A stretch of DNA of 64,000 nt from contig JBCAMK010000006.1 in the NCBI GenBank assembly GCA_038503065.1, forward strand, positions 558,001-622,000, given 5' to 3'. Below, one piece after another: positions 1 through 64,000 of the stretch. Under the pieces are notes generated by a model. That model searched no databases. It saw only the letters and a program-made list of their open reading frames with translations, and was not told where the DNA came from. Both the position numbers and the translations under genes were made by a program. This DNA is from Paragyromitra xinjiangensis (Eukaryota > Ascomycota > Pezizomycetes > Pezizales > Discinaceae). Within the stretch, counting starts at the first letter, position 1. Each line of letters opens with the position of its first letter.

Positions 1-74
1 AGGTGGGCCAATGTGTCGAACACTGGGAAATAGTCTTGTGGTCACAAGTGACCTGACTGTGACGGCGATAAGTA

Positions 75-200
75 GAATTCATTTTTGGCGCAGCAAAGAA
101 ATTAAAGCTTTGAGATCGGATGAGAGAAGCTGGCAATCTGGTGTTTGTTGTCCAGCATATTTAACCCTAACCCAGGGTGTTGGTTGCCTGAATCTTGCAT
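75..200 (+). repeat. Diverged dispersed repeat, copy A
   Basis: This stretch and 3573-3690 share a common order of blocks. Both begin with GAATTCATTT, carry an AAGAA/GAAAT-rich block, and end with CTAACCC followed by GTTGGTTGCCTGAATCT. The identity is patchy in the middle, so this is an old repeat pair. It may be a short interspersed element, but I see no clear Pol III boxes. Confidence 0.5.
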
Positions 201-1140
201 GGATGTTGTGCTGTGCGACAACCGGAGCATGATGTGGGGGTTTGTACAACATTGCTTCTCGCTTGTCGGATCACCACTTTGGATCGTGCGCTATGCGAAG
301 TAGATGAGTTGAAAATTAGAAGCGCCTGCTTGGGCTTGCTTATTCACTTGGTTGGTTGGCGGGCCTACTGGATTATTATCGGCTATTCATAATAATAGTT
401 TATCCCATTCTCATATGCCAACAAGAGTAGTAGGACAGGGTTTATCTTATAACCGTTGAATTACTCGGGTCAGGTTAGTGGAGACGGGACATCGGAATTT
501 TCCGTCCTGCGAGTTCACTATGCAAAAATTGTGAGACTTGCTCCATTTCTAGATGCCTGACCCGATTACTTATAAAGATCCCACTTATGCTTATTGGTCG
601 CCCGTTTTGAGTCGCAGCATTCCTTCAGTTAATAAGGGGTATAGATCCATAAAAGCTTTCGAGTTAAGCTAACATGGCACTAGTAGTGGTTAGTTACGCT
701 ATAAGCGGAAGCAGGATGAATCGGAAGATATACGTGAAATACTAGACTAGTGTAGTCTATGAGGCAGCTCGAGGCGAGCTAGGAGATACGCCTCGAGGCA
801 CCTCGTGCTCGTGGGGGGGCCTACTTCCCCATGGAACTACTTCTATACTTATTCTCCACCTATCTCTCGTCGGTACCTTCGAGTTCAATACCACTGGCAG
901 TAACCCACACACCTACTAGCACTACGTCATCCACGGCAGCATCCTCCAGTAAAGAATTTCCCAATGGCCTAACATGATATAGGGGTTTTGAAGACTTTAT
1001 ACCGTAAGCAACCATTGAGGAAATGATGGAATGATACAAGTAAACTTGACCAGGAGGAAAACGATATTAGTAGATAGCTACTTTATTAGATGCCAGTGTA
1101 TTGAACGATAATCTTTACTTAGAGGGTGCCTCTAATAGTA

Positions 1141-1175
1141 CCTCCATGCCTCCATGCCTCCATGCCTCAAGGCAA
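1141..1175 (+). repeat. Short tandem repeat, CCTCCATG unit
   Basis: About four head-to-tail copies of an 8-10 bp unit (CCTCCATG with small variations) are directly visible. They lie in otherwise unremarkable intergenic DNA. No function is implied. Confidence 0.8.
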
Positions 1176-2551
1176 GCCCTCCATTGCTCGAGCAGCCCAT
1201 CTTCATTATGATGTATGCAATAACTTTAACATACATAGCTTAGATGGTATGACGACTTAACATCAAGAAAGGATCTCCCGAGTGAGGCCACGTCGAGGGT
1301 TCTTATTATTTTGAGAAATGCATTTCGTGAATATTTGAGTAGTGGCCGCGCCTCACAGGGAGGTTTACGCTCTAGCATACCTCAAAGAATCATACGTAGG
1401 TAGGAGCTAGAAACCAGATCAAGTGCTCATTTTGCAAGGGCTGGGAGCGTACTTTAGGGAGTAGCCGCTGGAAGCCCTTGTACTCGAGTCCTTCATTTCC
1501 GATGTGCCGTAAAGCTTGCGCCTGCTTGCGGCGTCGCTCGAAACAGCCCATGTCATCGGGTGTTCTATAAGGGATCAAATGATGCATAACGATCCTGTCC
1601 AATATTGGCTTTCTTTCGTGTCATATGCGGTTCTATCCTACTACTTGTTCAGATCTTGAAGTAGGAAGACGGGATATTCGTTGCTTCTACGGAACTCATG
1701 ATATGTTGCATACAGAAAATGAGGCCGAAGCAGAGACAGAACGCCTCGGTGCATAGAGTCCGAATCCAGCAATTTGACATCTCCCAGCGCATTCTTTGCC
1801 AGCAAGCGCTTGCATGCCCAATGAAACCTCCAAATAAGCATAACAGCCACCGAAAACTAGAATAGGCGAACAGCAGTCTGTAACAAAATCTAAATCCACT
1901 CCCAAAAAGGAAACCCTAGGACTTTGTGATTGTTCCTAAAATTTTCACGGGAACAAGATTCATTTCCATTTACTGCAGAATAATCTATTTCCAACCTACC
2001 TATCACGGCCCCAGCCTCCATGTTGATGCCGGGAGTAAGATGCCGAAGCCGAATAGCGACGACCGCTTTAACATCTACTTGGAAGTTTCACTCTGGAGGC
2101 CTGTATTCGCTCTAGTTTCCGGCCCCCTGACTTTTCTACATCTATCCTTTCTTTATTCATAAACTCTGACTTGCGATGTCTGCTTCGCAAAGGCAAACCT
2201 GCCCATCACGTTATTATACGTGTCATAAGCAATGTTGTGGGAAGGAAAAGAGCGGCCTTGCAGGGTAAATACCTCATCGCCCGCAAAGCTTCCATATTGT
2301 TTAACCGATTAACCATAGGTAAACAAATATCTGGCTATTACAGCCGTCGTATCCCACTTTCATGGTCTAGAGATAAATTTAATAACCCTAACCCACCGGA
2401 GTAGCGAGTCGAACGCCTAGTCTAATCATTCTAATACGCCAAAACAGAAGTTTCACCATGTCTCAGGCAACTATTCCTTTCTCACTAAACCCTAAATACC
2501 TATGCTGTACCTCTATAATTCGTCAATGCTTCAGCTGCGAAATACCTTCAT

Positions 2552-3520
2552 CTACACAGCCCCGTCCAAATTAGCGAACCTCGAACTGCCGGAAAAAACC
2601 TCGAGGGTTCTACTCACCTTATCGTGAATGGGTGCTCTACAGATAGGACAATTCACAGTCCTACGCGAAGCAACACCAGCACCCCCCACTCCGAGTTCGT
2701 CACAGCATACCTACGACACTATGAGTAACTGCCCAGAAAATCCCACTAGCAGTGAACCTACGGAACAAATCGACAAATGCCCACACGGAATAACCACCGT
2801 ATCCGCGATGCGGCTGTAGCAAATAATGCACGAGGCATCGATGTTGAGCTCTTTTAGTTCCATTTCTAGAGGGCTCAGAGGCTCGTTTTCTTGCGCGGCT
2901 TTTAGACGGTATTGTTTCTGGATCGAGAGCAGTTTTGCGAATGCGTCGTTGAATACGGATTCCGGTGTTGTACTATTGTCGTGCGGGAATATCCTGCTGA
3001 ATCGCCTTAGGAGTCGTGAGGCGTCTTTGGCGGTTCGGGCGGTGTTGTTGTCCGGTTGTGGCGGTTCCTGATCTGGAGAGGTAGGGGATGCTACTGCAGA
3101 GGAATTGAGGCTGGTAGGTGATGGGTTTTTGATGAAAAAACTACTGCGTGGAGTCGAAATTGGCACTGTTGCTGCGGCTGGGCAGGGAGATTCACTTCTG
3201 GCTGGCGCTACGCTGTTTGCACGTGCACGGGTCCGACGCGCGGAATTCAGTCGTAGCCGTACGGCGGGCGTAACCACAGCTTGCGCACGAGCCTCACGAA
3301 GGCTGGCATCTAGCATACCTCCCGGGGTACCGCTGCCACGGTTTGATCCACTGAAGCCTGTGAGAGGGGCACAATCATTGCGAGGTGGTGGCTGCGGGAT
3401 AGCTGGTGGCCTTGAGAGAATTAGGACAGCGAAAAAGAAGGCTACCAAAATTAACACTGTCCACCATGAAGGAGCGGTCTGGTACTGACCCTCCATCACA
3501 GGTACAGAAAAGTGGTGCAT
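2552..3520 (-). CDS. Membrane-anchored RING-finger (C3HC4) protein, probable E3 ubiquitin ligase
   Basis: The predicted protein has about 305 residues. Residues 19-37 form a hydrophobic segment (WWTVLILVAFFFAVLILS), which suggests an N-terminal membrane anchor. A long Ser/Pro/Arg-rich, probably disordered, middle follows. Near the C-terminus lies CIICYSRIADTVVIPCGHLS. The first exon then appears to break the RING. Removing a 51-nt GT...AG intron at 2711-2761 keeps phase 0 and restores the missing half: ICSVC, then CPIC at 24-27 residues beyond. This gives a full C3HC4 pattern. RING proteins of this type usually pass ubiquitin from an E2 enzyme to a substrate; the substrate here is unknown. 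The exact 3' end is uncertain, because a GTGAGT at 2612-2617 could be another splice donor; I give the read-through stop. The gene stands alone and has no operon context. Confidence 0.75.
2711..2761 (-). other. Inferred 51-nt intron in the RING-finger gene
   Basis: On the minus strand this segment runs from GTAGGT to CGTAG. It separates codon TCC (Ser253) from GTA TGC TGT. Splicing joins ...SICS to VCCDELG..., which creates the CxxC pair of the RING that the unspliced frame lacks. The length and border bases are usual for fungi. Confidence 0.75.
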
Positions 3521-3572
3521 CAGTGGTGGACTGAGAGGATATCTTGTGCTTTCAAGGGAAAAGGACGCGAGC

Positions 3573-3690
3573 GGAATTCATTTCTAGCGAAGAAGGGAAA
3601 TCACAGCTGTGAAGTCTCGTTAGGGAGACTGGTAAGGCAGGCAACAATTTGGATCCCTAACCCAATGCGTTGGTTGCCTGAATCTGTTGT
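3573..3690 (+). repeat. Diverged dispersed repeat, copy B
   Basis: This is the second copy of the repeat seen at 75-200, in the same orientation, and it lies just upstream of the RING gene. Shared blocks are GAATTCATTT at the start and CTAACCC...GTTGGTTGCCTGAATCT at the end. It could overlap the RING gene's promoter. Confidence 0.5.
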
Positions 3691-5111
3691 GTGACTGTCA
3701 CGTGACAATAGCGACATAGATCAACGATCACTCTAGGAGACAGAATATCACAGTGGAGGAAGATGTGGGTTGTGGGTAGGTCAGTCTGGAATGGGAAACG
3801 GGTGGTCTCGGCGTTTTAGACTTGGATATTTGTTTCTTCTACTATTTGATCTTGATCTTTCTTCCGCCTGCGTAGGGTTCCCGAGCCTACGTAGCCTTTT
3901 CTACCAAAGTTTGCTGCCCCTCCCCAATTCTGTTTTTCATTAGCTGTGGATCATTCGGCGCCTGTTCAGCATATTTAGGACTTCTTGGGCCCGGAAAATG
4001 CTGACCGCATCGACGATAATAATTCTGCCTTCCCGGGAGTGAGTTTTCTCCCTGGCCCCCGCGCGCCTCCTCACCCTGTCAGTGAATTTGGCTGCCAAAG
4101 CCACATTACCACACTTCCAGGGCGCTCGTAGAGTATCACCATCGGTGCCGGCCCCCTCCATAGGGACTTGGAATTCTTGACGAATCTGAGTTCCTCTCTA
4201 GCCCTAACCCACGCCCACCCCTATTCGTTTCCCTTGCAGTCACCCTCTATATCTCCATCACCCATCACCCCCACCATTTCCGTCCACACCTTTCCCATAG
4301 ACACGTCTTTAACAGCTACTAGCTTTAAGTAGGCACGTCGGCAGCAGTCTCCATAGCAAAGCCTGAATTCACTCCCAAATAGCTGCCGAATCAACTACCA
4401 AACAGGTACCAAATCCACTGCTTTGGAGCCTGCGAATCGACAGCTTGACAGCCCCCCGAGCTACTTCAGGATCAACTACTTGCTTCCTTCGGAATTGACT
4501 GCCTAGTAGCGCCTGAATCAACTGCCGGAGCGGCTCCACCGTGAGATAGTCTGGAGGGGCTGGATGATAGGTAGGGGACACCAGCACAAGTAGAAGGCGG
4601 GGGCTCATTCAATGTACATAGATCCACTATATAGTTAATGGTGGTAGATAGAATCATCCCTAAACCTGAATGATATGGTGACATTGGTGAGCTAAATAAT
4701 GTGACAGGTGTAACTTATGCTTCTCCACAAAGGCGCCTGGAACGTTCGGGAGGCTGTACTAGATCTCCTAGAAATGCCGCGAGAGCTGATGCCTACTCCT
4801 TGAGATTCTAGTCGTCGCTCGCTCCCATGAGAGTAAATTTACACGCTGGGTCTCTGCCTCCCGGAACCTCCCGAGCCTCCAGAAGGTTAGGGCGCAGAAA
4901 ATGATTTCTGAAAGGGAAAAGAATATAGTGGATGGTACCTAGTTGGCTGAATAGCGGTATATATACAAAAGCTTTTTGACTTTGCTTCGCCTTTTCCTTC
5001 TCTATCAAATATATCACACCTTCAGCTTATGCAAAGAGTATCACCTCTTCTTACTTAAAGTCAGGCGGCCACGCTTCTCGTGTTGCTACAGCCATTCCAC
5101 CAACGGCACCG
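3691..5111. other. Intergenic region between the RING and HNH genes
   Basis: No gene is supported here. Open frames are short and mutually overlapping. The segment 4190-4320 is rich in CCC/ACC on the plus strand and could be a promoter or leader relic, but I see no coding frame following it. I see no repeats or structural RNA. Confidence 0.5.
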
Positions 5112-6609
5112 TCAACGACACTCCCTCAACACCCGCCTCTCCGCCTCCCTATTCCCCAACTCCCCTAAAACGACACAGACCGGTCTTGCACGTTCGTCAT
5201 CAAGCTTTATTGGTTCCGGCTGGTCTATTGGCGGTGAAGACGGCAAACTCCTCTCCTTGCCCGTTGAGATCCACTCATCAACCCAAGAGCGCTCGCTCCT
5301 GCAGTGGTCACTATCATCTTCGCTGCCACTATATTCCTCACATAACTCAACTTGCAGATCATCGTCATTTGGTACTGGCGGGACCACATCAGCACCACCT
5401 CTTGCGGCGATGATACGCGAGATGATGGCATGAAGACCTAGTAACGCTGGGTGCGGGAGCGGGTGTGTTGATGGTGACTCGGTTCTGATTGTGATAGTGT
5501 CACCGGCGAGGATACGCTCGATAGTGCGAGAAGTTGGTAGTGAAGGGGATTTAACAATGGTCGGATTTCCACGGGAGGGGTGAGGGGGAAAGTCGACTGT
5601 CGCGTTATACTACAGGGGGATGGTTAACAAGGGATGGGGGAAGAGGGAGATAAGGATTCTTGATTACCTCAAGCGTAGTGCTAGGATTGAATGAAAACTT
5701 ATCATCTAAGGTCGGTTGCGGGACCAAACAAAAGCGGCCAGCACCAAAGTACTTGTGAACGTTGGGATCGACAAGGAGCATGTTTTCGACCACATCGAGT
5801 TGCTCAAAGCGGGACCTTAGTTTCGCGGTGTGGTCGAGGCCGAGGAACATCCCGACAAAGTCCCAAAAATAATCATCGAGGGGAGCAGGGGCCGCTTGCG
5901 ATGAAGGTCGACTCTTCTTAGAAACCCCAATAGAGAAGGGGAGGATATGAGCTACCTCCAGATTATCCGGAGAAGATGTTACTACGCAGACCTTACGGTC
6001 GCGAGCCCAGCAGCGGGAGCGCTGTTGCGAAGACCTAGAGGAGGTGGGTATTTTCCGGCGCTTCTTGGCAGGCGGTTCAGCAACGTCACCGTCAGGATTG
6101 TTTTCGATATCGGTAGGTGTCGAGCCGGAGCTTTTAGGGGTGCCGTCACCGCGAGCAAGAAAAGCCTTAATGCCGAGCGCTATGCGGTCGCTGATAGACG
6201 CGAGGTGTTCGCTAGCTCGGTCCTTGTTATCGTCATCAAGAATTACTTTTAAAGTAGTGCCAAGAAAATGACCCACTAAGGGGTCAGGGGCTTTGGCAAT
6301 TAAGCGGATAAGTGGGGCGATTGTTGAAGGAGTAAGGTGGATGCTGCCTTTTGATAGGTCTGTAAGCTTTTGGAGAGCATTTTCCAAGAAACTTGTATCG
6401 TTGGTAGGGGATTCGGGCGAGGCTCGCAAGAGATCGGCAATGAAGTGAAACTGGCTATCTGCCATGTCTCTAGGGAAAGGTGGCGATGCATGCGATAGGT
6501 GAAAGGGAGAGTGAGGTTGAATGAGACAAGGGGAAAGAGGAAATGAGGTTGGAGCGGCCATCGTATAGTGATTGTACAGGCCGGGTAACCCCACGTGATT
6601 ACAACCCAA
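5112..6609 (-). CDS. Fungal HNH-endonuclease-domain protein (HNH_2-like), two exons
   Basis: Exon 1 is 5668-6609 and exon 2 is 5112-5609. They are joined across a 58-nt GT...AG intron (5610-5667), which keeps phase 0 and gives about 479 residues. Near residues 190-315 it has the pattern known from fungal HNH_2 proteins: KKRRK (possible nuclear signal), ARDRKVCVVTSSPDNLEVAH with ILPFSI, a YFWDFVGMF helix, and ENMLLVDPNVHKYFGAGRF. The AHILP histidine and the ENMLLVDPNVH block are the expected metal/nuclease elements. The family is common in fungi and mostly uncharacterised, and catalysis is not proven. Exon 2 adds an acidic C-terminal tail. The most likely start is Met17 (MAAPTSFPL) or Met49 (MADSQFHF), since residues 1-48 look like leader sequence. 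It is transcribed in the same direction as the RING gene but too far away to share a transcript. Confidence 0.8.
5610..5667 (-). other. Inferred 58-nt intron in the HNH gene
   Basis: On the minus strand the segment runs from GTAATC to CCTGTAG. Without splicing, the frame ends about 20 codons later. With splicing it runs on for another 165 codons without a stop and joins an acidic C-terminal region, which supports the intron strongly. Confidence 0.8.
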
Positions 6610-7136
6610 ATTCTGCTACCCTAAACAGTCTACAAAATCATTTAGGGTTAATGTATGTTCACAGGCAATTCTATCGAAAGGATGGAAAGTATGCCTGCGC
6701 CCACGCTTGGCGTGTGTCTCCGATCGTACGCCTTTACACCCTCGCTATAGAGCTGCCTGTTCGTATTACTGCTCTTGAACGAGGGGGTTAAATATATCAA
6801 ACCAAGAGAACTAAAATCTTTGACTTTGGCCATCCATCTTACTTTACGAGACTCTAGAACGAGGATGGCGTCAATAGATAGTGTTAAGAGACTTTTCGAC
6901 GAACAAAACAAAGTTCAGAAATGAGTATAGAAAAAGTAAAGAGAATTAAAGAGTGTTCATAAAATAACAAAGATGGGGTGCTCTTCCCGTCGCAGCGCGA
7001 CTGTATTCCAGGGAAGACTCGAGCTACGGTGCAAGGGTTCTCTCTCAATGAATCAAGTCTTCTCCTCCTGTTAATCCTGTGTTTTACGACGGTGGTTAAA
7101 GCAGCTGCCGAGTGATATCCAGTGTCTAGATAATAT
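6610..7136. other. Intergenic region, HNH upstream side
   Basis: No gene is seen. The first part next to 6609 would hold the HNH promoter (a CACGTGATT word at 6592-6600 lies in its leader). A CATTTAGGGTTAATG telobox-like word occurs at about 6639-6653. The rest is AT-rich with stops in all frames. Confidence 0.4.
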
Positions 7137-7312
7137 ACTAAAAAGAGACAAAAAGGAGGCAAACAGGCTCTCTTGCCAACCTTAACCCAGTGCGTGAAGA
7201 TTTCTCTACCCTGGGAGGGAATCGAACCTGCGTTCCCCCGGCCCCTCTGGGCGACACAGTAGCCATTAGGCTACCGTGGCTGATGATATTACAGCGCCAG
7301 AAAGGGCTTTAT
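7137..7312 (-). repeat. tRNA-derived SINE-like element, copy 1
   Basis: On the minus strand this copy has a Pol III box A (TAGCCTAATGG, 7263-7273) and a perfect box B (GGTTCGATTCC, 7218-7228), spaced as in a tRNA. The acceptor and anticodon stems do not pair, so it is not a working tRNA gene. The same 175-bp unit, including the non-tRNA tail (CACTGGGTTAAGG...) and the CTTTTTAGTA end, recurs at 9423-9600. A tRNA-like head with a shared unrelated tail is the hallmark of a SINE. It lies about 375 bp upstream of the 235-aa gene. Confidence 0.75.
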
Positions 7313-7687
7313 CGCACTTCTGAGCTGCATTCTAGGTTCTGACCCCAATAACACAGAAAACAGTCACCTCGCATCCAGGTCAACAGTCACCAAAGAAACA
7401 TCACGCCCACAACACCCAATGGTCCCAGCCCCGGAAGAACACACAGAACACACAACAGGCAAAGCTGCTCTTCAAAGCAGTGACGGCGAACAAAGCTGAT
7501 ACATCTCTCATCTCCAACACGTGGTAGCCGCTGAACGCGAGCTCTGCGCCTCCGCCATCAGTATCGCCGGTGTCTACAAAAGAAACGGGTGGGCAGCAGC
7601 CTACTCAACGATTGAATAGCACCCTTCATTAATCACTGAGTTACCACGCACCGTCTCACAAAACGTCCCCCTCTAGCAGACAGAAAG

Positions 7688-8395
7688 ATGAGCTGCCACC
7701 ACCCCGACGACTGCCTCTGTCCATCCCCCAACAAACCCGCCGACCCTTCATTCTACGTCGATGGCAAGATCAAGGCATCAAACGGAATCAGCGAATCCTA
7801 CATCAGGGCCAACCTGCAACTCGACTCCTCAGAAGTTATCTTCATCGCGGGTTCCTTCCGTGAACTACTGCTGACACTACCGTACATACTCAGCTCGTAT
7901 GAGCCTGTCAGTGTTGCGTTTCATTACGAACATGGGTGGGCTCTCATCGACCGTGACCAACGACACATCACAGGCACTGTGCTACGGAAATGCGCCAAAC
8001 TGTTGCTACAGCTGAATCTGGTATCTTCAATCGACGCCCAGATGGCAGAGTTTACTAACGTGGGAAGTGACGATCCTGGATGGGAGCTGGTGCCAAAGGA
8101 GATTGTGTTGCTGGCGAGGTGCTTCGTTGACTTAAAGTCGAGTATCGGCCGCCAGTTCCTGTGCTCATTCCTAGGAGTATTCTTGCTAGAGCTGTGGAGA
8201 AAGGCAGGGGACACAGTTTTTGTGAAGTTGATGGGTCCGGGCGCCTGGATGGATTTTGGGAGGCGGTACTTTGTGTATCTACTATTGAAAGAGGGGTATG
8301 GGTGGCTCACGAAGATGTCTGACAGGAGGATGAAGGTATATCAAAAAATCAGGATGATAAAGGAAGAGGAGTATTTGAAGAAACTATGTAACTAG
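7688..8395 (+). CDS. Hypothetical 235-aa protein
   Basis: This is a single open frame with a clean start after a C-rich leader. I do not recognise the family. The N-terminus is Cys/His-rich (MSCHHPDDCLCPSPN). The middle is mixed alpha/beta in appearance with several aromatic/hydrophobic stretches (FRELLLTLPYILSSYEP, FLCSFLGVFLLELW). The C-terminus is basic (KMSDRRMKVYQKIRMIKEEEYLKK). No signal peptide is evident. Codons in the first third are C-ending and those in the last third are G-ending, like the 1057-aa gene. The reverse strand also carries a 128-codon open frame, but the plus frame is longer and has the better start context. It is flanked by SINE copies on both sides. Confidence 0.6.
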   Translation: MSCHHPDDCLCPSPNKPADPSFYVDGKIKASNGISESYIRANLQLDSSEVIFIAGSFRELLLTLPYILSSYEPVSVAFHYEHGWALIDRDQRHITGTVLRKCAKLLLQLNLVSSIDAQMAEFTNVGSDDPGWELVPKEIVLLARCFVDLKSSIGRQFLCSFLGVFLLELWRKAGDTVFVKLMGPGAWMDFGRRYFVYLLLKEGYGWLTKMSDRRMKVYQKIRMIKEEEYLKKLCN

Positions 8396-9422
8396 AACCG
8401 AAACACAAGCTGTGTCTCTCAAAACTATGCAAATTTCACTTCAAACCATAAAGGATTGCAAGAACCTGTATCTTCAGACCATTCGAACCCAATCGGACAA
8501 CGTGTCAACGAGACCTACGTACATGTCAGTAGACGGTTCGTGATTCTTCAGTGTCGGGCCAGGACGCTCGAAGTAATATGAGGCTGGCCGATCAAGGAAC
8601 TAACTGCTGTCTAAGCAACTACAAATATCCCCCTGCGAAGTACCCCCTGCGTTTATGTAGCACGAAGCCTAACGCCAAACTAGATACAGCTAGCCATGTG
8701 TCATGACGCATGAGACGAAGGGACGGCGGACTTTACATAACCTAAGTTTGTGAGTGGCAGGCTTATGCCTACATCATAGATCTAGGGCTCCCGTGTAGGA
8801 TTCTTGCACTCAGGATAAGATTTCATGGGGCCATTGCTTCAGCGCTTTTGGAATGGTTACTTAATATCACTCGTCAGCCGTGTTTCGATCCAAGAGAAAT
8901 TATTCTTACGCGAGTCGTTCCTGAATTCATCGAGTTCCCTCTATCTCCGGATCCCATATTTTACAATTGGCGGTTAATACCGACCCTGTGTCTAAATAAT
9001 CTACCCTTCGGGCTTAACCTACAGGTAGATACATACATGTATACCCCACCCTCCCAGATTCTAGACCCTCTTTCATCATTGTAGCTTATTACATTGCTGG
9101 CCCCGATACCACCCCCTAGGCTCTAGATAGAGGTATATATCTTAAGAAATACGAGGCTTTTTACAGGAACCATGTAGATATCGTTTTGAATCTCTAGCTC
9201 GTACTCTTTTCTTCAGCGTAATATACATCACAGTAAACTTTATTCTTCTACTCCTATGCTGGTGGAACAAATGATGTAAAATTTCATTGGAAAGGACGTG
9301 CTAGTTTTGATGGTAGCTATGATAGAGAATGATAGAAAGTGATGAGTTGTGCTGAAAACAAATATATATTCATGAGGTAGATCAAACCCAAAGAGTAGCC
9401 TAAACATTTGCTCAAATGGTGT
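8396..9422. other. Intergenic region between the 235-aa gene and SINE copy 2
   Basis: No gene is supported. The largest open frame (78 codons, near 8848) has no motif and follows no promoter-like sequence. The composition is AT-rich toward 9300. The first 150 bp should contain the 3' end of the 235-aa gene's transcript. Confidence 0.4.
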
Positions 9423-9600
9423 ACTAAAAAGAATCAAAAAGGACGCAATCAGGCTAACTTGCGAACCTTAACCCAGTGCGTGAAGAGCAATCTCCCCTGG
9501 GAGGGAATCGAACCTGTGTTCCCCCGGCCCCTCTGGGCGACGCAGTAACTATTAAGCTACCGCGGCAGATGATATGATAGTTTCAGAAAAGGTCTTATCG
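9423..9600 (-). repeat. tRNA-derived SINE-like element, copy 2
   Basis: This is the second copy of the unit at 7137-7312, in the same orientation. It has the same box B (minus strand GGTTCGATTCC), a box A with a few changes (TAGCTTAATAG), the same GGGCCGGGGG anticodon-region oddity, and the same tail and CTTTTTAGTA end. Shared non-tRNA sequence on both sides of the tRNA part shows that the copies came from one master. Confidence 0.75.
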
Positions 9601-10139
9601 CGCTCTTTAGGCTTACTGTAGCAGTGCTCTGGCTTCTGGCTTCTCGCTGTTGTCCTGATTTGCAGCCTGCAGAGAAACCTTCTATCCCGCCATTCCCCCT
9701 TTAGTGTAGTGCAAAGCAGTACTTTTACTTTAACGTGACCCTCTGTCCTTGATTGAGCAGCCAACGTTCATCTGCGCTAACCGATCATCATTCCGATCAC
9801 CCCCATCCTCATCACCCTCATCATCACCTCCCTGACTTCACTGCTTCCCATGTCATCACAACTCACTTCTGAATCCGTGCTGCCAAGTCCTAGCTATAGT
9901 GTCTCTACCTAAACCCGGGGTAAGCATGTTACACAGATATAAGCATTACTTCTAATTTAATTGAATCTCTAACAGCTCCTACCTACCATTGCCCAACCAC
10001 ATACGTGTCAAACTCTTCACCCATAACGAGTACAGGACAGAGGAGCATACATTCCCGGTTGGTTTAGTGAACACATGGAATGTAAGCTATCTTCGTAATC
10101 CTTTACTTCCTCCTTTGCCTCTTCTATGAACTGTCTCTG
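9601..10139. other. Intergenic region upstream of the decayed paralogue pair
   Basis: No gene is visible. A CATCAT/CACC-rich stretch at 9785-9835 is low-complexity. The 3' part may be a decayed 5' exon of the pseudogene that follows. Confidence 0.35.
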
Positions 10140-10557
10140 CTAATACCACCAGAAACTCATGGAAGCCCTCCAATGCGTCTATCCCATCCAAATTGATGAT
10201 CCAGAGCCTAGAACCTTTATCTAAGACGAAACCGATGCCTTCAAAATCCATCCTAGATTCTGGTCTCACGTTGTCACCACCCATCGCACCCCCCACGTCG
10301 CATGCGACACCACTTCGTCCCCCCATCCCGATTCAGATGAAGACCCTGATCGAAGTATGGTGCTGTCCATCAATTTCTGTTACAACAAGGGGATATTCGC
10401 TTTACCACTGGGCAGGCTGAGATTTTACGTACCGCGGACGTTCACCTTTTCCATAATTGCACAAGTTGTTGAAGCTGAGTTGTCCGGGTCAAAGAACAAG
10501 CCTCTCATCCCGTTCAAGTGGCTCCATTTTCCAGTGTTGCCTGGGAAGAGAGTATGA
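10140..10557 (+). pseudogene. Decayed gene, paralogue copy 1
   Basis: A plus-strand frame with at least one stop reads ...MEALQCVYPIQIDD..., then FKIHPRFW, TTSSPHPDSDEDP, MVLSINFCYNKGIF and PLIPFKW. The same landmarks occur in the same order at 11340-11813: LQCIYPTA, FKIHPSHW, TTSPPQPVSNEDP, MVLLSISFGYSSLVF and PLIPFQ. The two stretches are therefore an old tandem duplication of one gene. The family is not recognised. In-frame stops, no shared start codon and no intact frame over 80 codons in this copy indicate decay. Confidence 0.6.
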
Positions 10558-11339
10558 TGTTGGACCAATTGGGAATTGAGGATGAGCATTATTTAGTATA
10601 CAAGGTTTGAGCTCAAGAGGAAGCGGTACCTGAACTAATGATGTGAGGCTGGAGTATATGAGCATTCATCCGTAGTAGGGCCAATTTCTGTGCAGTGGAG
10701 ATTGCCATCGGACTTTTGCTAAACCTTGGGTAGTTATTCTTATGTGTCTGGTGCGATTATTGGTGTTTAAATACTTCAGCGTGACACAGAAATTAGCCTG
10801 TGCACTAGGATCATTGGTGCGTATATATAAATCCTATAGGATACAGGAGTAATTAAAATTAATGGTATCTTACATGCCAGTTAGTTCATCAATTATCGTA
10901 GAAGTGATACATAGTGAAGCGATTCTTTATCTCGACCGTGCAGTTCGCAAACTCTACAGATATCCATCAGTAAACTAATATATCAAAGCCATCCAGAAGT
11001 ATGAGTTCGATCTGCTGTTAAATCTACCCTAACCCTCATTTCTCTCACGAGCCCAATCAAGTGCAACCACGTTGCCAAGCCCCGCACCCATATACATGCC
11101 CCATCTCCACCTATTATCTCCATTACTACCTATCGCGATCACCAAGACCACCCCCACATAGTCCTTCTTAGTGCGAATCCACTCCCAATAACTGCACACA
11201 TCCCAAAGACCAGCAGTATGCTTATTAAGTTCCTCATTCACAGCGAGGACTCAGTAGAAGGGTATGCCTTCCTCTCTACCTCAGTAGACACCTGGGATGT
11301 ACGTTATCCTCCTCCGCTATCTCCCTTCACAATCCCTAC

Positions 11340-11813
11340 TAACATCGTCATCAGAAGCTCACAGAAACCCTCCAATGCATCTACCCTACCGCCAACTCAC
11401 ACCCAACTATCTCAATCAAAGATGACACTTCTACCTTCTTCAAGATTCATCCTAGCCATTGGCCTCTCGCCTCCGCTCAAGGTTACCACTTTCACGTCAC
11501 CTTCCACACCACTTCTCCCCCCCAGCCAGTATCAAACGAAGATCCTCCCGAAATGGTGCTGCTTTCTATTTCATTCGGTTATAGCTCCCTAGTATTCACC
11601 AAATGCCCGAGCCCGATGCTGTATTCCGCGCCGCGAAATTCCATTCTTTCCAGGGTCGCGGCCAACCTTGAGATCATGATACCGCAAAATGACACACCTC
11701 TCATCCCGTTTCAGGCCGAATTGGGAACCACTGGGCTTGATCAAGATAAGCCGTTAGATCAGTTAGGGGCTGGGCTCACCCATCCGTTATGGTATACTCT
11801 TTTACCTCGTTAA
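11340..11813 (+). pseudogene. Decayed gene, paralogue copy 2
   Basis: This is the downstream copy of the pair. It keeps a longer open frame at its 3' end (MVLLSISFGYSSLVFTKCPS... to WYTLLPR) and shares the landmark order with copy 1. The landmark blocks of the two copies lie about 1.2 kb apart. The upstream part is frame-shifted relative to the 3' part. I do not recognise the protein. Confidence 0.6.
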
Positions 11814-13890
11814 AAAGGGATGTATAAACGTGGGATAGTGCACGGTATAGTTTTAAGGGATGTCAATACTCGTTGGCAGTGGGCAAGTTAGTGTTCCAAT
11901 GGACTTGGGTCACCCCCACATGAGAGCTTTGTTGAAATTTTCTTGATTATGTGGTCTATATTGTACGTTATCTTAAGGCAGTTATGAGGGAATCATCGGG
12001 AAATGTTGGGGTTCGGGGTCTTGGTGGCGAAGGACTTATTCATATCTCCTTTACCTCTATAGGTTTATTCCTCGTCGTGGTAGAGAGCTCAAGAAGGAGG
12101 TGCGGTTTCTATGCAGATTTCTGAGGGTTTCTTTCACAATATGAAACACGATTCTTGTATTTGGATAGCTGGGAGTTGATGTGGGGATTGACAGTGATCA
12201 CTGTAGATACGGAAGTGTCGTTGATTCTGTGGTATTATCACAGCGAGAAATACCTCGCTAATCAGGAAGGTATATTTCGTGTTGTCGAATTAATGCGATG
12301 CAACGATTCCTGTTACAGAAAATGATTATTTTTATAGCCCCGTTATGAAATGACTAGCTTTCACACAGAGACTTGTGAATGCTACTAAAGTCCCACATTG
12401 GTGTGGATTTGCGTTTTCACACTTTGAAAATATCCTTGGTCTTGTTGGAGTGGAGGCAACGGATTTCCAGCACCACGGCAGTTGTGGTTACAGTAACACG
12501 CCCAAGGTCACACACGATGTTGTAGTTACAGTGCCAAAAAGGGAGATGCGATTGGGACAGCATTTTTACAGTATTCCAAAAAATGCTGGATTAATTCCGT
12601 AGTGCTACGGGATTTATCAGCAAATGCAGCAGCGCTCCAGAATTAATACAACATTTTCTAAAAATACGGCAGTAGATCCACCCCGTTTTTTGGTACTGTA
12701 TCTCCTCAAGTAGAGTAGCCCCACTTCCCGCCTCTTTCCTATCGCGTTTCTGAAGAACAAATCCTGGACGTCGTGTATGTCCGCTTTAATAGTTGGTACA
12801 GTAACCCTCCAATCACTAATTAACGGATCAACCTCACCACCGATAATAGATGCTGAGAGTAATACTACTTTTACAGCAGGTGCCCCTGGTGGCGCGGCTA
12901 TTGGTATAGCGTACCAGCCACATCACGACCCATCACTCGCTTGTCAGATACTGTAGGCTTAACCAGTCACATGCTCTGCTTAGAAGTATTGTTATAGTGG
13001 GATTCAATTCGTTAAACCTCAGCGGTTAGAATTTATTGGTGGCCCTGAGATGGTTAATCATATTCATGGCTCCAGCTCCGATCGAGTGACATTCTAAGAT
13101 CGAGTGAGTTTTGGTGAACCGCCCTCGTTTTGCGCGGGGATATCCGGGCGGAGACTACTCGCCGCCTAGAGATTACCAGCGACGTTTATCAAAATAGAAA
13201 TGATATAAGTGAGAAAAGGGGAAGATGGGAGAACTGAGGTTAATTGTCTAGTATTGTAAGAATATGTGGGATACGATTGACTGACTAATTCATTAAACAC
13301 GTCCAACTACTTAAATCACGGGACTATAGAAACCAATAGCGCAACAATCCTGCTCTTCTATTACACTTTTCATCTGTCTTACATATATTCCCCGTCACAT
13401 TCCTGGTTGGCTGCAGTTACACAACAGGGTTGTACGACAGCATGCAAACGCAAGCCAAGCCAAGCCGACAAACCCTAACCCATATAACGATGCGTCCGTG
13501 CAGGTGAGATCTGTCTCAGCTTCGGTTATCTCCGCGATGGGTTCTGCACGATTTCTGTCGGGAGATCGTCCGATCCTCCTGCAGCCTTTACCCGGGGATC
13601 TGGAACCCGGTCACATCTTGACTGCCGGCCCTGCATATTGACCTCACTCACATCCCAACCGTGTCGGACCTGGGCCGTGTGTCACGTGTACTGGATGCAT
13701 AAGTGGTGAGCTGCATGGAGCTAATCGGTAATGATTTCTGCAGGGGAAATGGCTCGCTTGCTTCTGGGTGTCTGTTCCCTTGACAACTCTTGTGGGACAC
13801 GCGGGGCTCTGCTTTTAATTCCCAGCAGAGGTAATCTCAAGCATCTCTGTCTTCCTCGCTCGGAGTTATACCACTAGCAAAACTGATCGT
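11814..13890. other. Long intergenic region upstream of the 1057-aa gene
   Basis: No gene is supported over about 2 kb. It is AT-rich to about 12700 and mixed afterwards. Around 12470-12680 there are several partly complementary short words (for example GGATTAATTCCG against CAGAATTAATAC), so a decayed inverted-repeat element is possible but not clear. A (GCCAA)n-like AAGCCAAGCCAAGCC word is at 13451-13465. Confidence 0.4.
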
Positions 13891-14052
13891 GAGTTAGGGT
13901 TAGGTTTGGTTTGGTTCTCCACCGCCGGAGCTCAGTATCTCCTATCTTCCGCCTGAGGATTGAGAGCCTTTTGTGTCGTGAAGTACTTCTCCCGCTAGAC
14001 TCATTTTGAAGTAGACTTCCTATTTTTCTACTTTCTTCCATCCCCGCCCACC
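13891..14052 (+). promoter_or_regulatory. Likely promoter/leader of the 1057-aa gene
   Basis: A telobox-like GTTAGGGTTAGG lies at 13892-13903, and a pyrimidine-rich tract (CTATTTTTCTACTTTCTTCC, 14020-14039) directly precedes the CCACCATGG-like start (CCCACCATGGTC). CT-rich leaders and an A at -3 are common before fungal starts, so this supports the chosen ATG at 14053. Confidence 0.45.
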
Positions 14053-17000
14053 ATGGTCAACATAACCCACCGCCGAACCCCCCCCTCCCCGCGCTTCCTC
14101 ACCCAACGCCACGCCCAGCGCCTACTCTACGCTAAAACCACCTCTTCCAAACCACTCCCACTCCAACCCGGAGAAGAACAGCTCTACTCGTTCTACCTCC
14201 CCTCCCTCTCCGCCGGCTCCTACACCATCAAAACCAAACAAACCATCAACGCCCCTAACGCAGAACTAAAACTCACCGCCTCCCAACCCTTCAACGTTAT
14301 CACACCACAATACACCCTTCCGTCTGGTAGCATCCACTCAGTATACCCTCCCCAAGGCCACGGCGACACAGTAGAGACACTCCCACACGTAGTGCTCACA
14401 GATCCACATCTACCATGGGAGCGCGCAGCGAGCACACCGAAGGATGATGGGGATAGGAACCGGGTGCCGTGGCTGGCAGTGCTGGTGTTCACGCAGGAGG
14501 AGTTAAGGGTAGATCAGAACGTATGGGCGGGGGCAGGTCTACGGCCGGTGCAGCAGAGTACGGCGATGGCGGTGAATATGCCGTTATCGGATCTTGACAA
14601 AGTGAATTGTGTCACGCCGGTGAAGGGTAGAGACGGGGAGACAAAAGCGGATTTTATATTTCTGCGAAGCGGGTTATTCAATGCGTTGGTCACGAACCAT
14701 GCAGTGGGCGAGTCGCAGACGAAGTGTGATGTTTCGCAATACAAGTGGCTTGCGCATGTGCGTAGTGTGAATACGGAGGGGATGGCGAGTAGTGGGGTTG
14801 GGGGTGATATCGGCGTGTTTAGTATCATCGTGTCTCATCGTGTTGGGCCACTCGATATTACGCAGCCGACGTCGGTGGTGGTGCATTTAGTGAGTATTGA
14901 GGGTGTTGAGGAGATGGCGTTCCCGGTGGCGGATGGGTTGGTTGGGTTGTGTAGCTTGCATAGTTGGTCTTATACGTGTTTGCCTGCTAGCTCACTCAAT
15001 GTCTCTGATGCGTTTCGGCATCTTGGTGGGACGCTGGATGTACTCAGGCCTAATAACATGATTAAGCGGCTTATGGAGCCGAGTCAACCGGTTGAGGCGA
15101 GGCGTATCGTCGAGAGGATGAAGGATGGGTATACGCTCACCAAGTACCGGACGCAGACGGGCGAAGTTTGTGCTGCGTTGTTCCGGGGGCCGTTCTCGCC
15201 GACGGTTGTGAGCCGTGAGGAGAAGCCGTTGAGTCATTACGGTACTGATCTACAGGTGATGGATAGGAAGCTTGGGGTAATGGATATCACGTATAGTGTA
15301 GCGTGGCAGCTGGGAAAGACGCTGGCGTTGGCGGATCAGAGCTTTACAACGGCGTTGGGGAGGGTTAGGACCCAGATTCACGGGGAGACGATGCAGAGTG
15401 TGAAAGCGGAGGTGTTGCGGGCAGTGGGGAGGTTCAAGAGTCGTGATGAGACGCTGAGGGGGTTGCCAGATGCTATGGAGAACCTGAATAATCTCCCTCG
15501 GGAGTGTCTGGTTCGTGGCCCAGTGACGCGGTGGAGAAGAGAGGAAGGAGAAATATTGAACCTCGCATTTGACAGCGACCTGGTCAACCCGCGGTTCGAT
15601 GAGCATGCGAAAGCAGCGGCAACGAGACTGGCGAGTTCAATGGAGGGCGGCTTGTATAATGAGCTGAACACACATACCAGCGCGGACTGGATGGTCGTGT
15701 TCTCCTGGGTGCTAGACCGCATGTATCTCATCGGGATTCCAGCACACTATCTCATCCCAGATCCCTCTCACCTACCTCTCGAAAGCCTACGGTTCTTCCA
15801 TATCGATGCGAACTGGGTAGATGCTCTAATCGACGGCGCGCTCAGCGTCGCGAACCATGTCGATAGAGACGACGATCAAGTCCGCAGGAGTATCAAGGTC
15901 GTGATAAACGAATATTTGAACACGCCTCTTGCCGGCCTCTCATACCCCCCGCAGGTCCCAACCCACGGCTTTCTCCTCCGCTCAGAATTATGCACGAAAT
16001 ATCCCGACCTCATCGTCGATGCCCCCACCGCTAACCAAAGAGCCCCGATACTCCGGCAAGAATATATCGATGAAAGCGTCATGCTCGCGCTCTTCGACCG
16101 CGTCCCCGGAAGTGATACATTCGATAGATTAATCTTTCGCCAGCCCCCACACCAGCAGTCCTTTGCTGCCGGCAAGAAACTCGACATAGACCATATTGAG
16201 ACTGCATATAAGCACGTCTACACCATCCTGGACCCGCCAACTGATGACACGAGAAAGCTCCCCATCAACTATAAGAAATACCAGCGTACTGATCTTTCTG
16301 CGAACTTCATCTGGGGGGAGGGGAACGAAATACGCACGCTGAAACTACCAGGATGGGCGCAGGACGTGTATAAAACCATCCATGACGGGATGCCGCAAGG
16401 GCAGTTTACGGACGACGTACCAACTGCCGCGCTAGTAGGTATACAGTTAAACAATCCTATGGACTTCCTCGAGATCCTATTGAAGCCGCGAGAGCCAATA
16501 AATCAGCTCGGCGACAGCGGGCCGCGCACACTTTTAATGCTTGAGCCGCGTCTCAAGCGGGCTCCTAAAGCCACGACAATAGCGTCCCCCACTCGCGGTC
16601 CTTCGGATGAAGAATTCTCCGCGCTTCTCCCAGCACCGGGGGACCGTACTCGCGTAGCTCAGTTCTCCCGGGTGGCGGGACAGCCGCCGCATGTCCGCGC
16701 CCTCACGACTGTGGCTTCTGATGACCTCGAAGCCTTACGCTACCCGGCTACCTCACCGAAGTTCACCTACAATATCTACAGCATTGGGTCTGATGCGGTG
16801 ATTATGTATCCTGGTCTTCAACAGGACCTCATCTTCTCCATCGTCCTTAAGCCCGGCACAGGAGCCCAATTCGAGCTCGCGGAGATCGATATCTTCGTCT
16901 GCATGGGCGAGATCACGGAAAAACGCATGAACCTGATCACCTCGTATCGAGGCACAAGAGCGAATATGCTGAGTAATTTGAGGTTCAATGTGATCCCGAC

Positions 17001-17226
17001 GAACGATACTAGTAATAGGTTGGTGTTGAAATTGTTACCGAGGAGTACGGAGGGGTGGGTGGCGGTTAGTGTATTGACGGAGATGAGCTTTGTGTTGAAT
17101 GGGGTTGTGGTGAATGATTATGGGAGGGATGTGGAGTTGGAGGTGGCGGTGGTCGAGAGGTATTATTCGAGTCAGGATATTTCTACGAGATTTAAGGTTA
17201 GGATGGTGGGTTCTACTAGCTCTTAG
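14053..17226 (+). CDS. Large conserved-looking hypothetical protein, 1057 aa, single exon
   Basis: This is one uninterrupted frame of 1057 codons with a good start context (CCACCATGG). I do not recognise a catalytic domain. It has no signal peptide or membrane segment. The N-terminal third looks like beta-rich sandwich modules (AGSYTIKTKQTI, PHVVLTDPHLPWER, VPWLAVLVFTQEEL, GVFSIIVSHRVG). The central part is helical (DWMVVFSWVLDRMYLIGIPAHYLIP). The C-terminal part is again beta-rich (YNIYSIGSDAVIMYPGLQQDLIFSIVL in order, then EMSFVLNGVVVNDYGRDVEL). A structural or carbohydrate/virulence-type surface role cannot be told from sequence. Oddly, third-position bias flips along the gene: C-rich at the start, G-rich from about 14.4 to 15.55 kb, C-rich to about 16.96 kb, then G/T-rich. 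The frame stays open throughout, so the gene is real and probably functional. Confidence 0.75.
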   Translation: MVNITHRRTPPSPRFLTQRHAQRLLYAKTTSSKPLPLQPGEEQLYSFYLPSLSAGSYTIKTKQTINAPNAELKLTASQPFNVITPQYTLPSGSIHSVYPPQGHGDTVETLPHVVLTDPHLPWERAASTPKDDGDRNRVPWLAVLVFTQEELRVDQNVWAGAGLRPVQQSTAMAVNMPLSDLDKVNCVTPVKGRDGETKADFIFLRSGLFNALVTNHAVGESQTKCDVSQYKWLAHVRSVNTEGMASSGVGGDIGVFSIIVSHRVGPLDITQPTSVVVHLVSIEGVEEMAFPVADGLVGLCSLHSWSYTCLPASSLNVSDAFRHLGGTLDVLRPNNMIKRLMEPSQPVEARRIVERMKDGYTLTKYRTQTGEVCAALFRGPFSPTVVSREEKPLSHYGTDLQVMDRKLGVMDITYSVAWQLGKTLALADQSFTTALGRVRTQIHGETMQSVKAEVLRAVGRFKSRDETLRGLPDAMENLNNLPRECLVRGPVTRWRREEGEILNLAFDSDLVNPRFDEHAKAAATRLASSMEGGLYNELNTHTSADWMVVFSWVLDRMYLIGIPAHYLIPDPSHLPLESLRFFHIDANWVDALIDGALSVANHVDRDDDQVRRSIKVVINEYLNTPLAGLSYPPQVPTHGFLLRSELCTKYPDLIVDAPTANQRAPILRQEYIDESVMLALFDRVPGSDTFDRLIFRQPPHQQSFAAGKKLDIDHIETAYKHVYTILDPPTDDTRKLPINYKKYQRTDLSANFIWGEGNEIRTLKLPGWAQDVYKTIHDGMPQGQFTDDVPTAALVGIQLNNPMDFLEILLKPREPINQLGDSGPRTLLMLEPRLKRAPKATTIASPTRGPSDEEFSALLPAPGDRTRVAQFSRVAGQPPHVRALTTVASDDLEALRYPATSPKFTYNIYSIGSDAVIMYPGLQQDLIFSIVLKPGTGAQFELAEIDIFVCMGEITEKRMNLITSYRGTRANMLSNLRFNVIPTNDTSNRLVLKLLPRSTEGWVAVSVLTEMSFVLNGVVVNDYGRDVELEVAVVERYYSSQDISTRFKVRMVGSTSS

Positions 17227-17628
17227 GTGTTTTTTTTTTGTGTTTGGTTATTTTGTGCTCTCTTGTGAATAGGAAATTAAGTTATGATGTTTTTTATATT
17301 ATGTGGTACAGGTTAGGAATTATTTGGTTGTGTTGTATAGTGCTTCAGGTCATGTGGCTAGTTTGTGGCAGTACAGGATATTAACGTAGCTCCTATGCTA
17401 GGCATAGTAAGCTTTGCAAAAATTAGCTGAACATTTTTTAGATTACGCTCGGATTTAGGTAAAGGTTGGAGTGGGTGGGAGAGTGCTAGTACCACCTATG
17501 GCAGGTCATTTGTATGAGAGTGCAGAAAAGAATTTAGGCGAGGTAAGGCTGGGTAACAGAAGTGGGAAAACATTGAAGGGCTGATTTTGAGTTCTTAAGC
17601 TTCAAGTTCTGAGTAAACACAGCATAGG
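17227..17628. other. 3' flank of the 1057-aa gene
   Basis: T-rich sequence follows the stop (GTTTTTTTTTTGTGTTTGG) and is a plausible 3' end region. No gene is seen. Confidence 0.4.
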
Positions 17629-18113
17629 ATGCAACCCAAAATCCACCCTTGCCCAGCAAAGGGCTGCACCTACATCTTTACCTCTAGGAAGGGTGTTAGG
17701 GAGCATGTTAAGTGAGGATATGACCACCTTATGGTTATTATAGACTACATGCAAAACCCAAGCAAATACCCCAATGGGCTATTGGCACCAACTGAAGGAA
17801 GACATTGTGCAAAATATAGTGAGGCACATTGGATGGCATGGCAGGCCTATAGTAAGTATATAAGGGGCAAAAATTAGTATAATTATTAATAAATCTAGAT
17901 GAACCAAAACCTTCTAAAACCGAGAGACAAAAAATAGCAGCAAAGAAGTACAGGGAATTACATAAGGAGGAAACACAAAACCAGGTAAAATTAAGCAAAT
18001 TGAGAGCTAAAATTAAAAAATTGGAGCTTGAGGAAAAGGAAATAGAAGATGAAGCACAAAAACAATTTGGGGAATGGAGAAAAAGAAAAAAATCAAGAAA
18101 ATTAAATTTGTAA
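17629..18113 (+). pseudogene. Relic of a C2H2 zinc-finger/coiled-coil protein gene
   Basis: From ATG 17629 the frame reads a zinc-finger-like CPAKGCTYIFTSRKGVREH. A TGA stop comes two codons after this histidine, and then more coding-like sequence follows (PNGLLAPTEGRHCAKYSEAH). After a frame change, 17883-18113 is open for 76 codons and reads a strongly charged helix (RQKIAAKKYRELHKEE, then KLRAKIKKLELEEKEIEDE). It ends in TAA. It looks like a decayed gene, perhaps of a transposon. Insertion NA-2 lies 143 bp downstream. Confidence 0.5.
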
Positions 18114-18762
18114 TAAATAGGATTTAAGTATACAGTCTAAATAGAGCCAAGTAATCTCGGAATGGAAATCATCAATCGGCTGATGGAATTGTACAGCCAT
18201 AATTGCAACTTTAAAAGAACTTAAAGCTTGGCTCTGTCATGCATTGAGGGAGGTTGCATCAGAAAAAAAAAAATTCCGCCCAATAGGTACATATTCCACC
18301 CAACCGCCTGACGCACCTGAGTGACACTAGGTGCCTGCTGCGCTTCCCCCTGGCGCCGCTTGCTTCCTGCAGCGCTTCCGGGCAACCTCCTACCATCCGG
18401 CAGTGCTGGGCGGCAGCCTGAGTACTTAGCAAATTTTCGATCAAATTTTGCTAAGTCCCTGAAAACTCGGGACTTAGCAAAATTCACTTTGTCTCCTGCC
18501 AGGCACTGGCACTTAGCGATTTTCAAAAATCTGGAGGTCGCTTAGTCATCACTCTGTGGTCGCTTAGTCATCACTTTGTAGTCGCCAAGTCATCACTTAG
18601 TCGTCGCCAAAGCAACACCTAGTAAGACACCAATCTCCACCTCCCCCTATTCCCTCCTGTCCTTCCTACTTTTGCTTCCCCCTATTCCCTCCCACCCATT
18701 CCCTACCTCGCTGTACCATAGTACTTTGCTAACATGGTGACTTTTAGGCTAGAAGTACTAAG

Positions 18763-19310
18763 TGTAACGACCATGTTGCTCACAATCATTGTACAACATT
18801 AAGTCGAGAATATGACAGTCCCGTAACATGGTTTTTGTTACTCAAGCGTCAATCGATCCTCGTGTTTCAACTCACTTTGTCGTTGCCTTTAGTGTAGACA
18901 TTCTATAAGTGTTGTCGTAGTTGAGTAAGGACTTCAATTTATAACTTAGAAGATTACGTACAGAACCAAACTAACTATCTACTCGACCTCTCTTATATAG
19001 AGATTGATACATGACCTTTTGTACTCCTCCTACGCAATACCATTGCGTAGTCCTTGACGCGTTCATTAGCTATGACTCTATGCCTATGCAAGCTCTTGCG
19101 TAGTCATGACTCAGTACATGATGTCATAAGAAATCCAACTGCGTAATACATTGCGCGTCCTCTCGTCATGATCTTCATGACGCAATACATGATGTTCCTT
19201 CGTCGCAATACATGACCTAGTTTCTCCCTCCGTTAGGTAGTTTCTCCCTCCATTAGTTTCCTTCATGACATAATAGACGAAACAAAAGTACTAAATCAAG
19301 ATTCGTGACA
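18763..19310 (-). mobile_element. Solo LTR (family L1), 548 bp, in NA-2
   Basis: The sequence begins TGTAACGACC and ends ATTCGTGACA. It is flanked by the 5-bp duplication CTAAG (18758-18762 and 19311-19315). Its reverse complement carries a TATA-like CTCTATATAAGAG. It shares a long block (CATGACGCAATACATGA and neighbours) with the plus-strand copy at 23394-23919. No internal region is present, so this is a solo LTR left by recombination. Confidence 0.9.
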
Positions 19311-19395
19311 CTAAGCTCTGCCTGCAAAAAACCTCCTAGGTAACGTCTCGCTTCCGTTTATATGATTGACACTGATATGTCTCCTAGACTCACTT

Positions 19396-19687
19396 TGATC
19401 CGCTGCTTCAGCTTCCTCCGCCTCCGCTGGCTGCTTGCTTCCGCCTAAGCGAGCTCAGCAAGCAGCTCAATTCGCTGCCTGAGCTTCCGCTGCCTCCTGG
19501 AGGTCGTCGATCTGCTGCCTAAGCTTCCTCCGCTTCTGCCATATGGTCAATTTGCCGCCTGAGCTTCTTGCGCCTGCGCCAATAGGTCAATTTGCTGCCT
19601 GAGCTTCCGCTGCCTGCGCCATATGGTCTATTCGCTGCTGCAGCTTCCTCCACTTCCACCATATGGTCAATTCTCTGCCTGAGCTTC
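19396..19687 (-). repeat. 40-bp minisatellite, first part, split by NA-3
   Basis: Diverged 40-bp units (reverse of GCGAATCGACCATATGGCGC...) fill this stretch. NA-3 entered the array: the unit broken at 19687 resumes at 22928, where GAGCTTC and CGCTGCC rejoin. Confidence 0.8.
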
Positions 19688-19727
19688 CATCAGCAAAAAT
19701 TGATAAAGCCGCCCCGGCCACCTGGAG

Positions 19728-21455
19728 CATCAGCAAAACCGATTCTCGGCTCGCGGGCGCTCCCGGACCCTCATGGACGGCGCGGACCAGATGGAGGCAA
19801 GTGCCAGTCCATGGAACAGCCATATCCCAAGGACCCTTGCACACAGTTCCCGGACCACACACCACTTCTCACGGACTCTCATGGACCTCCCTGGACTACC
19901 TACCATAGATGGCAGACCTTCCTGGAGCTGTATCAATTCCTGTGGACCACACTGTCGCTTGTAGGTCGCTTATAGGGTGGCTGTGGGCCGCCAATAACAC
20001 TACTACTAGGGGTACACGAATGTTCATGATTATTGGTATCAATTTGGCTACGTATATTGAAAAGCTACACTATAGGATCTCTATGTACAAAATCAAGCAG
20101 TCGCCACTAGAGGCAACCCCCCCCCGCACTAAACCCGCCTGTGCCTAAATCAATTGTTTGGTCTGCTATTCAGCAGTTGTTTCAGGCGCTGGCACGCAGT
20201 CGATTCGGAGTCTATTCAGCAGTCAATTGAGCAGTCAATTCGGCAGGATTCGGAGGCTTAGAAACTGCCGATTCAGAGTCAATTCGGCAGTCAATTCAGC
20301 AGGATTCAGAGGCTTAGAAACAGCTGATTCGGAGTCTATTCGGGAGCCTATTCAGCAGGATTCGGAGTCTATTCAGGAGCCTATTCGGAGCCTATTCGGG
20401 AGTCGATTCGGAGTCTATTGAGCAGTCAATTCAGCGGGATTCGGAGGCTTAGAAACAGCCGATTCGGAGTCTATTCGGCAGTCAATTCAGCAGGATTCGG
20501 AGGCTCAGAAACAGCCGATTCGGAGTCCATTCGGAGTCTATTTAGGAGCCTATTCAGCAGTCAATTCAGCAGTCAATTCGGAGCCTATTCGGGAGTCGAT
20601 TCGGAGTCTATTCAGGAGTCAATTCAGCAATCAATTCGGAGGCTTAGAAACAGCCGATTCGGAGGCTGCTCGGGAGGCTCTCACGCAGTCGATTCAGCAG
20701 GCTGTGGAAGCGAGCGAGGTCTGCTGCTGAAGGGGTCTGCGGCTGAAGGGGTCCGACCAAGTGAGGTCCGATGTAATAGGGTCCTATGTATGCTGTCAAC
20801 GATGTCCGAATGTATGTGGGATGTGGGAACTGAAGTCACGATGTTAGCTAAGTTCATGTAAATGCAAAGTAGGGAGGGAAGGGCAATAGGGGGTGTGGGT
20901 GTGAATGGGTGTGGATGGGTGGGAGTTGGAGAATAGGGGTAACGTGGCAACGGTAGGGTACGGGTGGCAGCAAAAGGCATTCGCCAAAAATTCGCTAAAT
21001 CCCTAAGGTCAGGGTTATTCATTGTCGCTTGCAAGCGAGGTCCGAGTCCTGCGATCTCCTGTCAGCGGGGTGCGCAATTCGGGGGTCTAATAGAGGGCAG
21101 GTACGTGCCTCAGGGCGCTGGTGGAGTGGAGGTACGCACTTCAGCGGTATCCAGAGAGCACCATGGACCTAGAAAAGCGAACCCTGATTGGCATCGGAGA
21201 TGGGTACGAAACTCCAGAGAGGACCACGGACCATGAAGCTGAGCTCCAGGAGCTCCAGGAAGGTCCATGGCCATGCAAACGAGGTCCATGGGGTGTGCTG
21301 GAGCACAGTCCCTCATTCCTGCAGGTACCAGGGTGCACCACAACACGGATGGTTGATCCAGTTGCGCTCAGGACCCTCCCACACCAACGCTCAGACATCC
21401 TGGAAGATGCAGGACCTGGAAGCGCAAACCTGGATCAAAATCAGTTTTGCTGATG
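19728..21455 (+). mobile_element. Non-autonomous CATCAG-family element NA-4 (B type), nested in NA-3
   Basis: The ends are CATCAGCAAAACCGATTC and GAATC-like ...AATCAGTTTTGCTGATG, with the 2-bp duplication AG (19726-19727 and 21456-21457). NA-3's sequence continues cleanly on both sides (CCACCTGGAG/GTC). The 1728-bp body differs from NA-1/2/3: it holds a 12-bp minisatellite (units like TATTCAGGAGTC, about 20190-20690) and is a close relative of the truncated copy at 61271. There is no transposase. Confidence 0.85.
20190..20690 (+). repeat. 12-15-bp minisatellite of B-type elements
   Basis: Units of the form (T/A)ATTC(A/G)G(G/C)AGTC recur, broken by occasional GGATTCGGAGGCTTAGAAAC modules. Stops are rare, so spurious frames run through it. 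Its peptide would be repeats such as ESIQ or SLFR. I see no sign that it is a gene. Confidence 0.8.
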
Positions 21456-21792
21456 AGGTCTAGGCGGTCGGGCGGAATGTTACCCTTCTGTTAGGTTGCT
21501 GCAGAACCTCGGCGCGCCTGGGAGGCATGGTTTCTAGACCTTTGACCGCCTGGAGGAGGTTGTTTCCTCCTGTGGCAAGTGGTGTAGTGGGCTGCTTCTG
21601 GGTGTGGGTGGTCCCTCGCTGCCGCAGAATTTTGGCAGCAGTTCGCCCTGTAGAATGGATTTACACAGTATGCTTGTAGGGCCTGGATATTCGAGAATCA
21701 CTTGTGTGGAACCAATATCATTGACAATTGCTTTATTCTATCTATCTATATATCTATGTACAAATATCGGGGGCGGGGCTAAACTAGCTTTT

Positions 21793-22310
21793 GTGGAAGC
21801 TGCAGCAGCGGATCGACGACCTGCCAGAGGCAGGCAGCGAATTGACCATGTGGCGGGGGCGGCGGAACCTCAGGCAGTGAATCAACCTATTGGCTCAGGC
21901 TCAGGCTCAGGCAGCGAATCGACCATATGGCGGAGGCAGCGGAGGCAGCTGCATCGAATCGATCAATTGACTGAGGCAGCGGAAGCTCAGGCAGCAAATT
22001 GACCTATTGGCGCAGGCAGCAGAGGCGGCTGCAGCGAATCGACCATGTGGCGCAGGCAGCGGAAGCTCAGGAAGCGAATCGACTATATGGCGGAGGCGGA
22101 GGAAGCTCAGACAGCAGATTGAAGACCTCCAGGAGGCGGCGGAAGCTCTGGTAGCGAATCGACCTATTGGCGCAGGCGCAGGCTCAGGCTCAGGCTCAGG
22201 CAGCGAATCGACCATATGGCAGAGGCAGCAGAGGCTGCTGCAGCGAATCGATCAATTGACTGAGGCAGCGGAAGCTCAGGCAGCGGATCGATCAGCCAAT
22301 TGAGCCGCCT
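21793..22310 (+). repeat. 40-bp minisatellite within NA-3
   Basis: About a dozen units similar to GCAGCGAATCGACCATATGG plus a GGCG/GCAGCGGAAGCTCAG half. The array is preceded by a TCTATCTATATATC tract and followed by the CCTCCTGAGCTCGCTTAGGCGG module common to all A-type copies. Confidence 0.8.
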
Positions 22311-22927
22311 CCTGAGCTCGCTTAGGCGGAAGCAGCGAAGCAGCCAGCGGAGGCAGAGGAAGCTGAAGCAGCGGATCAAAGCGAGTCTAGGAGGCAGATC
22401 AGCGGGAGTCAAATAAACGGAATCAAGACGTTACCTGGGAGGTTCTTTGCAAGCAGAGCTTAGTACTTCGGGCCTAAAAGTCACGATGTCAACAAAGTAC
22501 TATGGTACAGCGAGGTGGGGAATGGGTGGGAGTGAATAGGGGGAGGAGAAACGGGAAGGAATAGGGGGAGGTGGAGATTGCTGTCTTACTAGGCGTTGCT
22601 TTGGCGATGACTTGGCGACGACTTGGCGACAATAAAGTGATGACTAAGCGACCTCCAGATTTTTTTGAAAATCGCTAAGTGCCTGGGAGGTGAGTGAAGT
22701 GAATTCTGCTAAATCTCGAGTTCTCATGGACTTAGAAAAATTCGATCGAAAAATGCTAAGTACTCAAGCTGCCGCCCAGCGCTGCCGGATGGTAGGAGGT
22801 CGCCCAGAAGTGCTGCTGGCAGCAAGCGGCACCTGAGGAAAGCGCAGTGGGCAGCTAGTGTCGCCTGGGCACAGCAGGTGGTCGGGCAGAATATGTACCT
22901 ATTGGGCGCAATTTTTTTTTGCTGATG

Positions 22928-23085
22928 TCCGCTGCCTGCACCATATGGTCAATTCGCTGCCTGAGCTTCCTGTGCTTGCGCCAATAGGTCAATTCGCTGC
23001 CTGAGCTTCTGCTGCCTGCGCTATATGGTTAATTCACTGCCTGCCTCTGGCAGGTCGTCGATTCACTGCTGCAGCTTCCACAGAA
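22928..23085 (-). repeat. 40-bp minisatellite of NA-2, second part
   Basis: This is the continuation of the array broken at 19687, resuming just after the TC duplication of NA-3. It contains three to four units and then the GGCAGGTCGTCGATTC module. Confidence 0.75.
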
Positions 23086-23393
23086 GCTAGTTTAGCTGCG
23101 CCCTCGATATTTGTACATAGATACATAGATAGATACATAGAATAAAGCAATTGTCAATGGTATGGTTCCATACAAGTGATTCTCGAATATTCTAGGCCCT
23201 ACAAGCATACTGTGCAAATCCATTCTACAGGGCGAACTGCTGCCAAAATTCTGCAGCAGTGAGGGATCACCCACGCCCAAAAGCAGCCCACTACACCACT
23301 TGCTACAGGAGGAAACGACCTCCTCCGGGCGGTCAAATGTCTAGAAACCATGCCTCCCAGGCGCGCCGAGGTGCTGCAGCAACCTAACAGAAG

Positions 23394-23919
23394 TGTCACA
23401 AATACGAATTTCATACTCTTATTATTATTTGATTTATTGATTATGGATAGGCACTACGCAATATGGCGCAGTGGGAGTATGATCAGCAGGCTATGTCATG
23501 TATTGCGTCATGAAGATCATGACGAGGGGACGCGCAATGTATTACGCAGTTGGATTTCTTATGACATCATGTACTGAGTCATGACTACGCAATAGCTTGC
23601 GTAGACATTACATTATAGCGATGAGGACGCGTCATGTATTAATAGTTAACATTGTTATAAGGGGGCCCGAGGAAGGATATATAAGGGGGCCATATTTCTA
23701 GTTAGTTGAGATTCTTCACGGAACCATTTGAATATCACTCTATTACTACTTTCGAGTCTTGAACCACTTCTTGTCTTGTCTAGTCTTGAAACCACGATCT
23801 TGTCTTGTGAAATACGAACTCGCTTCGCATAGTCATTTGATTACCAGATTGTAAAGTCTCAATCGCAAACAAGGGTGTTTACTAGTTAGAACTACCAGCC
23901 AATAGAGCGCTCTGTTACA
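23394..23919 (+). mobile_element. Solo LTR (family L1), 526 bp, in NA-2
   Basis: The sequence begins TGTCACAAATACG and ends CGCTCTGTTACA. It is flanked by the 5-bp duplication AGAAG (23389-23393 and 23920-23924). It has a TATA-like GATATATAAGG. It shares its U3-like half with the minus-strand LTR at 18763-19310. Two solo LTRs of one family in the two arms of NA-2 show independent insertions. Confidence 0.9.
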
Positions 23920-23991
23920 AGAAGGGTAACATTCCACCCGACCGCTCTGACCTCCAGGTGGCCAGGGCGGCTTTATCAATTTTTACTGATG

Positions 23992-24893
23992 TGTGATCTA
24001 CTCACTACAAAAATGCCAGTGTCTAAACTACTACAATGGGATTAAGACAAAGAAGAACTTCATTCTCTTTACATGGTTCAAAATTATAAACTAAAAGACA
24101 TAATGGCTACCCTGAGTTCCAAGTATAATTTTCACACAATGTATTTTATCCCTTAAATACTTTCTACATCAAACTTTCATATAATTTATAAATACTGATC
24201 TTTTACAAATATAAAAAAAGAGCATACAAATTTCAGTTTGAGATGTGGAATTCTCAAAAACAAAACCATTGAGCACCACTACACAAAGATCAAAGATTAG
24301 TTGCACGTGTCAATGATTTTTATATAAGAAATATGCCCTCTAAATCAATAATTCAATGCCTTGCAATACATCAGTATAATTTAATTGTCACCTGATTGCA
24401 AAATTTGCAATTACATCCATCTATTCAGTTATTAAAAGGTACTGTTCAAACTTTTGATGCCTGAGAATCAGCAAAAGAGATAGCAGAAAACTATGTCTGA
24501 CAGCATTTGTTAAGTGGGCAGAGTATTCAATTTGGTTGCACTTATAAATTAACCAATATTAGAATGGATTGTATTTTTGTATCATAGTAAGTCAAAACCC
24601 ACATAACATGCCCATGATAGACTTCCACATGCTGTCGACTAAGTTGAAAGCAATTTAGGCATCAAGTATGAGATGTATTAATATCAGTTGATCTAGAGAG
24701 TAACCAAGCTAGGAGATTAGTCTTAAGACATTAAAGGGACAAATATCTTGTTAACGGTCCCCGCCAAGTCTTGTCAATTGATGGGCATGACAAATTAAAC
24801 AGATTCGGATTTCAAATCTATGGAGTGATGAATTTGTATTCCTGATATATAGTGTGGTTTTATGTGGGAATATCTAACCAAACTGCTGTGTCA
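23992..24893 (+). pseudogene. Relic of an integrase/DDE-core transposase gene
   Basis: The sequence is AT-rich with many stops. Near 24760-24893 one frame reads a pattern known from fungal integrase-core proteins: VLSIDGHDKLNRFGFQIYGV, a stop, then IVWFYVGISNQTAV. SIDGHDK contains the expected first catalytic Asp. Upstream, ARVNDFYIRNMPSKSIIQCL resembles the N-terminal helix-turn-helix part. Stops and frame changes show that it is dead. NA-5 begins right after it. Confidence 0.6.
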
Positions 24894-24925
24894 CATCAGT
24901 AAAAAAGAAATGCATCCTGAAAGGT

Positions 24926-25436
24926 TGTTACGGACGAGCTCAAGGACAAAGGAGTACAGATATCATGTAACTCAACCAAGTACTTAGTGCACGGTGACTA
25001 TCCGTCACACAATATACTCTAAGTTCAAGGGATTGTTGCGGACGTGGTTGGATGTGAGTTGAGGTTTATACGAGGTGTATTTGAACAAGATACAGGATGA
25101 AGAAGAAAGGAAAGAAACCACCAACACTCGCTGACAGCTCGCCTATTTATCCCCCTGAATCCATCAACCCTAAACCCTTCCTTCTCGCCAACATAACTCA
25201 CAACCGAACAAACACTACCAAATAAGGAAACACAACACAACCGAAACCTTCCGACCGACATGAACCCAAAACCGAATAAGGAAATCCCAACACTAAGCCT
25301 GCAACGCATAGTCCTAACAACCAAACAACATAGAACCCAAACGAAGACTACCACAACAGGAACCGAACACGTGACCCATGGATACAAGACGTCAATGACC
25401 AAGTAACTTACCAACTAAACTACCCGAGCCGTGACA
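24926..25436. mobile_element. Solo LTR (family L4), 511 bp, in NA-5
   Basis: It begins TGTTACGGACGAGC and ends CGAGCCGTGACA. The flanks are AAGGT (24921-24925) and AAGAT (25437-25441), a 5-bp duplication with one change. NA-5 sequence runs on across it (CATCC...AAGG/AACATTG), which confirms the borders. It contains words shared with the sequence at 63317. Confidence 0.75.
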
Positions 25437-25656
25437 AAGATAACATTGTATAATGGCATTTTGACCCTCTAGAAGACAAGGATTGCCTCTCAAACCCCTC
25501 CTGATGGCCTCCCTATGCCTGTGCTGTATCTAGACATGTTTTTGTAATGGACCCACAAGGCTGTTACATGCGAAAGGTAGCATAGACCCAGGCAGACGGA
25601 GAGGTACTAGGACCAGCATGAGTGGAGTAGCTACCACATACTAGGGAACACCAGTA

Positions 25657-27374
25657 CATCAGCAAAAAACGGAAATGCCGTAAAGTCCCTCTGGACGCCA
25701 AAATGCCATGGCGGAAACCTACCCTTCTGGACGCAGCGTGGTCCAACTACACGTCGTCCAGAAGACATGGGGTAGGAGCTCTGGCCGTCTGAAAGGCAGC
25801 GCTGTAGGCTCTGATCGTCTGGATGAGCTCTGGTCGCCTGGGCGGGCTCTGGTCGTCTGGATGAAGCCTGTCGACCTCTGTACGTCCGGGGGAACCTCTT
25901 GCGGGGCCAGCACATTTTGGTAGGTTTGGAATTGCACGCTTTGCTTGTATGGCTTGTATGGCTTGTATGGCTCGAATTCGTTCTATTGATTTATTTACTA
26001 TTCTATGGATCTATCTATATATATATGTACAAACATTTACTACACGCAGCGAATCGACCTATTGGCGCAGGCGGCGGAAGCTGCAGCAGCGAATTGGCCA
26101 TATGGCGGAGGCAGCGGAAGCAGCGGAGGCTGCAGCAGCAAATCGACCATATGGCAGAGGCGGCGGAAGCTCAGGCAGCGGATCGACCATGTGGCGGAGG
26201 CGGAGGAAGCGCAGGCAGCGAATCGACCATATGGCGCAGGCGCAGGAAGCGCAGGCAGCGAATTGACCTATTGGCGCAGGCAGCGGAAGCGCAGGCAGCG
26301 AATTGACCATATGGCGGAAGCGGCGGAAGCGGCGGAAGCTGCAGCAGCGGCGGAAGCTGCAGCAGCGGCGGAAGCTGCAGCAGCGAATCGACCATATGAC
26401 GGAGGCGGAGGAAGCTCAGGCAGCGAATCGACCATATGGCGCAGGCGCAGAAAGCGCAGGCAGCGAATTGACCATATGGCGGAAGCGGAGGAAGCGGCGG
26501 AAGCTGCAGCAGCGAATTGACCATATGGTGGAGGCAGCTGCAGCAAATCGACCATATGGCAGAGGCGGCGGAAGCGGAGCCAGCGAATCGACCTATTGGC
26601 GCAGGCAGCGGAAGCTGCAGCAGCAAATTGACCATATGGCGGAGGTGGAGGAAGCTCAGGCAGCGGATTGACCATATGGCGCAGGCAGCGGAAGCTGCAG
26701 CAGCAAATCAACCATATGGCACAGGTGCAGGCAGCGCAGGCAGCGAATCGACGACCTGCCAGAGGCTGGCAGCGAATTTAGCTGCCTCCTGAGCTCGCTT
26801 AGGCGGAAGCAACGAGGCAGGCAGTGTGAATCGAACCGAGTCTAGGAGGCATATCAGCGGGAGTCAAATAAACGGAAGCAAGACGTTACCTAGGAGGCTC
26901 TTGGGAAGCAGAGCTTATTGCATGAAGCCTAAATCTCACGATGTTAGTAGTGTTGCGAGGTAGAGAATGGGTGGGAGAGAATAGGGGGAAGCAGATGGGA
27001 AGGAATAGGGGGAGGTGTCTTAGTAGGCGTTGCTTAGGCGTTGCTTAGGCGACACCTAAGCGAAGTTTGAAAATTTTGAAAATCGCTAAGTGCCTAGGGT
27101 CAGGGTTTTGACTTAGCGAAATAAAAAAAAAGTTCCGGCAGCTACACGCATCGGGAGGGTGTCGGACGCACACAGGTCGGTCGGTGAAAGCACGGGCTTC
27201 TAGAAGGGCGCTCGGGTGTTGGCTGGTGGTAAGAGTTACTCAGAGCGCGTCTAGATGCAGCACAGGCGCAGGCAGGCCGTCAGGAGGGGTTCGAGAGGCA
27301 ATGCCCGTCTTCTAGAGGGTCAAAATGCCATTATACAATGTTACCCTTCTGGATGCCTTTTTTTTTTACTGATG
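25657..27374 (+). mobile_element. Non-autonomous CATCAG-family element NA-1, 1718 bp
   Basis: The ends are CATCAGCAAAAAACGG and ...TTTTTTTTTACTGATG, with the 2-bp duplication TA (25655-25656 and 27375-27376). R1b gives the empty site (CCAGTACTCC), so the borders are firm. The body has a GATCTATCTATATATAT tract, about sixteen 40-bp units (26046-26750), the GAGCTCGCTTAGGCGG module and CGCTAAGT subterminal words. It has no transposase frame. Confidence 0.9.
26046..26750 (+). repeat. 40-bp minisatellite, open in all six frames
   Basis: About sixteen units, mostly exactly 40 bp (GAATCGACCATATGGCGC, a GGCGGAAG-like half, then GCAGCAGC-like). A few units gain blocks of 9 or more bp. Because 40 is not a multiple of 3, each reading frame passes through the three phases of the unit in turn, and none of the six phases holds a stop. 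That is why open frames of 120-170 codons run on both strands. I do not call any of them a gene. Confidence 0.85.
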
Positions 27375-28032
27375 TACTCCGCTGACCTGGTGGTTAGGAA
27401 CATCCGGAGGTGCTAAGGCTGACGGGCCTGTAGCAGATCTTTGATGACATCAAACAAATAGAAATGTGGTTGAGTTCCTAATCCACCTGTGCATGCCCCA
27501 CCAGCTATGGCTGATAGGTGGCGCAACTGGGAGAACTATTCTAGCGGACACCTGATGCAACTATAGACTGATCAGCACCATGCAAGTAGTCATACAAGAC
27601 TAGGCTGGTGGATCATAGAGTCCTAACTGGTAGAGCAGTGCATGAGGAGCAGTTGCACATGAAGTGCAGAACTCCAGCTGAATGTGAGAGAACACTTCAT
27701 CAGCAAGACCGAAATTTCGCCCTGATACTTCGCTGCTGCGTCAGGACACACTATTTTCGTCATGCGAATCTGGAGCGTCCCGAGTGCCTGCAGCGTTCTG
27801 ACGGATGCTCTGGGAGCCAGCTGCGCCCTGTTTATCAGAGGCTTATTTGCTTGCGTCAGGTTCTCCATATGCTGCAACGCAGGCTCTGAAGTCACTGAGA
27901 TTGACGCGGGTAATCATGGTATATCGGAGACTTGATGGCTATTGGATCATTCTTTCTTGCTCTGGAGATCATCGCGAAGGCTTCTGACGCTTTCTATCAA
28001 ACATGCTTTATTAATCAAGCTAGCTCTTACTC

Positions 28033-31000
28033 CTAGTATAGCTCGTTCCATGTTCTAAGATCTATTCGTGTATTTACAAGCCAATCATTTTGCCCTAGCG
28101 GCATCAAATGTGCCATTCCTAATACACTCCTGATATCCACCACCCACAGCTTCCTTGGAGAGCGCTTAGAGGCTTTGAGAAGGCCATGGGAGCTATCTAC
28201 TGATCCCCTATTGGCTGCCTCTAAAACCTCCACTAGGCACAACCTGTGCCAATGGCTGCTTATGGGATTGCGAAGCTTAAATAATGCCTGAAGTCTAGCT
28301 GGCAGGCGCCCCCGGAATGCCCCCCAATTCTCCTCCGACCCTGCTTGTATCCAGACCCAGTCATTTCGTGGCGCTCTATTCCTAAACTTCCTCCGCCCTG
28401 TGTGCAGCGAAGGTTATGGACCTCGTATAGATCAGTTTCTTGAAAAGTCGGGATGGGAACTTGCAAACATTCAAATCGTTCTGCCGGATAGTGGAGAAGG
28501 TTTTGTGGGTCTTCGCCAAAGCCCTCAGAGCCTTCTACATCCTTTGCCCACTCCAGGATACCTTTTCCAAGGTTGTATCGGTCCAGTTCGAGTGCCTCAG
28601 CGACATCTGCGAGGAAGCAACAGTCGCGATCCCGGTTTTTAAGGTTGCGCCGCGGCAGGCTTTCCGGATGTAATGCCTTGATATTCGGTGCCCGTTCTTT
28701 GCCTATACCAAACAACTGTTGCAAAGTCTTTGCAGAGCCAAGAGAGCTCTCGGCATAACTCTCGTAGCCTTTCTACAATTGCTTTCAGGTTTAGCAATCG
28801 CATCTCGAAGGCTTGACGACGGGCATATATATCGAGGATCTGGAGCGTGGCATCAACTTTGTTGGATGCCTTATAGCTATCTTTGATTTGCTCTTTGTGT
28901 GCAAGCTCGCTAATATCAGTAGAGAACATGGGTATGTTACCAAATCGTTCCACATGCTGGCAGAAGTGCGTGAGGAGATGCATCTTGATAAAGTTGAAAT
29001 GAGAGGCTTGACGGATTTCCTGAAGCTCCTCAAGGCTGCGGTCAAGGCTCCCTGAGCCATCCTGGGTCTTCCTCCGCTTGGTGCGTTGGGCTGTGTTGGG
29101 TGCGGCCGACGGAGGTGGAAGGAGCCTGCAGACCCTCCCTTAGTGCCTTTCTTCGTTCCTTTGCTGCTTTCTTCGTCTTCTTGTATGCTCGGAATTCCAG
29201 AAACACATCTTTATGCTCGTGGAAATCCTCCAAATACCCCTTCATATATCCCAACGTTTAGAGGTGTGGGTGTTGTATTGCGCCATAAGGTGAAAGTCCA
29301 CAAATGAGCGAACACATATCAGCGCCTTCTTGAAGATATCTTTGTACTTTTTCGGGGATCCCTGAGAGCTATGGCGAAGGCTCCCAGGACTATCCTCCCA
29401 AGATTACGCATCTCCTTCCCCTGCCACTGCGTTACCTCCCTATAAGCCTTCGTAGGGACTGAAAATCCTGGATATGGTGGCATCGATCGCCATGCTTCGT
29501 CAAATTGCGCTAGGCGACCATACTTCCCTAAAAACGACTGGATCCATTCCATCATATGCTTCAATACTCCCAAATAAATATTGTGCAGCAGGTCAGGCTT
29601 ATGCAACTCGTGCACGAGGACATTGGGGAAAGCCCAGAGAGCATTGTAGAGAGTTTTGACGGACTTCGAGACGAGGTATTCAATTGGAGCTGTGTTTGTA
29701 GGGTCCTGGCGGAATTGCTGTATCTTAGCTCGATAGATTGGGTGATTGCGCGGAGGAATTCGGCAATGTCCCCAAGGCTATCAAAATCAACTTCACACTT
29801 TGCACACGCCTGGCTTTGAATATTATGGAGGGTGGCATGCTCTTCTTGATCTGCAATCCAAGCACATAGTATAGGGAAGCAGAGACGCTGGTGACCATCT
29901 GCGCAGTCCATAAGTTCTCCGCTCTCGCCAGGCTCTGAAGGCCTTCGAGAATCTCTTCCAGGACCTTGTGTATAGCTTGTTGGCTCTGCCGCCGCTGGAC
30001 TTTCGAGAAAGCAGACTCCTTCCCAAGCTTCGGGGGTACCGGCAGCAACGCCAGGAGTATAATCGCGAGATTGGAAGGTTTGCCTCGAGTTGTTGATTTG
30101 ATATTGCCGATAGTGATATAGATAGGCCATGCTTTCTTGTCGCCGCTGAAGTTGGTCAGCTGTGTTCCATCCGAAGCACAAATTACAGGGACCACTGTAG
30201 CGCCTTCCGGCAGTGTGTTCTAGAGTAGCTGTTAGCGCATTGGTCAAGGCTCTAGGAGTACTCCAGAGTGCTTCACAAACCTGTGTCTCCCACCACCAGT
30301 CTGCGGTATGCATTCCCCGTACATTCGCTCCCCTGCGCTATTATACTCCATCGTAGGAGCATATACCATATCCTTTTTGTATGCCCTTTGCTTAAGCAGA
30401 TAGCGTATACAGGTTATAGGATCTCGATAGTAATAGCGAATCTGCTTCCCACCCAATTCTATATCCAAGAGAGGTGCCAGCTAGCCCGGCCTAATGTCGT
30501 GTGCATTTCTTCAACTTTGCGCGTGAAGCTCTTTCCGGAGCGGAAAGAGCAGTCAGGAAGGCCTAGAGAGCTTTGGAAATAGTCATCAATGGCTCCTTGC
30601 GAGACCTGAGCGCGTATGAACCAACGAGCGAGTTTGAATTCTTCCACCGACAAGAATGGTGCCCAGGGATCTTGGAGCAACACATTTTGCTCTTCTTGAT
30701 AGCTTTGGGAGCTCTGAAGAGGTCGTCCAGCACCTTCGTATGGAATAGTTGTCTCTCGCTGGGGCTGATCTGTATTATGGAGGTTGAAATCTGAATCTGA
30801 CTCCTGATCGGAATCATCCCCATCACTATTGCTCCTAGCTTCGTAAGTGTCAAAATCATCATCGCCATTGAGAAGAAAGTTGCCATCATAGCTCTGAGAG
30901 CTCTCGCCAATATTGGATGAGCTTTGGATCGTTAGAGAGGCAAGAAATGACTGAGCAATGAGGGGATGCTTTTCTCGTAGGTGGGTTTCAAAGCTGGTAG

Positions 31001-31043
31001 AATATTTGTAACGTTTGCGGCAATAAGGGCACTTAGTCGACAT
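28033..31043 (-). pseudogene. Plavaka-type transposase gene of ME2, with frame break(s)
   Basis: The N-terminus has a C2H2 finger (CPYCRKRYKYSTSFETHLREKH). Then in order come YYYRDPITCIRYLL, VYAPTMEYNSAGERMYGE, MHTADWWWETQ, PEGATVVPVICASDGTQLT with WPIYITIGNI, MDCADGHQRLCFPILCAWIA, KPDLLHNIYLGVLKHMMEW, KLHLLTHF-like HLLTHFCQHVERFGN with FSTDISELAHKEQI, and the end WLVNTRIDLRTWNELY. These are the landmarks of Plavaka transposases as I know them. A GT...AG intron fits between WWWETQ and NTLPEGAT, as at the same place in ME1. One base appears to be missing between ERMYGE and MHTADWWW (about 30317), and a second break lies near 30485. Other joins may be introns. Confidence 0.8.
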
Positions 31044-32280
31044 GTTTCCGGAGTTGCTTGATGAGCTTTGGCGATAGCTTTGGCGATAATGCTGAGAGCT
31101 CAGGGGGATGTAAACAAAAACACGTGCCGCCCATACCAGGGATATATCTTAAGATAGTTCCTTAAGATAGTTCCTTGGCAGGATCCCTGCCAACCACCCC
31201 TGCCAGCGCAAACAAAACCAACCTCAAACAAGCCCCGCTTTCAACCTCAACCTCGACCACTCCCACCCCATATGGTGGGAGTGGTCTTTATCCACCACCT
31301 AAAGCACTCTTCAAGGCTTTGGAAGCCTTGAGGATAACTCTCAGAGCTAGCGGAATATTTCCTTTCCTCCTTTGTCGAGGTATGGTATCAAAATGGCTCG
31401 ACCAACGGTATTCCTCCGACAAACCAACAACTCATGAAATGGAAGCGGGAGCTGATCTAAAAACAGACAAAGATCCTGTCAGTGCTCAGAAAGCCTTCAC
31501 GAATGCTTTCTAGGCTGCAACGAACTAAATGAGAGCTGAATACAGTACTCATGGAGCGAGTGACGATTTGTGAGCCATCAACAGGTCAAAGCTCCTGAGA
31601 CACGGGCTGGATCCTGATAGCAGGCAAACTACGTCAGAATAGCCTGAGCAAACTCTAGCAGAGGTTATATATTCAGAGTTTTCTGCTCCGCGAGAGGCTT
31701 TCTGGACCACTCCTGTATCCTACCAAGCAATACTCTCTACAAGCACTCGGCACAATACAGTAAGCTCCGATCGCAGGCTAATGAAGCTTTGAAGATGACT
31801 TTGTGAGCTCTGGCTAATGCTTGATTTGGGAACTTGAATTAGCTATTCGGTGGAGCCTCAAGTTTTTTGAAGGTGCTGTTTCAAGTTGACCATTCGACGG
31901 AAGAGTTCAAATTAGTATCGGTAAGCCTACAAAAGCTTTGAGAGGTTTCGAGATGGCTGTAAGAGCTCTCGCTAATGCTTCTAAGCTCAGCAGGTGTTTC
32001 AAGCTATAGGCCAGTCATGTCTCATGTTGGATCCGACGCAAGCTGCGAAAGCCCAAAGGTTTTTATCCCTCTATATAATGCCCTTACAGCGCCCTACTCC
32101 TCTCATTCCCAGACATACATTCACTCGCTTATCAATATACTCAATTATTCGTTTACTCATTCACTGTTTACTAATACTTATTTGCAGGCAAATAAGTAAT
32201 TATTGAATACCCTACAAGCACTCAAAGCATAGCTCCTAGAACCTCCGTTACACTCTACCGAATAAAATCTAATATAGAAT
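31044..32280. other. Intergenic region of ME2 between divergent genes
   Basis: This is probably the shared promoter region of the transposase (minus) and the acidic-protein gene (plus). It contains several AGCTCTCGCTAATGCTT/AGAGCTCAG-type words and a TCTATATAATGC TATA-like word at about 32070. No protein gene is supported. Confidence 0.5.
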
Positions 32281-33734
32281 GGCTCCTAGTATCAAAGTAG
32301 CCGATATCGCGCAACTTTGCAGCTTACGGGCAAGGACTCATCCTACCGCCGGCTGCGCAAGGAGCTCGCCGCCGAAATGACGTCTTCTGGCTGGATTAAT
32401 AAGACTGCTTCTGGCCAGGCGGCGTTTGATGAGCTTTGCAACTGGATCTCCAAACACCCTTATATCAAACCACTGCGTGCCACCTGGAAGGATAAGTATA
32501 AAAAGAACCAGAGAGCCTCTGAGAACATCCAGAAGGCTTTCCAGGCTCTCATCGCTGACGTCGGAGCCAAGGAAAAGAAATCTGCCGGTGCTGGTGATCG
32601 CCATTTTGAGGTAGAGAACCCCGAAGAAGAGGAGGAGGACGACGACGACGAGGAGGAGGAGGCCAGGCCCAAAAAGCGCAAGAGGACTGCTCTCAAAGCC
32701 GCCGCGATGATCCCCGCAATCATCCAGCCGCCGCCTCGGCCTGTGGTTCACGTTCATATGGTTGATCCGGATAACATTGGCTTCCCTCCAATTGGTGTAC
32801 CCTATCCATGGTTTGGCGTTCTGACCCGGCCAGTCTATACTGGAGTCCTTGCCCATACCACCATGCGTGAGATGGTTAATCTAGCAAAAAAGCATATGCC
32901 CGTCGGAGAGCTCTCCGAGCTCTCTACGGAGCCTACCGAGAACCCTGGACCTGCACCAGCTGGCGCTCTCTGCAGATGTGAATTTTGGCAATCCTAGCTA
33001 TTCACTCCTGACAGATGCAGAAGAGGTCGAAGCTTGGGTCTCCACTAGCAATGCAAAGCCGGTGAGAGTCCTGGTGGTTCTCCACAGAGCCGAGAGAGAC
33101 GCCCAGACACCCTCCAGATGGCTTTGTGTACGTTCAGGACCAAGACTATGATATGCTTGACCTTCCTGCGGAGGATTCTGAGCACGACGACAATGCTCGC
33201 GTCACTAAGACCGGGGAAAAGGTGGCAATGCCCAGAGCTGACGCATCCTTCCAGAGGCTCCTCAGGAAACTCGTCGCAAGGAGGGACCGCCAGGAAGCTG
33301 CACTTACTCGAGTGAGCAATGCCTACCTCAGGAAATACCCTACTGGCTTCGCTCCAAACAGTCCTCATTGGAGGGATGACAAGATCTGGACTGCGGCAGA
33401 CCGGGCTGAGTATCTCGCTGGGCTACCAGCCCCTCCACCTCCACCACCTCCACCACCTCCACCACCACCTCCAGGGCCTCTGCCTGAAGATGACGAGAAT
33501 ACCAACGATGATGGTAATGCTGGCGGCGGAGCTGAGGCACCACCTCCTCCTCCTCCTCCTCCTCCTCCTCCTCCTCCTCCTCCTCCTCCTCCTCCTCCTC
33601 CACCACCTCCTCCAGGGCCTCCGCCTGGAGGTGAGAATACCGACGGTGGTGGTGATGCTGGCGGCGGAGCTGATGCTGGCGGCGGAGCTGATGCTGGCGG
33701 CGGAGCTGATGCTGGCGCTGGTGGTGCAGCTTGA
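32281..33734 (+). CDS. ME2 accessory protein, acidic and polyproline, unknown function
   Basis: Two open blocks belong together by context. Block one (32317-32997, or from ATG 32281 with an early frame change) is Lys/Arg-rich and helical (SSYRRLRKELAAEMTSSGW, PYIKPLRATWKDKYKKNQ). It then has a long Glu/Asp run and KKRKR. Block two (33126-33734) reads ASFQRLLRKLVARRDRQEAA and then two long proline runs coded by a (CCT/CCA)n tract. It ends in DAGGGA repeats. The gap between blocks could be an intron or a frame break. The acidic run followed by a basic patch recalls nuclear proteins. I recognise no family. The proline tract (about 33430-33610) is a microsatellite and will vary in length. Confidence 0.5.
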
Positions 33735-34499
33735 ATTAGGCAAGCTCTTGTGAGAGCCATGGGGGCTATGGTAAGTGCTTTGGGGGCCAGGTTTTTTTTT
33801 TTCTCCATATCTTTTGGTTTCTTCTATTTTCCTTCCATATTTTTCTTCCATATACGTCTGGATCTGGCTTTTCGTGAGTGCTCTGGGGGCTATGGTGAAG
33901 GTTTTGGGAGCTAGTATTACTTTTTTATATATCTTTTGGTTTCTTCTTTCTTTCTTCTTTCTCTTTTCTATTTACGTCTGGATTTGGGTATTCGCGAGTA
34001 TTCTGAGGGTTGTACGGAGGATTTTGATGGGCTACAGATGTCGTCCACGTTAGGTTGGGGGCTTATTGATATCATTTCCTTATCTATTTATTTGTTACTA
34101 TTATTACCTCGTATCAGTTTCGGGCATATGTTTTGGGCTTTGGAGAGGGTTGAGAGAGCTGTCGCGAGTACTCGTAGAGCATTATTTTCTATAGCTCATT
34201 TCTCTGCCTATTCTTCAGGAGTATGATCCAGGCTGCTTCCATTCGGAGCTAGTGGCTGATAGGAGGAAATTGATATTGTCTCACGAGCTTTGGCGTCATC
34301 CGAAGTGACACGTATTGTGGGGGGTTAGGTTGAGGAGTATCAAAGCACCAAATAAAGGGTGAATGCCCCCTCAACCTTCGCCAAAGCTCTCTAAGCTCTC
34401 TGCACACATTGTCTTCTTATATTCAGTCTTTACAGCGTAATATTACATTCTCCTATTCACCTTCTATATCCACGTTCCTTATCTTCCATTTGTCATACT

Positions 34500-36414
34500 A
34501 TGTCATCTCACAAGCGAAGCTCCTCCAGAGCCTTTCCAGCATCCAAATCATCAGCTACAAAGAAAGCCAGGCTTGATCCTCCCCATCCAGATTATCTTGA
34601 GTTCAATGAGGGGACAACCGAAGAAGACGTTGATAGCAATGAAGATAGCCGCCAGGGCCTCCGTGAAGGCTCCGAGGAGTTTTCCGATATCGAGTTTCCT
34701 TTGGGGCAACGCACGCCCTGGATTCGGATGACGAACTCGGTGATCGTGAGAATGAAGAATATTTAACTTCGGAGGGCGAGGAGATGAAGACTATGAAGAA
34801 GTTGCTCCCCTCCTCCAAAGACATCGTATTACCACTAGCAAGCTAGGAAGGAAGAGATCGAGGAAAAGCTGTGCAGGTTTCGACGAAGGCTCTGGCAGCA
34901 ATCGAAGAAAGCCTCGGAGGTAATAGCTGCCTCTGATGTGCGGTTGCACGTTGTGAAGGTAGGAAGCACTCCCTTTTATTGACCCACGAGAACTGACGTG
35001 GCAGCATGGTAATCGGATCCCGCCTAAACTCTCGGCTAAAAGAGCTGGATCGAGAGCTCCTAGAAAGACTCCACAGAGCCACAGCAACCTTCGATTCTTC
35101 TGCTTCATCTCCTCCGACCCCCCCACCCCCCTCTCCATCCTCTCCAGTGTCCGATTCCAGCAATGAGAGTATCCCGGCCAGGCATGTAGGTCGCAGAAGT
35201 GTATCGAGGATTATGGGGCCAGCACAAATGGTTGTTGTGCATTGCGCAGAGCTCATGAAGCAGCATACACTGCTTCAGGAGCCTTTACCTTCTGCTGCCC
35301 GTCTGTTGGCCATAGTAACCGAACTCTGGAATAGGGCGAATGAAGAACTACTATTGAGTGTGATCATGTGCGTTGACAGCCAGGCTCAAGTGAATGCTCC
35401 ATCAACCTTCACGAGAGCCCTATAAGCCCCTGCTAACTACCAACATAATAGATAAAGAGTTTCCATTCTCGGGCCAGATCGCACTTGATTTATTTGATCA
35501 AGGAGAAGGTTGAGGCGGGGGTTCTATATAAGCTCCGTCAATGCACAAGTCGGGCGGAGATAGTTGCCAGAATCGAATATCTCCTGGAGAACGATAGGTT
35601 TTTAAGCCATTCCGACAACTACACAGTAAGTAGCACAAGCAATGCCCCAGAAGCTATCTGAATACTGCGACTTAGCCATTAGGACTGCTCATGCCGCTTT
35701 TGGGCGCCCGAAATCACAAGCGTCATATTCGCCAAATACTTCCAAGGGGTAAAGATGTTGGGTTCCAAAGATCCCGAATTCCTAGAAAGGATCAACCCAG
35801 TCTTCGTGTGTCTAGTAGCCACTGGGATATGGCACTGTTTGCGGGCTTGGAGCAGTGGGATCTATGTCAAGCCGGACGACTTCACAGGGAGTAATCAAAG
35901 CGTCATGCGTGAGTATCCCAAGAGCCATCTAGAGAGCTTGACTAAATCTCGTGATCACTCTAGGAACCTTCACGAGAATGATGAACACTTGGAGGAGTCC
36001 TAGCCTTGAAAATCAGCAGGGCACGATGGAGGTGTTGAAGGAACGGCTACGAATGCTGGTATGTACGATCCGGATTTATTTTTCCGCTTGCTGACTTTAT
36101 AGATTTCGAGGGCAAATGGTACCGAGGAAGTTATAGCTGTGGAAGCCTTCCGCGTAGATAATCTTGCTCTCACGAAAGCTCTGGAGGCCTTCCGAAGAGG
36201 AAAGACCACAATTCCTCCACCTACACCAAGCCGGGAGCGGTCTCCCACTCCAGATCATTCGGGATTGACACTCCTCGCACGGCTAGCAGGAGTAGAGACC
36301 TCGGCACCTTCAAATAGCGAGGGTGACGTGGAGGGAGGGGGAGGGGGAGAGGGAGAAACGGTGGATAGCAGCGAGGTTCAGGAGGAGGATAGAGAGGATG
36401 CTTTAAGGGACTAG
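34500..36414 (+). CDS. DUF6532-like protein of ME2 (multi-exon, borders partly resolved)
   Basis: It starts MSSHKRSSSRAFPASKSSAT with a KKAR basic patch and an acidic stretch. Exons then give MGPAQMVVVHCAELMKQHTL, SVI + RSHLIYLIKEKVEAGVLY, RIEYLLENDRFLSHSDNYT, and after a GTAAGT...AG intron (about 35625-35683) SVIFAKYFQGVKMLG, INPVFVCLVATGIWHCLRAW and SSGIYVKPDDFTG. This layout (helical N-part, then a W-x-x-G-x-x...F ending) matches DUF6532, a domain of unknown function found in fungal proteins. The matching gene in ME1 ends LATVAIRYALDNWSSGEY with FEGGTFKG. The end of the domain is firm; the region 34600-34980 has frame changes that I could not resolve. Confidence 0.65.
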
Positions 36415-36416
36415 GG

Positions 36417-36783
36417 GAATGCTTTGGGGGTTGTCGTGAAGACTATGGCTATTCAAGGTGAGCTCTTTGGGGGTGGCCAGGCACAGAATACCAGTGGCTT
36501 ATTCGCGAATCAAGGCAAAACCTTTGGTGCAGTAAGAGAGTTGGAGAATGCTTCGGGGGTTGTTATGAAGACTGCAGCAAGCGAATGGGCTCTTTGGGGG
36601 TGGCCAGGCACAGAATACCGGTGGCTTATTCGCGAATCAAGGCAAAACCTTTGGTACGGTAAGGGAGTTGGAGAATGCTTCGGGGGCTGTTATGAAGACT
36701 GTAGCAAGCGAATGGGCTCTTTGGAAGTGGTCAGGCACAGAATACCGGTGGCTTATTCGCGAATCAAGGCAAACCCTTTGGTG
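36417..36783 (+). repeat. Tandem repeat, about 128 bp x 3, in ME2
   Basis: Three head-to-tail copies begin at about 36417, 36546 and 36673, each with GAATGCTT(C/T)GGGGG and GGCTTATTCGCGAATCAAGG. It lies just past the DUF6532-like gene. The CGCGAA word and the position near the element's right end suggest a subterminal role. Confidence 0.85.
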
Positions 36784-37371
36784 CACAGGATATAGAGGAA
36801 TTGATAGTTCTTTTGTTGTAGCTAGTTGGTAATAGTAATAGCAGTAATATACGGAATATTTTCCACAAATCAAAGATCCCAATATAAGGATATGCAAGGA
36901 GGCTTCAGGAGCATTCACCAGGACGCAATAAGCTATCACCATGATTTCTAGCGAGGTCTTCAGACGCGGAGCTCAAATCAGGACTTTGGGAGGTAAAATT
37001 ATAGGCGTCTGACTGGATCCAGACACAATAGGCTCATCTTCACGAGTCCTCCGCAGAGCATCAGGGGTGTCAGATTAGCTCTGGGATACATATCAGTATC
37101 CTCCAGAGGTATCACGATTATTGCACAATATGATCAAGACGGACCAGAGGAGCTCCGGAGGCCTTCGCGAAAGCTTCAGGAGCTATCAGGATGGGTCAGG
37201 AAGCTATCAAAATAATGTCAGGATGCGTCCTGGCACACCAGGCACAGCGAACTTCCACCTGGCGCACCTGGCGCACGCAGCGTAATCTCCTGATCATTGA
37301 TTTCCGTCACAAGCGCTAGGGGCGCTAGGAGCGCCCTATACGTCTGACGGAATTGTGTGGTCTTGCTGATG
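36784..37371. other. Right subterminal region of ME2
   Basis: No gene is supported. It holds further GGAGCTCCGGAGGCCTTCGC and AGGAGCTATCAGG words and a run of CCTGGCGCACC/GGCGCTAGGAGCGCC repeats next to the terminal inverted repeat. Confidence 0.5.
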
Positions 37372-38104
37372 TTCTGAAGAGACCCGCCCATGATCACTGA
37401 CAGGATTCAGGGTTAACCGGATCCCCCAGCTGAGTAGAACTGAGTAGAGGCGGCGAGCATGCAGTACTACAAGTACTGGCGAGCCCCGCCACCAGTTGCT
37501 CTTCTCCATCTGAAACCAGAGACGGAGTGATGAGAATTACCGAGTTCCGCCCTTAAGATTATGGAGTATACTGCACGAAAATACTTTAAGATCTCAGCCT
37601 GACTTTAGTATAAGCAACAGCCGTTTTCCTACCTAGCCTTAGCAGTTGTCTAGAGAACCACTCCCATTACAGTTTTGACTAACTCTTACTACCAGCCAAC
37701 ACCCAGGAGCCCTTCCAGACCAAACTGTGTGTGTCTAACACCCTCCCAATACGTGTAGCTGCCAAAACTTTTTTTTATTTCACTAAATCAAAACCCTGAC
37801 CCAAGGCTCTAAGTGATTTTCAAAATTTTGAAGCTTTGCTTGGATGTCGCCTAAGCAACACCTACTAAGACATCTACCTCTATTCCTTTTCACATGCTTC
37901 CTCCTATTCCTCCATACCAATTCTCAACCTTGCTGTACCGCTGATATTGTGACATTTAGATTCAAAGTAACAAGCTCTGCTTGCAAAGAACCTTTTAGGT
38001 AACGTCTTGTTACTGTTTATTTGACTCCCGCTGATATGCCTCCCAGACTGGGTTCAATTCACACTGCCTGCTTGCCTCGCTACTTCTGTCTAAGTGAGCT
38101 CAGG

Positions 38105-38440
38105 AGGCAACTAAATTTGCTGCCAGCCTCTGGTAGGTTATCAATTCACTGCCAGCGCTTCTGCCACTTCCTTCGCTTCCTTCACTTTTGTCATATGGTT
38201 GATTCGCTGCTGCAGCCTCCACTGCCTGCACCAATAGGTTGATGTACTACCTGAGCTTCTGCTGCCTGCGCCATATGGTAAATTTGCTGCCTGTGCTTCC
38301 TGCGACTGCACCAATAGGTCGATTTGCTTTCTGAGCTTTCTCTGCCTCCACCACATAGTTGATCCACTGCTTAAGCTTCCACCAACTCTGCAATATGGTT
38401 GATTTGCTGCTACAGCTTCCACTGCCTCTGCCATATGGAT
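38105..38440 (-). repeat. 40-bp minisatellite end of NA-5
   Basis: About eight diverged units of the same 40-bp family (reverse strand) are seen. They are more mutated than those in NA-1, which fits the older age of NA-5. Confidence 0.75.
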
Positions 38441-38596
38441 ATTTTGATGGTCATCTTCAGTCAATGAATTTTGCGTTTGATGATGTTTCAGTCCCATGTG
38501 AATGGCGAGGTTACTTGAAAGGATTGAAGTGGGTTTTAGGAGAACAAGGTTTATGGCACTTGAATTTATGTTTAAAATACAAGTATATTGGCTTGG

Positions 38597-39946
38597 TGTA
38601 ACGGGGGTGGTCCTCTAAACAGCTGCTAAGGCTAAGTAGGATAACGGCCGTTGCTTATACTAAAGTCAGGCTGAGATCTTAAAGTATTTTCGTGCAGTAT
38701 ACTTAATAATCTTAAGGGCGGAACTCGGTAATTCTCGCCACCAGGTCTCTGGTTGAAGATGGAGAAGAGCAACTAGTGGCGGGGCTCGCCAGTACTTGTA
38801 GTACTGCATGCTCGCCGCCTCTACTCAGTTCTACTGTTACATCTACGAACCGACTAACTAATAGTTCACCGATACGGCTGGTTGTCAACCAGACTGATTT
38901 AGGTTACACACATGCGCTTACGATATATTCTTCTTACTGATAAAGCATGCACCTCGCCTCATTCTTATCTATGGTCGGGGAACGTCGGGAGTATATTTCT
39001 TTGGTGTGGCATAATGTTTTCAGGGTCAAAAGGATTTCCACTTATGTTTTCTGTTTGGAATCGCGTAACATAACTTCTGTATATATAGGAGGGGCTGCCC
39101 CCCTCCTCTCACTTCTTTCATCATCACGACTGGAAGAAGAATCTTAACAATATCATTGTTCTATAAAAACTATCGTTACGCGGACTTTAAATTCCTATTC
39201 TAAATACTTTGGTCCTGCCAGGGTATCGAACCCTTACAAGACCACTTCATTATTAGTCTTGCTATATTCAAACGGACTGTTCTTCTACCGTCTATCTATT
39301 CTTTGCCCTCAGGTTAAGTCCTAGGTGAAACGTCTCGCTTCAGTTGATAATCCTCTACCTAGCTCGCTAGTCAATAGTGCTGTTAGGATAGTGACGATAA
39401 AGCTTAGGCGGGGCACTAACCTACGGTCGCATCCTGCCGGCTGACATCTACTCAGCTGGGGGATCCAGTTAACCCTGAATCCTGTCAGTGATCATGGGCG
39501 GGTCTCTTCAGAAGTGTTCTCTCACATTCCGCTGGAGTTCTGCACTTCATGTGCAACCGCTCTTCATGCACCGCTCTACCAGTCAGGACTCTATCATCCG
39601 CCAGCCTAGTCTTGCAGGACTACTTGCATGGTGCTGATCAGTCCATAGTTGTGTCAGGTGTCCGCTAGAATAGTTCTCCCAGTTGCGCCGCCTATCAGCC
39701 ATAGCTGGTGGGGCATATACAGGTGGATTAGGAACTCAACCACATTTCTATGTGTTTGATGTCATCGGAGATCTGCTACAGGCCCGTCAGCCTTAGCACC
39801 TCCGGATGTTCCTAACCACCAGGTCAGCGGAGTACTGGTGTTCCCTAGCATGTGGTAGCTACTCCACTCATGCTGGTCCTAGTACCTCTCTGTCTGCCTG
39901 GGTCTATTCTACCTTTCACATGTAACAGCCTTGTGGGTCCGTTACA
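38597..39946 (-). mobile_element. Solo LTR R1b, 733 bp after removing LTR3
   Basis: It begins TGTAACGGGGGTGG and ends GGGTCCGTTACA, with the 5-bp duplication CTTGG (38592-38596 and 39947-39951). It is the reverse of R1a. It provides the empty sites for NA-1 and ME2 and contains the TG...CA element at 38835-39446. Confidence 0.95.
38835..39446 (+). mobile_element. LTR-type insertion (LTR3), 612 bp, in R1b
   Basis: It begins TGTTACATC, ends GGCTGACA and has the 5-bp duplication TCTAC (38830-38834 and 39447-39451). A TATA word (GTATATATAGG) is near 39078. At 39210-39233 lies TGGTCCTGCC followed by AGGGTATCGAACCC, the complement of a tRNA 3' end including CCA and its T arm. That is what a primer-binding site looks like, yet it sits inside the element. 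It could be a tiny LTR-type element (TRIM-like) or an LTR with a captured tRNA piece; I find no terminal direct repeats. Confidence 0.7.
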
Positions 39947-40330
39947 CTTGGATGGCAAAGAACATGATTGTAAAATCAGTGATTGTGTCATTATTCAAAA
40001 AGACAAGTGTTGCGCACATGTATTAATGGCAATACAATCCTATTTTTAGGCACAGAATGGGATTGCTGCAAGAGGCTATTGAACAATGGGGATATATGGC
40101 TATCTTTTACTTTAAATTTCATTGCGAGTTAAATGTCAATGAATATTATTAAGGGGCTACAAAGCTAGATGCTCAAAACAACTATGGATATAATATTGCA
40201 GAATTACGAGTTATTGTTCCTCTTGCTTTAAATGTTGTTTCAACTGTTTTTATATGGTGATATTGGAACTGAACATGTTGAATTATGCAAGGTTATTGAA
40301 AAGGGTTTATTTATGTAACAGCAGAGTTTA

Positions 40331-40996
40331 AAAACAACTATAAAAGCCACAGGAAGGTGTCTGAACAGAAGGAAACATAGGTATTGTTAATATATTCCCT
40401 GGGTCAATGATTACAAAGTCCTAATACTTAAATTACATTAAACCAGAAATTAACCACTCTTTCAACACAATCAATCTTTAAACCGCCAATTCCACTGCAT
40501 TTCCATCAACTTTCTGATTTTCTTTCTCTTAATTTTCAAATCACCTGTAACAGGGGCCCTCCTATAGACAAGGACTACGGAGTGCAACTGTGCGAATGTG
40601 TATAGAAAGAAATAAAATAGTCAAGATGCAAAGCAGCTTGCAGAAACTTAATATAAATAAGATTCGTCTTCGCAGGAAAACTCACTTGTTTGCAACACTC
40701 AATGAGAGGATGAGGATTCAGTGTCATGTGGGAACTGTTGTGGTATTTGTAAACCCAGAGTCAGTCCTCTTGAACCAGCACCACTACCTACTCTACTCAG
40801 GGTCACTTCCAGCGGAGTCCTATGCCTCCACATGAGCACTGCTCAACACTTTGGGCAATGCCGGACAGGTGGAGCCAACTCATTATCGTGGTGCATGAAA
40901 ACCTACCCTCAGTCTTCCAGATCGGCATACCTGCCTATACTGCCTCAGCTGCAGCCCATATCAGAACCCCTTATCGCCTGTCAGTGATAGGTAGTA
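40331..40996. other. Non-coding stretch after the DDE relic
   Basis: AT-rich up to about 40545, then mixed. No gene is supported. A TGTAACAGGGG word at 40546 resembles an LTR start, but no matching duplication is found. Confidence 0.35.
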
Positions 40997-41212
40997 CATC
41001 AGCAAAAACAAACGACATTCCTCTGTGGCCTATTTGACCTCTGTGGCCTATTTGGCTCCTATTTGGCCTCTGTGGAAGTTTCCGAGGAAATTTTAATATT
41101 TTCCTCTGCAGAGGCCACAGAGGCCACAGAGGTCCAAATAGGAGCCAAATAGGTCACAGAGGTAAGAACATGATCCTAATTTCAAATAGGTCATTTTTTG
41201 TTCTTGCTGATG
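40997..41212. mobile_element. 216-bp fold-back MITE with CATCAG ends
   Basis: The ends are CATCAGCAAAAACAAAC and ...GTTCTTGCTGATG, with the 2-bp duplication TA (40995-40996 and 41213-41214). The interior is a long imperfect inverted repeat built on CCTCTGTGGCC and CAAATAGGAGCC words, so the whole element can fold into a hairpin. It shares terminal motif and duplication length with ME2 and the NA elements. Confidence 0.9.
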
Positions 41213-41974
41213 TAGCCTCGTATCATTATGTAGGCTCGAAAAAGATTAAATGTTTGAGAGAGCATAGCTCCACGGGTTTTCTTCCGATTGACTTGATTTT
41301 TGGAGCGTTGGAATCCCCTCTCATATATCCTCCAGGTCACGGTATGCTGGAAGGGCGCCGTTGACGACCTGAGGGTTATTTTTGGTCTTTGGGATGCGCT
41401 TTTTTGGCCCATGTCCCCCCTTCCCCCATACTAAGAGATGGGTGGATCATGAGGTAGCAATGGGGCCAAATAGGCCCCTCTGAAGCATGGAGAGGTTCTC
41501 TCCATGTGGCCTTGAGTTCTTGAACTCTGTGAGCTAGTTGAAGGATTGCTTGCGTCGGGTACAATGCACTTGCAACGTCAGTGGTTCGCTGAAGGGAGAA
41601 TTCCCTCAGGCGCAATCCAATCCCATTGTTTTGATTGTCCCCTACATTGGTTATCAGTAGTCTCATACTTAGTGCTCTCACAAATGCATAGGTCAATTCC
41701 TAATGCACCTGAGGTTCACGGTCGGATGACGGCCCGTCGGCCGTACCAGTCTTGATCACTATCTTTGAAGCGCTTATGCACCATGGGAAGGTAGGGTAAC
41801 TGCTTGGTAGCGAACCTGCAGTTACTTCCTTTCTCCAGCTAATGGTAGGGTAACAGGACCACCATTGTTACCCTGCAAGACAGGGTAACTGTCCTCCAAT
41901 AGCTCTAATGGTACACTCGACTAACTAATGTAGATCAAGACATGTAACGTACATGAAACCCCGTTACACCTGTA
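41213..41974. other. Non-coding stretch left of ME1
   Basis: No gene is supported. Several GGTAGGGTAAC and CAGGGTAAC words occur at 41795-41895. It ends ACCCCGTTACACCTGTA against ME1. The last six bases (CCTGTA) equal the R1 target sequence, but the R1 sequence expected before them is absent. Confidence 0.4.
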
Positions 41975-42264
41975 CGTCGCGAAAAGCTTGATTTGCTACC
42001 ACCCGCCTTTTGCGTGTTACCATAGCCTTTGACACGCTATGGTAACAAAAATAGGCGAAATAGGCGAAAACGACCAATCGAGCTTTTTAATGTCTATCAA
42101 GAGACAACCAAAAGCATATCCCATGTTTTTCATTTGCTTTGACCGTGCTTTTACCGTGCTTTCACCGTGCTTTCAATAAGCTTTGACAGCCAATAGGTAA
42201 ACTATCGAGACCTTTGGAAATGTAACTTGCGCGGCTCCTCGAAGCCATTCTGTAGATTCCCTGT

Positions 42265-42500
42265 ACGCGATGATAGTCCTCTAGGAGCATTCTTGTACGC
42301 TGTCAGAGTGAATTGGGGAGGCTTTGTGTACACTTCTGAGCGTGTGTTGGGAGGCTTTGTGTACGTGATGATAGTCTTTTGGGAGCGTTCTCGTACACTG
42401 TCAGAGGGAATTGGGGAAGCTTTGTATATGCTTCGGAGCGTGTTTTAGGAGGCTTCGTGTACGCGACGATAGTCTTCTGGGAGTGTTCTCAAATCTCTAA
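42265..42500 (+). repeat. Tandem repeat, 98 bp x about 2.5, left subterminal region of ME1
   Basis: The word GAYGATAGTC recurs at 42269, 42367 and 42465, giving an even 98-bp period. Units contain TGTCAGAG and CTTTGTGTAC words. It lies 290 bp inside the left end. Confidence 0.85.
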
Positions 42501-42935
42501 TTGTCATTTCGTATACTACTCTGACGCTGTCAAAGTGATACATTGTGCCCTTGGGAGATTATATTTATTTCTTCTATTCTCTGCTATCTTTATCTTTATC
42601 TTTATCTACGCTACGCTAATCTATGCTAATCTATGCTAATCTATCATTCTATTCTACGCTGTAATATACTTTCCCCTAAATCCCATTCCCATCAACAGCC
42701 GTCACCAGAATCATCGCTATCGTCCGCAAGCAAATCCACCTCCGGGTTCCACACCACCGCCGGTTTCCCTCCATCGCCAGTCTCCCATCCCGATAACCTT
42801 TTTACCTCCGTTAGTTGGATGCCGAGGAGAATTCGGTGGGTTTCTTTCGGTATTGTGTTCACTGATTGGTATACTCATCGTAGACCCCTTCGCCTTGCAA
42901 TCAGCTCTGATAATTGTACAATATCCCCCGTCGTG

Positions 42936-43013
42936 CAGACTCTGACGTGCAGACTCTGACATGCCGACTCTGACATGCCGACTCTGACGTTCCGACTCTG
43001 ACGTTCCGAATGG
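42936..43013 (-). repeat. 17-bp tandem units of the GTCAGAGT motif
   Basis: About five adjacent units of the type CGACTCTGACATGC (plus strand) are seen. This lies in the 3' part or a putative intron of the DUF6532-like gene and is the densest cluster of the ME1 motif on the left side. Confidence 0.85.
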
Positions 43014-43038
43014 ACACGGTATACACACAGGCTCACCT

Positions 43039-44641
43039 TTAAACGTCCCTCCTTCAAAGTTTTTCCTAAGATACTCCCCCGAAGACCAATTGTCAAGAGC
43101 GTACCGGATAGCTACTGTCGCCAAAACCAAGGCCACTGGGCTAATCTCGTCGCTATATTTTCGGGTGTGAGGTCGGCGTGCATATGTTTTTTGCCGTACC
43201 AAGCACCGTGAATTACATTAGCGATTGCGAAATGGCAAAACATTTTCTTCGGGACCTGTGTTCGGGTTAGCACTCTACTGTGATCTGAAGGACGAGCGGT
43301 TAAGGAAACTACTGGTAACTCGCCTTTTTCTTCTCATCCGAAAAGTGGAAACGATGACTGTTATCGCGTATAAGCCTACGAACGCGATTAAGGAGGTCGT
43401 CTCCCTTCAATGTATCAAGGCCGTACACCTTACAAACACACTCCCTAGCCGCTTCGGCAAAGTACCCTCGGGAGGTTGATATACGGTCTGCCAACTTTAT
43501 GCCAGAGCCTCAGTGTCAGCCTCCACTAACTGCGTACAGGAAAGGAAGGTTGATACCATGTGAATTTCGGTATCGCCGATCTCGCTGAGGTCGAATCGAT
43601 CGCCCGATTCCCCATACGCCTCTCGAAACACAGAAACAGCCATCATCTCCTGCACGTCTGGCCGGGGGTAGGGGTTTTCCGTCTGTATTCGTAGTACGAA
43701 TATATCTCTTGCAATTGACCAGTTGGGATTAAGCTCACCTCTATCCCTCAGTGTGCCTATTTTTCTCTTGTCCCGTGATCTTGCCTCACTAGGCGGGACC
43801 GAGCCTGACAGCGTCGAGGCCGACCTCCTTTTTCGGAAATTGCTGCCGGCATAGCTACCGCTCCCATTACTATCGTGTCCACTGCTTGAAGACAAATTGG
43901 AAACGGAGGACTATCAGTATGAGTAAGCCAATGTCAGAGTAAATGTCAGAGTTGAAGCCGATGCAGGATACATATCCTATTTGAAGGGGATAGCTTACGC
44001 CAGGTCCAATAGACTTCCTCACAGGCGGTTGAAATGGGGTCGGAGTTCTATTGGAAGAGTATAGCAAGTACGGCCCGGAAGAATCATCATCACTTCTAGT
44101 TGCCCCCAAGTCCTCAAAATCTCCTAGATCTGGGCTTTGCTGAATGCTGGGGAGCGGGGTCTGGGGAGTTAAGTCTAGCTCTCTCGGACTCCGCTGAGCA
44201 CAAGGCGGATGTTGTGTAGCGGTGACAGCACCTGGAGGAGACGATAGTATGCTCAGGGGGGCGGTTTGGGGTGTCGGGGAGGGGGGGGGAAGAGTAGGGG
44301 GAGGAGGTGGGGGAGTAGGGGGAGGAGGTGGCGGAGTAGGAGGAGGAGGAGGTGGCATGGTAGAAGGTTCGAAAGGAGTAGCTGGCACCAAAATGTTGGA
44401 ACTTGCGAGAACATCTGCCCCTCGTCGCCGCCGTGTCAGAGTCGTACTCTGACTGGCTGGCTGCCTGGCTGGCTGGTAGTGTCAGGGCAGTGGTGGCCCT
44501 TCGACGGGTCGACGGGTGACCACCCGATGGGTTTCTCGAAACTCTGCCACGTCTGCTGTCAGTATTTGTAGACGACGATGCAGCTGAATTACGCGTCTTT
44601 CGTTGTGTATCAGGGTATATTGCTTGACTTTTTGGAGGCAT
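43039..44641 (-). CDS. DUF6532-like protein of ME1 (multi-exon, one possible frame break)
   Basis: It starts MPPKSQAIYPDTQRKTRNS, a basic Ser/Arg-rich N-terminus. A polyproline block follows (coded around 44290-44355), then ELNPNWSIARDIFVLRIQTE with NPYPRPDVQEMMAVSVFREA, then STSRGYFAEAARECVCKVYG with LLNRVRRLIRDNSHRFHF, then CHFAIANVIHGAWYG, and SPVALVLATVAIRYALDNWS with FEGGTFKG. The order is that of DUF6532. Introns with GT...AG ends fit at about 44408-44453, 43919-44003 and 43498-43547, and they contain CTCTGAC words. A frame change near 43150 is either a break or a missed intron. The 3' end is uncertain. Confidence 0.6.
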
Positions 44642-45039
44642 GGCGAGGATGTTTAATACAAATACAATCAAGGGGGGGAAACAAGGGTGATGGGGCGAAA
44701 CAGGGGAGTGAAGGCAGTAATGCAAGGCTATGATGGTTGGTAGAAGAGGGAGAGGGATCGTAAGAAGAAAGGGGGATAGATAAAGGGGGATCCACGGTAC
44801 TGGGAGGCCTGAGACCCGCGGAGCTGGAAGGATCTGCGACGCTAGGCTCAAGTCGAATATCATGTCTTCTCACTCGAAAAAAACCTTCCTATTCCTCCCA
44901 ATAAATACAAATTTGCAGTACTCCGAGCCCGTCCCCATAGTAAAAGTAAACCCTCCGCCACATAATAAAGATAACCCATGGAAAAAACAGAAACGAAATA
45001 AAGAAAACCAAAAATATGGCCCCGATACTCGTGCCATAA

Positions 45040-45430
45040 CTATAGTAATATCCTGACAAAATAAGAAGGGAAACTGATACACGACGGCGCAACTCTGACA
45101 GAATAGGAGGTCTGACAAATATCGAGTCAGCCGCCTGTTTCGAGCTCATCGGGCTCCGGACAAAACTAGTAAGAAAACGAATACCCATATCCCCCCGATA
45201 CCCGTACCCGCAGCAGCACCCAGACAAAAGAAAAGAAAACCAATACCCTGTCCCCCGATACCCATCCCGTACCCATCCCGTACCCATCCCGTACCCATAG
45301 TAATACCCGAACAAAACAAGAAAGAAAACCAATACCCATATCCTAACCGGCGCAACTCTGACAGAATAGAAGTCTGACGAGTGCCGAGTCAGTCCTCTAT
45401 TTCGAGCTCATCTGGGCCCCCGCGTCCAAT
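45040..45430. repeat. Partial duplication of the helicase 3' end
   Basis: The stretch around 45083-45170 (CGGCGCAACTCTGACAGAATAG ... GAGCTCATCGGGC) repeats with changes at 45351-45420, where it covers the last codons of the helicase gene. It is probably a local tandem duplication. The spacer between holds CCCGTACCCATC repeats. Confidence 0.6.
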
Positions 45431-48400
45431 AATCTGGTCTCTTAAAACCGCTGGAGGTATCTTGCCGATCAACGTGTCAAAGACCTCGTCTGTGTCTGCT
45501 ATTCCCCCGAGGCTCTCCATAATTCCCCATGCATATAGCATAGGGCTCTGGCGCTCCCGCTGGGCCTTCTCGATCAATGTATCGATCGTTTGGAGATTAA
45601 CTAGACGCTCGGTGTTTTGCTCTTCCTTTTGCCCGATGCGGCGGACCCGACTCCATGCCTGATGCTCCGATGCATAGGAAAGACCTTGCTCTACCATGAT
45701 GGTATCCGAGCATTGATAGTGAAGATTGATGCCCTCGTTGCTGCAGAGATAGGAGAGGACCAGAACGTCGATGTCCTTGGTTTTATTGAATGAATCCTTT
45801 ATTTTGTCACGATTCTTATTGCTTAGACCACTGTAGACAGCGAAGCAGGTAATCCCGAGCAGTCGAACGTACTAGTTTTATGTTAGAACATGATCGAGCG
45901 ATTAAGAGATCAAGTGGGGCCGACGCCGACGCCAACACTGACGCTGACGCCAACACTGACACTGACGCTGACGCCAACACTGACACTGACACTGACACTG
46001 ACACTGACACTGACACTGACACTGACAGAAGGCTACTTACTTCTTGAATTAGCCATTGCGACAGAGGCCAATAGACCCACAATATAACCTTCTTCCCGCC
46101 CAAAGTGACCAATTCGTGCAATCGATCTTTGAGTCGACCCAATTTTGGACTGCAGAATTCCATTGCCCGGACCATATCCTCATCGCTCATGTTGGCCATA
46201 GATTCCGGGTAGAAATCTGTTCCCCTGTCCGGCATTTGCTCGCGGAACTTCGTCAGCAGAGATTTCACCTTCAAACGGTGTGGACGGCCTTCATCCGCCC
46301 GGTCCTTGCTGAATAAGTTCTCCGTGGAAAACTCCTCGGCAAAGGAAGCATAGGCAAGCAAAGGGGACAATGAAACCAAACGAATATAACGCCAACGGGG
46401 GCCAAATTTATGGCCTGGAATTGGCGCTTGCTGCCCTTCTGCTATTGACCTGCCAAAAGAAGCGCGTATTTGGGCATAATTGTCGACTAGGAAGGAATAA
46501 ACATCCTTGGATCCGTCATCTGCGAACTGCAGGCGAGTGGTGACAGTCTTCATGACGGGTATATCGATAATCGGCTTACCCACCCGAAACGGAATCCTGC
46601 TGACCATCGAGCGGCGGAGTATCAGAGTACGCAAAATCTCTTGCGCATATCCTCCCACTATCCGCAGGGAGTCTGACAAATGTTGCCGCTGGCTCGGGGT
46701 GATCATTCCTGTGCGCTGGAGGTGCTGCAACTTCGATGCATTATTGAGATTGCCCCAGATAAAGGCGTTCAGGCTTTTGTTGTGCAGTGGACATAAGAGC
46801 CATGTGCCTTATAATCCCGGAACGGATCTGCGACAGGAGTAAAGGCTGCATCCAGATTATTTCCGTCCTCGCCATTTGGGTCGATCAGGGTTTTGGAACC
46901 ACGCTCCTAACTCGATGTCGTGTTTATTGGCAAACGTATCTGGGGGCAGGTTGTCCGATAGCCACTCAGGCCGTTGTAGGAACCGACATACCCACCGGAG
47001 GTCTGACATGGTACTTACTAGAGGGGTGGCCGTTAACATCCATTTGGCCTCTGGATTTAGCGAGTCCAAATTTTTTGCCCACATTGCCATGGCATTGTTT
47101 GGGTCGCTGCGGGAAAGTAATCCTGTGGTGGGGCTAATGACGCCTGCTGGGGGGGCGCCGGACACTCGGAAGCGATGAGCTTCGTCGAGTACTAAACGCT
47201 TTGAAGAAGCAAGTCTTCAGTACCCCAAAATCTTCGGCCCCGGAAGTCCTTGGTGTTCCAACGTTTCATCAACGTTTCCTTTGTGGTAATGATGACATGG
47301 CGCCACGGGAATTTGCTGGCAGAGTTGATTTGGTGCCAAGCCCTCCTATCGAAAAAAGTGTTGCCGTAGTGGAGAATCGGAGTGAGTAGAGTGTTGCTAC
47401 GAATTGCCTCTTGCCATTCCGAAATCATTGGAACCGGACTAAAGATCACAAACGTCAGAGTCAGTACTGACAGTGTCAGAGTGAGTGTCAGAGTTATTGG
47501 TACCAGATTATCAACGTCGGTCCCATGAAGATCTTATCCGGGTTCCGGGGCTTCATATCTCCCTCCTTGAGTGTCCCTTCCCTTTTGGATCGTTCGTAGG
47601 TCCCGAGAGCCTGCTGGTAGAATTCCGTAGTCAAGTTTTGCTGGACCCGACGTGCTTCGTACTCATGAGCTTGAATACACAGTAGTCCCAGCAGTGTCAT
47701 TGTCTGGTTGGTCCGAGTCAGGAATAAGAAATAATATCAGAGTGATGTGGAACGGTTTGATTGAACACTTACTTTACCCGTGCCACAGTCATCAGCGAGG
47801 AGTCCCCCATATGCTAAACCCTCTTCCTTTTCCTTCATCCAATTGATGCCGATTATCTGGTGGTCCATAAATTTGAATGGAGGTTTGATCAATGGAAAAG
47901 CCCGTGTCGCCGGGTCTATGCCCAAGGCAGTGAACGACTCTTGGAGATTCTCCCTTTGGAAGATCTCGTTATCCAGGATTCTGTGCAACCTAAATTAAAC
48001 GCCGACTGTCAGAGTGTACTGTCAGAGTGGGTTGTCAGAGCATGACTCGTACCATTCAACACTAGCTGTATCTCCTTCGGCGTCATCGGGCCCTTCCTTC
48101 CGAGAATCATCTCCAGTCTCACCAAGAACTATTTTATCGAATGGAGCCCCGGCAATTAGATCAAAGTCGGCATCTGTGTTGATCAGAACCTTCGGCCTGG
48201 GTTTAACCTGGCTGTCAGGCCCGCCCCGGCCAATGCCGGTGAGACGCCGCGTGGGTTTCACTATTTCACCGATATCTGGTTCCGACTGCGAACTGGCCGA
48301 ATCTTCGCTGCTATCCGCCGGTGGGTTATCCCCCCTCCCCCCCCTCCCCCTTCCTCCCCCTTCCTCCTTCCCTTCCTCCCCCCCCCTCCCCTCCTTCTGC

Positions 48401-49982
48401 TTCCCCTTCCCTCCAGCTGCGCCCTGATCCTCCCCTCCCCTCCCTTCCTCCCTCTGCTTCCCCTTCCCTTCAGCTGCGCCCTGATCTTCTGTTTCATCCT
48501 CCATCGGGTCCTGCTCATCAATGGGTGTGGGTGTTCTAGCAGCCAGGCCTGATTGCCTAGCCGGGTTGCGCGCGGGGGATAGCGTCTCCTGGGGCCGGTC
48601 AGGCATTTCAACATCTTGATCTTCAGGAGCTTCGTTGCCAATGCGAAGGTTTGCCACTCTGCTGGTGGATCGCCGGAGGCTTTGGTCGGTCCTCTCCCTC
48701 TCCCTCTCCCTCTCCCTCTCCTCATTGTCTGCGGTATCGTTGTTTTCGTCCTGCGCTGCCGACTCTGACACTGACACATGGGGAGGTGCTGGGGCTGGAG
48801 CTGGAGCTTGTGGAGCGGTCGTGAGTGATACCATTAAGATCCCCATGCGGCTAGCATTGGATACAGCAAACTCCCAATCCGCCTCTGTAAGCTCATAATC
48901 GTCCAGATCAAACTTCGGTTGCGGTGATGGCGTGGTGCTGGCCAAGTACTGAGCGACTCGTAACCCAAGGAAAGATAGGCCATATTCGGTCTCTACCCAG
49001 CGCTCGAAGTCACCCCAGTACTGCAGGCGGCGTTGGATGTTTGCCTGAAACTTTAGGGCGCTCCTTTTCGGCACTTCCGGTGGGTGATTATCCCATACCA
49101 TTTGAAGATCGACTCGTTTCTCAATCGTGGGTTCCGGATCTCCACGGTCTTCCACTCGAATCCTGCTGCGTGGTGGGCTCCCAGAGTCTCGCTGGGATGG
49201 AGCTGTACGGGCTGCAGGGACGGCATCGCGCCTTGCCAAAGTTCGAGACCGAGAAGTACTCCTAGCACCAGTGCTTCTTCTAGCACCGACCTGGGTCGAA
49301 GGAGAGGCTTGAGAGGTAGAAGGGGCCCGGGTTGCTGGCCTTCTCGCACTTGAGGTGGCGGTCGAAGGAGTGGCAGACGAAGAAGAAGTGCCTGCGGTTG
49401 CTGATCGTCGAGATGCCCTTGGAGTAGTAGCTACAGAAGCCGGAGCTGGAGCCGCTGGCCGTCTCGGGGTGGCAGCCGGGGTGCCGCCACTGCGTACGGC
49501 CTGCCGAGCAGCACAGCCTAGAACCCGATGGGCATCGCGAATATCGTTGAGAACTACGGGGTCATTGGGACCAACAGCAAAAAAAACCCGAGCACCATCG
49601 ACTAGGCCCTCGAGTATGGTCATATATTCCTATTTATATCAAGAGATGTCAGAGTGTGCGATGTCAGAGATAACCGATGTCAGAGTACGTGATGTCAGAG
49701 TGGGTGTTTAGATTGATATACCTGAAGTTTTCCCACAGGTTGCTGGCCGGCGGGGACAATATTCCTTGTGGTAACTTGCGCTAGTGAAGGCGACTGAGCA
49801 GTGGCATACTTCGTCTTCCATGCTACTAGCTCTGAAACGGCATCGGTAACAGCATCTGAGCCGAGAAATTCCTGCGTCTCCGACTTGTCCAACTTAAAGG
49901 CAGTTCTCACATTTTCGACGGTATAATTAGATGCGGCTATCGGCCACTCTCGAATATTACCACCTGCTTGTGCCATTGTCAA
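45389..49982 (-). CDS. SNF2-family helicase/ATPase cargo gene of ME1 (multi-exon)
   Basis: The SNF2 motifs appear in order: HQIIGINWMKEKEEG (Q-like), GGLLADDCGTGK|TMTLLGLL (motif I, across an intron), TLIICPVPMISEW (Ia), LVLDEAHRFR (II, DEAH), WMLTATPLVS (III), and in the C-terminal lobe GITCFAVYSG, VLVLSYLCSNEGINLHYQ and WSRVRRIGQ (V/VI). The long N-terminal part (48022-49629) is disordered and rich in Ser/Thr/Arg/Glu. Introns 49630-49721, 47990-48052, 47704-47772 and about 47437-47511 keep phase, and all but the 47704 one are packed with CTCTGAC words. Frame changes near 47205 and 46800 are either breaks or unresolved introns. SNF2 proteins remodel chromatin using ATP. As transposon cargo it could open chromatin at donor or target sites; that is inference. 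Confidence 0.75.
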
Positions 49983-50470
49983 GTCGCTATCAGAGTAGGT
50001 ATGCTAGTGCTGTCAAAGAAGTCGCTTGGGTGGAGGACTCGGATAGGCGAGTATAGACTTGCAGCTAGCCGGGCGAGCGGTCTCTTTATATACATAGCGG
50101 GGTATAGTCCTCTGACGTTGATTGTTCGATGTCTCTGATGCCCAAATGCTGCTTCCCGAGATTGCAAGGGTGGTGGTGGTTGTGGTGGTGGTGGTAGTGG
50201 TGGTGGTAGTGATGGCGAGGCGGAAGCGGAGGTTGAGGTTGCTGTGTTTGTTCAATGACGTTGGCGGCTGGTCTAGCCAGGTTAGGTGCTTCCGGCTGCA
50301 GCCTCGTTTCCCGATTCGGCTTATCCCTTTAACAAGCAAACAAAGGCAGTCAACAGCCACCAACGAATCTGACCTACAATCCAGCTTATATACGTCCGCC
50401 CAGATCTCACCACGTCAGAGTTAGAGTCGGTTGGTGTCAGTGTCAGTGTCAGTGTCAGAGCTAGAACCCT
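49983..50470. promoter_or_regulatory. Divergent promoter region between helicase and transposase of ME1
   Basis: The two genes point away from each other across about 490 bp. It contains a (GGTGGT)n microsatellite (50170-50213) and a cluster TCAGAGTTAGAGTCGG with repeated GTGTCA (50416-50460). The ME1 motif next to both starts suggests binding sites for a regulator or the transposase; that is inference. Confidence 0.5.
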
Positions 50471-53392
50471 TTGTTTTTGCTTCGTTTGTTTGATTGTCTA
50501 ACTTCAAGCAGCGATCCCGCCGCCCTTTCAATGCCCTCTGGACTGGATTTTCTTTGTGGAATCTGCGGAAAGTCCTTTGTTAGCCCAGGTGGCTTGACTG
50601 TCCATCATCGTCGAACTCACAATAAGCAGTCCCGAGATCGTGTAAGGTTCGATGAAGACGACGCGGACAATAGCTGTCCCGGACAGGAGGAGGAGGAGGA
50701 GGAGGAGGGTGCGCCCCGAAGACCAGATACTTTTCCTGATGCGGGCATCGCTCTACCATGCCCACCAGTAACTCATCCATGTGATAGCCCCGATTGGCAT
50801 CCTTTGTTTCCTTTCGAATCAAAGTTACAATGGGACTTCTGCCGTACCCATGTAGAGGAGAATACGGGAAAGGCCGCCCTGGATCGTATGATACGTCGTG
50901 GAATATTCAATGATAAGATCAATATTAAAAGTGCCGATCATTTCCGCGAGTTGATACATGCTATGGATGACGGACTTGACTGCGAATGGATGGAGGGTAC
51001 GGTTAATATCGAAGGTGAAGAGGTGGAATACTGGTATCGAGATCCAATGGCAATCCTAAGATATCTTTTCGGCCACCTACCTTTCAAAGACCACTTGACT
51101 TATTCTCCGATAAAGGATTATGGTTCCGACGGCAAACGATTATATTCTGAGATGTGGACAGGCAACTGGTGGTGGCGGCAACAGGTAAAAGCCCTTCTAG
51201 TCTCGGCTCCCTGACTCTGACACTGACACTGACACTGACACTGACACTGACACCGATGTTTATATTGACTTCGAACTAGGAGAACGCTCCCAAGGGGGCA
51301 ACGATTGCACCGATTATTATCGGTAGCGACAAAACAATGCTATCCACATTGAGCGGTGATAAGAGTGCATGGCCAGTATATATGTGGGGTGGAAACGTCG
51401 CGAAAAGAAACGACGAGCCGTCAGAATGAATGGGTTGGTCTTGCTTGGAATCCTCCCTAAAATCCCAAAGAACCCAGCAAGAGAAACGACGAGAAAGACC
51501 TTTCACGAGGCAATCCGGCAGATGTTGCGCCCTTTTGAATCCACAGGCCAGGAAGGGGCAGATGTCGTTTGTGCAGACGGATATACAAGGAAAGTCTTTC
51601 CCCGCATCGCGACATGGATAGCCGATTACCCAGAAATGGTCACTCTGACATTGGTAAAGTCTATGTGGTGCCCTAGGTGCGAATGCACCCCCGACAACTT
51701 AAGTACTCTGACTGGGGTCCCGCCTACCCCCAGGGATCCCACCCGCTATGCTCTAATGTCGACAGCGGAGCTCGAAGCCGTAGGGCAGTGGAGATTTGAT
51801 TTCGAAAACTTTGCCGCCCACCACGTTCACTGCAATATCTATCATGCAATCAATCCAGACCGGCTTCATCAATTACTCAAGGGCGTCCTGAAGGACCATA
51901 CATGGAAGTGGGTATGTACATATCTCGTACAGGAGCATGGACCACACGTCATCGCGGAGATTGATCAGCGGTTCGCAGAGATACCCCTGTTTAGTGATCT
52001 GAAGAACTTCGGTCACAAATTTTCCCAGATTTCTCAGTGGACGGGGCAGAATACAAGCACATGCTGAAGGTGTGGATCGGGGTCTTAGCACCATTTTTTA
52101 AAAGACGACCGGAGCACTTGAGATGTCTGAAACATCTTACTGAATTCATTATGTTTGCCGGCTATCACTCCCATACAGAGAACACCCTGGAAATGATGGA
52201 TAAAGCAATGGCGGGCTACGAGTCTCTTTTGGGGAACTTCGTGGAATCCAGGGACTCTGGAAACTTTGACCGCATACCAAAGCTTCACATGATGCGCCAT
52301 TACACCGAGAGTATACGCGACTTCGGATCATGTGACAACTCTGACACAGAGCAAAGTGAAGCCGCGCATTCCTGGATGATCAAAGAGGCCTATCGATCAA
52401 CGAACAAGGTAAAGCCGCTTTTGCAAATGCTAAGATGGGAGGATAGATTGTTCAAACTTAAAGCACGAACCGCGCTGCTGCAACATCTGATAAAGACCGG
52501 CTCACGATGGGCAACAGTCTGTTTATCTCTTGTGGATGAGTTACGAGTCGGTCGGAAAGAAAGGAAAACTGTCATAAGTGGGCATATTCCCAAGCAAGTT
52601 TTGATGGGAAAACTGCAGCTACCGCGCCACATCAACGTGTCAGCGTCAGAGTTGACGCCCACGTCAGAGCTGGCCCCCACGCCAGAGCCGCCCCCCACGT
52701 CAGAGCTGGCGCCCACGTCAGAGTTGGCGCCCACGTCAGAGTTGGCGTCCGCGTCAGAGTTGCTGAAGCTTGTACGGGATTATCTCTTTACAATCCAATC
52801 CGGGGCGAACACTAGTTATCATTTGACACAATATCGAAGCAGTATCCCCTGGATTGCAGCACAAAAGGTTACGATGGGCACAGGAGTGGTGGCCAGCTTC
52901 CCTTCTCACAACGACCCCGAGGAATTCTGCACAGAATTTGCGCGATGTGTGACCGATTGGAGGGGAGATGGCTCCCGGTACGACCACGTCCTCATTCAAA
53001 CAGAGCCTGGGGTTAGTGGGCCTAACCAGAGCTACTTCAATGAGACTGGCTTGAAGCCGGCAGAGCTCATTTGTGTTTTCACCTTCATCGACAAGGTCCC
53101 CGATGGAAATAAAGACAACGGTCGTCCAAAGTTTCGCAAAATAGGCCACGAACTGGCGTTGGTGGAATATCTGACTGTGATGAATGCCGGTAGGCCTAAC
53201 CCAAACAGCGGCATGATAGAAGTCCGTAAACAATCGGAGCTATCGGATACCGGAGTCACGACAAAGCGGAGAATTATTCCAGTGAGCCGTATATCCCGTG
53301 CTGTTCACCTCATCGCTGCAGAAGCAGGCAAAAAAGGGCGATATTTCATCAACAACTACATCGATCTAGAGATGTTTAACACGGTTTATTAG
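50471..53392 (+). pseudogene. Plavaka-type transposase gene of ME1, with two apparent frame breaks
   Basis: The likely start is Met at 50531 (MPSGLDFLCGICGKSF, C2H2 finger CGIC...H...H). Then follow EYWYRDPMAILRYLFG, DGKRLYSEMWTGNWWWRQQ, an intron at 51185-51279 (95 nt, with a CTGACA repeat inside), ENAPKGATIAPIIIGSDKT, SGDKSAWPVYM, ADGYTRKVFPRIATWIADYP, INPDRLHQLLKGVLKDHTW, KLHMMRHYTESIRDFG, DTEQSEAAHSWMIKEAYRST, and the end YFINNYIDLEMFNTVY. The order equals that of ME2. One-base shifts are needed at about 51410 (after GGNVAKR) and about 52040 (at WTG|AEYKHM), so this copy is probably dead unless these are sequence errors. Residues 200-239 of the last block carry a (PTSELA)n repeat coded by GTCAGAG words. 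Confidence 0.8.
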
Positions 53393-53401
53393 GCAAGGTC
53401 G

Positions 53402-53490
53402 GCATTAGAGGGTCGGTGTCAGAGGGTCGGTGTCAGAGTGTTGGTGTCAGAGTTGGTGTCAGAGTGTTGGTGTCAGAGGCGAAGTCCGAG
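53402..53490 (+). repeat. GTCAGAGT motif cluster after the transposase
   Basis: Five or six copies of GGTGTCAGAG(T/G) in under 90 bp follow the transposase stop. It directly precedes the ubiquitin-fragment array. Confidence 0.85.
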
Positions 53491-54360
53491 TGTGTCGAGA
53501 TTGAGGACAACAAAGAGGGAATTCCTCCAGACCAGCAGCGTCTCATTTTCGACGGCAAGCTAGGCTACTCAGAAGGAGTCGACTTTGCACTTGGTCCTTA
53601 GTCTTCGTGGTGGTTCCCAGTAGATCGGATGGCAACTGCAGGACGCGATTACGGGAAATGTTTTCATATTCATGTTGGATGAGAACAAGGAAGGCATTCC
53701 TCCAGACCAGCAGCGTCCCATTTTCGACGGCAAGCTAGGCTACTCAGAAGGAGTCGACTTTGCACTTGGTCCTTAGCCTTCGTGGTGGTTCCCAGTAGAT
53801 CGGATGGCACTGCAGGACGCGATTATGGGAAATGTTTTCATATTCATGTTGGATGAGAACAAGGAAGGCATTCCCCCAGACCAGCAGCGTCTCATTTTCG
53901 ACGGCAAGCTAGGCTACTCAGAAGGAGTCGACTTTGCACTTGGTCCTTAGTCTTCGTGGCGGTTCCCAGTAGATCAGATGGCAACCGCAGGACGCGATTA
54001 CGGGAAATGTTTTCATATTCATGTTGGATGAGAACAAGGAAGGCATTCCTCCAGACCAGCAGCGTCTCATTTTCGACGGCAAGCTAGGCTACTCAGAAGG
54101 AGTCGACTTTGCACTTGGTCCTCAGTCTTCGTGGCGGTTCCTAGTAGATTAGATGGCACTGCAGGACGCGATTACGGGAAATGTTTTCATATTCATGTTG
54201 GATGAGAACAAGGAAGGCATTCCTCCAGACCAGCAGCGTCTCATTTTCGACGGCAAGCTAGGCCACCCAGAAGGAGTCGACTTTGCACTTGGTCCTTAGT
54301 CTTCGTGGCGGTTCCCAGTAGATCAGATGGCAACCGCAGGACGTTATTACAGGGAATTTT
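53491..54360 (+). repeat. Five 174-bp tandem repeats carrying a ubiquitin fragment
   Basis: The word CCAGACCAGCAGCG recurs at 53528, 53702, 53876, 54051 and 54225, an even 174-175 bp period. Each unit translates to NKEGIPPDQQR(L/P)IFDGK, which matches ubiquitin residues from about Lys29 to Lys48 (known: DKEGIPPDQQRLIFAGK). After that the frame reads LGYSEGVDFALGP and a stop, which is not ubiquitin. Only a piece of ubiquitin is present, so no unit can code for working ubiquitin, and it lacks the C-terminal GG. It is best read as a captured host-gene fragment that became a tandem array near the right end of ME1. Confidence 0.85.
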
Positions 54361-54429
54361 TTCATATTCATGTTGGATTAGGATAGGTCTTTAGCTAGTA
54401 CTTGGGGTGTTTCTGTTTCTTGTGGCATA

Positions 54430-54840
54430 CTGGTAGCGAACATAGCGAAAGCACGTCTAGTAGCGAATCAAAGGACTTAAACTAGCAAACATAGCGAAAG
54501 CACGTAAAATAGTAGGCATGTCAGAGTTAGTGGTAGCAAAATGGTAGACATGTCAGAGTTAGCAGTAGAGTGCACGGATATTAGCGAGCATAGTAAAAGC
54601 CCGCGGTAGCAAAGGTAGCAAAATGGTAGACATGTCAGAGTTAGCGGTAGAGTGCACGGATATTAGCGAGCATGGTGAAAGCCCGCGGTAGCAAAGGTAG
54701 CAAAATGGTAGACATGTCAGAGTTGCACAGATATTAGCAAGCCCGGTGAAAGCCCATGGTAGCAATGGTAGCAAAATGGTGGGCACGTCAGAGTGGGTGG
54801 TAGAGTGCACGGATATTGGCGGGCATCGCGAAAGACCATG
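54430..54840 (+). repeat. Tandem repeat, about 82 bp x 4, right subterminal region of ME1
   Basis: GCACGGATATTAGCGAGCAT-type starts lie at 54572, 54654, 54725 and 54807. Units hold GTCAGAGT and GGTAGCAAAATGGTAG words. The array lies 200-600 bp from the right terminal inverted repeat, as a mirror of the left tandem at 42265. Confidence 0.85.
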
Positions 54841-55045
54841 AAAGGAGAGCTAACACACAAAGCCTCCCGAAAGTATACGGGAAGGCTACGAGATTGCTCG
54901 CTAAAGGCGCCATGCGCTTTGAGAGACTACCAAAAGCACGGATATGCTATGGGAGGCGTGTGGTAGGACCCATATGTTAGGCGAGGCTACCGGAAATTGC
55001 TAAATTTTACCGCGGCCTACGACTTTTTTGGGGCTTTTCGCGACG

Positions 55046-55610
55046 TAGCAGATCTCCAATGACATCAAATACATAGAAATACAGTTGAGTTCCTAATCCA
55101 CCTGTGCATGCTCTATCAGCTATGGCTGATAGGTGGCGCAACTGGGAGAACTATTCTAGCGGACACCTGATGCAACTATGGACTGATCAGCACCATGCAA
55201 GTAGTCCTGCAAGACTAGGTTGGTAGATTATAGAGTCCTGACTGGTAGAGCAGTACATGTGGAGCAGTTGCACATGAAGTGCAGAACTCCAGTGGAATGT
55301 GAGAGAACACTTCCAAAGGGACCTGCCCATGATCACTGACAGGATTCAGGGTAAACTGGATCCCCCATATGAGTAGAACTGAGTAGAGGCGGTGAGCATG
55401 CAGTACTACAAGTACTGGCAAGCCCCACCACCAGTTGCTCTTCTCCATCTTCAACCAGAGACCTAGTGACAAGAATTACTAAGTTCCACCCTGAAGATTA
55501 TTGAGTATACTGCATGAAAATACTTTAAGATCTCAGCCTGACTTTAGTATAAGCAACGGCTGTTTTCCTACCTAGCCTTAGCTGTTGTCTAGAGGACCAC
55601 CCCTGTTACA
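55046..55610 (+). mobile_element. Solo LTR R1c, missing its first 168 bp
   Basis: From the TA next to ME1 to the ACCCCTGTTACA end there are 565 bp, the same as in R1a/R1b counted from the same TA. The left 168 bp should lie on the other side of ME1 but are absent there. It is therefore cut by ME1 plus a later deletion or recombination. It abuts the gypsy element's leader. Confidence 0.85.
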
Positions 55611-56067
55611 CCTCGAATAACACCGCATTCTGATAAGGTAAATATTTTGATAGGAAATCCTGAGTAGATAGAATAATCCCTTTAAACACCGAGCATGAGA
55701 TCCCTATAGTGGGGGCATCCTTATAAATCGAATCCTTGATTGTAATTATGAATAGTTGATAGCTTTTGTGTGCGCACAATAAGCACGATCTTGTTATTAG
55801 GAGCCATGGGTGCCATATCTTAAATACGAACTCAGCCATTATTGCAAGGAGCTAGACTAGATCAAAGGTTAGGGTTGAAGGATGATGTCATCCATAGAGA
55901 CTAGCTAGTATAAAGAGAGGAGCTCGAGTCACAAGCTCCCTTCTCTCTTCATCATCAATACATCTAATCATACAATAACCCTCTCCTATATTGGTAGCAA
56001 CTAAAACGTAAGATCCGGACCCCTTTTTCATCATCATCATAGCCCTTTTCTCTCTACTACCCAAACG
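55611..56067 (+). promoter_or_regulatory. 5' LTR remnant and leader of the Ty3/gypsy element
   Basis: A TATA word (AGTATAAAGAG) is near 55909, followed by CT-rich sequence. TGGTAGCAAC at 55992 could be a primer-binding site for an initiator-Met-like tRNA, but the LTR/PBS border does not show the usual CA. The LTR's left end is missing because R1c lies there. Confidence 0.5.
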
Positions 56068-57702
56068 ATGAGCACACCAGAAATCCTGATGCATGACGTC
56101 AGCATCGACTACACCACCCCCTGGGACCAGCGAACTGAAGAGTTCAACAACAAATGTGCAACAATCATCGAGAGAGGGCTACCAGCCACAGCAGACAACC
56201 AAACCCTTGAGATGGTCGAAGCCCTTAAGGACTGTGCTGGGGAGATGCAATACGCACTGAACCAAACAATCAACACCCAATCCGCTGAGATAGAGAGACT
56301 CAAGAAGCTGGGAAATGATGAAGTACGTATGCAGACATCAGCAATCACTGAAGCAGTGAAAAGAGAAGAAGCGGAGATCAGGGAGTCGTTCAAAAACGAG
56401 CTAGAGAAGAGGAGAGAAGTAGAGAAGGTTTTGAGGGAGACCCTCGAAGCCAGCAAGCAGGAATCACAAGCCCTTCGTAACCAACTGGAATTCGCCAAAC
56501 AAAGAGAATCCTCGATCACTGAGTTACGAGAGCAAATAGCAGCAAGTGAAGCAACAGTAGCTTCACTGAAATACGCCCTACAGTGTAGCAACAACACCAT
56601 AGGCGGAACGAGACCCACGCGAGTTGGGATGTTCACCCTCAAACCTGGAAGCCTAACGTGCTACTATGGCGAGAAAGTAGCAGAAAAAGCTTATTCATGG
56701 ATCGAAGCGGCAGAAAGAGTTTTCACCTCCCGAGCCCACGAAACCATGACATCAGAAAGCACTGATCGATGGGGAATATACACAATCGATTACCTGAAAG
56801 GACCAGCATTTGAATGGGCTCAACTCCAATGGCCACTCAAGCATCACGAGCCGAACTCGTCCAACCCCCCAGGACAGAGGATAACATACACGGTAGACTG
56901 GGAAGAATTCAAGGAAGAATTCATCCACCAGCATGTTCCAGCAGATGCAATCGCAGTACTTCAGAAACGTTTCGAAGAACTAGCCGTGACAGGTTCCATC
57001 AAGGACTTCAATGAAAAATTCAGATTGCTCAGAATGCGTCTTCGAGTAGCAACAGACGAACCCCCCCTAAACCTCGTCAACCACACCACCGAAAACGCAA
57101 TGGAACTCAACCGAACCATCAGAGCAAACGTGGAAGCACCTTTCGTCACCACCTATGGCCTGAAACTTCAGAAAGCTGGAGAAGCGGAGTTCAAACGGGG
57201 AAACAGTAATGGCCCGATGGCCAAAGTCTACCTCGAATTTTCAAAGATGAAAATAGACTATGCACGTAAGGTACCCCCGTACATACCCACACTGGAAGAC
57301 GTGATGGGGTACATGGAAACCATGGACAACGTGATCAATCATAGAAATATCATGACCAACACCATGACTACGAGCGGCATAAGCAGTTTCACCCCGAATA
57401 CAGCCACGAACACTACGCTCTCCACAACAACCATGAACCCATCTGCCATCGATACAATGGACTGGGAGGCATCAAGATTGGAGACACAGAGTGTTCAACT
57501 CCTCACAATGTTCGAAAAGGCCCTTTCAAAGGTCTCGGACAATCGTCCAAGGTGTTACCACTGCAAGAAAGCAGGGCACTTGGAGAGAGACTGTTGGAAA
57601 CTGAACGGGTTACCAGATTGGATTAAAGATAAGGAGAAGAAGAAAGAAGGAGGGGGGAAGGAGCAAGGAAGAATGCTTCGTTCAAAACTACTGAAACGGT
57701 AG
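56068..57702 (+). CDS. Gag polyprotein of the Ty3/gypsy element, 544 aa
   Basis: The start is ATG 56068. Residues 70-180 form a long coiled coil (EIERLKKL, EEAEIRESFKNELEKRREVE). Residues 200-380 are the gag capsid-like region (MFTLKPGSLTCYYGEK, YLKGPAFEWAQLQW, FKEEFIHQHVPADAIAVLQK). Residues 496-509 are a zinc knuckle CYHCKKAGHLERDC (CX2CX4HX4C). It ends TAG at 57700-57702. Pol follows in the +1 frame with an overlap of only a few bases, so pol is probably made by a +1 shift or re-initiation. Gag binds the RNA genome and forms the particle. Confidence 0.9.
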   Translation: MSTPEILMHDVSIDYTTPWDQRTEEFNNKCATIIERGLPATADNQTLEMVEALKDCAGEMQYALNQTINTQSAEIERLKKLGNDEVRMQTSAITEAVKREEAEIRESFKNELEKRREVEKVLRETLEASKQESQALRNQLEFAKQRESSITELREQIAASEATVASLKYALQCSNNTIGGTRPTRVGMFTLKPGSLTCYYGEKVAEKAYSWIEAAERVFTSRAHETMTSESTDRWGIYTIDYLKGPAFEWAQLQWPLKHHEPNSSNPPGQRITYTVDWEEFKEEFIHQHVPADAIAVLQKRFEELAVTGSIKDFNEKFRLLRMRLRVATDEPPLNLVNHTTENAMELNRTIRANVEAPFVTTYGLKLQKAGEAEFKRGNSNGPMAKVYLEFSKMKIDYARKVPPYIPTLEDVMGYMETMDNVINHRNIMTNTMTTSGISSFTPNTATNTTLSTTTMNPSAIDTMDWEASRLETQSVQLLTMFEKALSKVSDNRPRCYHCKKAGHLERDCWKLNGLPDWIKDKEKKKEGGGKEQGRMLRSKLLKR

Positions 57703-58675
57703 TGGCGGAGGAACAAAAAAACTAGATAGGACCGGAGATGCTGCCGCACCGGTCCAAGACCGACGGTTGGAAGAAAAGGAGGACCCAATTGATAAAGAGC
57801 ATGCTAGAAGACTTGATTTGCTAAATGCGAACATTGTAAGTAAAAATGAGCTAGATTTGTTGCGAATTGCGGGTCATACTCTTGTTTCATCGTCAGAAAA
57901 GGCAGTGAAGAGACACTCTCTACTGGATAATAGAGTAGTGCAAGAAGATGGTGTGTTATGGCGAAGGAAAGCGCGAGGCCAAAGAAAAAGAATATGGAAA
58001 AAGAAAGCCTACATCCTAAAGGATGATGGAGCCAGTGAAAATTTTGTATCAAATAATTATGTCAAGAAACTAATTGCAGATGGAGCAGAAGTCGAAATAA
58101 GAGACGAAGGGTGGATGACGGTAAGGACAGCTAGGGAACAAGCTGGACCCATCCCCAGAGAGAGAAGAAGAAGAGCCCAGTTAGAAGTGTCTTTGGGCAA
58201 CGGATCAGGCTACTCATACTCATCGTGGTTTACCATATTCGAAATTGACAGATACGACATAGTGTTAGGAAAACGTTGGATGAGAGACATCAACGAACGC
58301 CACGAAATCGATCATATCAACAACATCATGCGAATATGGAACTCAAAAGAAGCGAGATTCAACCATGAAGCACCACATGAGATCACGGGCCTACGCCCAG
58401 GAGAGAGCCCCCGAGCAGAAGACAGAGAGAACATGCGGAAACTAGCAGCCAGCCAGGGCGTAGACCTCTGCTGGATGAAAGAACTGTTGTCAAGTGAGAG
58501 AGAAGTTGGACAAGAAAACTCAAGTCCCGAGGAAGAGACACCACCACCTAAGAAGCTAGGAAAGAAAAGACGCCTTCGAAACCTCAAGAAAGCGTTCCTT
58601 TTCTACGTCCGAATAGCAAGAGGAGACATCTCGACAGCGGATGGAGAACTTGAGCCTGAAACAGAAGTGCAATGA
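57701..58675 (+). CDS. Protease part of pol, Ty3/gypsy
   Basis: The frame is open from about 57695; the first ATG is at 57767. Around 58020 it reads ILKDDGASENFVSNNYVKKL, the aspartic-protease site, but with DDG where retropepsins usually have DSG or DTG. Later IDRYDIVLGKRWMRDIN matches the second conserved block (ILGxxWL). The frame ends in TGA (58673-58675), and the same frame then runs on without a stop into RT. Confidence 0.8.
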   Translation, partial: SGGGTKKLDRTGDAAAPVQDRRLEEKEDPIDKEHARRLDLLNANIVSKNELDLLRIAGHTLVSSSEKAVKRHSLLDNRVVQEDGVLWRRKARGQRKRIWKKKAYILKDDGASENFVSNNYVKKLIADGAEVEIRDEGWMTVRTAREQAGPIPRERRRRAQLEVSLGNGSGYSYSSWFTIFEIDRYDIVLGKRWMRDINERHEIDHINNIMRIWNSKEARFNHEAPHEITGLRPGESPRAEDRENMRKLAASQGVDLCWMKELLSSEREVGQENSSPEEETPPPKKLGKKRRLRNLKKAFLFYVRIARGDISTADGELEPETEVQ

Positions 58676-61285
58676 CAAATCAGTGAACTAGAAACCCAAA
58701 GCGACGAACCCTTCCTCATAGAATTCAAGGACCTTTTTACCCCGCCAGGGGAGCCACCTCGAACGAGAGAGAGGTTCGAAATAGTTACTGACCCTAACGC
58801 AAAAATCCCATACCGAAGCCCGTACCGATTAAGCAAGAAGGAAGAAGTAGAGTTAGAAACGCAAGTACGGAAGGCTATAAAGAACGGTTGGATTGTACCT
58901 TCAGTTTCAGAATATGGAGCACCAGTCCTGTTTGTACCCAAAAAGGACGGAGCTCTAAGGATGTGCATCGACTACCGCCCTTTCAACGCCATCACAAGGA
59001 AGGATAGATACCCACTACCCACCACAGATGACTTGATAGACCAATTGCACAGGGCAAGCATATTCACCAAATTAGACCTCGCCAGCGGCTATCACCAGAT
59101 GGAAATAGCCGAAGAAGACAGGCACAAAACGGCGTTTGTCACTAAATTCGGGCTATATGAATGGAAGGTCCTCCCATTTGGACTAGCCAATGGCCCAAGT
59201 GCCTTTGTACGAATGATGAACCGCATATTCGCCAAGAGACCGGAGATGAGGAAGTTTGTAGTCGTATACATCGACGACATACTAATCTTCAGCAAGTCAA
59301 ATAAAGAGCATGATTACCACCTAAGACAGGTAATGGAGCTACTGAGAGAAGAAGGTCTGAAACTCAAAGCGGATAAATGTCATTTCCGGAAAGAGGCATT
59401 AGAATATGTCGGATTCTGGATCGACAAGGACAGAGTGCATACTGAAGCACAAAAAATCAAGTCAGTACTGGAATGGCCTACCCCACACAAAGGGAAAGAA
59501 ACTCTAGGATTCCTAGGTCTCTCAGGATTCTACCGGAAATTCATAGAGAAATATGCCCATCTGGCACTCCCCCTCTACGCAGTATCCCAGCTAAAGGGTA
59601 AAGAGTTCCTCATGGCATGGAATGACGAATGTGAAAAGGCGTTCCGAACCCTAAAAGAACGACTCTCGAGTGCACCTGTTTTAGCAATCCCAACCGAAGA
59701 CGGAGAATGGATTATAAGAAGTGATGCATCAAAAGAAGCACTAGGAGCAGTACTAATTCAGAGACAGCTCATAGGAGACTCTATGGAAGAAAGAGTTATT
59801 GGCTATTGGAGTCGAAAATTAACGGGAGCAGAAACCAGATACCCAGCCTACGATAGGGAGTTATTAGCAATCCGAGACTCCATAATCCAATGGAGGTACC
59901 ACTTGCATGGAGCAAAATTCACTGTATACACTGATCATGCAGCATTACAGAGAATTCTATCACAAAGGACGTTATCAACAAGACAAATAACTTACCTCGA
60001 GGTACTCCACAGCTATGACTTCCGCATAAGGTACTGGCCTGGTGCGCGAAATACCATAGCAGACGCACTCTCCCGCCGTCCAGACTACACAGGAGACCCT
60101 GTTATGGCAGAAACAACCAAAAGCTTAGCATCATTAGAAGAAGAATTAGCCAAGAGAATGGGATTGAGAGTAACAGAAATGTCAGTCGAGAGCGGAGCTG
60201 AATGGATCGAGTCAGTTAGAAACGGATATAAATCCGACCCTGTATTTAGTTTAATTTGGGAAGTATGTAGGTTAAGAGGAGAAGTAAGGGATAGGATAGC
60301 ATTGTTAGATAGTATGTGTGAAGCTGTATCTAGATCAAAGAGCAAGGAAGGCATGAAGGAAGAGGAGCTAAGGCAGAAGTCAAGGATGGTGTTGAGAGAA
60401 GCAAGAGGATGGATACAGAAGGCAGAGAGATATCAGATTGAAGACGGCTTGTTATACAGAACAGACGAAACTGACAACTCTCCCAACGACATGGATCCTG
60501 AAGGGATCAAAGCAGCGCTCTGCATTCCAAGAGGAGACACTGCCCGAGTGGCACTTTTCCGAGAAGCCCACAACACCCTGACAGGAGGGCACTTCGGGAT
60601 TGATCGGACACACAATACTCTACAGCAACGATTCTACTGGCCGAGAATGAGAGCATCCATCAAGTCATATATCAAGGCTTGCGATACATGCCATAGAGTG
60701 AAACCCTCCAACCTAAAGCCAATGGGACTGCTAAAACCACTAGCAGTCCCAGATGGGAGATGGGAGCGCATTGGAATTGACTTCATCGTCAAACTACCAG
60801 AAAGCAAAGCAGGAAATGATGCCATTTGTTCAATCATCGACCACGCCACTGGGAGAGCCCACTTTTTCGGCCTCAAGGAGTCGACCAAAGCTGAGGAGTT
60901 CGCACCCATGTTCATAAACCAGTACTTCCGACTACATGGCATGCCCAAGAGAATTATCTCAGACAGAGACCAGAGATTTATGTCAGACTTTTGGCGTACC
61001 ATGATGGCACAACTCAATACAAGACTGTCACCAAGCACCCCATTTCACCCCCAAACAGACAGCGCAACTGAGAAAATCAATAGCGTTATGGGAACGTATT
61101 TAAAGGCGTTCGCCACACAATATCCAGAAACATGGGATGAAATCCTACCATTGGCAGAATTTGCATACAACAGTTCAAAGCATAAAACGTTGAAAGAAAC
61201 ACCCTTCTATGCAGACCTAGGATACACCCCCACTCTACCTCTCGACACAGTAGCAGGGATATACACCAAACATCAGCAAAACTGA
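58676..61285 (+). CDS. RT, RNase H and integrase part of pol, truncated at its 3' end
   Basis: This is the same frame as the protease, reopened after one TGA. RT blocks: APVLFVPKKDGALRMCIDYR, FTKLDLASGYHQMEIAEEDR, LPFGLANGPSAF and VVYIDDILIFSK (catalytic YIDD at about 59265). RNase H: IIRSDASKEALGAVL, YDRELLAI, TDHAALQR. Integrase: zinc part AHNTLTGGHFG...KACDTCHR, then GIDFIVKL (D), ISDRDQRF (D) and SATEKINSVMG (E). The last in-frame codons (HQQN, stop) come from the inserted CATCAG element, so the integrase C-terminus and any chromodomain are cut off. Confidence 0.95.
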   Translation, partial: QISELETQSDEPFLIEFKDLFTPPGEPPRTRERFEIVTDPNAKIPYRSPYRLSKKEEVELETQVRKAIKNGWIVPSVSEYGAPVLFVPKKDGALRMCIDYRPFNAITRKDRYPLPTTDDLIDQLHRASIFTKLDLASGYHQMEIAEEDRHKTAFVTKFGLYEWKVLPFGLANGPSAFVRMMNRIFAKRPEMRKFVVVYIDDILIFSKSNKEHDYHLRQVMELLREEGLKLKADKCHFRKEALEYVGFWIDKDRVHTEAQKIKSVLEWPTPHKGKETLGFLGLSGFYRKFIEKYAHLALPLYAVSQLKGKEFLMAWNDECEKAFRTLKERLSSAPVLAIPTEDGEWIIRSDASKEALGAVLIQRQLIGDSMEERVIGYWSRKLTGAETRYPAYDRELLAIRDSIIQWRYHLHGAKFTVYTDHAALQRILSQRTLSTRQITYLEVLHSYDFRIRYWPGARNTIADALSRRPDYTGDPVMAETTKSLASLEEELAKRMGLRVTEMSVESGAEWIESVRNGYKSDPVFSLIWEVCRLRGEVRDRIALLDSMCEAVSRSKSKEGMKEEELRQKSRMVLREARGWIQKAERYQIEDGLLYRTDETDNSPNDMDPEGIKAALCIPRGDTARVALFREAHNTLTGGHFGIDRTHNTLQQRFYWPRMRASIKSYIKACDTCHRVKPSNLKPMGLLKPLAVPDGRWERIGIDFIVKLPESKAGNDAICSIIDHATGRAHFFGLKESTKAEEFAPMFINQYFRLHGMPKRIISDRDQRFMSDFWRTMMAQLNTRLSPSTPFHPQTDSATEKINSVMGTYLKAFATQYPETWDEILPLAEFAYNSSKHKTLKETPFYADLGYTPTLPLDTVAGIYTKHQQN

Positions 61286-63282
61286 TTCTTGGCTCCTGGG
61301 CGCTCCCGGACCCTCATGGATGGCGCGGACCAGATGGAGGCAAGTGCCAGTCCATGGAACAGCCATATCCCAAGGACCCTTGCACACAGTTCCCGGACCA
61401 CACACCACTTCTCACGGACCCTCGTGGACCTCCCTGGACCACCTACCATAGATGGCGGACCTTCCTGGAGCTCTATCAATTCCCGTGGACCACACCATCG
61501 CTTGTAGGTCAGTTGTAGGGTGGCTGTAGGGCGTCAATAATACTACTGGGGGCAAGCAAATGCACATGATTATTGGTATCAATTCGGCTACGTATATTGA
61601 AAAGCTACACTACAGGATCTCTATGTACAAAATCAAGCAGTCGCCACTGGAGGCAACCCCCCCCCGCACTAAACCCACCTGTGCCTAAATCAATTGTTTG
61701 GTCTGCTATTCAGCAGTTGTTTCAGGCGCTGGCACGCAGTCAATTTGGAGTCTATTCAGCAGTCAATTCGGCAGGATTCACAGGCTTAGAAACGGCCGAT
61801 TCAGAGTCAATTTGGCGGTCAATTTGGCAGGATTCGGAGTCTATTCGGGAGCCTATTCAGCAGTCAATTCAGCAGTCAATTTGGAGCCTATTCAGGAGCC
61901 TATTCAGGAGCCTATTCAGCAGTCAATTCGGAGCCTATTCGGGAGTCGATTCGGAGTCTATTGAGCAGTCAATTCAGCAGTCAATTCAGCAGTGGATTCG
62001 GAGGCTTAGAAACAGCCGATTCGGAGTCAATTCGGGAGTCGATTCAGAGTCTATTCAGGAGTCTATTCAGGAGTCTATTCAGGAGTCAATTCAGCAGTCA
62101 ATTCAGCAGGATTCGGAGTCTATTCGGGAGTCTATTCGGGAGTCGATTCGGAGTCAATTCAGCAGTCAATTCAGCGGGATTCGGAGGCTCAGAAACAGCC
62201 GATTCGGAGTCGATTCGGAGTCTATTCAGCAGTCAATTCGGAGTCTATTCAGGAGTCTATTCAGCAGCCAATTTGGCAGTCAATTTGGCAGGATTCGGAG
62301 GCTTAGAAACAGCCAATTCGGAGTCAATTCGGGAGTCAATTTGGAGTCTATTTGGAGTCTATTCAGGAGCCTATTCCACAGTCAATTCGGAGTCTATTCA
62401 GGAGTCTATTCGGCAGTGGTTTGGGCGTTGATTCGGAGTCTATTCAGGAGTCAATTCAGCAGTCAGTTCAGCAGGATTCGGAGGCTTAGAAACAGCCGAT
62501 TCGGAGTCTATTCGGAGTCTATTCAGCAGTCAATTCAGCAGTCCATTTGGAGCCTATTCAGGAGCCTATTCAGCAGTCAATTCGGAGCCTATTCGGGAGT
62601 CAATTTGGAGTGTATTGAGCAGCCAATTCGGAGTCAATTCGGAGGCTGCTCAGGAGGCTCTCAGGCAGTCGATTCAGCAGGCTGTGGAAGCGAGCGAGGT
62701 CTGCTGCTGAAGGGGTCTGCTGCTGAGGGTCCGACCAAGCGAGGTCCGATGTAATAGGATCCGATGTCGATATCCGAATGTATTTGAGATGTGAGAACTG
62801 AAGTCACAATGTTAGCAAAGTTCATGTAACTGCACAGTAGGAAGGGCAATAGGGGGTGTGGATGGGTGTAGATGGGTGGGAGTAAGAGAAAAGGGGTAAC
62901 GTGGCAACGGTATGGGTGGCAGCAAAAGACCTTCACTAAAAATTCGCTAAGTCCCTAGGGTCAGGGTTATTGACTCGCTTGCATGCAAGATCCTGCGATC
63001 CCCTGTCAGTGGGGTGCGCAATTTGGGACTCTAATAGAGGGCAGGTATGTGCTTCAGGGGACTGGTGGAGGGCAGGCACACGCTTCAGCAGTACCCAGAT
63101 CTGTACTGGGGAAAGGTACACGGCTCCAGAGAGCGCCATGGACCTAGAAAAGCGAACCCTGATTGGTACTGGGGGGAGATATGCAACTCCAGAGAGCTCC
63201 ATGGACCGTGCAGCTCAGCTCCAGGAAGCTCCAGGACGGTCCATGGGCTTTGTAAGACCGGTACTTCGCACCACTACTGAAT
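61271..63282 (+). mobile_element. Non-autonomous CATCAG-family element NA-6 (B type), right end missing
   Basis: It begins CATCAGCAAAACTGATTC directly in the integrase frame (possible AA duplication at 61269-61270). It is a close relative of NA-4 (GGACCAGATGGAGGCAAGTG, ACACACCACTTCTCACGGAC and on), with a longer 12-bp minisatellite. After about 63240 it leaves the NA-4 sequence and no TGATG end is seen in the window. Confidence 0.85.
61740..62690 (+). repeat. 12-15-bp minisatellite of NA-6, about 950 bp
   Basis: These are the same units as at 20190-20690, but roughly twice as many. A 393-codon open frame runs through it only because the unit lacks stops. Its composition (Ser, Gln, Ile, Arg, Phe repeats) follows the unit, so I do not call it a gene. 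Confidence 0.85.
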
Positions 63283-64000
63283 TCTAAGCGAAGCTTTAGA
63301 TAGCTCTCTAGACTCTGTAACTCGACCGGCTACTATCCGTAGCACAATACCCGAGCGCACGTCCTGACAACTTCTTATGAACCGCACAAAGGCAACGATA
63401 GTTTAAGCAAGATAAGGGTCGGGGCTGTTCCGTTGAAAGAACTTTCTCAATAGGAAGGACACGAGTGTTGAAGCGCGAAGCTATGCTAAACAACTCGATA
63501 CGATGGAGAATTTATCACGGAACAAAGTATGTTGGTAACAAAATAATATTGATAAGGCTCGTTCTTCCTCGATGATGATCGACTCAGAATTGACGTCCAA
63601 TGCAAGAGTATTTATATCCCGTCCTCTTTACTACTGTGTGTTCTTTGTAGCTTGGGTCGACGGACTAAACTATCTACTATTACAAATTGAACTAACTCGC
63701 TTATCCATTTATCCGACATCCTATCGGCGAAGCCGATATCTCCAACTTCCAACGCTTACCCCTCGTTCAGTAATCCTCAGATTGCCTTGGTTTGACGTGG
63801 TGATGATATGGTTGCGATGGTTGCGTTCGCCCGATCGAGTAGGTGGTTACACAATATCGTTTTGTTGCAACAGCTGGTGTTTGGAGCCCCGTAGTGTGGG
63901 CAGGAGACTTCTGATGACTAATCCGAATAGCCCACGTGACTCGGCACCCCAAGTTGCCCTATGAAGACCTCTCATACATACCCTCCGGGTCACGTTCCGC
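63283..64000. other. Possible LTR fragment at the window edge
   Basis: A TGTAACTCGACC word at 63317, followed by CTACTATCCGT and CACAATA, resembles words in the LTR at 24926-25436. On the minus strand GGATATAAATACTC (about 63616-63629) could be a TATA box. An LTR on the minus strand that runs past the window is possible. No duplication can be checked and no gene is supported. Confidence 0.35.

Follow-up and report, generated by a model that had tools for sequence, protein, structure and literature searches.

A Plavaka-type transposon family with an SNF2 ATPase gene in the slot of its second gene and a short motif spread through its noncoding DNA

The locus at positions 41975-55045 of the analyzed window, a 64,000-nucleotide stretch of Paragyromitra xinjiangensis DNA, raises the question of what an SNF2 ATPase gene does inside a DNA transposon. 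The initial annotation described a cargo-carrying Plavaka-type element with DUF6532, SNF2 and transposase genes between 13-bp terminal inverted repeats flanked by TA, and suspected an undescribed architecture. The ends, together with full-length identity to eight other copies, delimit a Plavaka-type element of 13,071 bp, to which as a whole no strand was assigned. The terminal repeats are as described, with CGTCGCGAAAAGC matched exactly at 41975-41987 (forward strand) and 55033-55045 (reverse strand), and inverted repetition at the ends is limited to these 13 bp. TA stands on both sides of the window copy (41973-41974 and 55046-55047), but other copies carry other 2-bp duplications. Target duplications of 2 bp, within the 2 or 3 bp of Plavaka transposons, were found in 14 of 17 elements (10 long and seven short), and their sequence varies (TA in six, CA and AT in two each, and TT, CG, GG and TG in one each), ruling out a fixed TA target.

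The element is repeated and mobile, as had been proposed. In the 48.2-Mb genome, CGTCGCGAAAAGC occurs 34 times versus twice for the pattern read backwards; 20 occurrences bound ten long elements, eight bound four short ones, and six are single. Three of the single ends belong to short elements with one base changed at the opposite end, one belongs to a long copy cut short within the 10 kb read, another meets the end of its contig, and the last, at C17:1471216, has no further similarity to the element within the 10 kb read. Genome-wide, ten long end-paired copies are accompanied by seven short derivatives that share the ends of the 13-kb element, and eight other long copies are 94.8-99.4% identical to the window copy; family copies are not independent, so p-values computed across them overstate the significance. 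The site of the short derivative C17s is found empty in a repeat to the left of the element (41933-41970, forward strand). For the window copy itself, 40 of 116 candidate empty sites were scored, and 37 other places match the right flank and continue 3-6 bp across the junction, a one-sided match consistent with an empty site. No relative was confirmed among 23 pattern matches in viral contigs, and an Rfam scan of the window gave no match.

Pfam matches placed all three expected genes within the element. The transposase gene (50531-53392, forward strand; exons 50531-51184 and 51280-53392) encodes in its first exon a C2H2 finger, which falls just below the Pfam cut-off, and the start of the Plavaka transposase domain (PF18759), which extends across both window-copy exons (E=1.7e-18 and 1.6e-37); exon 2 is frameshifted in the window copy and split across two frames. 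The DUF6532 gene (42692-44641, reverse strand; E=2e-22 for a query joined from the exons of copy C5) was mapped in the window to approximate exons at 43993-44641, 43495-43897, from 43030, and 42692-42896; substitution phasing proved too noisy as a sole guide for exon finding. Between the two lies a gene (45389-49976, reverse strand; exons 49722-49976, 48053-49629, 47773-47989, 47504-47703, 46041-47438 and 45389-45871) whose composite query matched SNF2_N and Helicase_C (E=2.5e-23 and 4.1e-6; in pieces on the window copy), with motifs I (GTGKT), II (DEAH) and VI (RIGQ) present as in SNF2 ATPases. Its nearest solved relative, by both sequence (E=8e-14) and profile (E=4e-17), is RAD5 (PDB 6l8n); Pfam found no RING domain in the part of the element protein scanned, and most of the N-terminal part ahead of the ATPase matches no Pfam family. 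By sequence the element encodes a RAD5-like SNF2 ATPase, with predicted remodeling or translocation activity.

The label of cargo in the initial annotation fits this gene badly. SNF2 is retained in nine of the ten long copies, being nearly all lost in one, and the dN/dS ratios of 0.32-0.37 in six between-subfamily pairs indicate purifying selection between subfamilies. A diverged sister element also has SNF2 and transposase arranged head to head, in the order seen here, at 32-73% protein identity; its own ends did not turn up in the stretches that were read. The three genes stay together across copies; the contrary situation, in which copies with the same ends lack the helicase and DUF6532 genes or the ends are shared by no other copy, was looked for and did not occur. 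No copy in the genome was shown intact in all genes. Spliced reading gave a stop-free SNF2 in none of nine copies, and decay is evident in the window copy, where the SNF2 frame is lost in two stretches in which five other copies keep it.

The initial annotation also saw DUF6532 as part of a special gene combination, which was not confirmed. Across this genome, 58 of 83 DUF6532 loci (after five second pieces were dropped from 88 rows) have a Plavaka domain no more than 10 kb away (26 neighboring pieces dropped from 125 rows), with divergent orientation in 49 of these 58, so DUF6532 is ruled out as special cargo and instead accompanies Plavaka transposases. Ordinary Plavaka copies here carry, besides transposase and DUF6532, a second gene without a name (gene 2). 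Among 53 divergent pairs, gene 2 (73 rows merged into 61 loci) lies between the partners in 40, SNF2 (places taken as 12 loci) in five, and both in none. The element thus has two usual Plavaka genes, the C2H2-finger transposase and DUF6532, with SNF2 standing where the second gene would usually be. Descent of the SNF2 N-terminus from gene 2 found no support, since BLASTP gave E=0.04 over 36 residues and profile comparison a probability of 0.1%. TET/JBP was also considered as an accessory gene, and none of its four genome matches lies at a copy of the SNF2-bearing family. Plavaka elements in this genome are three-gene transposons with an exchangeable middle gene, and DUF6532, a domain without known function that the literature search met in one paper, inside a list of domains, gains a context as their usual partner gene.

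The noncoding DNA of the element harbors a second peculiarity. The element contains 39 occurrences of the motif ACTCTGAC, and the other 50,929 bases of the window contain one (300 shuffles: mean 0.48, maximum 3). Twenty-nine occurrences fall within 4,506 noncoding bases, in six of the eight introns of the three genes (two have none), in the two intergenic stretches and in the subterminal regions at either end; ten are coding, and the motif also forms an in-frame repeat within the transposase. SNF2 intron 1 (49630-49721, reverse strand) contains an array of four TCTGACATC units, with 3 to 5 in other copies, SNF2 intron 4 (47439-47503, reverse strand) contains three ACTCTGAC, and the last DUF6532 intron (42897-43029, reverse strand) contains five, on the strand opposite to that in the SNF2 introns; unit numbers differ between copies. 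Element self-matches revealed a 175-bp repeat, in about five tandem copies, that separates the transposase from the right end (53503-54381) and 82-bp tandem repeats with TGTCAGAGT near that end (54532-54837), neither assigned a strand. Pairs of the motif number 201 genome-wide versus seven for the reversed control, and, as we read the places listed, all except four belong to this family, to its short derivatives or to the region of the sister. The sister element is likewise enriched, its arrays being mostly TCTGAC runs, and the sole control, a pair of ordinary Plavaka elements from a single family, is not; against that control the motif is a clade-specific one in noncoding DNA, as expected of a VANC-like system.

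Changes from C to T are about 2.5 times as frequent at CpG as in other C contexts, and methyltransferase-like domains occur at three loci, which together make silencing by methylation plausible. Our analysis suggests, as a favored mechanism and not as proof, that the element may open its own chromatin to escape such silencing. The best explanation, which we hold tentatively and at somewhat below even chances, is that an element protein bound at ACTCTGAC guides the SNF2 motor to copies of the element itself. The transposase C2H2 finger, DUF6532 or the SNF2 N-terminus would bind the arrays across the noncoding DNA, and the motor thus directed would remodel or clear silent chromatin there, so that element genes could be expressed and ends become reachable. 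The manner of working would be that of VANC, the anti-silencing proteins of VANDAL elements in Arabidopsis, except that the motor would be the element's own. The retention of SNF2, its low dN/dS, the gene order of the sister, the enrichment of the motif in noncoding DNA and in the sister, and the unit numbers that change between copies speak for this proposal. It is weakened by the motif-free introns and coding motifs, by a control of just two ordinary Plavaka elements, by the lack of a stop-free SNF2 in the copies read, by two of the seven short derivatives, in which the core motif is no commoner than in some shuffles, and by the fact that SNF2 helicases elsewhere have been proposed to act in transposition. 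VANC, to our knowledge, is not an SNF2 ATPase, which weakens it further, and VANDAL21 belongs to a different transposon superfamily and host kingdom. That a fungal transposon clade evolved a self-targeting anti-silencing module of SNF2 motor and ACTCTGAC code, convergent with plant VANC, is a bolder and unlikely claim. If the proposed mechanism is right, a transposon would carry an ATP-driven chromatin remodeler and use a short DNA code to aim it at itself, and self-directed anti-silencing would become testable in fungi.

Other explanations bear on the same observations. SNF2 may instead be a RAD5-like translocase that acts on the transposase-DNA complex or helps to repair the donor gap, with the motifs serving as transposase binding sites like the subterminal repeats of CACTA elements. 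The kinship with a DNA repair protein, the frequency of the motif near the right end (eight of 39) and its presence in short derivatives retaining only the element ends speak for this role, as do Inton and Enton, DNA transposons whose SNF2 helicases are mentioned as potentially involved in transposition (PMC3627910). However, most motifs are internal, situated within introns or intergenically and well away from the ends, and some 40 ordinary Plavaka pairs of this genome enclose gene 2 and not SNF2. We consider this reading rather unlikely, if the strongest of the alternatives.

Capture of a host SNF2 gene by chance, carried along passively, would account for the decayed frames of some copies, the window's included, for the near-complete loss from one long copy and for ratios of 0.76-1.05 in SNF2 pairs involving the decayed C5 or window frames; it is very unlikely in view of the purifying selection, the old pairing in the sister and host SNF2 genes that are just 26-36% identical to that of the element. 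It is also improbable, though less so, that the ACTCTGAC arrays have no binding role and are slippage products in unconstrained DNA, with SNF2 an accessory of unrelated use. Several arrays are simple tandem repeats, those of the sister are mostly TCTGAC runs, and the motif also builds the in-frame repeat of the transposase; introns may favor it since CTGAC is usable as a branch point. Against this, the last DUF6532 intron carries the motif on the strand opposite to its gene, the motif also lies outside introns, and its pairs are concentrated in this family, its short derivatives and the sister.

The suspicion of an undescribed architecture is supported in part: SNF2 stays with the Plavaka transposase across copies, but DUF6532 is a usual partner, and SNF2 in a DNA transposon as such is not unprecedented given Inton and Enton; these share with our element an SNF2 helicase and a transposase in one DNA transposon (PMC3627910). 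With the Plavaka transposons described by Kojima (2025, PMC12730594), a source whose main text does not contain the words SNF2 and DUF6532, the element has the transposase domain in common and, with PlavakaA, the 2-bp target duplications. Its termini are CGT..ACG in the ten long copies, two short copies having TGT at one of their ends, and across the 17 elements compared correspond neither to TGT..ACA of PlavakaA, one base apart, nor to CATCA..TGATG of PlavakaB (PMC12730594). PlavakaB with TET/JBP offers a parallel for a chromatin-linked accessory gene, here SNF2 instead. What appears new is that ACTCTGAC is spread through the element in a way that resembles the target motifs of Arabidopsis VANC proteins. 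In VANDAL21, the motif bound by VANC21 is nine bases long, lies in introns and in the noncoding DNA between genes and at the termini, and accumulated through tandem repeats; both binding and loss of methylation have been demonstrated (PMC5735166, PMC10398659). The two systems are alike in their arrays of a short motif, the kinds of noncoding DNA occupied and units that vary in number between copies, a likeness that on our side is one of sequence; the element may work as VANC does, in a likeness of working manner and not of protein kinship.

The terminal 13-mer CGTCGCGAAAAGC, read at window 41975 on the forward strand and at window 55045 on the reverse strand, occurs 34 times in the genome (48.2 Mb, 22 contigs) compared with two occurrences of its reversed control. 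Individual reading of all 34 places revealed both ends in ten long elements: the window copy on contig C6, copies at C1 2668605, C5 1268220, C11 213126, C14 1130154, C17 897967, C17 967445 and C3 655238, and a copy at C1 2001602 that hosts a nested one at C1 2004272. In end-to-end alignment, eight long copies are 94.8-99.4% identical to the window copy across aligned columns, and where a copy is longer, inserts of roughly 1.7 to 6.6 kb account for it; the outer C1 element, the tenth, has lost most of its middle. Seven short elements of 1.8-2.6 kb, alike among themselves, match the long ones over roughly 200 bp at one end (92-95%) and roughly 175 bp at the opposite end (73-74%), and none of them gave a match to the element's proteins. 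The 13-bp ends of the initial annotation thus recur genome-wide.

Identical 2-bp flanks bound 14 of these 17 elements (TA in six, CA and AT in two each, and TT, CG, GG and TG in one each), the exceptions being the elements C17a, C17b and C11s; the TA flanks first proposed hold at the window copy but not as a rule. Two long copies in opposite orientation 57 kb apart on contig C17 (C17:897667-910975 and C17:967145-980470, stretches L017-L020) lack target duplications. Their left flanks end in CC in one and GG in the other, as expected after an inversion between the two copies, but their right flanks do not fit. An empty site of the short copy C17s was located at window 41933-41970, within a repeat, with one TA compared with two in the filled site and a few single-base differences besides. 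A piece of the right end of the element (C3:3640487-3642346, L032) lies less than 2 kb from the end of contig C3. The window copy itself sits a few bases inside a repeat that has at least 37 matches elsewhere and is probably an LTR retrotransposon; the flanking part (window 55046-58675) has a gag-like frame at 56005, the element being inserted in its first bases.

Between the ends lie a DUF6532 gene (window 42692-44641, reverse strand; positions approximate, the domain recognised with the exons of copy C5 as query), a six-exon SNF2 gene (45389-49976, reverse strand) encoding a long N-terminus of unassigned kind and both ATPase lobes, and a transposase gene (50531-53392, forward strand) whose exon 1 encodes a C2H2 finger and whose Plavaka domain is interrupted by an intron. 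At a tblastn identity of no less than 60%, all ten long copies showed both transposase exons together with 74-433 of the 445 DUF6532 residues, and nine of them showed 741-1374 of the 1376 SNF2 residues. The proposed association of the three genes is accordingly retained for nine copies, the tenth keeping an 87-residue SNF2 remnant.

The window copy is decayed, and no intact copy emerged: the spliced SNF2 model met internal stops or exons missed by the pattern in all nine copies tested, so that either the gene model is imperfect or every copy read is non-intact. Single exons are open, namely transposase exon 2 in C3 (710 residues) and the outer C1 copy (698 residues), and SNF2 exon 5 at seven loci (C14, C22, C3, two on C17, C13 and C11 1433000). 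The SNF2 gene of the mobile family is constrained, with dN/dS of 0.32-0.37 (460 codons) in six pairs drawn from different subfamilies; against this stand the C14-C3 pair at 0.59, from three changes, and values of 0.76-1.05 in comparisons that involve the decayed frame of C5 or of the window copy. For the transposase, dN/dS between subfamilies is 0.19-0.21; inside a single subfamily it is 0.29.

A search of the genome returned 125 Plavaka and 88 DUF6532 rows, of which 99 and 83 were kept after trimming. Of the 83 DUF6532 loci, 48 have a Plavaka domain no more than 7 kb away (41 divergent, mostly 4.0-5.5 kb off), and eight are more than 60 kb from any. Within 10 kb the number is 58 (49 divergent), which rules out the initial reading of DUF6532 as part of the element's cargo. 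An ordinary Plavaka element (L041) and its relative at window 28260-36795 (transposase reverse; gene 2 and DUF6532 forward; all frames broken) each carry a transposase, a middle gene and DUF6532. The middle gene (gene 2; L041:2988-4406, reverse strand) encodes a proline-rich tail and has no Pfam match over the cut-off; its 73 genomic matches merge into 61 loci, and at 42 of these the other two genes both lie no more than 7 kb away. SNF2 occupies the slot of this gene, since, of the transposase-DUF6532 pairs in divergent orientation no more than 9 kb apart, 53 in all, 40 enclose the middle gene, five SNF2, eight neither and none both. Sequence comparison found no homology between the two. A small protein at L048 (C19:222400-224000), where no Plavaka match listed for C19 comes nearer than 60 kb, has a stretch in common with the SNF2 N-terminus (35%, E=2e-7).

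Among 44 genomic SNF2 matches listed, 40 fall in 12 loci of the element's family or one sister region, and four are host matches (26-36% identical). In the sister (C6:1421903-1474000, L038-L040), a transposase (C6 1423059-1426034; 53, 73 and 52% identity in three pieces) and SNF2 (C6 from 1430357; 32-60% in five pieces) lie head to head as in the window element; the stretches read gave no DUF6532 match. Because the SNF2 C-terminus is inverted (C6 1468131-1469407) and near both break points there are oppositely oriented copies of the repeat that flanks the window element on the right, an inversion between these copies appears to have split the sister. Protein searches outside this genome, each scoring only about 8000 candidates, returned SNF2 relatives at 34-59% identity from metagenomes and one named fungus, Trichophaea hybrida, and transposase relatives from metagenomes (36-42%), Geopyxis carbonaria (34-43%) and, more weakly, basidiomycetes. 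In a tree of 26 transposases, where the sister row covers 45% of columns, element and sister pair with 100/100 support within an equally supported clade of eight that includes four sequences from metagenomes along with Geopyxis; the named basidiomycete sequences and L041 fall outside it.

The element's commonest 9-mer, ACTCTGACA/TGTCAGAGT, has 26 copies and is absent from the window outside the element, and ACTCTGAC occurs 39 times, compared with a single copy in the remaining 50,929 bases and a mean of 0.48 (maximum 3) in 300 shuffles. By approximate exons, 29 lie in 4,506 noncoding bases (six of eight introns, the two intergenic stretches and the two subterminal regions) and ten in 8,565 coding bases, four of these forming an in-frame transposase repeat. 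Eight aligned copies hold 23-42, and SNF2 intron 1 has three, four or five TCTGACATC units depending on the copy. The motif is clade-specific: the sister region has 16, largely as runs of TCTGAC, over 14 kb and three over a further 10 kb, while two ordinary Plavaka elements, both from a single family, have one in 9 kb and none in 8.5 kb. Short derivatives hold 2-6 each, the core TCTGAC not exceeding the largest shuffle in two of seven. In pairs, the motif occurs at 201 places across the genome, compared with seven for the reversed control; of the places listed, all but four were read as belonging to this family, to its short derivatives or to the sister.

We infer that a protein of the element may read this motif and would thereby bring the SNF2 motor onto the element's own chromatin. 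Not far behind stands the main rival, in which SNF2 serves transposition or repair and the motif is a transposase site. Silencing by methylation in the host genome is plausible from sequence, because cytosine-5 methyltransferase matches occur at three loci and C-to-T changes among copies are about 2.5 times as frequent at CpG as in other C contexts.

PlavakaA and PlavakaB have been defined, with TET/JBP in some PlavakaB (Kojima 2025, PMC12730594); the words SNF2 and DUF6532 are absent from the main text of that paper, and in the literature searched, as far as its accessible text goes, we found no SNF2-bearing Plavaka and no paper containing both SNF2 and Plavaka. SNF2 helicases are mentioned for Inton and Enton (PMC3627910), which resemble the window element in this respect. 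The guided motor proposed here would have a parallel in the VANC anti-silencing proteins of Arabidopsis VANDAL elements, described as targeting a nine-base motif that lies within introns, between genes and in terminal noncoding DNA, built up by tandem repeats that differ among related elements (PMC5735166, PMC10398659), an anatomy like that of the motif in the window element, in both its placement and its varying repeat number.
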